Source of the DNA: a virus | DNA: 35,474 bases | Direction: 5' to 3' (one strand) | Virus record (IMG/VR): IMGVR_UViG_3300020183_000244 | Location: 1 to 35,474 of that record | Shown here: piece by piece, positions 1 to 35,474 of the stretch | Layout: every line of letters starts with the position of its first letter | Numbering within the stretch: the stretch's first letter is position 1 | Notes under the pieces: model-generated | What the model was told of the DNA's origin: nothing | The model's input: only the letters and a program-made list of their open reading frames with translations | The model's database searches: none | Position numbers and translations under genes: made by a program

Positions 1-2
1 GT

Positions 3-71
3 CATTGGAATGACGAAATGTTACGTGAAGTCTTAGGTGAAGACTACGAAATGGTCAAAAAATCGGGATAG
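3..71 (+). CDS. C-terminal end of an upstream gene (partial, unidentified)
   Basis: An open frame enters from the window's left edge in frame 3 and stops at TAG 69-71. It gives 22 residues beginning HWNDEMLREVLG and ending MVKKSG, acidic and probably helical. The other two forward frames stop within the first 36 bases, which makes this the likely reading frame of the upstream gene. In T4-like phages the gene before gp25 is usually another baseplate or hub gene such as gp53 or gp5. The fragment is too short to assign, and I do not recognise it. Confidence 0.6.
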   Translation, partial: HWNDEMLREVLGEDYEMVKKSG

Positions 72-113
72 CAACCCCGTAAAAAGTTCTGTTTACCCAT
101 TTAGGAGAAACAG

Positions 114-314
114 ATGGCACAAAGTCCTAATCCAGACACAAATCCTTCATTGATGAAGCAAGATTTTGGTACAATTTGCTTAATTACTGATCCAAAATCA
201 GATTTATACTTAAAAAAAGCAAAAATGATGAAAAATTCACCTCCAGATGATCGTTATTCTCGTCCATGTGGCGGTGCAGGAGGTTTTGATGACTTTGTAG
301 AACGTTGGCATTAG
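114..314 (+). CDS. Small hypothetical protein (66 aa) upstream of gp25
   Basis: A 66-residue protein preceded by a good Shine-Dalgarno (AGGAGAAA at about 103-110) close to the ATG, which supports it as a real gene. I see no signal peptide or membrane segment. The N-terminal half is polar with several Asn and Pro. The C-terminal half has a Lys-rich stretch, then DDRYSRPCGGAGGFDDFVER, a Gly-rich turn with one Cys. It sits 42 bases after the upstream stop and 25 bases before gp25, inside a dense late operon, so it is probably made with baseplate proteins. I do not recognise the family and assign no function. Confidence 0.65.
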   Translation: MAQSPNPDTNPSLMKQDFGTICLITDPKSDLYLKKAKMMKNSPPDDRYSRPCGGAGGFDDFVERWH

Positions 315-316
315 AC

Positions 317-324
317 TATAAATA
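317..324 (+). promoter_or_regulatory. T4-type late promoter box (TATAAATA) before gp25
   Basis: An exact TATAAATA lies directly after the stop of the 66-aa gene. It is identical to the T4 late promoter -10 box that is read by the phage late sigma factor gp55. By T4 spacing, transcription would start near 330, giving a leader of only about 10 bases before the ATG at 340. No Shine-Dalgarno is visible in that leader. Confidence 0.7.
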
Positions 325-339
325 ATTAAAAACATTCAC

Positions 340-753
340 ATGGCAGATTATCTCTTTAAAGATTACTTTCGGGAGTTCAAAGATCTAGATATTGGGTTTC
401 AAAAGAACCCAGTAACTAAAGATTTGGTCGTTGTTAAAAATGAGACAGCAGTGACTCAATCTATTAAAAATCTTTTGCAAACAAAATTTGGAGAAAGACT
501 CATGGACCCCGATATTGGATCTAGAATATACGAGATTTTATTTGAACCATTGGATGAATTTTCTGCAACAACTTTGAAAGAAAACATAATAAATACAATT
601 AAGAACTTTGAACCTAGAGTTATTATAAACAACTGTGAAGTGAGTGCAGAATCATCAGATTCTAATGAAATATTGGTTGATATTGATTATACAATTGTTG
701 GTGAAAATCTTTCCATTCAAAGCAGATTTATCCTAGAGAGACCAGGGGATTAA
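340..753 (+). CDS. 25: Baseplate wedge protein gp25 (W/TssE family)
   Basis: A 137-residue protein, close to T4 gp25 (132 aa). This family (P2 gpW, type VI secretion TssE) sits in the inner baseplate, binds gp6 and starts sheath polymerisation. The diagnostic stretch at residues 50-70 has FGERLMDPDIGS followed by ILFEP, matching the family pattern of G-E-R then a turn then LFEP. The centre (about 30-50) is the usual hydrophobic and polar helix leading into the motif. The gene overlaps gp6 by one base (TAA 751-753, ATG 753), consistent with translational coupling. The start at 340 has no clear Shine-Dalgarno but directly follows a late promoter, and the protein begins where the family does. 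Identification is firm from motif, length and position. Confidence 0.93.
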   Translation: MADYLFKDYFREFKDLDIGFQKNPVTKDLVVVKNETAVTQSIKNLLQTKFGERLMDPDIGSRIYEILFEPLDEFSATTLKENIINTIKNFEPRVIINNCEVSAESSDSNEILVDIDYTIVGENLSIQSRFILERPGD

Positions 754-3281
754 TGAAACCAACAAATTTAACAAATATAGATTTTGCTGATATTAGGGAA
801 TCAATAAAATCCTATATGAGAACTCGTCCAGAGTTCACAGACTATGATTTTACTGGATCTACTCTGTCATATTTGTTAGATATTTTAGCATACAATACAT
901 ATTATTCAGCATTTAATGCAAATATGGCATTAAATGAATTATTTTTAGATAGTGCAACAACAAGAGATAACGTTGTCAATCTTGCTAAGTTATTAAACTA
1001 TACACCAACATCATATAGGGCAGCATATGCATGTATAGATGTGGAAGTATATACTGAAATAGGTAATAATGGATTATATCCACCGTATGTTCTATTAAAA
1101 AAGGGCAATGTATGTAGTGGACTTATTGGTGGGGCTTCTTACAGTTTTTGTACGCAAGAAGATAAAATAGCAAAAGTAGATCAAACAACTGGATATGCAT
1201 GTTTTAAAAATTTTGCTGTTTATGAAGGAAATCACCTAACGTATGAATATACAGTAGATAAAACGGTAAATCAAAAATATCTCATTCCAAATGAAAGGGT
1301 TGATACCAGTTTATTGAAAGTTTCTGTTCGTGCAAACGCTCAAGCAACACAATATGACACATATAATATAGTTCAAAATATTACAACCATTGATCCTCTT
1401 AGTAGAGTGTATTTTCTATCGGAAACTAATGATAGGAGATATGAAGTAGTTTTTGGAGATGGTATATTAGGAAAAGAACTTGAAACAGGTCAAGTTATTA
1501 CTCTTGATTATATAACCACAAGTGGTATGACTGCAAACAACATTCAACAATTTGCATTTGTTGGAGAAATTGTAGATGCAGACAATATTGCATATAATGA
1601 TGCAACATTAAAATTAAATATGAAGTCTCAGAGTGGTTCTGCACAAGAAACTCTCAAATCCATAAAATTTAATGCACCAAGAGCATACGCAGCACAAAAT
1701 AGAGCAGTAACTGCAAAAGATTACGAAAACTTAACTAAAATTGTATATCCAAATGCAAAATATGTAAATGCATTTGGTGGAGAAACATTAACCCCTCCTG
1801 TATATGGAAAAGTGTTTTTGTCTATTAGAACAAAGACGGGAGCAAAATTAAATAATTTAACAAAAAAAGATATTGTACGTAATTTACGACCATATGCTAT
1901 GGCATCGGTTGATATTGTGATTGAGGATCCAAATGAACTATTTGTTGAGTTGAATGTCCTGGTAATTACTAATAATTTTGTAACTACTTTTGGTGATGGA
2001 ACTTTATCTCAAAGTACTTCGGAAAAACTTAAGGCAAAGGCACTAAATGCCTTACAGGAATACGGAGACAATGAAGATTTAAGTAATTTTGACAAAACAT
2101 TCTCTATCACCAAATTACAAACTGATATTCTAAAATCAGATACCAATATTCAAGATGTACTGACAAATATAAGTTTGTATAAAAGAGCTCTATACCCAGA
2201 AGAGTCTAGTCCTCAAACATTTAATTTTGATTTTGGTGTTTCTTTTGACTGTAGTTGCAGTTCAACACCAGGAAATAGTATTCAAAGTAGTGTTTACTAC
2301 ACCACAGATAGACCAGGTGTACCTCAATATTTTGAAGATGATGGTTCTGGAGTATTGAGATCATTTACACTGTTAAATAATAAAAAAACCATCCTTGATA
2401 GAAATGTTGGATCATACAGTTGTGATACTGGTAAAATTACATTTGGTCCAGTAAATATAGAAGGTAGTAATGATCTACAGGATACTCTGGCAAATCCAGA
2501 CAATACTCCAACAGTTCCTCCAGAAAATATACTATATGATCCAGGCACAGAAATTCCAGGTATTATGACTATTGATACTGTGCCACCTGTAAGTCAAGTT
2601 GGTGTCATAATACCAACAAATGCAAATAATACATCTTATATCTATGTTCCAGTTGGTACTCTTCCAGGTGGAGGTACTCTTCCAAGTGGTGGCGGTACTT
2701 TTGTCCCTTCTGTCACAGGATCTGCTATTCCAGGAACCTTTGCTGTAACATCACCTGCTACTGGAGTTGGTACTTTTACACCTATAGTTGTTGCTCCTAC
2801 TGGTGGTACAGGAACAGGATCTGGAACAGGAAGCGCAGGAGCTTCAGCAGGAGGCGGTGGAACCGCTGGCGGCGGTAGTGGCGCAGGAGGTACTGGTACA
2901 GGTGGTGCAGGAACCACTGGAGGCGCTACAGGCGGGTATGGTGGTACGAGCACTGCTGGATCTACAGGAGCTCCTACAAGCACCACTTTCTCCCCAATCT
3001 CATCGAGTTTGATTCCAACAGCAATTACAGTTGGAGGAGCTCCTGCAACTCTGTCGGTATCTCCTGGAACATTCTCACCTGGAACTACAATGACATTTGG
3101 TATTCCTTCTATTGCTGTAGTTCCTCCTGGTTCTCCAGTCATAGGGACTTTCATAACTGGAGGAACTCCTGGAAGTCCTGGTACAACTGGTGGTTTACCA
3201 GGACTCCCTGGCGCAATAGTATTTACACCACCACCACCAACCACAGCGCCGCCAGCAGGTGGTTCTGGATGTTATGTATAA
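753..3281 (+). CDS. 6: Baseplate wedge protein gp6 (baseplate J-like) with Gly/Pro-rich tail
   Basis: An 842-residue protein; T4 gp6 has 660. gp6 (P2 gpJ family) forms the dimeric wedge ring that joins gp25, gp53 and gp7 and drives the baseplate shape change. Family signs are the N-terminal helical region (YTGSTLSYLLDILAY-like, residues about 30-60), the FGDGILGKELETGQ segment near residues 233-247, and AQNRAVTAKDYENL near 313-327, the J-family NRAVT..DY motif. The start overlaps gp25 by one base, with AGGGG at 744-748 as ribosome site. The unusual part is residues about 632-842, a Gly/Ser/Thr/Pro-rich extension with no counterpart in T4 gp6, ending PPPPTTAPPAGGSGCYV. The core assignment is strong; the tail's role is unknown. 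Confidence 0.92.
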   Translation: MKPTNLTNIDFADIRESIKSYMRTRPEFTDYDFTGSTLSYLLDILAYNTYYSAFNANMALNELFLDSATTRDNVVNLAKLLNYTPTSYRAAYACIDVEVYTEIGNNGLYPPYVLLKKGNVCSGLIGGASYSFCTQEDKIAKVDQTTGYACFKNFAVYEGNHLTYEYTVDKTVNQKYLIPNERVDTSLLKVSVRANAQATQYDTYNIVQNITTIDPLSRVYFLSETNDRRYEVVFGDGILGKELETGQVITLDYITTSGMTANNIQQFAFVGEIVDADNIAYNDATLKLNMKSQSGSAQETLKSIKFNAPRAYAAQNRAVTAKDYENLTKIVYPNAKYVNAFGGETLTPPVYGKVFLSIRTKTGAKLNNLTKKDIVRNLRPYAMASVDIVIEDPNELFVELNVLVITNNFVTTFGDGTLSQSTSEKLKAKALNALQEYGDNEDLSNFDKTFSITKLQTDILKSDTNIQDVLTNISLYKRALYPEESSPQTFNFDFGVSFDCSCSSTPGNSIQSSVYYTTDRPGVPQYFEDDGSGVLRSFTLLNNKKTILDRNVGSYSCDTGKITFGPVNIEGSNDLQDTLANPDNTPTVPPENILYDPGTEIPGIMTIDTVPPVSQVGVIIPTNANNTSYIYVPVGTLPGGGTLPSGGGTFVPSVTGSAIPGTFAVTSPATGVGTFTPIVVAPTGGTGTGSGTGSAGASAGGGGTAGGGSGAGGTGTGGAGTTGGATGGYGGTSTAGSTGAPTSTTFSPISSSLIPTAITVGGAPATLSVSPGTFSPGTTMTFGIPSIAVVPPGSPVIGTFITGGTPGSPGTTGGLPGLPGAIVFTPPPPTTAPPAGGSGCYV
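2648..3278 (+). repeat. Gly/Ser/Thr/Pro-rich low-complexity tail of gp6
   Basis: Encodes about 210 residues made largely of Gly, Thr, Ser, Pro and Ala. It includes runs such as GGGGTAGGGSGAGGTGTGG, short related units (VGTLPGGGTLPSGGGTF), and Pro-rich pieces such as PGSPGTTGGLPGLPGA. Base composition rises sharply in G and C compared with the flanking sequence (many ggt, gga, ggc and gca codons), and related short DNA units recur (ggtactcttccaggtggagg-like). This is the pattern expected from slippage expansion. It probably forms a flexible or extended linker exposed on the baseplate. Confidence 0.8.
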
Positions 3282-3297
3282 AAGCTTTTAAAATAGC

Positions 3298-3305
3298 AAT
3301 AAATA
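3298..3305 (+). promoter_or_regulatory. T4-type late promoter box (AATAAATA) before the giant gene
   Basis: AATAAATA lies 50 bases upstream of the ATG at 3355. T4 spacing predicts a transcript start near 3311, two bases before a perfect hairpin (3313-3335). A Shine-Dalgarno (TAGGAAAA, about 3343-3350) follows. The box, hairpin and ribosome site are thus arranged in order within a leader of about 44 bases. Confidence 0.55.
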
Positions 3306-3312
3306 TTTCAGA

Positions 3313-3335
3313 TACATATTGGATCTCAATATGTA
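3313..3335 (+). promoter_or_regulatory. Perfect 9-bp hairpin in the giant gene's leader
   Basis: TACATATTG (3313-3321), loop GATCT (3322-3326), CAATATGTA (3327-3335): a perfect 9-bp inverted repeat with a 5-base loop. There is no T-run after it, so it is not an intrinsic terminator. It would sit at the very 5' end of a transcript started from the box at 3298-3305 and leaves the ribosome site at about 3343 free. A role in protecting the long mRNA or in tuning translation is inference. Confidence 0.55.
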
Positions 3336-3354
3336 AGTAAACTAGGAAAATCAA

Positions 3355-6300
3355 ATGCAAGATAAAACATCGGTTTCTCGGTCAGTATCTACTCAAGTAC
3401 CAGAATTTATCAAAGAAGCTAATCCTTTATTTGAGAAATTTTTAGATGCGTATTATAGATCTCAAGAAAAAACTGGTGGTGCAATAAACATCATTAACAA
3501 CTTGACTGATTACTTAGATGTAGATAAGTTTGAATTGAACAAAATAAATGGTTCAACTACATTAATCGTACCTGTTGAAAAAAACACAAAAAACATTGAA
3601 GTAGAAAATACTGATGGTTTTCTAGATAGAGACGGATCTGTTATTATTGATGATGAGGTAATCTATTATGAGACACTTAGAAAATCACCAGATGTCTCAT
3701 TTGGTCCATCAATTTCATATTCAGAATTTAATAAGAAGTCAGTTATCTTATCAAATCCTTATTTGTTGTTCAATGGTGTACGAAGAGAGTTTGATTTAAG
3801 ATCAAACAATGAACCAATTTTTCCACCAAGCCCAAGGCATATAATTGCTACTTTATATGATAAAGTATTAGTGCCAGATGTCGATTATATTATTGTAAAT
3901 GATAAAATTAGATATACTACAGCGCCCAGAACATTTGATGCTTTGGGACTAGGTGATAATGCAACAGATATTTCAATCTATTATTTGAAAGGATTTGAGA
4001 CAAATCAAATCATGTCTATTACATCTACTGCATTAGGCAATCGTAAATTCAGATTGACACACACCATTGGTACTACTAGCACTCCATTTGTTGCATCATC
4101 AACTGTGCTTTCAATAGTTATTGTCGATGGAAAACTATTGATCCCAGAAAAAGAATATTCAATTAGTGGTTCCACTTTAATTTTAAATGTATCGGCATCA
4201 AATCCAGTAGTAGACTATGTTGGTTATATTAATTACACACCATTAACTGTCGGTAGTGGATGTGTAGCATATTCTGTAATTAATGATTTTGGTCAGGTAG
4301 AATCAGTTCGAGTTAGTAATCCTGGATCAAATTATAAAATTGAAAATGTCCCTCAAGTTAGTTTTAGCTCTCAGGTAGGATCTAATGCTACTGCAAAAGC
4401 ATTAGTTAATGGTATTCAAAAAATTTCTTTACTATTTGGCGGAACTGGTTATTCGCCATTAAATCCACCAAAAGTAATTATCCAAGATCCAACGAATCCT
4501 GATGGAGAAGTTCCAATTATTACATCAACAGTTAACTCTTCAGGTAATGTAGATTCATTAGAACTTGTTAATAGTGGAAGTGGATATGATTTTATTCCAA
4601 GAATTCAATTTATAAACCCTTTTGGTGCCGAGGTTGGATCCGCAACAATCAGCAGTACTGGTAGTATTACTTCTGTAAGTGTAGTTTCTAACGGTCTCTT
4701 CTACAGCACACCACCAAATATTTACATTGATCCCCCAAGTGGTTCAGGTGTACAATGTATCTTACAAGGAGTATTAAATTCCGATGGTGGTTTACAGTCA
4801 GTTACAGTTGTAAATCCTGGTAAAGGTTATTCAACATCGAATCCTCCTAGAATTAAGGTTATTCAACCAACAGGTGCTCAAGTTTTAGATGTTGAAGTTG
4901 ATAGTTTTGGGCGAGTAATTAATATTGAGATATTATCTGGAGGAAGTGGTTATGAAAACATTCCTAGTGTTTACATTGTTGATGATAGAAAAGATAATCT
5001 TGGTAATCCTATAGGAGGCGAAGGGGCAAAAGCAGTAGCAACGATTTTTAATAATCAAATTATTGATATCAGTGTTACTGATTTTGGTTCTGGGTACTCT
5101 TCTATAGACCCACCAAAAATTTATATTTCATCTCCAGAAGGAGCAAGAGCATCAGCAGAAATTGGTGATGGTCAAATAACTGGATTTAAGATCTTAAGTG
5201 CTGGTGATGGATATTCTAAATCTGAATTTGTTGGATGTAGTAGAGGTGTAAGCGGCATCGTTGACTATACAAATGATAATAAAGTTATCTTTTCAAATGA
5301 ATCTAAATCTGTTGCATCTCAACACAAAACAGGATCTACTGTAAAAAGTTTAGATTCGGTATTCTTTAAAGTTTTAATAAAGAGATTATTAAGTCAATAC
5401 CTACCTGGTTTATCTGATATTGCAATCGATAAACTAAATATTGCTAATGTTCTTAGAACAGTAAAAGATTTTTATGCATCTAAAGGAACACAATTTGCAA
5501 TCAAGTATCTATTTAACTTACTATACAATTCTCAAGTAGAAATTTCCTATCCAAAAGATCAAATTATAAAACCATCTGCATCAAGTTGGTCCGTTGATAC
5601 AATATTACGTGCTAAATTAATTTCTGGATCTGCTTTAAATTTGTCTAATGGACTACTAGTTCAAGAAGAAAGTGAAGTTGATACAAATATCAAGACAGCA
5701 ACAGCACTGATAGAAAATTATATTGCAATTCAAACTCCTAAGTATGATGTTTATGAACTTATTCTATCTGAAGAAAGTATTACAGGCAAATTTGTAATTC
5801 CATATAAAACCAAATTAACGGAAAAGGTTTCACCTACAGATGTAATTATTACTGTAGACTCTACCGTTGGATGGCCAGAAAGAAATGGAGAGATTTTAAT
5901 TAATGATGAGGTAATTCGTTATAAAGAAAAATCACTGACTCAGTTCATTGAATGTACTAGAGGAATTACAGGAGTTGCAGAAGAATACGATTCTGGTACT
6001 GAAGTCGGTTCAAATTTCTATCTAGTTGTTAACAAAGGAACTTCTAACGAAGTCGTTCTATCTGTCTTAGGAATTATTGAAGCAAATAAAACAACACTAC
6101 TTGACGATGGTAGTTATTATTTGAGTGGAGACAAATTAACAATTTCTAAATTAGGATCTACGGAAGACATTAAACTTCTTGATAGTTGGTTGTATAATGT
6201 TAAAAAATTACTTAAAGTTGTATCTATTGGATTTGGTGGTCTTAATGATACTACAGCAACGGTTTTATGTGAAAACAAACATGGTCTATTAATTGGAGAT

Positions 6301-9300
6301 CAAGTAACAATCTATGGTGCTAATCCAATTGTATTCAATGGTTCATTTTTAGTCACTTCAATTCCTACAGACTTTACATTTACATATACATTACCACAAC
6401 CAGCAAACCAGAATCCACAAGGCAACATCCTAATCTCTATAGATTTAAATAAAGGTAAAAGTGATTCTGCATCTATTAATACGTCAATTAGTAAATTTGC
6501 AACCAATATTCAAAATTCATTTTTTGATTCAAAGTGTGTATATGTTGCTGCTAGTGGTATTCCAAATTATAAGATTGGACCATTCTTAGGAACTGCACTT
6601 TTACCAGGCAATCAAAGAAAACTAAATAAATTTCCAAAAGTACCAGAGACCATTTCACTAAAAACACCAACAGTTCCAGGAGGAGTTGGTAGTTATGTTA
6701 ATGGTGTAAGTGTATGGAATTATAAATCGGAGGAAAAATTTCCTTTTGGTCCTCTAACCAGCATCGCAATTGTTGAACCAGGAAAAGATTATGATGCTGT
6801 TATACCTCCTGTGTTAACAGTATCTGGTGGTGGAGGTTCTGGGGCAACTGCTAGAGTAATCGTTAATGGTTCTATTAGCGATGTTGAGGTGTTAACCCAA
6901 GGTTCTGGATACACTACTTCTCCTCTAGTTTCTATTTCTGGAGGGGGAGGAGAAGGTGCTACAGCGACTGCAGTTATCACTAATGGAAGAGTATCAAGAA
7001 TTTTAGTTAATACTGGAGGAACAGGTTTTACTGCAGAACCAATTATTAATATTAGTGGTGGAGGGGGATCAGGTGCTACAGCAAAAGCAAGTGTAAGAGG
7101 TCCTGTAAGTAATGTAATCATTACCGCTAATGGTAGTGGATATATTGATAATCCAACAATTAGTTTAAGTAGTGGTGAGGGTGCTGCTGCTGAAGCTTAT
7201 GTCAATAATGGAAGATTGGTGTCTATTGCTGTAATTGCTTCTGGAAATAATTATACTACTGCTCCACGAGTAATTATAACTGGAGATGGTTTTGGTGCTG
7301 TGGCAAAAGCAACAATTTCTAGTGAAGGTGCAGATGCAGGCAGAGTCACTGGAATTACAATTTTAAATAAAGGTATTGGTTATAAAACAGGAACAACATT
7401 AATTAGACTAGAATCTATTGGTGAACTTGCTGAATTTAAGTCATCAATTTTTGAATGGACTTTTAACTTAAATGAGACCACAACCACTGATTATGCAAAC
7501 GGATCTATATTTGAAGGTTTTAATAAACAGTTTGGCGGTGAATATGGACACATCTCCAATCCTAAACAATTAAGATTTGTTCTTGGAGATAATTTACAAG
7601 TAGTTGATGGTCAAATAGTAGAAAAGGAAAGTGGTTTACAGCATTCTCCTATTATTGGATGGGCATTTGATGGTAATCCAATTTACGGACCATATGGATT
7701 GAGCGATCCAACTAATATTAATAGTGGTATAGCACAAATTAAAAGTGGTTATAGTTTAAAACCAAATCTTGTTTTTGATGAAATACTAAACTTAAATCCT
7801 GTTAGAATTGACGGACCACCACTATTACAATATCCTGCAGGAACTTTCATCGACGATTACGAGTATCTATTTAGAAGTGAGTCAATTTTCCTGGATGAGT
7901 ATAATGGGAGATTTACTAAAACTCCAGAATATCCAGATGGTATCTATGCATATTTTGTAACCATAAACACTAATGGAACTTCGGCTTTCCCTTATGTAGT
8001 CGGTCCAAATTATTACTCTGTTCCTGATGATTGGAACTTATCTCAATTTGCAGTTCAAGCATATATTCCAACTGGTATTGTTAGATATAGAGATCCTTTT
8101 GAAAATGTTGATATTGATGTTGAAAGACAAGCAAACGAAGAAACAAATGCACTTACTCTTGAAAACGGAGATGTTCTGACTTTTGAAGTCGAGGATGAAA
8201 ACAAAGATGGTATACTTACATCAGATGAGATCAATGATCCCAATATCATATTTGAAGAAGATAAATTAGAAATTTTTGATTATTTTCCTAGAATTGATGT
8301 CGCATCAAAAGTAGACATTGAAGTAGAAACTACAACTAAATTTGAAGATGCAAAAATTAGTGAATTCTTAATCGAAAATCCTGGAACAAACTATCAAGTT
8401 GGAGACGTACTAGTATTTGATGATACGGGTACAGATGGATATGGTGCATCAGCATCAGTGTCGAAAATTTTAGGTGAGACTGTTAGTAGTTATACTTACA
8501 GATACAATTCTACACTAGATAAATTTGAAGGTGTACTACAAACCCAAGTTCCACACAATTTAGAAGTTGGAGATTCGGTAGATATTTTAACTGTTCCTCA
8601 AATGGAACCTGCTAGTAAAACTATCAAGGTGATAACTGTCACTGGATTGGAAAATATCACAACTAATCAAAAAGGTGTTGGATATACAACAGATTTTCCT
8701 GCTGTAATTACTGTTGAGTCAAAAACTGGCAAAGATACACTGTTGACACCTGTGACAACTTCTACTGGATTAGTAAATGGTGTTAATATTGTTAATTCTG
8801 GTAATTCATATGATACTTCTCCCAGGATAAGAGTCACTCATCCACAAGTGGCAGCAAGAGCAAGTTATTTTGCAACTACGCTAGTTGGTGGTTCTGAATT
8901 TAAAATCATAAATTCAATTGTAGAATCAACAAAAGATGTATATGCAGTTGGTTATTTGAAATCTACAACTGGCGATAAGAGTGGAGTAATAATTAAATTT
9001 AATAGTCTAGGGACAATTGTTTGGCAAAAAAGCATTACACCTGTTTCTCCATCTGGGGAACTAAAGGATATAGAGTTTATTTCATTGTGCAAAAAAGGAA
9101 CTTCTATCTATGTTGTTGGAAACAACAGACCGAATCCAGCAATTACGAATGCATTTAATCCAGATATTTATCTTGCAAAGTATACAGAAAATACAACGGG
9201 AACAAATTGCACTTTATCTTGGCAAAAACAATATGGTGGTATCAGTGGAACAACAAGAGCTGATTACGCAACAGACATAACCGCATATAACGAAAACGTT

Positions 9301-12300
9301 GTAATTAGTGGTTATACATCAACTAATAGCGTTCACACTCATGATGCATTTGTAATGTACATTGCAAATAATGGAGACTCATTAGCAAAGAGAAAGATAA
9401 CTTCAGTATCTACAGAAGATAGATTCTATGCTGTTCGTGTTGACAGTTTTAATAACATCTACTTGGTTGGTAATGCTGGAAATAACCTTTTAATTGCTAG
9501 TGTTTATATTCAAGGAAATAAAATACTTATCAATTGGTTAAAACAGTATGTAATCACCGATGTCAAAATGACAGACTTGTCATTGAACATTGATGAGTTT
9601 AATGATCTATATGTATTAGGAACTCAACAAGTTGTCAGTAGTGGTCTTAGAACAAGATTGCTGCTATTTAAATTAAATACAGCAGGAACAGTCCAAGACA
9701 CATACGCTTACAATATAGTCAGCGATGGTGCTATTACTGCATCCAAATCTTCAATTGATATTTTTGGTGAAATTAATATTGCTGCCACGATTACAACTTT
9801 AACAAATAAAAAATATGTTTCATTTATAAAAGTTAAATATGATGGTTCTGTAATAAATGCAAATAAATTTGAATCTACAACATCTGCATTTGCATATGAT
9901 ACAACTTCATGCGTTTCTGATGTTTCTGGAGATCCATTTGTCTTGGGTTCATATTATTCAAATAGAACCCAATTCCTATTTGACGGTAGTGATTTTGTAG
10001 ATAAAACTGGTAGAGTTTCTAACTTAACAACCACTGGAACTGTTGCTGTCAGTACAACATCTCCTAAGTTTGGATCTACTGCATATGCTATTTCACTTTC
10101 AGGAAAAATGACAGCAACTACAAGTCTGTCTCTATCTTCTTGGACATTAGAGGGGTGGTTTAACTTCTCATCAGCAACAACAACTAAAAGTGAAATTAAT
10201 CTGCTCACAATTACTGATAGCACTAATACATTAGTTTTACAAATTAATAGCAGCACTGGAACAGATTATGGTAAAGCAAGACTTTTAGTAAATGCAACAG
10301 CAGGATCTTACAGCACACAAACTAATCTTGTATCATTGATGAATGCTGACTATGCTCATATTGCCGTAAGAAAAACATTTGCGAATGCCATTGCAACATA
10401 TACTGTATTTGTAAATGGCACTCAATATGTTCAAACAACAAGTTCTACTAATATTAATCCAACACAAATTGATTTTGGAAACACAACTGCTGCAGCGTCT
10501 AATCCAACAAGAGTAGATGATATTAGATTAAGTAATTATGCGATTACATATGGGGCATCACCATCTGCTGCACATGGAATTTACGACTACTCTCCTGCAT
10601 CTTCGTACATATTTAAATTTGATAAAACTTCAGATTCTGTAAGAATGGGGACATTATCATTTGCTACTTCTGGATTGATAATCTCTAGAACAGCGATGAC
10701 GGTATCAAATGCTCCTATAACTTCTACAACAAGTAATTACACTATTGCGTCTGAGGGATTCCAGGTTTTAGATTTTACAGAATCATCAATTACACAAACC
10801 TCAAATGCTGTAACAGTATCTCAAACTATTGATAACTGGTCAGCTAGGACCGCAACTGTTCCTTCTACAGGTGGTCAAAAACCAAAATTTACTGCAGAAT
10901 CATATGGAAAATTCTTCTTCAAAGTATTCAATACTGAGAAAGTAGATAATGTTAGAAAATTAACTTTAAATCAAACATTTAACGCTAATATTGGATCTAC
11001 AGTTATTCAAAAAAATACTTCAGGTGTGACCATTGCATCGTCAAAAGTAGTTGATGTTGATAAAGAAAACAAGCAAATTTTCACATCGTCTTTAACTGGG
11101 GAATTCCAAGAAAATACAGGTTCTATAACTTTCTCGGACAATCCTGTAAACGATCTTACAACTACATTTTCAAACGTAGTTAATACAACTCCAGGAACTT
11201 TTGTGCTTAATATACCTAGTGGAACTGCTGCCTTATTTAAACCATATTCTGAGCTTGATTATTCTGTGAGAATTGATGATGTAATTGCAGGATCTGCATT
11301 TTCCAAAGGATCTGTATATGCTCTTAGTTCTAATTATTTTTCATTCAATACCGCATATACTCAGGCAACAATTTCTGGATTAGCATCGGTAACTAAAATT
11401 ACCGTAATTACAAATCTAAACAAGACTTTCCAGATAGTTGATGAAGCATTTACTCAAGAGATGTATGTTAGAAGTGCAACTTCTCATTATTTAAATGTTG
11501 GAGATGTTTTATTCAATACGACTTCTCCACAATATGCTGCAGCAAATGGTTCTTTCTATGTTAAACAAATCATCAGTAAGAAAGAATTTATTTTTGATCT
11601 TAATACTACTCCATCAGCTGCAATAGGATCATCTATTACACTCACTATCTTTGTTAAGCATCCTATTCTTAGATTGATATTTGGTCAACAATATGTTTTT
11701 GATACATCTGATTCTTCTAATCTTGGTAGATTCTTATCATTCTACAGAGACAACTTAAATAAAATTGAGTATACATTTAAGAATATTATTAGAAAAGGTG
11801 TACCAGGAATAGATGAACCTGGAAGTTCACCATTTATTTCATTCAAAGTTACTGATGACGTATCAAACATTAGTTATTACGCTGACCCATCCAGAATAGG
11901 ATCACAAAGTCCTGTATCTCCACTATCCTATATTGATGTAATATACAGTCCTTACATTGGTAAATTTGAAGTCAAATCTTTAGAGGGGGCAACAGTTACA
12001 AGTGGTGCAACCAAAATTGTATTTGATTTAAAATATGAACCAGAAAAAGCAGCTCTTGCTAATCTAACCACATATACAACGACATCTCTAAAAGCTGTTG
12101 GATCTATTGGTGATATTCGTTTAGTAAGTGGAGGAGGATTCTACAAAAAACTACCAATTATTGTTGATATTCAATCATCAAGAAAAATTGAAAGAGTTGA
12201 AATTAATGAACCTGGCACAGAATATCAACCAGGACAATACTTTGGAGTTCCTATCCTTGGAGATGGTAATGGCGGTAAGGTAAGTATTACTGTTGATCCT

Positions 12301-15300
12301 GCATCAGATCCACCTGGTCAAATTATTGAAGTTTCTGTTACTGATCCAGGCAAAGGTTATACTACAGCATTCATTGATGTTGATGCTGTTGATGGAATTC
12401 TTGGTTCAGATCTTGGTGGATCTGGTGCAGAATTAACCGTGGTTATTCCACCAAAAGGAACAGGAGCATCTGTTTTTGTCAAAGGTGAAAGAATTGGAAA
12501 AATTAAGAAATTAAAGAATAATAACTTTGGATTTGATTATACTCATGATTATACTTTGCGTCCAGAGATTACCTTCCCAGTTAATTTACAATTAACCAGT
12601 ACAAGCATTCTAAGCAGCATTAAGGTGGTTAATCCTGGTTCAGGGTATACATCACCCCCAGAGGTTGTAATCACTGGTGGAGGCGGTTCTGGAGCGACTG
12701 CACAAGCAGTTTTAAGAAACGGTCGAATCTACGGAATCGTAATTAAAAATCCTGGTTCTGGATATACGGTTGAACCAACGGTTAAACTCAAATCTTCCTT
12801 TAACTATGTTGTAAACTTAGACCTTGGATTATTCCAATTTGCATATCCGCATGGAATACCGAATGGTGCTGAAGTCCAGTTTAATGTAATTGATGTTGGT
12901 GATGGAGCAGAATTTCCACTTTCTTCATTCGGATTCTTAAATGCAAATCAAATTTACTATGCAGTTTCTGGAGAAGGTGCTGGATTAGAAAATGATCAAA
13001 TCAGAATCGCCCTAACTCCTCAGGATGCAGAGACTGGAAACTACATTACTTTTGTAAATACTGGTACTGGTAGACAAGTTATTCTTACAGATTCATTTGG
13101 TGGTTCTGCAGAAGCAGTGTTGGAGACAGCAAGATTCTTGTTTGGTGAAACTGTTTTCCAAGGTCAAACCTTTGAAACTGCAACAGCAGTTGGGTTTGTA
13201 TCTGAAAATGATGGTTGGCAGATCGGTCCCAGATTGTTAAAACTAATTAATTATACTGGAGTTTTTGAAATTGGTCAAAGAGTAAATGGTTTAATATCCA
13301 AGTCTAGTGGTATTATCGGAGATATCAATATTGCGAAAGGAGTTTTAGAAGTAGATTCTATCACTAAAACTACAGGAAAATTCTTGGATGATATTGGCAA
13401 ACCAAGTGAGATTGTTCAGAAAGTTCAAGACTCATATCTATATCAAATGTTCTCTTATAACATCAAGAGTCCAATCTCGATTGATCAATGGAAGAAAGTT
13501 ATAAATGATACTATTCATCCAGCTGGTTTTAAAATCTTTGGAGAAATTGGAGTTTCTGGTGGAGGAAAAGGATTAACAGATAGAACTGATTTTGAACTTG
13601 TAAAGAGTGTTAATTTAATTGAGAGTTCGGTTGTCTCTAACGTTGATAGTTTTGCTTTAGTAGAACCAGTTTATAGTGAGTTTGATAATACACAAGTTTT
13701 GTTTAGAACTAAGAGATTGACATCATCTGAGGAAATTCTGACTTCTGTTGTACAGTCATTAGATAACATAGCGAATTTGTTTGATGGTGCCAGAACAGTA
13801 TTCCCATTAACGATTGATGGATCACCAGTTATTGCTCAGGCAAGTCAATTTATGATAGTCATAAATGGTATCTATCAAGCTCCAGGTTTTGCATTTACTG
13901 TTCAATCTGGAAATATTGTTTTTACAGAACCACCTCCTGCACCAACAAAAATTAGTTATGCTGTTTTAGATTTAGAATTTAAAACAACATCCTTGATTAC
14001 AATGTCTAATGTTAGTGGTATCATTCCAGAAATAGGAAATACCATTCGTGGATTGGTTTCTAACGCCACAGCTACTGTTGCAAATTCAACATCTACCACA
14101 TTGACTGTGTTTAATATTACAGGAGCATTTGTTGCAAATGAAACTATAATTTCACCAGCAACAGGACTAAATGCTATTCTCGATAGCATTGTACCTGTAG
14201 TAAATGCCAATGTCTTGAGGTTCCAAGAGAAAATTAAAAACTTACGTGGAAAAACCGCAATTGTTGAAGAAATCAATCTAGATCTAGCTACCAATATTCA
14301 AACTAATAGAATTGTAATTAGCAAAACATCAGGCACATATGATTCACCATCAGGTCTTCTAGACATGAAAATTGATGATAGTTTCGTTAGTGCTGAAACA
14401 GGCGTCGTTGCCAGAATTACTAACATTTCAACTTATAGAGATCCTAATGTTTATATTGTTGTAAATCCTGCTTTTGCATCTACAGGTAGTTTCTTAGTTA
14501 ATGAAGTTGTAAAAGGTGCAACGTCAAACGCAACAGGTGAAGTTGTTTTGTGGAATCCGTCTATTAGAAGATTGATTCTAAAATCAACAAGCACGGCCGA
14601 TTTTGTACCGAATGAAATTATTAATGGTTTAACATCTTTAGCACAATTTAAAATTTTAACAACAACAGAAATTGAACCAACAACAACATTAATCATCAGT
14701 GATCCTAGCAGTTTCTATGGTTTACTATTCAACAGAATTGTTAACCCAACTGTTCCTAATGCCATTGTAGATGATATTAGTAAGAGTGTAATTGAAGTTG
14801 TTAATTTAGATGATGACGATGTTAATGTTGATTCAAACTTCCCAGAATTTGAAGAGGTACAAAATATACTATTAGATTATTCTAGTAGCAGTAGAACTCC
14901 AAAGGTAATCACAGTAAATGGTAATGCTGGTTCATCAACTTTACAAAAGAAATTTGGATCTGCATCTTTAGTTCTAGACGGAAATGGAGATTATCTACAA
15001 ATATCAGACGCAACAGAATTTGATCTAACAACTTATACATTTGAAGCGTGGATTTATTTGCCAACCGCACCTTCTGAGTATTCAATGATATTTGCCAATG
15101 TCGGAGAAAACTCGTATTGGGGACTCCGTACTGTTGCTGGGAACACACGTCTGACCTCATATGATGGCACTACAATCAATGAACAAACAACAGGAACAAG
15201 TATTCCGTTAAATACTTGGACTCATGTTGCTTGGTCTAGAACTGGTAATCAGGTTAGATCATTTATAAATGGAGAATTAGTACACACTGGAACTAGCACT

Positions 15301-18300
15301 GCTACTCCAAATGCGACTGGACTTACAATTGGTTATTCAGTTAATTATTCAAACCAACATTTCTTCAATGGATATATTGATGAAATGAGAGTCTCAAAAG
15401 GAATTGCTAGATATGTTGCTACATTTACACCACCTCTAGTAGCATTTGTTAATGATGGTAATACTGCATTACTCATACATGCAGATTCCAATCCAATCCA
15501 AGATGATGGTGGATTAGTTGATGGTGTTGAAGAAGGGTCATTTATCCAAAATCAAGTTTTTGAATATACTAATGAAAGTGGAGATTTTACTCAGAACGAA
15601 GAGTTGATTTCTAGAAAATTATCATATCATACTCGAAGCGGAGGAAATTTCCAAATCGGTGGAACAATAACAGGTGGCGGTGCAACTGCTCAAATCATAG
15701 GTGTTAATTATGCACTAAATCTTTTATATCTTGGTAGTAAGACAGGATCATTTACGATTGGCGGTACAATCACATCAGGATCTGTTAGTGCTGTGGTGTC
15801 TGCATATTTAGAAGTTCCTGTTTTGGCAAATCAAGTATTCACCGCAACCAATAAGTTTATTACTGGTTATATTGACAATGATACTAGACATAGGTACAGA
15901 GATGCTGCAAATCTAATTAGATTGAATTCTGGATATATTGTAGATGAAGCAGTGGGTAGATTAAAAGATCGCTATCCAGATTTAGTTATTCCTAGAGATA
16001 CTGCAACATCCCAAGATGGTACTGCTAGATGTAAATTAGACGCTGCTTTATTGTTAGAGGGTGTTATCTTAGATATAGAAAAAGGAGGCACCTATAATGC
16101 TACATCTGCGGCGAGACAATATCTAGATGCAAATGGCGGAATTAGATTTATTGAACTCCAAGTTCTTCACAGTGCTTATACTCATGAGCAATTGAATTTG
16201 CTTTGTCAACAAGCAGTAATTGGAGAACTAAGTGAGACACCCGAGTATTCTGACAGATTCCCAGTTCCACCTATTGATATTACTATTGATTCTTTAGATT
16301 GTGCTGATGTTAGAAGTGATATAGACACATTGTGGGGTTTGATTAATGAAGTTATTGCTCCTACTGGAGATGTTTACAAAGATGCTGGAGACTTACTCTG
16401 GTTTAACAGAACATTTATTGCTGATGAAGCTGTAGCACTTACAACTCAATATTTCACATACACTCTAAATGGCGTTCAATATAGTGCTTTTGAATATCCA
16501 GGCGGTGCTGCTGGAATAGATAAGTGTAAGAGAGATCTCAAAGAGCACATCATACCAGCGATTATTTCTGATTTGGTTTCGGGCGGAAATGTAAACATCA
16601 TAAACGCAATGAAGCAATATGTTAATGAAGATGAAGATGTCTTGCACGTTAAGGATGAACTTCTACCAACTATCTACGCTATTGAGCAAACAAAGAAATT
16701 ATGTCAATATGCTGTAGATAATTGGATTATTACTGGTACACAAAATACTGAGTATCAACCAACGTTTGCAAGTAATGCAAATAAGTACAAAGATACTACA
16801 ATCACTGTAGACGATGGGGAGTATGGTGGTCATTGTGCCGATGTTAAATCTGCAATCGAAGTCTTGTTTACATTAGGAATTGGTATTCTTCTCCCAGAAA
16901 GAGAGCAATATATTGTTTCTGGTAGATTCCTTGATGCTGGAGATTTGATTGATGCAAATGCTCTGTTAATTGCTGATGTAGCTGTTGGTAGAATGTTGGC
17001 AAACTTCCCTGGTTTCACAGTACCTGGTGGTGGTCAAAACTGTAAAGATGATGTTCTAGACATTTTAAATGCATTAACATATAACCTAAGAAATGGTGGC
17101 AACCAACAAATATACGATGCTGCTGGTTTATACCTAAGTGCAGTTTTGGGAGGAGGATCTCATGTTTCAGGTGAAGAAACTCAATCCATCTATGTATTGA
17201 ATCAAGCTAGAGATCTTGCAATTCAGGCAATGCGTAATGAAACCATTACTATTGACGGGCATTCTACAAGAACTCAGGTTAAAGATTTAACCATCACGGT
17301 TGCTGCTGATAACTGTGCTCAGGTAGCATCATCAATTACCACCTTAATGGCAATTGTTGTTCAGGCAATACAAAATGGAAACTTGACTGGTATTACAAGA
17401 ACTACTGACAGTCCAACAAATATTGCATATAGAGATGCTGCTAAATTAATTATGTTTAATAAAGAATATATTAAAATTGAAGCATTACAAAGAACTCTTA
17501 ATAATTTCCCTGGATTTAATGTTCCTGGTGGAAATACTAAGTGTCTAAGAGACATTGGTTATATTGTTGATGCAATTGTATATGACTTGTTGACAAATGG
17601 AAATAGTGCAATTTATGCTGCGACATCATCGTACATTGACGCTGCAACAGGAACCATTGCCTCTCTAGAAGGAGAATTGATTCAAAGTATCTTTGCATAT
17701 CAGCAAGTAAGAGATTTAATGAAACTAGCAATATCCGAGACTTTACCTTCTCCAGCTACTGCATCTGGTTTTTATGCTTACACTGACAGTGCAATCGCAC
17801 TTTCTGGTTCAATTCTAACTGAACTTCAAAACTTTGTCCAAGATAAAATGGCAATTTTATTAGGTACACTTAATAATACAAATTATCTTATTGCTAACAA
17901 TATTGTCAGTACAACTTCGGTTGAAGTCCCTACTATCATATATCCAACTAGACCACTCAGAACACCAATTGAAGGATCTCTGAGGGCAGGTGAATCATTA
18001 TATGGAACAGTATCTGGTCAATATGCTGAGATTGAGTCTATTACTACAAATAGGGCATCAATTAAAACTATGCTCATGAGATTTGAAGTTGATTTCACTG
18101 TTGCATCAGAGAAATTTGCAGTTGGAAATGTATTAAGTATTCAAGGTCAACCATCAAGAACATGCACCGTATATTCTGTAGAATATGCAGAAAATATTAA
18201 TTACATTGATGTCATTGTTAATACTGGACCATTTAGTGTCGGTAATACTTTGTTGTCAAATGTTAATTTTACAGCTACAATTGAGGCAATGAATGATAGA

Positions 18301-19959
18301 TTCCAACTAACTGAAGTAATCGGTTCATTTACTGCAGGTCATTATTTTAGACCATCTAGATCAACTATTTCTGGAACAGTAATTGCATATCAATATAATT
18401 CGTCTCCAGTTCTATCCAATCTTGGTGGAAAACTAACCCTAGAAACAGAATCTCTAGTCGGACAATTTGATGTGAGTACTGTTGCTTACTCATCGTTAAG
18501 CAGAAGATACGTTGATGTATTAGGTTATCAAGGAACACAAATTTCAATTGGGGATTTAATAAAAACAACAAAAATTTATAGATTAACTGTAGATCTATTG
18601 GGTTCTACTCCTAATGAAAATCAATTCCCTGTAGGAGAACTACTTGTAAATATTGTTGATAATCTTCCACAAGGAAAAAGTGCAACTATTTTAAATGTAT
18701 CTATTCCAGATGGGTTGCCTGCATCCTCTCCAACTAGATATATTTACATTGGCAATATTGAAGATGATGATAATTTTGAAATCAATGAAACTGTAGCATA
18801 CTTCCAAGGTGCTGATCAATATCCATCTGGAATGGCTTATGTAGCAGCAGTCACTGAAACAAATTCAGTCTCTTTTGCAAGAGTTGAAAAAGTTCTTCAA
18901 ATTGGTACTGGATATAGAATTTTCCTCAGTTCAGTTAAAGGAACAGTTGCACAATATGCTCAAATTATTGGTCCTAACAACTATCGGGCACCAATTCAGT
19001 CAACAACTGAAATTGTTGGAAGAATTAGCAGATCTTTCAGAGGATTTGATGGTGTTCAAACAACATTTAAACTAACATCTAATAATGGAGTTCCATATTT
19101 TCCAAATGAAGATGGTCATGTGTTGATATTTGTTAATGGTATTCTTCAACCAGTAGAATTTGCATACACTGTGTTTAGTGATGTAATTCAATTCTTAGAA
19201 CCACCAGAAATTGGAGCATCTTTCAATGGTACATTTGTAGGTAAGTTAAGACAGTTAGATGACATTTCATTTGAGTTTGATTCTTTGAGAAATAGTTTCA
19301 ACTTAAAACTCAATGAGGTATTCTATTCCTTGACTATTACCGAGGGTATTCAATCAACTAACATCAAACCAGAAAATAATATTATTGTTTCATTAAATGG
19401 TGTGTTGCAAGAACCAGGAGTTGCGTTTGAAATTGTTGGTTCTAGGATAAACTTTGCTGAAGTTCCAAGAGCAGGAAGTGTATTTGTTGCTTATTCATAT
19501 ATTGGTTCTGATGCTGATGTTATTGCCGCAACAGTAATACCTCCTATTGAAGCAGGAGATAAACTTGAAATTGAAGGTGAGGATGTTGATAGAACAGTTG
19601 CAGTTGTTGAGTCTTCAAACTCATTGGTCACATTTGATTATCTAGGATCTATTTTTGGAAAGGGTGCTGCTGCTATTGCTAATTTAACTTCGGGCACAGT
19701 TACAAATGTACAGTTGACTGCAGGTGGTGATGGATATACTTCTAGACCTACAGTATCTTTAAGTTCTTCAAGTGGATTTGACGCTTCTGTTAAAGCAATC
19801 GTTGGTATTTCTAGGGTAGATGTTGTCAACAGAGGAACAGCATACAAGTATCCAGAAATAGAAATTGTCACCAATATTGAAGAATTTGATGAAGTAGACA
19901 CATTTGATTCATCAAGTGCAACATTTGATTTAAGTTCCGTCACATTTGATGCAACATAA
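3355..19959 (+). CDS. 7: Giant (5,534 aa) baseplate wedge protein, gp7-like core with huge insertions
   Basis: One uninterrupted frame, roughly 0.6 MDa, directly after gp6 where gp7 (P2 gpI) is expected. gp7-like islands are residues about 1-45 (LFEKFLDAYY), about 670-760 (KDFYASKGTQFAIKYLFNLL at 704-723; T4 gp7 has FYSTKGIEASYKFLFKVLYN) and about 3290-3410 (IHPAGFKIFGEIG at 3387-3399; T4 has FVHPVGFGF). Between and after them lie: GSGY beta-repeat arrays (about 318-640, 1140-1350, 1675-1835, 2920-3150, 5450-5510); a YHYH domain (1366-1556); an EF-hand-like loop (1614-1625); a beta-propeller (1846-2203); LamG-like domains (2206-2405, 3839-4031); four helical repeats (4177-4800); and VNG-Q-P beta modules (3480-3560, 5225-5390). 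T4 gp7 has 1,032 residues. Start choice rests on TAGGAAAA at about 3343-3350. The structural role is firm; the gp7 name rests on remembered motif matches and position. Confidence 0.85.
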   Translation: MQDKTSVSRSVSTQVPEFIKEANPLFEKFLDAYYRSQEKTGGAINIINNLTDYLDVDKFELNKINGSTTLIVPVEKNTKNIEVENTDGFLDRDGSVIIDDEVIYYETLRKSPDVSFGPSISYSEFNKKSVILSNPYLLFNGVRREFDLRSNNEPIFPPSPRHIIATLYDKVLVPDVDYIIVNDKIRYTTAPRTFDALGLGDNATDISIYYLKGFETNQIMSITSTALGNRKFRLTHTIGTTSTPFVASSTVLSIVIVDGKLLIPEKEYSISGSTLILNVSASNPVVDYVGYINYTPLTVGSGCVAYSVINDFGQVESVRVSNPGSNYKIENVPQVSFSSQVGSNATAKALVNGIQKISLLFGGTGYSPLNPPKVIIQDPTNPDGEVPIITSTVNSSGNVDSLELVNSGSGYDFIPRIQFINPFGAEVGSATISSTGSITSVSVVSNGLFYSTPPNIYIDPPSGSGVQCILQGVLNSDGGLQSVTVVNPGKGYSTSNPPRIKVIQPTGAQVLDVEVDSFGRVINIEILSGGSGYENIPSVYIVDDRKDNLGNPIGGEGAKAVATIFNNQIIDISVTDFGSGYSSIDPPKIYISSPEGARASAEIGDGQITGFKILSAGDGYSKSEFVGCSRGVSGIVDYTNDNKVIFSNESKSVASQHKTGSTVKSLDSVFFKVLIKRLLSQYLPGLSDIAIDKLNIANVLRTVKDFYASKGTQFAIKYLFNLLYNSQVEISYPKDQIIKPSASSWSVDTILRAKLISGSALNLSNGLLVQEESEVDTNIKTATALIENYIAIQTPKYDVYELILSEESITGKFVIPYKTKLTEKVSPTDVIITVDSTVGWPERNGEILINDEVIRYKEKSLTQFIECTRGITGVAEEYDSGTEVGSNFYLVVNKGTSNEVVLSVLGIIEANKTTLLDDGSYYLSGDKLTISKLGSTEDIKLLDSWLYNVKKLLKVVSIGFGGLNDTTATVLCENKHGLLIGDQVTIYGANPIVFNGSFLVTSIPTDFTFTYTLPQPANQNPQGNILISIDLNKGKSDSASINTSISKFATNIQNSFFDSKCVYVAASGIPNYKIGPFLGTALLPGNQRKLNKFPKVPETISLKTPTVPGGVGSYVNGVSVWNYKSEEKFPFGPLTSIAIVEPGKDYDAVIPPVLTVSGGGGSGATARVIVNGSISDVEVLTQGSGYTTSPLVSISGGGGEGATATAVITNGRVSRILVNTGGTGFTAEPIINISGGGGSGATAKASVRGPVSNVIITANGSGYIDNPTISLSSGEGAAAEAYVNNGRLVSIAVIASGNNYTTAPRVIITGDGFGAVAKATISSEGADAGRVTGITILNKGIGYKTGTTLIRLESIGELAEFKSSIFEWTFNLNETTTTDYANGSIFEGFNKQFGGEYGHISNPKQLRFVLGDNLQVVDGQIVEKESGLQHSPIIGWAFDGNPIYGPYGLSDPTNINSGIAQIKSGYSLKPNLVFDEILNLNPVRIDGPPLLQYPAGTFIDDYEYLFRSESIFLDEYNGRFTKTPEYPDGIYAYFVTINTNGTSAFPYVVGPNYYSVPDDWNLSQFAVQAYIPTGIVRYRDPFENVDIDVERQANEETNALTLENGDVLTFEVEDENKDGILTSDEINDPNIIFEEDKLEIFDYFPRIDVASKVDIEVETTTKFEDAKISEFLIENPGTNYQVGDVLVFDDTGTDGYGASASVSKILGETVSSYTYRYNSTLDKFEGVLQTQVPHNLEVGDSVDILTVPQMEPASKTIKVITVTGLENITTNQKGVGYTTDFPAVITVESKTGKDTLLTPVTTSTGLVNGVNIVNSGNSYDTSPRIRVTHPQVAARASYFATTLVGGSEFKIINSIVESTKDVYAVGYLKSTTGDKSGVIIKFNSLGTIVWQKSITPVSPSGELKDIEFISLCKKGTSIYVVGNNRPNPAITNAFNPDIYLAKYTENTTGTNCTLSWQKQYGGISGTTRADYATDITAYNENVVISGYTSTNSVHTHDAFVMYIANNGDSLAKRKITSVSTEDRFYAVRVDSFNNIYLVGNAGNNLLIASVYIQGNKILINWLKQYVITDVKMTDLSLNIDEFNDLYVLGTQQVVSSGLRTRLLLFKLNTAGTVQDTYAYNIVSDGAITASKSSIDIFGEINIAATITTLTNKKYVSFIKVKYDGSVINANKFESTTSAFAYDTTSCVSDVSGDPFVLGSYYSNRTQFLFDGSDFVDKTGRVSNLTTTGTVAVSTTSPKFGSTAYAISLSGKMTATTSLSLSSWTLEGWFNFSSATTTKSEINLLTITDSTNTLVLQINSSTGTDYGKARLLVNATAGSYSTQTNLVSLMNADYAHIAVRKTFANAIATYTVFVNGTQYVQTTSSTNINPTQIDFGNTTAAASNPTRVDDIRLSNYAITYGASPSAAHGIYDYSPASSYIFKFDKTSDSVRMGTLSFATSGLIISRTAMTVSNAPITSTTSNYTIASEGFQVLDFTESSITQTSNAVTVSQTIDNWSARTATVPSTGGQKPKFTAESYGKFFFKVFNTEKVDNVRKLTLNQTFNANIGSTVIQKNTSGVTIASSKVVDVDKENKQIFTSSLTGEFQENTGSITFSDNPVNDLTTTFSNVVNTTPGTFVLNIPSGTAALFKPYSELDYSVRIDDVIAGSAFSKGSVYALSSNYFSFNTAYTQATISGLASVTKITVITNLNKTFQIVDEAFTQEMYVRSATSHYLNVGDVLFNTTSPQYAAANGSFYVKQIISKKEFIFDLNTTPSAAIGSSITLTIFVKHPILRLIFGQQYVFDTSDSSNLGRFLSFYRDNLNKIEYTFKNIIRKGVPGIDEPGSSPFISFKVTDDVSNISYYADPSRIGSQSPVSPLSYIDVIYSPYIGKFEVKSLEGATVTSGATKIVFDLKYEPEKAALANLTTYTTTSLKAVGSIGDIRLVSGGGFYKKLPIIVDIQSSRKIERVEINEPGTEYQPGQYFGVPILGDGNGGKVSITVDPASDPPGQIIEVSVTDPGKGYTTAFIDVDAVDGILGSDLGGSGAELTVVIPPKGTGASVFVKGERIGKIKKLKNNNFGFDYTHDYTLRPEITFPVNLQLTSTSILSSIKVVNPGSGYTSPPEVVITGGGGSGATAQAVLRNGRIYGIVIKNPGSGYTVEPTVKLKSSFNYVVNLDLGLFQFAYPHGIPNGAEVQFNVIDVGDGAEFPLSSFGFLNANQIYYAVSGEGAGLENDQIRIALTPQDAETGNYITFVNTGTGRQVILTDSFGGSAEAVLETARFLFGETVFQGQTFETATAVGFVSENDGWQIGPRLLKLINYTGVFEIGQRVNGLISKSSGIIGDINIAKGVLEVDSITKTTGKFLDDIGKPSEIVQKVQDSYLYQMFSYNIKSPISIDQWKKVINDTIHPAGFKIFGEIGVSGGGKGLTDRTDFELVKSVNLIESSVVSNVDSFALVEPVYSEFDNTQVLFRTKRLTSSEEILTSVVQSLDNIANLFDGARTVFPLTIDGSPVIAQASQFMIVINGIYQAPGFAFTVQSGNIVFTEPPPAPTKISYAVLDLEFKTTSLITMSNVSGIIPEIGNTIRGLVSNATATVANSTSTTLTVFNITGAFVANETIISPATGLNAILDSIVPVVNANVLRFQEKIKNLRGKTAIVEEINLDLATNIQTNRIVISKTSGTYDSPSGLLDMKIDDSFVSAETGVVARITNISTYRDPNVYIVVNPAFASTGSFLVNEVVKGATSNATGEVVLWNPSIRRLILKSTSTADFVPNEIINGLTSLAQFKILTTTEIEPTTTLIISDPSSFYGLLFNRIVNPTVPNAIVDDISKSVIEVVNLDDDDVNVDSNFPEFEEVQNILLDYSSSSRTPKVITVNGNAGSSTLQKKFGSASLVLDGNGDYLQISDATEFDLTTYTFEAWIYLPTAPSEYSMIFANVGENSYWGLRTVAGNTRLTSYDGTTINEQTTGTSIPLNTWTHVAWSRTGNQVRSFINGELVHTGTSTATPNATGLTIGYSVNYSNQHFFNGYIDEMRVSKGIARYVATFTPPLVAFVNDGNTALLIHADSNPIQDDGGLVDGVEEGSFIQNQVFEYTNESGDFTQNEELISRKLSYHTRSGGNFQIGGTITGGGATAQIIGVNYALNLLYLGSKTGSFTIGGTITSGSVSAVVSAYLEVPVLANQVFTATNKFITGYIDNDTRHRYRDAANLIRLNSGYIVDEAVGRLKDRYPDLVIPRDTATSQDGTARCKLDAALLLEGVILDIEKGGTYNATSAARQYLDANGGIRFIELQVLHSAYTHEQLNLLCQQAVIGELSETPEYSDRFPVPPIDITIDSLDCADVRSDIDTLWGLINEVIAPTGDVYKDAGDLLWFNRTFIADEAVALTTQYFTYTLNGVQYSAFEYPGGAAGIDKCKRDLKEHIIPAIISDLVSGGNVNIINAMKQYVNEDEDVLHVKDELLPTIYAIEQTKKLCQYAVDNWIITGTQNTEYQPTFASNANKYKDTTITVDDGEYGGHCADVKSAIEVLFTLGIGILLPEREQYIVSGRFLDAGDLIDANALLIADVAVGRMLANFPGFTVPGGGQNCKDDVLDILNALTYNLRNGGNQQIYDAAGLYLSAVLGGGSHVSGEETQSIYVLNQARDLAIQAMRNETITIDGHSTRTQVKDLTITVAADNCAQVASSITTLMAIVVQAIQNGNLTGITRTTDSPTNIAYRDAAKLIMFNKEYIKIEALQRTLNNFPGFNVPGGNTKCLRDIGYIVDAIVYDLLTNGNSAIYAATSSYIDAATGTIASLEGELIQSIFAYQQVRDLMKLAISETLPSPATASGFYAYTDSAIALSGSILTELQNFVQDKMAILLGTLNNTNYLIANNIVSTTSVEVPTIIYPTRPLRTPIEGSLRAGESLYGTVSGQYAEIESITTNRASIKTMLMRFEVDFTVASEKFAVGNVLSIQGQPSRTCTVYSVEYAENINYIDVIVNTGPFSVGNTLLSNVNFTATIEAMNDRFQLTEVIGSFTAGHYFRPSRSTISGTVIAYQYNSSPVLSNLGGKLTLETESLVGQFDVSTVAYSSLSRRYVDVLGYQGTQISIGDLIKTTKIYRLTVDLLGSTPNENQFPVGELLVNIVDNLPQGKSATILNVSIPDGLPASSPTRYIYIGNIEDDDNFEINETVAYFQGADQYPSGMAYVAAVTETNSVSFARVEKVLQIGTGYRIFLSSVKGTVAQYAQIIGPNNYRAPIQSTTEIVGRISRSFRGFDGVQTTFKLTSNNGVPYFPNEDGHVLIFVNGILQPVEFAYTVFSDVIQFLEPPEIGASFNGTFVGKLRQLDDISFEFDSLRNSFNLKLNEVFYSLTITEGIQSTNIKPENNIIVSLNGVLQEPGVAFEIVGSRINFAEVPRAGSVFVAYSYIGSDADVIAATVIPPIEAGDKLEIEGEDVDRTVAVVESSNSLVTFDYLGSIFGKGAAAIANLTSGTVTNVQLTAGGDGYTSRPTVSLSSSSGFDASVKAIVGISRVDVVNRGTAYKYPEIEIVTNIEEFDEVDTFDSSSATFDLSSVTFDAT
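4306..5220 (+). repeat. GSGY beta-repeat array 1 in the giant protein (about 8 copies)
   Basis: Residues about 318-640 repeat a unit of about 40-50 residues: a hydrophobic strand, then N/S-x-G-S/T-G-Y, then a short loop, P-x-hydrophobic-strand, and a Gly/Ala stretch. Examples are VSNPGSNYKIENVPQVSF, LFGGTGYSPLNPPKVII, LVNSGSGYDFIPRIQF, VVNPGKGYSTSNPPRIKV and ILSGGSGYENIPSVYI. Divergence between copies is high, so this is an old duplication. It lies between the first and second gp7-like islands. Confidence 0.8.
5356..5635 (+). other. gp7-like core island 2 in the giant protein
   Basis: Residues about 668-760 read FFKVLIKRLLSQYLPGLSDI, then a helix leading to KDFYASKGTQFAIKYLFNLL and then YPKDQIIKPSASSW. 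This matches the gp7/P2-I segment in which a helix and a KG(T/I) turn lead into an aromatic-rich helix (T4 gp7 FYSTKGIEASYKFLFKVLYN). This island probably packs against gp6 in the wedge trifurcation. Confidence 0.75.
6772..7400 (+). repeat. GSGY beta-repeat array 2, near-regular GGGGSGATA copies
   Basis: Residues about 1140-1350 carry six units with a period of about 35-40 residues. The first three contain the near-identical block SGGGGSGATA (or GEGATA), giving a GC-richer, repetitive DNA stretch. Strand-turn motifs include VLTQGSGYTTSPLVSI, ITANGSGYIDNPTISL and VIASGNNYTTAPRVII. These copies are far more alike than array 1, so they look more recently amplified. They probably form a regular beta-solenoid-like rod. 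Confidence 0.85.
7450..8022 (+). other. YHYH-type domain inside the giant protein
   Basis: Residues about 1366-1556 contain HSPIIGWAFDGNPIYGPYG (starting at 1430), then LDEYNGRFTKTPEYPDGIYA, then FPYVVGPNYY. These three blocks are the signature of the YHYH family, an extracellular domain of unknown function found in marine bacteria and eukaryotes. The name-giving region is represented by EYGHISNP rather than a full YHYH. This is a family call from motifs; the biochemical role is unknown. Confidence 0.75.
8890..9963 (+). other. Beta-propeller (SBBP-like) in the giant protein
   Basis: Residues about 1846-2203 hold seven evenly spaced strand motifs about 50-64 residues apart: YAVGYLK, YVVGNNR, VISGYTS, YLVGNAG, YVLGTQQ, NIAATIT and FVLGSYY. 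Several are preceded or followed by a strand ending in W-Q-K (IVWQKSI, LSWQKQY). This is the pattern of bacterial SBBP / delta-60-type propellers with the D-x-Y-x-x-G blade core. Seven copies suggest a seven-bladed propeller, a typical binding scaffold. Confidence 0.7.
9970..10569 (+). other. LamG / concanavalin-like domain 1 in the giant protein
   Basis: Residues about 2206-2405 begin FDGSDFVDKTGR and contain SSWTLEGWFNFSS, HIAVRKTF, YTVFVNGTQYV and VDDIRLSNYAITYG. The run W-x-x-E-x-W, then H-hydrophobic-A, then V-x-V-N-G, then D-D-hydrophobic-R-hydrophobic-S is characteristic of LamG-type jelly-roll domains, which often bind glycans. It follows the propeller directly. Confidence 0.7.
12118..12800 (+). 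repeat. GSGY beta-repeat array 4 in the giant protein
   Basis: Residues about 2920-3150 include LVSGGGFYKKLPIIVDI, INEPGTEYQPGQYFGV, VTDPGKGYTTAFIDV, VVNPGSGYTSPPEVVI and IKNPGSGYTVEPTVKL. The last two flank another GGGGSGATAQA block like those of array 2. The array lies just upstream of the third gp7-like island. Confidence 0.75.
13222..13590 (+). other. gp7-like core island 3 in the giant protein
   Basis: Residues about 3290-3410 run QDSYLYQMFSYNIKSPISID, then WKKVINDTIHPAGFKIFGEI. This corresponds to the C-terminal gp7/P2-I segment that ends in the H-P-x-G-F motif (T4 gp7 has IRFVHPVGFGF). It is separated from island 2 by about 2,600 residues of inserted domains. Confidence 0.72.
14869..15447 (+). 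other. LamG / concanavalin-like domain 2 in the giant protein
   Basis: Residues about 3839-4031 contain FGSASLVLDGNGDYLQIS, LTTYTFEAWIYLPT, NTWTHVAWSRTGNQVRSFIN and GYIDEMRVSKGIARY. This is a textbook LamG_3-type sequence, clearer than domain 1. It lies in the C-terminal extension beyond the gp7-like core, so it is likely surface-exposed and may bind polysaccharide. Confidence 0.85.
15883..17755 (+). repeat. Four tandem Cys-containing helical repeats in the giant protein
   Basis: Residues about 4177-4800 contain four units with landmarks at 4183, 4343, 4527 and 4694 (periods 160, 184 and 167). Each has a (Y/F)-x-DA-x-x-L helix (YRDAANLIRLN, YKDAGDLLWFN, FLDAGDLIDAN, YRDAAKLIMFN). Each also has a conserved Cys in ARCKLD, DKCKRD, QNCKDD or TKCLRD, and then a helix to a GGN or NGN turn. 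A second Cys before the next unit (DCADV, HCADV, DNCAQV) is present in the first three. Units 1 and 2 have a third (LLCQQA, KLCQYA). Fold unknown to me; predicted mostly helical. Confidence 0.8.
19030..19510 (+). repeat. Two tandem VNG-Q-P beta modules near the giant protein's C-terminus
   Basis: Residues about 5225-5390 have two copies of a short fibre module: FDGVQTTFKL, then VLIFVNGILQPVEFAYTVF and IQFLEPPEIGASF; and next IIVSLNGVLQEPGVAFEIV with INFAEVPRAGSVFVAYSYIG. A third copy lies at about 3480-3560 (FMIVINGIYQAPGFAFTV, IVFTEPPPAPTKISY). This NG-x-x-Q-x-P module is common in phage tail fibres. Confidence 0.75.
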
Positions 19960-19962
19960 ATA
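19955..19962 (+). promoter_or_regulatory. Late promoter box (CATAAATA) overlapping the giant gene's stop
   Basis: CATAAATA overlaps the TAA stop (19957-19959). The predicted transcript start near 19968 falls two bases before the Shine-Dalgarno AGGAG (19970-19974), and the next ATG is at 19987. Confidence 0.6.
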
Positions 19963-19986
19963 AAACTATAGGAGTTCTTAAGAAAG

Positions 19987-21129
19987 ATGGCAAAACAGTT
20001 AATAAGTGTTGGTTCCTCACCAAATGATGGGACTGGTGATACTCTTCGAGCAGCTGGTCAAAAACTTAATTCTATGTTAACAGAAGTCTACGATAAACTC
20101 GGAGATTCTACAAACATACAAATTGATATTGGAACTACGATAACTGCTGGGCACGTATTGAGATCATCTGGAACTGCATTTGTTCCTGCTCCTTTATCTT
20201 ATACAGATATCATCAATAGACCAACAATTCCTGCAGCACAAGTTAATGCTGACTTCAATGCTACTAGCGGTGTTGCACAGATTCTTAATAAACCAATTCT
20301 TGCTGCTGTAGCTACATCTGGAGCATATAATGATCTAACTGGTAGACCTACTTTGTTTTCTGGGGCATATAATGATCTAACTGGAAGACCAACATTTGCC
20401 ACTGTTGCAACTAGTGGATTATATGAGGACTTGCTAAACAAACCTACTATTCCAGCAGCACAGGTAAACACTGACTGGAATGCAACAACAGGTATATCTA
20501 GAATTTTAAATAAACCAACACTTTCAACAGTAGCAACTTCTGGAGCATATAATGATTTAATTGGCAAACCAACATTATTTGATGGAAACTACAATAGTTT
20601 GACAAATAGACCTACTATCCCAACAAACTTAGATTCCATTACTGATGTTGTTTTAACATCACCAACAACAGGTCAAGTTTTAAAGTATGACGGTGCAAAC
20701 TGGGTAAATGATACGGATCTAGCTGGATCTGGTGGCGGTGGTAGTTCACTACAAAATAGAGGAACATTATCAGTTTCAACAAGTTCTATTGCAAACAATG
20801 CAGCAACGAATGTTGGACTTGTTGGTTATAAGTCTTATGCACTATTAAAAGTTGAGACCAACTATGCTGCTTGGGTCACTATCTACACGTCTACAAGTGC
20901 TAGAACTGCAGATTCGGGTAGACCTGAAACTACCGACCCAACTCCAGGTTCGGGAGTTATTGCAGAAGTAATAACTACTGGTGCAGCAACACAATTAATT
21001 ACACCAGCCGCTATCGGATTTAATAATGATGCTACACCGTCAACAAACGTATATTTAAAAGTTGTTAATAAATCTGGTTCTACACAGAGCATTACAGTTA
21101 CCCTAACACTTCTGCAACTAGAGGCATAA
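19987..21129 (+). CDS. Tail-fibre-like repeat protein (380 aa)
   Basis: The N-terminus has IGSSPNDGTGDTL-like sequence (VGSSPNDGTGDTLRAAGQKL, residues 8-27), a recurring start of marine T4-like phage fibre and baseplate-attached proteins. Residues about 71-213 hold eight short repeats ending in N/G-(R/K)-P-(T/I), such as SGAYNDLTGRPT and NKPTIPAAQVN. This pattern belongs to trimeric fibre shafts. A Gly/Ser hinge (GSGGGGSS, about 250-257) leads to a C-terminal beta domain of about 120 residues (YALLKVETNYAAWVTIYTST onward) ending TVTLTLLQLEA. It is preceded by a late promoter and AGGAG, and its stop is one base from the protease ATG, so the two are probably cotranslated. Role in host contact is inferred. 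Confidence 0.8.
   Translation: MAKQLISVGSSPNDGTGDTLRAAGQKLNSMLTEVYDKLGDSTNIQIDIGTTITAGHVLRSSGTAFVPAPLSYTDIINRPTIPAAQVNADFNATSGVAQILNKPILAAVATSGAYNDLTGRPTLFSGAYNDLTGRPTFATVATSGLYEDLLNKPTIPAAQVNTDWNATTGISRILNKPTLSTVATSGAYNDLIGKPTLFDGNYNSLTNRPTIPTNLDSITDVVLTSPTTGQVLKYDGANWVNDTDLAGSGGGGSSLQNRGTLSVSTSSIANNAATNVGLVGYKSYALLKVETNYAAWVTIYTSTSARTADSGRPETTDPTPGSGVIAEVITTGAATQLITPAAIGFNNDATPSTNVYLKVVNKSGSTQSITVTLTLLQLEA
20197..20626 (+). repeat. Fibre-shaft repeats (about 8 x N/G-K/R-P-T units)
   Basis: Short units repeat within the 380-aa protein: SYTDIINRPT, SGVAQILNKPI, SGAYNDLTGRPT (twice), SGLYEDLLNKPT, GISRILNKPT, SGAYNDLIGKPT and GNYNSLTNRPT. Two longer blocks (PAAQVN-A/T-D-F/W-NAT) are themselves duplicated, giving a higher-order repeat. 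The DNA copies gcatataatgatctaactgg at about 20325 and 20367 are almost identical, pointing to recent duplication. Confidence 0.8.
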
Positions 21130-21130
21130 T

Positions 21131-22801
21131 ATGGAAGAGCAGGAATATATTGTATCGTTAAAGAATTTTGAAGATTTAGAAGAATTTTATGATGATATGG
21201 AAACCTCTGGGGGAACACTTTACATTCCTGATAGGATAGTAGATTGTAGTGTAAGAAGAGCAATTAGTAGAAATACTCATTATACTCTTACAGAATCAGA
21301 AGCTACCCAATTAAGAAAAGATCCTAGAGTGTTAACCGTTGAGAGATTACCAAAAGATCGTGGTATAGAAACAACACCATTCTGGACTCAAGGACCAGCT
21401 GCGTTCGAGAAGAGCAGTGCAATCGATCAAGCTGATAAGAATTGGGGACTACTAAGATTAATCGAGGGTGGTCCATATTCAAGTTGGGGAACAGACGGAG
21501 CGTTTACTCAAAGAAATGCAACCATACAAACTACTAGTTCAGGTAAAGACGTTGATATAGTAATTGTTGATGCTCATATAAATCGTCTTCACCCAGAATT
21601 TGCAGTCAATGCAGATGGAACTGGTGGTAGTAGAGTTATACAATTTGATTGGTTTTCTCTAAGTGAATATCTAGATATACCGACTACTGGAGCATATAAC
21701 TACTCAGTATCTGTACGTAGTAATCATGGAACTCACGTAGCTGGAACAGCTGCAGGTAATACTCAAGGATGGGCAAGAGATTCTAATATCTATTACATTG
21801 AATTTAATTATACTGCAGCTGGTGGAACATTTACACCAGGATCATGGGATTTATATTTATTTGACTATATTAGAGCATTTCATCTCACTAAACCCATCAA
21901 CCCATCTACAGGAAGAAGAAATCCAACAATTTGTAATAATAGTTGGGGATATAGTTATGGTAATATTTCGTTAGGAGATATTTTCCAAGTACAATATCGA
22001 GGAGTAATTTCTAGTTTAGCTAACTTATCTACAGTTACAAAAAAATCAGCACTTGAAGAAAGTGGTGTTCCTGTTCCTTTTGACACTTATTTGTTTAAAA
22101 CACCAGCACGAGTGACTGCACTAGATTTAGATGTTGCGGACGCAATAGAAGATGGTGTAATAATTGTTGGATCTGCTGGTAATTCATATTGGAATTGTGC
22201 CAGACCTGGAACAGCAGATTATAATAATACTGTAACTGCTGGACAACAGATCTTCCATTCTAGAGGATCTAGTCCTTCTGCAGCTGAAGGTGCAATTTGT
22301 GTTGGAAGTGTTGGTGCTAGAGCAATTGAATATAAATCAACATTTAGTAATTATGGAAATAGAATAGATGCTTGGGCACCTGGATCAAATATCATTTCTG
22401 GAGTATTTGATGCTAGTGCAGCATCAGAATTTGGTATTACTCTTGCATTTGATCCAAGAGATCCTAATTACAGAATTGGATCTATATCTGGAACTAGTAT
22501 GTCTGGTCCACAAATTAGTGGTTTACTTGCTTGCCTTGCTGAGCAGTTTCCAAATATGTCTCAGTCGCAAGCTCTTTCATACTTACAAACAAAATCTAGG
22601 ACTGGGCAGGTTATCTCTAGTGGTGGGAATGCTGGTGATTACACCTCTCTTGGAGATGCAACCACAGGGACAACAACTAAACATGCTTTATATAACTATG
22701 AGAGACCTTTAGTAGGACATGTTACACCAAAACCCAATTTTGGATTGCGAGCAACCAGCGGACAGACATTTCCTCGTTTTATTACTCAACGAACTAAATA
22801 A
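21131..22801 (+). CDS. Subtilisin-family (S8) serine protease, intact catalytic triad
   Basis: A 556-residue S8 peptidase. The triad is visible: Asp147 in IVIVDAHINRLHPEF, His199 in NHGTHVAGTAAG and Ser456 in GTSMSGP. The oxyanion Asn351 lies in SAGNS. NNSWGY (269-274) is the usual substrate-cleft block. Residues about 5-72 (EYIVSLK, then RKDPRVLTVERLP) resemble the I9 propeptide that folds and inhibits subtilisins. No signal peptide or membrane segment is seen, so secretion is not expected. The Asp motif is DAH rather than the common D-(S/T)-G. It follows the fibre-like gene by one base and precedes a beta-repeat structural gene, so it is probably virion-associated. Plausible jobs are maturation of the large neighbours or digestion of host surface protein. 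Family is certain; role is inference. Confidence 0.92.
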   Translation: MEEQEYIVSLKNFEDLEEFYDDMETSGGTLYIPDRIVDCSVRRAISRNTHYTLTESEATQLRKDPRVLTVERLPKDRGIETTPFWTQGPAAFEKSSAIDQADKNWGLLRLIEGGPYSSWGTDGAFTQRNATIQTTSSGKDVDIVIVDAHINRLHPEFAVNADGTGGSRVIQFDWFSLSEYLDIPTTGAYNYSVSVRSNHGTHVAGTAAGNTQGWARDSNIYYIEFNYTAAGGTFTPGSWDLYLFDYIRAFHLTKPINPSTGRRNPTICNNSWGYSYGNISLGDIFQVQYRGVISSLANLSTVTKKSALEESGVPVPFDTYLFKTPARVTALDLDVADAIEDGVIIVGSAGNSYWNCARPGTADYNNTVTAGQQIFHSRGSSPSAAEGAICVGSVGARAIEYKSTFSNYGNRIDAWAPGSNIISGVFDASAASEFGITLAFDPRDPNYRIGSISGTSMSGPQISGLLACLAEQFPNMSQSQALSYLQTKSRTGQVISSGGNAGDYTSLGDATTGTTTKHALYNYERPLVGHVTPKPNFGLRATSGQTFPRFITQRTK

Positions 22802-22804
22802 ATA
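22798..22804 (+). promoter_or_regulatory. Late promoter box (ATAAATA) overlapping the protease stop
   Basis: ATAAATA overlaps the protease's TAA (22799-22801). The predicted start near 22810 lies two bases before the weak ribosome site AGGT (22812-22815), and the next ATG is at 22826. The layout copies that at 19955-19987. Confidence 0.55.
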
Positions 22805-22825
22805 CTTTTATAGGTAATCATCAAT

Positions 22826-24937
22826 ATGGCAACAGTACCTGGATCTGGAGCAGTAATATTACCCGTTTTTAATAAACAGACTCTTGGAGTAGATTCTGTA
22901 ATTGTTAAAAACGGAGGGTCTGGGTATAGCTCAACACTTCCACCTATTTTGGTTGTAAAGCATTGTGGTCAACCAATTAGAGATGCTATTCTAAGACCAA
23001 TAATAGATGATGGTAAAATAGTTTCGGTAAGAGTAGTAGATCCTGGAGAAGGATACGATCCGCTAAGAGTTAACTTTACTCCAATATTGCCAAATCCAGA
23101 CTCTGAAGTTCCAGATGAAGCAGAGGCACAAGTTGTCCTAAAGTCAGATGGCACTGTCGATTACATCAAAGTTCTTAGGGGTGGTGATAAGCAATTTTAT
23201 GAGGTAGATACTGAAGTTGTTGGAGGCGAAGGATCTGGAGCAGTAGTTAAATCTGTACCAAAAACAGTAACTGGATTATCGATTTTAAATAAAGGTAGTG
23301 GTTATGAAGAACCTCCGTTTTTAAGTATCACTGGCGGTGGCGGACGAGGTGCTAGAGGTGTTGCGGATATTGATCCTGCTGGAATTGTTTCTCCAAACTT
23401 TACTATTAGTGATCCAGGGCAGTTCTATCTACAAGCACCATATATTTTACTAGTCGGTGGTGGAGGTTTAGGAGCAAGGGCAAGAGCAACTATAAGTCAA
23501 GGCAGTATTGATCAAATAATTTTAGAAAATCCTGGTAAAGGTTATACTTCATCACCAAAGGTTGTTTTTGCTAGGAATGTAAAATTAAAAAGAATTTCTA
23601 GAAATAGACAGGCATTTAATTCAGAGAAATTTAATTTTTCTGGTATATCTAGAAACGTTGGTAGAGCAGATACTCAAATTTTTGTTTCTTCTACTGACGG
23701 ATTTCCAGGGTCTGGAGTTTTGCTACTAGGAAAAGAATTACTTAGATATACAGGAAAAGACAGTAATAGATTTACTGGTTTAACAAGAGGAATCAATTTA
23801 AGATATGACCAAAGAGTTATATTAGATAACACTCAAGATGATCCTGTTAGTGGCATCAGTGGATATGTATTTAATATTGGTGATACAATTGTCAGAGTCG
23901 TTGAAAATGCGTCAAATAAAATTGCCATAGTTTATGATTGGGATCCAACAACCAAAGAACTTTTTATAGTATTCCAAGTTGATGAACTTGCATTTATTGA
24001 TGCTGGTTTACCAGGAGAAAAATCTAATGTAGTCTTTGATGCTGGAATTGCTGATTCAACAGGAACATTTGATCTTCCACATGTCGTAATTGATAAAGAA
24101 GATTCTATAATCTATAAATTAACTGTACCTGTATCATTTGAACTTGATAAAGCATTTGAGGACGATGATGAATTAGACGGTGATGGTAATGGTCTGCCCG
24201 ATTTGATAAATACAGGAACTGATTATGAAGATCAGATAAATTTAGATGGGGGTATAGCATCTACACTTTATGGTATTGAAGAAACTGAAGGTGGGCAAAA
24301 TACCACACTATTTGAAGTTGGTGATACCATAAAAGATTCTAGTGTTCCATTTAAAACTTCTACGGTTTCGGATGCAAGTAATCTTAACGAAGGTTTGGAT
24401 CATAAAGTACAACTAACTGTTAAACTTGATAATAGGAATCCAAGTAATAACAATGGCATTACGTTTATACCAGGAGAAACAGTCACTGGAAATAGTTCTC
24501 AAGTTCAAGCTACAGTAGTATCTTGGGATCCTACTAATTTAATACTTGTATTAAAAGACGTTGTAGCATTTGACACTGGTAATCCTACAATTGGATCTTT
24601 ACATAAGTTTTCAGATACTGGAACTGTTGTAGATGTTAGAATTTTATCTAGAGGAAACAATTTTGCAACTGCACCCAATGTAGTATTCCAAACAAATGGA
24701 GTTATTTCTGCAGTTGCAACATCCGTATTACTGGCAGACCAGGTTGATAACGTCGTCATTTCTAATGGTGGATATGGATATGAAACTCCTCCTACAGTAT
24801 CATTTACTGGCGGTGGAGGAACAGGAGTCGTTGCTCAAGCAATCTTGGGTGGAGAAAAACTTATTGGTCAGAATGGTGCTTCATGGAGAATTTTGAACAT
24901 TAGTTATGATACTCAGTTTAGAAACGATGTAAATTAA
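22826..24937 (+). CDS. Beta-repeat structural protein (703 aa), GSGY modules
   Basis: An all-beta-looking protein built from the modules seen in the giant protein. About eight GSGY units are present, in the N-terminal 250 residues and again near 610-680 (VKNGGSGYSSTLPPILVV, LENPGKGYTSSPKVVF, ISNGGYGYETPPTVSF). A GFP/RG module lies at about 285-323 (VSSTDGFPGSGVLLLGKELL, then LTRGIN). A Ca-binding-like loop is DGDGNGLPD (451-459). An S-x-x-x-A module lies at about 547-577 (FIPGETVTGNSSQVQATVVS). No catalytic motif, signal or membrane segment is visible. Its position between the S8 protease and gp8 suggests a baseplate-attached decoration or spacer. I do not recognise a named T4 counterpart. 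Confidence 0.8.
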   Translation: MATVPGSGAVILPVFNKQTLGVDSVIVKNGGSGYSSTLPPILVVKHCGQPIRDAILRPIIDDGKIVSVRVVDPGEGYDPLRVNFTPILPNPDSEVPDEAEAQVVLKSDGTVDYIKVLRGGDKQFYEVDTEVVGGEGSGAVVKSVPKTVTGLSILNKGSGYEEPPFLSITGGGGRGARGVADIDPAGIVSPNFTISDPGQFYLQAPYILLVGGGGLGARARATISQGSIDQIILENPGKGYTSSPKVVFARNVKLKRISRNRQAFNSEKFNFSGISRNVGRADTQIFVSSTDGFPGSGVLLLGKELLRYTGKDSNRFTGLTRGINLRYDQRVILDNTQDDPVSGISGYVFNIGDTIVRVVENASNKIAIVYDWDPTTKELFIVFQVDELAFIDAGLPGEKSNVVFDAGIADSTGTFDLPHVVIDKEDSIIYKLTVPVSFELDKAFEDDDELDGDGNGLPDLINTGTDYEDQINLDGGIASTLYGIEETEGGQNTTLFEVGDTIKDSSVPFKTSTVSDASNLNEGLDHKVQLTVKLDNRNPSNNNGITFIPGETVTGNSSQVQATVVSWDPTNLILVLKDVVAFDTGNPTIGSLHKFSDTGTVVDVRILSRGNNFATAPNVVFQTNGVISAVATSVLLADQVDNVVISNGGYGYETPPTVSFTGGGGTGVVAQAILGGEKLIGQNGASWRILNISYDTQFRNDVN

Positions 24938-24939
24938 CG

Positions 24940-24947
24940 GATAAATA
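24940..24947 (+). promoter_or_regulatory. Late promoter box (GATAAATA) before gp8
   Basis: GATAAATA begins three bases after the previous stop. The predicted start near 24953 leaves a leader of about 28 bases carrying AGGA (24970-24973) before the ATG at 24981. Confidence 0.6.
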
Positions 24948-24980
24948 TATTAGAAGAAACAGAACTTTTAGGAATTAACA

Positions 24981-26513
24981 ATGTCAGCACTTCTTACTGA
25001 TCAATTTAGAATATATGCCGCACAGAAATTTATTAAGTCTTTAGAAGGACCAAATCCTGAGGCAACAGATCTTGCTGCTGGCAGCACCAGAGATAGACTT
25101 TATGTGTTTATTGGTAGACCACAAGAATGGGAATCTGAAAATAATCCTCCAGAACCAATTGATAGTTTTTCTGAGTATAGTGATGTATATGATGACATGA
25201 TCTCTATGAAAAGAGTTCTTGCAAATGACACTGTTCAAGTTGTTCGTAGAATTGATTGGACACCTCCAGAAAAAACTACTGGTGGATTGGGATTTGTTTA
25301 TGACATGTACAGACATGATTATTCTCCCACAAAAACAGCAGCATCTGGTTCTACTAGATTATATGATGCAGACTTTTATGTTGTTAATTCCTCATATCAA
25401 GTATACAAGTGCATATACAATGGAACATCTCCATCAGATCCAAACGGAAAACCATCTACTGTTGAACCAACAGGAACTTCAACATCTATTGTTTCAACAG
25501 CAGATGGATATAGATGGAAATACATGTACACTATTCCAGTTGCACAAGTTTTAAAATTCTTTTCTTCTGAATATATTCCAGTATTACCAGACTCTGCAGT
25601 TAGAACAAATGCAGTTCCTGGAGAAATTGATACCGTTGTAATTACATCTTCTGGTTTTGGATATAATAATGGTACGTTTGAAACTGTTCCAATCAATGGT
25701 GATGGAAGTGGTGGAAGAGTCTCAATTGTTGTTGATGGCGGTAAAATTGTAAATGCCACGGTAACTTCTGGAGGCACTGGTTATACCTTTGGAAAGATTG
25801 TGGTTGATTCAATCAATGGAATCGGAACAGGCAGTGGTGGAGTTATTGATGTAATTATTCCTCCACAAAACGGACATGGTTATGACAGTCCCTATGAACT
25901 TGGTGGATTCAGAGTAATGGTTAATGCTAAATTATCATACTCTGAAGGTTCTGGCGACTTTCCAATTGATAATGATTATAGAAGAATTGGATTAATTTTG
26001 AATCCTAAGAAATTTAATACTACAGAATTAACATCTGATTTAACCTTAAGTTCAACTAAAGCAATTATTTTTGCACCAACATTCCAAGGAAGTTATGTGC
26101 CAGATGAAATTATTACACAAGTCAAAAGTGTTGGTGGTCAATCAATTACATCAAGGGGTAGAGTAATTTCTTGGAACACTACTACAAAAGTTTTGAAGTA
26201 CTATCAAAATAAAATTGATGGTATTTTCCCAGAAATTACAGGTTCTTTGAATCAATTCAGTGGAAGTAATATTATTACGGGATTATCTTCTGGTGCTACT
26301 GCAGAACCAGATGTTAATTTCCCAGCAGTTCCAGGAACGTCTACAAGGGTTATTAATAACACAGAGTATGATCTAGGCATGAAATTTACTGCTGGATATG
26401 CATTCTCTGAAGTCCAAAAGGACAGTGGACAAGTCATCTATATAGATAATAGAAGAGCGATTTCTCGTGCAAACGATCAAATCGAAGATATTAAAATTGT
26501 TATTGAGTTCTAA
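24981..26513 (+). CDS. 8: Baseplate wedge protein gp8, with two inserted modules
   Basis: A 510-residue protein; T4 gp8 has 334 and is a dimer in the outer wedge that binds gp10, gp7 and gp6. Shared landmarks are the start with FRIYAAQKFIKSL and VFIGRPQEW (T4: IFITFGRSEPW), VRRIDWT (T4: IPRRDWG), DGYRWKYMYTIP (T4: DGYVWEYLFEIP), and the end DSGQVIYIDNRRAISRAND (T4: HSGEMIYMENRPPIIMAMD). The extra length sits in two places. Residues about 213-300 hold two GSGY beta-repeats (TSSGFGYNNG, TSGGTGYTFG). Residues about 360-447 hold an SGATA-type module (SYVPDEIITQ, LSSGATAEPD). Both modules also occur in neighbouring proteins. Firm by colinear motifs. Confidence 0.92.
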   Translation: MSALLTDQFRIYAAQKFIKSLEGPNPEATDLAAGSTRDRLYVFIGRPQEWESENNPPEPIDSFSEYSDVYDDMISMKRVLANDTVQVVRRIDWTPPEKTTGGLGFVYDMYRHDYSPTKTAASGSTRLYDADFYVVNSSYQVYKCIYNGTSPSDPNGKPSTVEPTGTSTSIVSTADGYRWKYMYTIPVAQVLKFFSSEYIPVLPDSAVRTNAVPGEIDTVVITSSGFGYNNGTFETVPINGDGSGGRVSIVVDGGKIVNATVTSGGTGYTFGKIVVDSINGIGTGSGGVIDVIIPPQNGHGYDSPYELGGFRVMVNAKLSYSEGSGDFPIDNDYRRIGLILNPKKFNTTELTSDLTLSSTKAIIFAPTFQGSYVPDEIITQVKSVGGQSITSRGRVISWNTTTKVLKYYQNKIDGIFPEITGSLNQFSGSNIITGLSSGATAEPDVNFPAVPGTSTRVINNTEYDLGMKFTAGYAFSEVQKDSGQVIYIDNRRAISRANDQIEDIKIVIEF

Positions 26514-26536
26514 TAATTTAGGATAAGAGTAAAAAA

Positions 26537-29500
26537 ATGCCCCAGAATACTAACCTCAACGTTTCTCCTTACTACGACGATTTTGATAAATTTAAGAATT
26601 TCTATAAAGTTCTTTATCGTCCAGGATTTCCAATCCAAGCAAGAGAACTCACAACAATGCAGACGATCATGCAGAATCAGATCGAAAGCATGGGAACTCA
26701 TTTTTTCAAAGATGGGGCAATGGTCATTCCAGGACAAGTTGGATTTGACAATAATGTTGACGTAATTTTAATCCAGTCTAGCTTTCTTGGATCTGATGTA
26801 GAACTTTATAGAAATCAATTAACAGGTGCAACTATTACTGGTTCTACAACTGGAGTAAAAGCAAAGGTATTATATACAATCCCAGCATCAGAATCCGACA
26901 GAGGGTTTATTAGTGTATATCTAAAGTACACAGAATCTGGTGGTACTAATAAAGATATTCTTACATTTCTAAACAATGAGCAACTTTTATCTGATAAGGA
27001 TATTACCTATGGAACTACACTTTTAGAAATAGGTACACCTTTTGCCCAATTGATTCCAACCGATGCAGTAGGAGTAGCGTCGGTTGGATATGTCAATCAA
27101 GGTGTTTATTTTATTAGAGGTTATTTTGTAGATGTTCCTTCCCAATATATAATTCTTGAACAGTATTCACGAAATCCAACATATAGAGTTGGATTAGAAA
27201 TTTCAGAATCTATTATTACCCCAGAAGATGATCAAGGATTAAATGATAATGCCACTGGATCTTCAAACTATGCTGCTCCTGGTGCCCATAGATTTAAAAT
27301 TAAAGCAACTCTGATCAAAAAAGATATTAATGATGATGCAGATAAAAACTTTATAGAATTGATGAGAATCAAAGATGGAAAAGTTCAATCTAAAGTTGAA
27401 AGATCAGCGTATAATGAAATTGAAAAAGAACTAGCAAGAAGAACATATGATACTAATGGCGATTTCATGATCACTCCATTTGAAATTTCCGTTAGAGAAT
27501 GTTTAAACGATGGATTTAATAATGGTGTATATGCTGCTGGTGAGATTACACAAGATACTAAAGTAAAAGCAAACGAAAATTTATTTGCTATTCAGGTTTC
27601 ACCAGGTAAAGCATATTTAAAAGGATATCCAATTACTACAACAACACCAAGGTACTTAGATGTTCCAAAACCAAGAACAACTGAAAAACAGTCAAATATA
27701 ATCATTCCATTCGAACTAGGCAACTATGTTAGAGTTATGCCTAAATTTGGACTTCCAGAAGTAACAGGATCCAATGTTTCTTCTTCATATCAAATTGTTA
27801 CACTAACTGATAGTTTTAACGCTACTCCAGGTGCCACAAATGGAGACACTATAGGTTTTGCTCGTATAGCATCATATGAGTTCGAAAATCCAGGAGTCAA
27901 TACTATAGAAGGAACTAGTGGTGGTCAAGTAGATGATATCTATAAGGTTTTCCTTTTTGATGTTTCTATGATTACTAAGTTGCGTTTGACTGCCAGTGCT
28001 ACTATTACTGCGGGATCACTAATTGTAGGTAAACAGTCTGGCGCAAGGGGGTTCATAAGAATTGATGGAGGAGGAACATCGGTTACTTCACAAACTTTAT
28101 CTCTCTTAGATATCAAAGGAACATTTAGAGCAAATGAAATTATTACTGTAGATGGAAGAGATGTTGGAACAATCCAGCGCGTATTTACATACGAATTTTC
28201 GGATGTAAGGCAAATGGTTGGTAGAGGTTCTACCAATGTTGTATCATTTAATGCTAATTTAATATATGATGATGAAGTGGCAATTAGGGGAACAAAGTTT
28301 ACTTGGGATTCTACGAATCTTAGAATAAGTATTTTTAATGGTAATATTGTTGAAGATATAAGACCAGGAGATAAATTGTATTTTACTAATACAACTTTCT
28401 TCCAGGTTGATGCACTTCCATCAGATTTAAATCTAGCAACCGTATTTAATTATAGCGATCAAACTGTAGAAGGAACTCTCAATGATGACACTGGATCTGT
28501 TCCTGTTATTCCTAATGGTACGGATTTAGGTGCTCTCTTCAGAACCAGACCTGCAATTAGAGATCAACAATTTGGGGATTTATTTATTGAATTACCTAAA
28601 CCAACAATTAAAAATGTTTCAGATGAAAGTTTCACAATAAGAAAAGTATTTGATTCACAACTTACATCCAATAGTTTTACAATATCTCTTGTAGAATCTC
28701 AACAGTTTAGTGCAGTTGAATTTGAAAATTACACGTTATCTGTTGTCGCTATCGGTGCAGGTGCAACTAATGCCATTGGGGATATTATACCTCTACAAAC
28801 ATCTAATGCTGCTGCAAAAGCATATACTACCTTCAATACTACTGGTGTAGCAAGAACAACTATTACAGTATCTAATTTAACTGGTATAACTGCAGTCCGA
28901 TTAATTGCAACAATATCAAAAAATACTGTTGTACAAAAAGTCAAGAATGCTACTAAAATGGCAGTTTGGAAAGTAAACAAAACTACTAATCAAAGTGATC
29001 AAATACCTTTTGGATTATCATATAGTCCAATATATGGAACTAGAATTGAAGACGATGACATATCTTTGGGCGTATCAGATGTATATAAACTACATGCTGT
29101 ATATGAAGCAAACGATGATTCCGAAGCTGTTATACCATTCATTACTTTAGTTGAATCTGCGTTTTTTGCTACAGGAACTTTAGTGGTTGGTAGAACATCT
29201 GGAGCGAAAGCATTGGTAGTTGAGTTCAATACAACAAACAGTAGATTATCTATTGTGTATCAAAATGAGTCTAGATTTATTCAAAATGAAATTGTTTCTG
29301 GAGTCAATGCTTTAAATGCTTCTATTACAGCATTGGTAAGTGATGCTGATGATTCAATTAATCCAGGCAGTAAAAATGTTACTAAGTCTTTTATGCTGAA
29401 TCCGCATCAAAAGAATTTCATGTATGATTTGTCGATGATTACTAGAAATAAAAATACGGTCAAACCAATTCGTAAACTAAAAATAGTTGCTGATTATTTT

Positions 29501-32500
29501 GCTCATGAGACTACTGGAGATTATTTCAATATTAATTCATATGTTGGTATTGATTATAAAGACATCCCAGTATATACAACTCCTATAGACTCCTTAGTTC
29601 CATTTAAACCACAATCGGATGTATTGGATTTTAGACCAGCCGTTAAAAAATTAGCATTGGGGACAGGATCAGTAGCAGATCCACTTAATCTAAATTGCTC
29701 AACAATGGATTTCCCAAGTAGAGTATTTGATTCTACTTCTACTATCTTTGATATTCCAAAACCAAATTCTGATTTTAGATGTGATATTGAATACTATATT
29801 AAAAGGATTGATAAATTATTTGTTGACATGTTGGGCGCATTTAAGGTTGTGTTGGGAAAACCAGCAGAAAATCCAGTGCCTCCAGAAAATATTGATGATG
29901 CAATGCTTCTATCCATAATAGGACATGGTGCGTATGGTTTTAATCCAGATGTAGATTCTCGTGTTTTCCAAGAAGACATTAAGAGATTCACAATGAGAGA
30001 TATTACAACTCTAGAAAAGAGAGTTAAGAATATCGAGTATTACAGTGTATTGACCCTACTAGAGCAAGAGACAAATTCATTAACAATCAAGGACGAATTT
30101 GGTTTTGATAAGTTCAAAAATGGATTCTTAGTAGATTCTTTTGAAAACCAATCTGTTGCAGATTTAAACAATGCTGATTATTCTGCATCTTTAGATTATA
30201 ACAATCGTGTAATGAGAGCATCCCATTACACAACAAATGTAGACCTTAAAATAAGTGAAGAACTATCTTCAAACATTGTGCGTAATACTGGAATCATTAC
30301 TCTTCCATATAAACCAGAATTAATTATTGAGCAACCATATGCGTCAAAAACGGAAAACGTAAACCCATTTAACGTTTTTACTTTTATTGGTACACTTGAA
30401 TTAAATCCATCCAGCGATAACTGGGTAGATACAGAAACTGCTCCTGTTCAAATCCAACAAGTGGAAGGCAACTTCCAACAAACACTTAGAGATATGAATG
30501 CGGATCAAAACGGATTAGCACCAGCTGTTTGGAATTCTTGGCAAGAAGATTGGAGTGGAGCTCAAACTACTGTTAGTGGTGGAGAATGGGTTGGATGGGT
30601 TGGTCCTCTTGGAAGACTTATCCCAGCATTTGGTACTAGAACAACAACTACAACTGGTATTGTAGAAAGAAGAACAGGAACACAACAAAGAGTCGTTGCT
30701 ACTTTTGAACAAAGAAGTCTTGGTTCTAGAGTTATCAATAGAAGAAATGTACAATTTATTAGATCTAGAAATATTGCAATTAAAGCAGAGAGACTCAAAC
30801 CACTAACACGTTTTTATGGATTCTTTGATAACATCAATATTACTAATTATATTACACCCAAAATTATTGAGTTGATTAAGAACCCTGAGGAAGATGCAAG
30901 AACAAACGTAAATGCATTCCAAGCAAACGAAATCGTACTTGGATGGATATCTTCAGAACGCAATAGAACAAAAGAGACTGCTGGATTCTCTGCCAGAATT
31001 AAAGCACCCAATGATGGATATAAAGGCAATCCATATACTGATATTGATTTACCAGAAAGTTATTCTGCACAAACAAATTTTGTAAATATTGATGTAGATT
31101 CATTAGCGGCTCAAGTTGACGATGAATTTTTTGGAAATATTGAAGTTGGTATGGTATTGATTGGACAAACTTCAGGTGCTATTGCTATTGTTAAAGATAG
31201 AAGATTATTAACTGATAGAAAGGGAACTTTCAAAGGATGTTTCTTCATTCCAAGAGCATCTGTGGGTACAAATCCAAGATGGGAAACGGGAACAAGAACA
31301 CTTAAATTAACTGTAAGTGCTACAAATGAAACTGGATTACCAGGTTCGTCAACGAACTCAAACGCACAAGTTACATATCAAGCAACTGGAGTAATCGAAA
31401 CTCTACAAGAAACTATACTCTCAATTAGAAATGCATCTATTGTTACTGAACAACTAAACGAAGAAAGAACAACATCTAGAACTAGACAGGAGCAAGTTGA
31501 AATTGGATGGTGGGATCCTCTTGCACAATCGTTCTTGATCCAAGAAAGAGGTGGAATGTATTTGGATTCCGTTGAAATTTACTTTGCAACTAAAGATAGT
31601 AATATTCCTGTTTCTGTTCAAATTCGTGAAATGCAGAATGGTAATCCAACAAATAAAATTCTACCATTTTCAACAACAACAGTATATCCAGATGATGTAG
31701 AAATTTCTGAAAATGCTTCTATTCCAACACGATTTACATTCCCAGCTCCAGTATACATTAGTGAAACTTTAGAATATTGTTTCGTTGTATTTACAGACTC
31801 TAATGCATATACTTGTTGGATTTCTGAAATGGGTGAAATTGATATTACGGGCAACAGAACAATTTCTGCTCAACCTTATGCTGGTGTTCTGTTCAAATCT
31901 CAAAACGCATCTACATGGTCTCCAAACCAACTTCAAGACTTGAAGTTTAAAATCTATAGAGCAAAGTTCTCACCATTATCTGGAAAACTAGTAGTTCGTA
32001 ATACTGGGTTAGGATTAGGAAACGGTGGTATCTTACGATTGAGAGAAGATCCAATTATTACTTACAAACCAAATCAAGTATTGACTTTAAATAATAACAC
32101 GGCAATCTTTAGTCTTGGCGCTAGAATTTATCAAGAAACAACTAATGCTTCTGCAACCGTTGTTTCTATCGATCAAGTATCGAATCCCAATAAGTTAACT
32201 CTTACTGATATTGATGGTGCTTTCTTGCAGGGATCAACGAGCGGAACAGTGGTCACTTATCCACTCATTAGTAGTCAAGCAATTGCTAATATGGGTGTAA
32301 GTACAACTGCTGGAGTACTAACTGGTAATTTTGGTGTTGGTAAGTTTATCACTGGTCAAACTAGTGGTGCAACTGCATATGTTGTTTCCTGGAACTCCAC
32401 ATCTGGTGCTCTACAAGTCAACTATGTTTCGAAGGCATTTGAAGCGGGAGAAACTATTACTCAAGCGAATCCAACAGTATCTTCAGTTATGAATACAGTA

Positions 32501-33805
32501 GCATATATTGGAGACTCAATTGGAGTATTCCCCAATGCAAGTGCTGTATATTCTGATGTTAATAGAAAGATTACTGTTAAACATAGTAATCATGGTATGC
32601 ACGATTTATCAAATAATGTAAGAATTACTGGCGTGAAGTCAGAAATATCTCCTACTTTCTTGACTGCAGCACTAGATCTAACAGCAACATCTGTTAGTGT
32701 TGGAGATGCAACTGTATTCCACAAAAAAATTGGTGGATATACCGTTTCTGATGAAAATCCAGGGTTCATTAAAATTGATAATGAAATCATGGCATATACA
32801 GCAATATCTTCAGATGGATTAACGATTACGCTTAAAACTAGTGGTGGTAGAGGATCATCAGGAACCACGGCAGCTACACATCAAATAGATGCTCTTGTTG
32901 AATGTTATAATTTAGATGGAATTCCATTAACACAAATAAACAAAGATCATACTGGATTATCTAATCCAACTTTAGATACATATGATTTAAGTACAAACTT
33001 TGTTGCTAGTGTTGGAATCGTTAGTGGTGGAACCTCAGCAACAGCATCACAAAATGTACCATTTGAAGTAATAACACCAACCGTTGCAACTGTCGTACAA
33101 TCAGAAACAGCAATTATTGCTAGACTGAATACTGTCTCTGGAACCTCCATTAATGATGGACATCCAAATGGTATTGTGCCTGATCCATCATTCGTTAATA
33201 ACAATTCATTTAGAGATGTCACTCTAAACGAAGTTAATTATCTTGATCAACAAGCATTGATATTGTCAAATGTTAATGAAAGTGCAAAACTTGCTGGACA
33301 AAAATCTTTGACCATGGAATTACTAATGACATCAACTAAAGATACTTTGACTCCAGTTGTTGACCTTGATAGATGTAGTGTTATTACAACTAGCAATAGA
33401 ATTAATAATCCTGTCAATTTTGAAAATGCAACACTTGCAGTCGGTGATCCTCATGAGTCTGTTTACATTACTCGAATGATTAGTTTGGATAATCAGGTTT
33501 CTAGATCATTGAAAGTAATGTTTGATGCTTATAGACCAAATGATACTCAAATAAGAGTTCTTTATAGAGTAGTTCCAGTTGGTTTTGCTGGAGATGAAAA
33601 TACATTACTCTACTCATTCTTCAATGAGGATGGAAGACCCGATACCGACGTATCTTCAGTATCAGACCTTATATTTAAATCTTATGAGTATAATAAAACT
33701 GGATTAGAATTTAAGAAATTCCAAATCAAAATTGTCCTTGCTTCATCTAATCAGTCTTATGTTCCACAGGTTAAATACTTTAGAGCAATCGCAACTGCAA
33801 CATGA
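26537..33805 (+). CDS. Large DUF4815-type tail/baseplate structural protein (2,422 aa)
   Basis: The N-terminus (NTNLNVSPYYDDFDKFKNFY, then LYRPGFPIQARELTTMQTIM and QNQIESMGTHFF) is the signature of the DUF4815 family of T4-like marine phage structural proteins. Family blocks continue with DVLDFRPAV near 1030 and LEKRVKNIEYYSVLTLLEQE near 1160-1180. Then come GWWDPLAQSFLI (1657-1668) and a C-terminal region ending PQVKYFRAIATAT. Four SGA modules are inserted (VGKQSGARGF, VGRTSGAKAL, IGQTSGAIAI, TGQTSGATAY), plus one IDNEI module near 2075-2115. The start has AGGATAAG at about 26520-26527. It occupies the place of T4 gp9 and gp10, but I see no sequence reason to use either name. The ATGA overlap at 33802-33805 couples it to the next small gene. 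Confidence 0.88.
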   Translation: MPQNTNLNVSPYYDDFDKFKNFYKVLYRPGFPIQARELTTMQTIMQNQIESMGTHFFKDGAMVIPGQVGFDNNVDVILIQSSFLGSDVELYRNQLTGATITGSTTGVKAKVLYTIPASESDRGFISVYLKYTESGGTNKDILTFLNNEQLLSDKDITYGTTLLEIGTPFAQLIPTDAVGVASVGYVNQGVYFIRGYFVDVPSQYIILEQYSRNPTYRVGLEISESIITPEDDQGLNDNATGSSNYAAPGAHRFKIKATLIKKDINDDADKNFIELMRIKDGKVQSKVERSAYNEIEKELARRTYDTNGDFMITPFEISVRECLNDGFNNGVYAAGEITQDTKVKANENLFAIQVSPGKAYLKGYPITTTTPRYLDVPKPRTTEKQSNIIIPFELGNYVRVMPKFGLPEVTGSNVSSSYQIVTLTDSFNATPGATNGDTIGFARIASYEFENPGVNTIEGTSGGQVDDIYKVFLFDVSMITKLRLTASATITAGSLIVGKQSGARGFIRIDGGGTSVTSQTLSLLDIKGTFRANEIITVDGRDVGTIQRVFTYEFSDVRQMVGRGSTNVVSFNANLIYDDEVAIRGTKFTWDSTNLRISIFNGNIVEDIRPGDKLYFTNTTFFQVDALPSDLNLATVFNYSDQTVEGTLNDDTGSVPVIPNGTDLGALFRTRPAIRDQQFGDLFIELPKPTIKNVSDESFTIRKVFDSQLTSNSFTISLVESQQFSAVEFENYTLSVVAIGAGATNAIGDIIPLQTSNAAAKAYTTFNTTGVARTTITVSNLTGITAVRLIATISKNTVVQKVKNATKMAVWKVNKTTNQSDQIPFGLSYSPIYGTRIEDDDISLGVSDVYKLHAVYEANDDSEAVIPFITLVESAFFATGTLVVGRTSGAKALVVEFNTTNSRLSIVYQNESRFIQNEIVSGVNALNASITALVSDADDSINPGSKNVTKSFMLNPHQKNFMYDLSMITRNKNTVKPIRKLKIVADYFAHETTGDYFNINSYVGIDYKDIPVYTTPIDSLVPFKPQSDVLDFRPAVKKLALGTGSVADPLNLNCSTMDFPSRVFDSTSTIFDIPKPNSDFRCDIEYYIKRIDKLFVDMLGAFKVVLGKPAENPVPPENIDDAMLLSIIGHGAYGFNPDVDSRVFQEDIKRFTMRDITTLEKRVKNIEYYSVLTLLEQETNSLTIKDEFGFDKFKNGFLVDSFENQSVADLNNADYSASLDYNNRVMRASHYTTNVDLKISEELSSNIVRNTGIITLPYKPELIIEQPYASKTENVNPFNVFTFIGTLELNPSSDNWVDTETAPVQIQQVEGNFQQTLRDMNADQNGLAPAVWNSWQEDWSGAQTTVSGGEWVGWVGPLGRLIPAFGTRTTTTTGIVERRTGTQQRVVATFEQRSLGSRVINRRNVQFIRSRNIAIKAERLKPLTRFYGFFDNINITNYITPKIIELIKNPEEDARTNVNAFQANEIVLGWISSERNRTKETAGFSARIKAPNDGYKGNPYTDIDLPESYSAQTNFVNIDVDSLAAQVDDEFFGNIEVGMVLIGQTSGAIAIVKDRRLLTDRKGTFKGCFFIPRASVGTNPRWETGTRTLKLTVSATNETGLPGSSTNSNAQVTYQATGVIETLQETILSIRNASIVTEQLNEERTTSRTRQEQVEIGWWDPLAQSFLIQERGGMYLDSVEIYFATKDSNIPVSVQIREMQNGNPTNKILPFSTTTVYPDDVEISENASIPTRFTFPAPVYISETLEYCFVVFTDSNAYTCWISEMGEIDITGNRTISAQPYAGVLFKSQNASTWSPNQLQDLKFKIYRAKFSPLSGKLVVRNTGLGLGNGGILRLREDPIITYKPNQVLTLNNNTAIFSLGARIYQETTNASATVVSIDQVSNPNKLTLTDIDGAFLQGSTSGTVVTYPLISSQAIANMGVSTTAGVLTGNFGVGKFITGQTSGATAYVVSWNSTSGALQVNYVSKAFEAGETITQANPTVSSVMNTVAYIGDSIGVFPNASAVYSDVNRKITVKHSNHGMHDLSNNVRITGVKSEISPTFLTAALDLTATSVSVGDATVFHKKIGGYTVSDENPGFIKIDNEIMAYTAISSDGLTITLKTSGGRGSSGTTAATHQIDALVECYNLDGIPLTQINKDHTGLSNPTLDTYDLSTNFVASVGIVSGGTSATASQNVPFEVITPTVATVVQSETAIIARLNTVSGTSINDGHPNGIVPDPSFVNNNSFRDVTLNEVNYLDQQALILSNVNESAKLAGQKSLTMELLMTSTKDTLTPVVDLDRCSVITTSNRINNPVNFENATLAVGDPHESVYITRMISLDNQVSRSLKVMFDAYRPNDTQIRVLYRVVPVGFAGDENTLLYSFFNEDGRPDTDVSSVSDLIFKSYEYNKTGLEFKKFQIKIVLASSNQSYVPQVKYFRAIATAT

Positions 33806-34041
33806 AGGACAACTTACAGAAAATAAAAGATAGTTCTACATTGTTCCGAGATGTCGGAACTGGAGCAGTGCTAAATAAAGATGAGAGTGCGTATGATAAT
33901 TACCTGCGTACTTATAATAAATTGAAAAGTCAGGCAGAAGAATTTGAGTCATTAAAACAAACTGTAAATTCGTTATCATCTGATATTTCTGAAATTAAAA
34001 ATTTGTTAACTAAATTTGTAGGAAAAAATTATGACGATTGA
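33802..34041 (+). CDS. Small coiled-coil protein A (79 aa)
   Basis: The start codon overlaps the stop of the 2,422-aa gene (ATGA, 33802-33805), the classic sign of coupled translation. The first 35 residues contain RDVGTGAVLNKDESAYDNYL. Residues about 40-72 (KSQAEEFESLKQTVNSLSSD onward) show heptad spacing of Leu, Val and Ile typical of a coiled coil. No membrane segment or Cys. It resembles small proteins found after tail genes in many T4-like phages, but I cannot name a function; a chaperone or trimerisation helper is possible. Confidence 0.82.
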   Translation: MKDNLQKIKDSSTLFRDVGTGAVLNKDESAYDNYLRTYNKLKSQAEEFESLKQTVNSLSSDISEIKNLLTKFVGKNYDD

Positions 34042-34225
34042 GAAAATTAGTCAAGAAGATCTGTTAGTAGATTTTCGTGAAAGATATCAAAAAATTATAG
34101 ATGAAAATCAATCATTGACACAAAAAATTAGAACTAATGAAGCAGAGGCACTTAAATTACTTGGTGCCATAGAAACACTACAGTATCTTACTAAAGAACC
34201 TGAAGAAGAAACTAGCGAAGAGTGA
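34031..34225 (+). CDS. Small coiled-coil protein B (64 aa)
   Basis: Overlaps protein A by 11 bases in a different frame, with its own AGGA ribosome site at about 34020-34023. The sequence is highly charged and helical: residues about 15-50 (FRERYQKIIDENQSLTQKIR, then AEALKLLGAIETL) form a continuous amphipathic helix. The tail is acidic (KEPEEETSEE). It is the last gene before a strong terminator. The pair A and B may work together, for example as a heteromeric coiled coil; this is inferred from adjacency and predicted structure only. Confidence 0.78.
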   Translation: MTIEKISQEDLLVDFRERYQKIIDENQSLTQKIRTNEAEALKLLGAIETLQYLTKEPEEETSEE

Positions 34226-34227
34226 GG

Positions 34228-34257
34228 ATTTGGGGGATCTACCCCCAAATTTTTTTT
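34228..34257 (+). terminator. Strong intrinsic terminator after the coiled-coil pair
   Basis: TTTGGGGG (34229-34236), loop ATCTA, CCCCCAAA (34242-34249), followed by eight T (34250-34257). The 8-bp stem contains five G-C pairs and extends by one A-T pair. It begins three bases after the stop of protein B and ends the block that starts at gp25. Confidence 0.93.
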
Positions 34258-34264
34258 ATAAATA
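34257..34264 (+). promoter_or_regulatory. T4-type late promoter box (TATAAATA) before the tail-fibre gene
   Basis: An exact TATAAATA whose first T is the last T of the terminator tract. The predicted start near 34270 gives a leader of about 34 bases before ATG 34304. Terminator and promoter are thus fused, so the fibre gene can be set separately from the baseplate block. Confidence 0.72.
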
Positions 34265-34303
34265 CAAAAGAGAGAATTATTTGGGAATTTGGGATAATCA
34301 CCA

Positions 34304-35474
34304 ATGGCAAATAGAATACAATTACGAAGAGGTTCTGCTCAGGAGTGGGCAAACGTAAATCCAACAATGGCTATCGGAGAACTCGGTATCGAAATTGATA
34401 CTGGAAGAATCAAGATAGGCGATGGTATTACGGCATGGAACTCATTAAAATATGAAAGACCATTGGAGTCAGTTACAAATACGCCAAATACTCTTGTATT
34501 ACGTGATTCTGATGGAAACTTTGCCTCTGGTGCAATTACAGGATCTTTAATTGGTAATGCTTCAACTGCTACTCGTCTAGCAAACACAAGACAAATTGCT
34601 CTAACAGCAGACGTAACAGCATCGGCAACGTTCGATGGATCTGCAAACTTAAACCTGGCTGCCGCTTTACAAATTCTCCAATCTCTCCCTCACTATGACG
34701 GAACAGTAACAGCTACAGGAACATATACAAAATTAGTTGTAGATTCAAAAGGAAGAATTATAAACGGTTCTATCCCAAATGATATAGCAGAGTATAATCT
34801 TAGTGGAACTATTGAGGGCGTTTCTGCACAAGGGTTTGATAGAGACCTCAAGGGTATTGCAGATCTAACAACAACAGGACATATTGTTAGAGTTTCTGAT
34901 GGAAATATCACAACTAGAACTATTCTAGGTAGCGCAGGAAGAATTTCTGTCACCAATGGATCTGGTGTTGCTGGAAATCCTGTTTTAGATTTAATTTCAA
35001 CAACAGTTGTTCAGGGAACATATAATACTCCAACAATTGCTGGAGGAACGCAAACAATTAATGCTACAAGGTTCACTGTTGATAACTTTGGGCGTTTTAC
35101 TTATGCTGAAGATTTTCCAATTGCAACAGCAACTGAGGGTAGTAAGTATCCTGCATACGAAGCATCTACTGTATATGCAAGATATGACATCATCGAAACT
35201 GGCAATAATGTTTATCAAGCAATTAGAGCAATCGCTGCGGGGGGTGGTGCTCCTACTCATACTAATTCCAGCGATGCTGGAGGGTGGAGATATCTCGCGT
35301 CTGCGGCAAACGAACAGAAAGGATTGGCCTCATTTGCACAGGAAGATTTTGATGTAGATTCAAACGGTCATGTTGTAATTGCTGCGGCAGGTGTAGATAA
35401 TACTCAACTTCAAAATAATCAGATTAGGTTTGCTGATGGCAATTCGTTTACTTCTTACGAGCTTGATAATGAGC
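34304..35474 (+). CDS. Tail-fibre protein, N-terminal part (runs off the window)
   Basis: An open frame from ATG 34304 to the window end (390 complete codons, no stop). Residues 4-49 (IQLRRGSAQEWANVNPTMAI, GELGIEIDTGRIKIGDG, AWNSLKY) match the tail-attachment domain found at the start of many phage fibres, including the Mtd N-terminal type. Next comes the shaft pattern GNASTATRLANTRQIALTAD, ASATFDGSANLNLAAALQ, shared with T4-like long-fibre proteins. Further on are beta repeats (GTYTKLVVDSKGRI, INATRFTVDNFGRFTYAEDF) and a carbohydrate-binding-like block YEASTVYARYDIIETGNNVY. The host-binding tip lies outside the window. The ribosome site is weak (TTGGGATAA). Confidence 0.9.
   Translation, partial: MANRIQLRRGSAQEWANVNPTMAIGELGIEIDTGRIKIGDGITAWNSLKYERPLESVTNTPNTLVLRDSDGNFASGAITGSLIGNASTATRLANTRQIALTADVTASATFDGSANLNLAAALQILQSLPHYDGTVTATGTYTKLVVDSKGRIINGSIPNDIAEYNLSGTIEGVSAQGFDRDLKGIADLTTTGHIVRVSDGNITTRTILGSAGRISVTNGSGVAGNPVLDLISTTVVQGTYNTPTIAGGTQTINATRFTVDNFGRFTYAEDFPIATATEGSKYPAYEASTVYARYDIIETGNNVYQAIRAIAAGGGAPTHTNSSDAGGWRYLASAANEQKGLASFAQEDFDVDSNGHVVIAAAGVDNTQLQNNQIRFADGNSFTSYELDNE

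Follow-up and report, generated by a model that had tools for sequence, protein, structure and literature searches.

The DNA analysed here (referred to as the window) is a viral IMG/VR record of 35,474 bases, IMGVR_UViG_3300020183_000244, taken as a fragment of a larger genome. It carries genes for baseplate proteins gp25 and gp6, followed directly by a single open reading frame of 5,534 codons with an ATG start and no internal stop, and three further genes lie between this frame and the gene for gp8. The initial annotation proposed that the giant frame is a T4 gp7-like wedge core split by thousands of inserted residues, with three landmarks in the right order but far apart. Indeed, all three were recovered by exact search: FLDAYY at residue 29 (F26-x-x-F29-x-x-AYY), within one or two residues of the proposed position, and FYASKGT at 706 and IHPAGFKIF at 3387, exactly where they had been placed. 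The features of the region are collected in Table 1.

Table 1. Features of the window in order of position; profile A1 (phycobiliprotein-like units) is described in the text.
Position	Strand	Feature	Support
340..753	+	gp25 baseplate wedge protein	PF04965 E 1.4e-16
753..3281	+	gp6 baseplate wedge protein	PF21379 E 1.1e-15; phmmer to gp6 chains 9f4a_AX and T4 5hx2_D, E 1.9e-28 and 6.3e-25
3355..19959	+	giant gp7 (5,534 aa)	core islands; phrog_701 matches all four pieces scanned
3355..3534	+	gp7 core island 1 (aa 1-60)	HMM to the gp7 of Melnitz, Mendera, phiM7 E 7.6e-11, 6.1e-7, 6.2e-5; T4 not reached by this island alone
4252..5244	+	first block of G-x-G-Y beta repeats between islands 1 and 2 (limits approximate)	motif positions; AF2 mostly beta, pLDDT about 83-94; no Pfam family at E<=0.01
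5245..5652	+	gp7 core island 2 (aa 631-766, FYASKGTQFAIKYLF)	HMM to T4 gp7 E 2.9e-8; phrog_964 (T4 gp7); once per genome in 24 of 25 T4-like records
6802..7494	+	second block of GGxGY / GGGGSGATA repeats (limits approximate)	motif positions; PHROG matches to gp8, head-closure and hub families
7528..7974	+	YHYH domain (aa 1392-1540)	PF14240 E 2e-28
13330..13584	+	gp7 core island 3 (aa 3326-3410, IHPAGFKIF)	one strong match in each of 10 cyanophage gp7; HMM to T4 gp7 E 3.5e-4
14977..15399	+	LamG / concanavalin-like domain (aa 3875-4015)	PF13385 E 1.7e-23
15892..16218	+	phycobiliprotein-like unit 1 (Cys at aa 4226)	PF00502 19.1 bits, E 2.2e-5, below cut-off; profile A1, of which it is a row
16375..16716	+	phycobiliprotein-like unit 2 (Cys at aa 4391)	profile A1, of which it is a row; not found by PF00502 at E<=0.01
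16924..17235	+	phycobiliprotein-like unit 3 (Cys at aa 4563)	predicted fold; profile A1, of which it is a row; not found by PF00502 at E<=0.01
17425..17733	+	phycobiliprotein-like unit 4 (Cys at aa 4730)	PF00502 above cut-off on its own; profile A1, of which it is a row
19987..21129	+	gp9/gp10-like protein	PF07880 E 4.1e-7
24981..26513	+	gp8 baseplate wedge protein with a GGxGY-type stretch	PF09215 E 3e-17; phrog_438 and others

To test the relationship to gp7, HMMs of the three islands were built from 10 cyanophage proteins, with T4 and three outgroups left out. The joined model found the gp7-slot protein of the outgroups (E 1.5e-51 for Melnitz, 9.7e-35 for phiM7 and 4.1e-30 for Mendera) and T4 gp7 (E 1.3e-10), and T4 gp7 was also found by islands 2 and 3 separately. 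The best of 1,258 shuffled or reversed sequences reached only 0.17, 1.5 and 0.47 for islands 1, 2 and 3, respectively, and 1.6 for the joined model. In addition, a gp7-core profile led by Stenotrophomonas phage Mendera was aligned in one piece to residues ~646-760 of T4 gp7, the N-terminal helix and FYxxKG together (hhalign prob 94.8, E 5.4e-8). The HPxG island aligned to T4 ~863-889 only weakly (prob 21.7, E 1e-3), which is not better than the best other of the 25 longest T4 ORFs tried (prob 44.3, E 2.3e-4, for the whole profile), and the evidence for this island is therefore its HMM and its order. Island 1 alone was not significant against T4 gp7 (E 0.16, with four T4 ORFs scoring as well or better per domain) and is linked to it through Mendera, phiM7 and Melnitz. 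The islands thus correspond to T4 gp7 ~646-760 and ~863-890 and not to its N-terminus, island 1 lying at about residue 650, and no counterpart to the first ~645 residues of the T4 protein was shown. Predicted structure adds nothing for the core: an AF2 model of aa 1-890 (52 rows) had a pLDDT of 79.3 overall, but mostly 30-55 in islands 1 and 2, with 65-79 at aa 651-680. Foldseek of that model gave nothing under E 0.011; the first row was a 1,031-residue chain of a Klebsiella phage baseplate (prob 0.06), followed by T4-type baseplate chains 5iv5_BJ and 5hx2_A (prob 0.02), while a Vibrio phage VP1 capsid chain had prob 1.00 over 89 columns at E 0.12, and these matches were not used.

The core island occurs exactly once in 24 of the 25 T4-like records of the panel, and S-RSM4 has a second, marginal match (E 0.009); no second gp7 is therefore seen in relatives, although for the window itself this holds only within its own record. 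The gene order is gp25-gp6-giant-...-gp8 in cyanophage relatives and gp6-gp7-gp8 in T4. Giant gp7 is not new to this genome. It is already annotated in P-SSM2 (5,195 aa) and P-SSM4 (7,312 aa), and these proteins, like that of S-H38 (5,512 aa), also referred to as baseplate wedge initiator (phrog_701), share the slot, size class and islands with the window protein, while the added domains differ between phages. In the panel the large size is a cyanophage trait, with 20 frames of 3,048-7,352 aa against 5 of 524-1,047 aa in HTVC008M, Melnitz, phiM7, Mendera and T4. In T4 gp7 (1,032 aa; PDB 5hx2_A) the core loops are short. A virion location is supported by an ORF of S-CREM2 that by its place after two inner wedge proteins is the gp7 slot (77594-83407, so 1,937 aa) and has 91 unique peptides in the virion proteome (PMC10665884).

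The most unusual of the inserted domains, which were not named in the initial annotation, are four tandem phycobiliprotein-like units (aa 4180-4793). The C-terminal piece of the protein matches PF00502 with 42.2 bits and unit 4 alone with 23.6 bits, against a cut-off of 22.2, but only two of the four units are found at E<=0.01. Among 14 control genomes PF00502 matched only in Synechococcus elongatus. A profile of the units, A1, was built from seven cyanophages of the panel (the window, S-H38, S-CREM1, P-TIM40, S-RIM8, P-SSM7 and P-SSM4); units left out of it include four without the Cys (two of P-TIM40, one each of P-SSM7 and P-SSM4), whereas two P-SSM4 units without Cys were kept. Against PDB, A1 gave 83 sequences at E<=0.01, and of the 60 listed 59 are phycobiliproteins. 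Of 27 units, 14 hit PF00502 alone at E<=1 (best 9.8e-6), and no other family hits more than one. Alignment of 271 units, collected without A1, to 165 phycobiliproteins gave prob 96.3 and E 1.7e-9 over 111 columns (hhalign). The fold is supported for unit 3 only and on a predicted model (AF2 pLDDT 83.4), with VIA Z 17.6 and rmsd 2.2 Å over 139 residues to PC577 (Z up to 17.9 among phycobiliproteins). All four window units have the bilin Cys and Asp positions, which probably correspond to Cys84 and Asp87, and the Asn and P-x-G positions also agree. Arg or Lys at the position of Arg86, presumably beside the bilin, is found in two of the four.

Units of this type were found in 18 of 20 T4-like cyanophage records and 0 of 6 others, in gp7 and tail fibres. 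The seven phages that supplied A1 match it by construction, and among the other 13 cyanophage records 11 match. P-SSM2 and S-SM2 have giant gp7 without the units. In S-PM2 the units lie in proteins annotated as tail fibre and short tail fibre, which suggests adhesion-type proteins. No description of such domains in phage structural proteins was met in the openly licensed literature searched (PMC10665884, PMC9602691, PMC2984593, PMC3037559, PMC7112961, PMC7238727, PMC5082946, PMC9229316). The G-x-G-Y blocks gave no significant PDB match, and the PHROG matches to other virion families that sit in these blocks are not taken as evidence of identity.

Taken together, we consider it likely that the protein is the gp7 orthologue of a T4-like cyanophage. 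A small conserved core, about 250 residues in T4 gp7 (~646-890), is spread over residues 1-3,410 because repeat and domain blocks sit in its two loops, and more than 2,100 further residues follow. It is inferred that the core does the usual work of gp7, joining gp6, gp8 and gp10 in each wedge, while the added blocks project from the rim of the baseplate as a fixed adhesive and structural corona that contacts the cyanobacterial surface before the tail contracts. No structure of a T4-like cyanophage baseplate was met in a limited literature search, and the placement of the added blocks at the rim remains an inference, as does any adhesion function, which has not been measured. The phycobiliprotein-like units most likely serve as stable helical spacer or binding modules, perhaps descended from a host antenna protein.

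It is possible, though unlikely, that the resemblance to phycobiliproteins is convergence of globin-like helices and that the conserved Cys and Asp are only packing or capping residues. Foldseek ranked a haemoglobin first with no match reaching E 1e-3, the PDB sequence matches cover about 60 residues, and units 2 and 3 are missed by PF00502 at E<=0.01. In addition, phage units and phycobiliproteins form separate clades (SH-aLRT 97) in a tree of 61 columns with 40 + 40 rows picked at random after thinning from 264 + 163, although the tree carries warnings of few columns and of long branches meeting. On the other hand, the match is specific to one family in Pfam, PDB and cyanobacterial genomes (in one comparison, 7 genomes chosen because they hold phycocyanin), the Cys, Asp, Asn and P-x-G positions agree, and of 359 matching phage records 358 are named Synechococcus, Cyanophage or Prochlorococcus and one "Marine".

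A bolder and equally doubtful alternative is that the units, carried on the baseplate and tail fibres, bind a bilin at the conserved Cys and act as a virion-borne light sensor gating adsorption to daylight, with bilins coming from the host or from phage genes; the phage bilin lyase-like and bilin synthesis genes would then, in part, charge the particle. The Cys is kept in 243 of 270 units and Asp+3 in 250 of 270, and in S-PM2 9 of 9 units have the Cys and 8 of 9 Arg/Lys at +2. A local disulphide is unlikely to be the general reason for the conserved Cys, since 169 of 224 C-x-x-D units have a single Cys and 69 have no other from 45 residues before to 5 after, although 47 of the 271 units were left out of this count and partners further away are not excluded. 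P-HM2, whose dark adsorption is estimated near zero by model fits, has 6 matches, and podovirus P-SSP7, for which constant adsorption was not rejected, has none (PMC7112961). S-PM2 also appears to adsorb light-dependently, and P-SSM2 to adsorb in the dark. All 14 CpeT-positive records carry the units, but 4 of 18 unit records, one of them this fragment, lack a CpeT match, and lineage is not corrected for. The role of phage pcyA and pebS was called a mystery in 2010 (PMC3037559). However, the Arg of C-x-R-D is kept in only 67 of about 270 units, P-SSM4 has 3 units and no Cys, and the phenotypes are few and confounded with phage lineage. A simple link to bilin synthesis genes was rejected, as P-SSM2 has a bilin reductase (PF05996) and heme oxygenase (PF01126) but no unit. 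Finally, that the protein is a tail-fibre-like adhesin that replaced gp7, with gp7 elsewhere in the genome, is very unlikely: about 95% of its length is not gp7-like and many relatives are annotated only as structural protein, but all three islands are present in order and none of the complete T4-like relatives in the panel has another strong core match.

While giant gp7 itself was known, the present analysis ties it to the T4 core, shows the size jump to be confined to cyanophages within the panel and identifies a phycobiliprotein-like module in large virion-type proteins of most T4-like cyanophages examined. This would matter if the units let the virus particle sense light or stick to its host, and it makes testable why some cyanophages adsorb only in the light and what phage bilin genes are for. 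Even if the units bind no pigment, a host antenna fold reused as a tail module would be an unusual case of domain capture.

The window is a 35,474-base virus record from IMG/VR. Its larger genes read, in one direction, gp25, gp6, the 5,534-aa protein, a gp9/10-like protein, a subtilase-family protein, a 703-aa protein that by eye is rich in G-x-G-Y repeats, gp8, a DUF4815 protein and the start of a fibre. The nearest named relative found by the gp7 island is Synechococcus phage S-H38 (71.5% over 200 aa), which has the same order and a 5,512-aa protein in the slot, and the record is therefore taken as a fragment of a T4-like cyanophage. The open frame and the three gp7-like motifs reported in the initial annotation were confirmed at their positions, the first motif within one or two residues. 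The family is large: the 200-aa stretch around FYASKG has matches at E<=0.01 in 500 of 50,697 phage records, 454 of which cover at least 80%, and one PHROG family, phrog_701, matches all four pieces into which the protein was cut for scanning.

Coordinates of features in the window and in related phage records
Record	Position	Feature
Window	4252-7494	GGxGY/GGGGSGATA repeat module in gp7
Window	aa 4180-4793 of the 5,534-aa protein	four tandem phycobiliprotein-like units
Window	21131-22801	subtilase-family (PF00082) protein encoded within the baseplate gene cluster, also in S-H38
Window	22826-24937	703-aa protein with the GGxGY/GGGGSGATA repeat module (by eye)
Window	24981-26513	gp8 with the GGxGY/GGGGSGATA repeat module
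Window	34304-35473	start of a fibre protein with an Mtd-type (major tropism determinant) N-terminal domain (PF18454), cut by the end of the record
S-PM2, NC_006820	165800-170700	many tRNA genes listed inside the short tail fibre gene
P-HM2, GU075905	46318-59682	gene annotated gp7, core island found
P-HM2, GU075905	70550-77821	gene annotated gp7, core island not found

To ask whether the protein is gp7, HMMs of the three islands were built from ten cyanophage proteins, keeping T4, Mendera, phiM7 and Melnitz out. Each island finds the gp7-slot protein of Mendera, phiM7 and Melnitz. Islands 2 and 3 also find T4 gp7 (E 2.9e-8 and 3.5e-4; joined 1.3e-10), whereas island 1 does not, and 1,258 shuffled or reversed sequences gave nothing better than 0.17 for any model and 1.6 for the joined one. 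In a phmmer search with the window's own island, T4-type gp7 chains are the only two PDB matches at E<=1, although weak ones (0.013 and 0.069). A core profile led by Mendera aligns to T4 gp7 ~646-760 in one piece (prob 94.8, E 5.4e-8). Its HPxG part aligns to ~863-889 at prob 21.7, E 1e-3, which is not better than the best other T4 ORF for the whole profile (prob 44.3, E 2.3e-4; the 25 longest ORFs were tried, each also shuffled, and shuffles reached at most prob 0.6). In whole records the core island, modelled without T4, occurs in 25 of 26 and once each, except for a marginal second match in S-RSM4 (E 0.009); podovirus P-SSP7 has none, and T4 gp7 is found at E 1.4e-9. A separate gp7 gene, which would have contradicted the initial annotation of a gp7-like core split by insertions, is thus not seen in the relatives, although this cannot be said of the window's own genome, and that interpretation is supported with corrections.

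Proteins in the slot measure 503 aa in Mendera, 896 in Melnitz, 1,006 in phiM7, 1,032 in T4, then 3,274 in Syn1, 4,225 in ACG-2014f, 5,195 in P-SSM2, 5,422 in S-CREM1, 5,512 in S-H38, 5,534 here, 6,395 in S-RIM8, 7,124 in P-SSM7 and 7,312 in P-SSM4; P-HM2 has 4,454 by its annotated coordinates. As open frames, the 20 T4-like cyanophage records of the panel lie between 3,048 and 7,352 aa, and the five T4-like phages of other hosts between 524 and 1,047. Outside the panel, however, the S-CREM2 ORF that we take for this slot would be 1,937 aa by its coordinates, so the gap is not empty; this ORF was found in virions with 91 unique peptides (PMC10665884). Since small gp7s hold the same three islands closer together, insertion in the cyanophage line is the simple reading. 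The giant gp7 is already known, as public records use the name 'gp7, baseplate wedge initiator' in P-SSM2, P-SSM4, S-SM2 and P-HM2.

Among the sequences that fill the protein, Pfam gives a YHYH domain and a LamG-type domain. The G-x-G-Y / GGGGSGATA blocks have no Pfam family here but match PHROG families named baseplate wedge (the family of the window's gp8), head closure and hub, the latter two in other phages, and apparently represent a beta module shared among virion proteins. The unexpected part is the four tandem units, one of which is above the Pfam cut-off for Phycobilisome on its own. As far as our searches of open-licence literature show, these phycobiliprotein-like units have not been described, and they are the main interest of the finding.

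The link to phycobiliproteins was tested in several ways. Over 14 well-known genomes PF00502 rings only in Synechococcus elongatus, and in the same search it matches 8 of 14 virus records at E<=0.01, 3 of them above cut-off, and 2 of the 4 window units. A profile of 27 phage units (A1) against all PDB sequences gives 83 at E<=0.01, which include 59 phycobiliproteins and, as the first, a designed repeat protein that sums weak matches. Scanned singly at E<=1, 14 of 27 units hit PF00502 (best 9.8e-6) and no other family hits more than one. A1 matches all 7 cyanobacterial genomes tried, with 33 places at E<=0.1, and the 20 loci kept from them all carry phycobiliprotein-HMM ORFs. An HMM of 271 units hits 165 of 588 ORFs (120-300 aa, duplicates included) from loci gathered around phycocyanin genes or around A1 matches, and all 165 are phycobiliprotein-HMM hits. 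Profile-profile comparison gives prob 96.3, E 1.7e-9 over 111 columns with Cys and Asp aligned. The AF2 model of units 3-4 (pLDDT 83.4, pTM 0.61) is nearly all helical. In a Foldseek search with this model 49 of the first 50 rows are phycobiliprotein chains or, in the case of 8u0f, what seems to be a derivative, but the first is a haemoglobin and none reaches E 1e-3. VIA-align gives Z 17.6 with 2.2 A over 139 residues, and its matches to phycobiliproteins or that derivative cover model residues 10-184, that is unit 3, so that the predicted fold hardly bears on unit 4.

Altogether 381 matches were collected in 118 loci, 271 of them unique full-length units. Read on the A1 columns, Asn12 is kept in 264 of 264, Asp at Cys+3 in 250 of 270 and Cys in 243 of 270, but Arg at Cys+2 in only 67 of about 270. 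Among units covering the Cys column, the Cys is present in 4 of 4 in the window, 4 of 4 in S-H38, 5 of 5 in S-CREM1, 3 of 3 in S-RIM8, 9 of 9 in S-PM2, 7 of 7 in Syn1, 5 of 5 in P-HM2, 10 of 11 in S-RSM4, 6 of 8 in P-TIM40, 2 of 2 in ACG-2014f, 2 of 3 in P-SSM7 and 0 of 3 in P-SSM4; the totals are 57 of 64 for Cys, 61 of 64 for Asp and 37 of 64 for Arg/Lys at +2.

Matches to the unit region (E<=1e-3) lie in 359 of 50,697 phage records: 280 Synechococcus, 60 Cyanophage, 18 Prochlorococcus and 1 'Marine' by first word of the name. In the 26-record panel the units are in 18 of 20 T4-like cyanophages (not P-SSM2, S-SM2) and in 0 of 6 others (P-SSP7, HTVC008M, Melnitz, phiM7, Mendera, T4); 7 of the 18 supplied rows of the profile, and of the 13 that did not, 11 match. 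Judged by frame length, 15 of the 18 carry them in the gp7 frame, while Syn1, ACG-2014f and S-PM2 carry them only in other large frames, in S-PM2 the proteins annotated tail fibre and short tail fibre. The tRNA genes that the public S-PM2 record lists inside the short tail fibre gene overlap phycobiliprotein-like units, but ARAGORN finds none there, and the annotation is probably shifted. In addition, four environmental cyanophage frames have eight matches each to the two-unit query, several at about 125-130 aa spacing.

Most likely the core does gp7's job in the wedge and the added domains form an adhesive rim, which is inferred from the T4 baseplate and from domain types. A bolder reading, which we consider unlikely, is that the units carry bilin and respond to light. 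Arg86 is mostly lost, P-SSM4 has no Cys, P-SSM2 has bilin genes but no units, and the phenotypes are few and lineage-bound. On the other hand, the Cys and Asp are conserved, and CpeT-positive records all have units (14 of 14). P-HM2, with dark adsorption estimated near zero by model fits, has units, and P-SSP7, for which constant adsorption was not rejected, has none (PMC7112961). S-PM2 adsorption is probably light-dependent, and P-SSM2 seems to adsorb in the dark without replicating; both would fit units that respond to light.

Follow-up and report, generated by a model that had tools for sequence, protein, structure and literature searches.

A Subtilisin-Like Protease with a Predicted I9-Type Prodomain Is Encoded Directly behind a Knob-Ended Fibre Gene in T4-Like Cyanophages

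The Protease Gene and Its Surroundings

The window, by which we mean the whole 35,474-base virus record that was analysed, contains an intact reading frame that begins with ATG and encodes a 556-residue protease, whose features are listed in Table 1 together with those of its neighbours. This frame lies in a run of structural genes consisting of a gp25-like baseplate gene, a gp6-like baseplate gene, a 5,534-residue ORF, the fibre-like ORF, and the protease, which are followed by genes for a phrog_708 baseplate protein, a gp8-like protein, and a 2,422-residue DUF4815 protein. An identical gene order was observed for S-CREM1 and S-H38, the nearest isolates. The ORF coordinates agree with a preliminary description of this DNA, which had placed the protease one base from a fibre-like gene among structural genes. 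It had also stated that the protein lacks a signal peptide; a hydrophobic signal sequence was looked for at the N-terminus, and none is present.

Table 1. Features of the protease gene and its neighbours in the window.
Feature	Position	Strand	Basis or remark
S8 subtilisin-like serine protease, 556 aa, phrog_9158, proteinase K type	21131..22801	+	Profile and structure prediction
I9-type prodomain, residues 1-72, beta-alpha-beta-beta-alpha-beta	21131..21346	+	Below Pfam cut-off; remote relative
Linker, residues 73-104, predicted to contain processing site	21347..21442	+	
Catalytic domain, residues 105-526	21443..22708	+	Structural alignments to proteinase K, PCSK9
Catalytic Asp147, in DAH	21569..21571	+	Asp in 186/186 homologues
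Catalytic His199, in HGTHVAG	21725..21727	+	His in 186/186
Oxyanion-hole Asn351, in SAGNS	22181..22183	+	Asn in 185/185 covering site
Nucleophile Ser456, in GTSMSGP	22496..22498	+	Ser in 183/183 covering site
C-terminal tail, residues 527-556, clade-A motif FPR	22709..22798	+	Candidate anchor
Upstream fibre, 380 aa, conserved partner gene	19987..21129	+	Ends 1 nt before protease
Fibre N-terminal region, T4 gp9/10-like; baseplate attachment by family	19993..20307	+	PF07880 E=4.1e-7
Type-A knob domain, fibre's last 132 aa; predicted beta-sandwich	20731..21126	+	
Baseplate-wedge protein, phrog_708; context, not conserved neighbour	22826..24937	+	Downstream of protease

Distribution of the Family

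The protease matched the profile of phrog_9158 over its whole length (E=1.1e-102, residues 3-552). Databases list members of this family under the names phrog_9158 (function unknown), T4-GC_292, "subtilisin-like serine protease", or "hypothetical protein"; they share 57% (S-CREM1), 56% (S-H38), and 29% (P-SSM2) identity with the window protein. The family was found in 41 phage records, each from a cyanophage or a marine virus assigned to the Kyanoviridae; since approximately 460 cyanophage records hold a gp6 homologue, it is an accessory family. A genome scan gave six matches (L186-L191), all located on MAG-binned contigs and all preceded by a knob-ended fibre, so that they were read as phage DNA. 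A search for close bacterial relatives or a host origin thereby came to nothing; the plasmid matches were ordinary S8 enzymes of 23-33% identity. Two of the MAG-binned members (L188:3582-6170 and L189:3603-6170; Rhodobacteraceae bin) carry an insertion of approximately 300 residues after the catalytic Asp, which contains the motifs HTIHxFGI and ELHLAMKEAIDxxxxDPSGY. No paper on the function of this family was found in the literature searched.

Catalytic Domain and Active Site

The Pfam Peptidase_S8 profile (PF00082) matched residues 138-489 with E=3e-24 and a score of 86.3 bits against a cut-off of 21.8. An AlphaFold2 model built on 80 family sequences exhibited a mean pLDDT of 90.7 and a pTM of 0.84, and its best structural match was 2b6n_A (VIA Z 35.6, rmsd 2.4 over 272 residues), followed by a second structure of proteinase K type, 4dzt (Z 35.0). 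The alignments to proteinase K and PCSK9 begin at model residue 85 or 91. The four active-site residues are embedded in the motifs VIVDAHI (Asp147), NHGTHVAG (His199), SAGNS (Asn351), and GTSMSGP (Ser456), and were examined in 186 homologues, including the window protein, that were collected from public phage records, IMG/VR, and genome contigs. Each residue is invariant wherever it is covered (Table 1), in counts that are not independent because the set collapses to 117 sequences at 90% identity. The NG86 dN/dS ratio was 0.13-0.38 for nine of ten pairs, which are moderately diverged, the tenth pair being near-identical. An invariant active site combined with a low dN/dS looks like the pattern expected from selection for a working enzyme. 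With a significant profile match, a conserved predicted fold, the Asp-His-Ser triad, and the oxyanion Asn all found, the assignment holds that the window protein is an intact S8 subtilisin of proteinase K type, predicted to be catalytically competent. The four catalytic parts occupy exactly the positions given for them beforehand.

The Asp motif, for which the preliminary description regarded DAH as unusual, proved to be a more particular case. DAH indeed differs from what textbook subtilisins show, yet no other form is as common within this family: it is present in 60 of the 186 homologues, ahead of DTG (52), DSG (29), DSH (16), DGH (11), DDP (7), and some rarer ones. The D-x-H and D-x-P forms make up one clade of the protease (type A) and the D-x-G forms the other (type B); in the type-A clade, the position two after the catalytic Asp (window 21569-21577 for the motif) is always His or Pro instead of Gly. 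As judged from these alignments, DAH is a clade mark. Its reading as a sign of lost function was ruled out, since the motif is typical of the clade and the Asp itself never changes. The same comparison bears on the idea that the subtilisin fold persists here as a mere building block, an inactive structural relic. The distant knob partner of S-CAM1, in which Glu takes the place of the catalytic Asp, lends something to this idea, which we nevertheless consider scarcely credible, as the active-site residues are kept wherever they are covered among the 186 members while the surrounding Asp motif drifts.

Prodomain, Linker, and C-Terminal Tail

The N-terminus of the AlphaFold2 model consists of a strand (residues 4-10), a helix (13-24), two strands (39-41 and 48-53), a second helix (55-61), and a last strand (67-72), with block pLDDT values of 87-96 up to residue 70. 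This is the β-α-β-β-α-β order of the I9 propeptide, located directly N-terminal to the S8 domain. The Pfam I9 profile gave a match in register (E=0.0057, residues 52-72 aligned to positions 55-75 of 82), whose score for residues 1-84 was 17.7 bits and did not reach the cut-off of 21.2; similar sub-cut-off, in-register matches were obtained for four of eight family members tested. Because the score lies below the curated cut-off, we term this region I9-type and remote, and do not file it in PF05922. An hhalign comparison of the region with the prodomains of three bacterial S8 proteins, of which Pfam verified two as I9, gave P=3e-4 and 60 co-linear columns at a probability of 39-44%, while the highest probability among 60 column shuffles was 1.3%. 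A clade-A profile of the prodomain matched nothing relevant among PDB sequences. On this sequence and model evidence, the N-terminus is a remote I9-type prodomain, which upholds the earlier suggestion of an I9-like region. It is plausible that the prodomain keeps the protease silent until assembly or contact.

The prodomain is followed by a linker, which is approximately 30 residues long in the window protein; other members have a longer one. The linker of S-TIM54 contains an inserted esterase domain of more than 300 residues, located between prodomain and protease. At the other end, residues P548 and R549 are invariant in clade A, and the pLDDT falls below 50 at residues 538-556. This C-terminal tail may represent an anchor.

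The Upstream Fibre and Its Knob

A scan of the gene directly upstream, made where the upstream sequence was usable, detected 168 loci with a same-strand ORF ending at the protease start, and for 163 of these the distance was -4, -1, or +1 nt. Inspection added another ten, where the fibre ORF lies at +3 to +6 nt or the start is misplaced. The fibres range from approximately 100 residues, some being clipped by contig ends, to more than 1,600, and the exception is S-TIM54, which has an S8 protein without a knob fibre upstream. The C-terminal domain of these fibres, approximately 110-125 residues long, belongs to type A in 91 loci, to type B in 73, and to neither in four. All 91 type-A knobs accompany a D-x-H/P protease and all 73 type-B knobs a D-x-G protease, giving a match of 164/164. 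Judging from gene order, the fibre directly upstream is the constant partner of the protease. Protease and knob distances were also correlated, with a Mantel r of 0.42 for clade A (permutation null maximum 0.23) and a weak 0.21 for clade B (null maximum 0.16), where the fibre N-terminus correlates nearly as well as the knob (0.17 vs 0.21). Co-inheritance of a two-gene cassette would explain the knob-protease match as well as physical docking. A natural fusion joining knob and protease in one chain was sought, and none was found. This fibre-knob cassette rule appears to be undescribed in the literature searched.

The type-A knob was modelled as a β-sandwich with a pLDDT of 93.6. A comparison with the PDB gave no standout match, the best VIA Z of 7.1 being below a meaningful level, and the best Foldseek match was a viral turret protein (E 3.9e-4). 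The knob weakly resembles viral turret and jelly-roll domains, including the jelly roll at the C-terminus of Tk-SP subtilisin; the jelly-roll domains of Tk-SP subtilisin and furin among its matches were not counted as evidence.

The protease is not the only partner of these knobs. Where a type-A knob of a cyanomyovirus does not precede this protease, it is followed either by a second family, here called P2, at a distance of 0-5 nt, or by the divergent S8 of S-CAM1. P2 was observed in S-H9-1, ACG-2014i, S-BM3, Sf-CH1b, S-SCSM1 (S-SCSM1_232), and AG-345-F15. Both knob types occur in S-SCSM1 and AG-345-F15, where S8 comes after the B knob and P2 after the A knob; S-SCSM1 has a second B-type domain with neither S8 nor P2 after it. 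That each knob type of these two phages has its own partner gene points to a fibre-plus-partner module. The P2 loci are L016:2575-4878, L012:1175-3505, L193:4380-6206, L194:4383-6680, L021:808-2778, and L198; many of their proteins begin with MAVxKxEYxVNGGNTGW and contain a cupredoxin-like stretch, and a Pfam match sought in five members was not found. The S-CAM1 partner (L192:4389-6644) carries a cupredoxin-like insert and is, from its altered Asp position, a possible pseudo-protease.

The baseplate operon turned out to be a looser association than this fibre. The preliminary description had located the protease in a baseplate operon, which is correct for the window, but across the family the operon and its giant gene are occasional neighbours. 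Among loci with at least 2.5 kb of upstream sequence, a homologue of the giant gene was located upstream for 17 of 63 type-A and one of 50 type-B loci, so that the protease is mostly located away from it, and a general rule tying the protease to its giant neighbour or to the baseplate operon was thereby rejected. These counts also weigh on the proposal that the protease processes the neighbouring giant structural proteins of 5,534 or 2,422 residues. Their adjacency in the window, S-CREM1, and S-H38 would suit such a role; the fibre-protease pair of S-RSM4, P-SSM2, and S-WAM2, however, is placed near tRNA, metabolism, or tail-fibre genes, and together with the rarity of the giant homologue this makes the proposal very improbable. 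A separate observation is that S-BM3 has a giant ORF of 2,648 residues upstream of a knob fibre (L193:1-1418), annotated as peptidase S8 (T4-GC_519), which is another S8 lineage among cyanophage structural genes.

Virion Association and Proposed Function

The S-SCSM1 homologue S-SCSM1_228, a protein of 1,411 residues with a LamG-type C-terminus, and its fibre 227 both bear the note "virion protein" in the sequence record. A total of 45 virion proteins were detected for this phage by mass spectrometry (PMC9602691), whereas approximately 48 genes carry the note; it is hence strong but indirect evidence. The non-structural proteins named as detected, NMNAT, ORF213, and ORF214 (PMC9602691), are included among the genes so noted. 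The S8 protein of S-TIM54 is likewise recorded as a virion structural protein, and 14 virion proteins were described for S-CREM1 in a text that does not list them by ORF.

Several relatives possess additional domains. Besides the LamG domain of S-SCSM1, esterase-like and cupredoxin-like domains were detected in the S-MbCM7 member (both Pfam matches below cut-off), and the cupredoxin-like domain also occurs in L191 and, by sequence, in ACG-2014i and S-H9-1. The S-TIM54 protein (L006:6036-12458; 2,140 residues) is composed of an I9-type prodomain, an esterase, a subtilisin with an intact triad, and Ig domains. Domains of this kind are common among proteins that act at surfaces, and their presence speaks for a role at the host surface.

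That the protease almost always lies directly behind a fibre with a matching tip domain suggests the same use. We consider it fairly probable that the protein is a virion enzyme, produced as a zymogen, which sits at the tip of a fibre attached to the baseplate and acts on a host-surface protein, where the docking on the knob, the zymogen control, and the surface substrate are what we infer from the comparisons above. Lacking a signal peptide, the protease would be synthesized in the dying host's cytoplasm and would join the virion as the partner of the fibre whose gene lies directly upstream. The fibre N-terminus, gp9/10-like in the window, would fix the fibre to the baseplate, and the C-terminal β-sandwich knob would carry the protease, placing the enzyme at the fibre tip or edge. 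The I9-type prodomain may aid folding and hold the protease inactive until its incorporation or an encounter with a cell. Upon contact, the protease would cut a host-surface protein such as an S-layer, giant surface proteins, pili, or a receptor shield, and this proteolysis would open access in the manner that glycan-cutting tailspikes clear capsules.

The main rival to this host-surface role is fibre maturation, in which the protease would cut the upstream fibre during assembly, or trim a knob or chaperone segment from it, and then remain in the particle as a by-product. The tight gene coupling and the knob-clade matching are compatible with it, since a maturation enzyme gives the same gene order, as is the virion note carried by both the fibre and the protease of S-SCSM1; moreover, the usual view of structural peptidases in phages is that they process virion proteins (PMC7824862). 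Maturation, however, would have no need for the lectin, esterase, and Ig domains of the relatives, and the pairing of the same knob type with a non-protease partner indicates that the knob does not require an S8 enzyme. We regard maturation as unlikely. An intracellular or lysis-stage enzyme was also considered, which would act on cytoplasmic host proteins or, when released by lysis, strip receptors from debris. It would account for the missing signal peptide, and other subtilisins do occur in phages and large viruses, but it is an improbable reading of a gene that lies in a structural-gene run and whose relatives include surface-type domain fusions and a flagged virion protein.

Of the two roles offered in the preliminary description, digestion of host-surface proteins thus fits the comparative evidence better, and processing of the giant proteins fared poorly; the intact catalytic machinery, the I9-type prodomain, and the location within a run of structural genes were supported, as was, by way of a relative, a probable association with the virion. 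A wider proposal, which we advance tentatively and hold to be somewhat doubtful, is that many T4-like cyanophages possess modular fibre tips, on which a C-terminally encoded β-sandwich knob holds in trans a swappable partner, either a zymogen subtilisin or a member of the second family. The protease, armed once its I9-type prodomain is lost, would then be the protein-cutting counterpart of the glycan depolymerases and would help set the host range. If the host-surface role is true, surface proteins of picocyanobacteria would be a barrier or receptor that these abundant cyanophages clear by proteolysis. Many cyanophage genes now called "hypothetical" or "subtilisin-like" would gain a testable role with the knob named as the partner candidate, and phage entry into Synechococcus and Prochlorococcus would become experimentally approachable through the catalytic Ser of the protease.

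Comparison with Known Systems

The protease shares its catalytic fold, the D-H-N-S residues, and an N-terminal I9-type prodomain with proteinase K and aqualysin I (MEROPS S8A). It differs from them in having no signal peptide, a mature domain of approximately 420 residues instead of approximately 280, which contains large loop insertions, a long linker after the prodomain, the D-A-H motif, and a place in a phage-fibre cassette. It belongs to a known enzyme family in an apparently undescribed, fibre-coupled setting. The fibre itself resembles the gp9/gp10 baseplate fibres of T4 in that it starts with a T4_gp9_10_N match, whereas in the cyanophage cassette a knob and a coupled enzyme come after; we know of no protease partner for the gp9/gp10 fibres in T4. 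In gene arrangement, the cassette can be likened to gp37-gp38 of T-even phages, where a separate tip protein, the adhesin gp38, is encoded directly downstream of the fibre, although the coupled downstream gene here encodes an S8 protease. The virion enzymes known to act on the bacterial surface are mostly sugar-cutting ones, such as the glycan-depolymerase tailspikes that act on the cell envelope. The cyanophage enzyme, for which action on the envelope is proposed, differs from these tailspikes in being protein-cutting and in forming a chain separate from the fibre.
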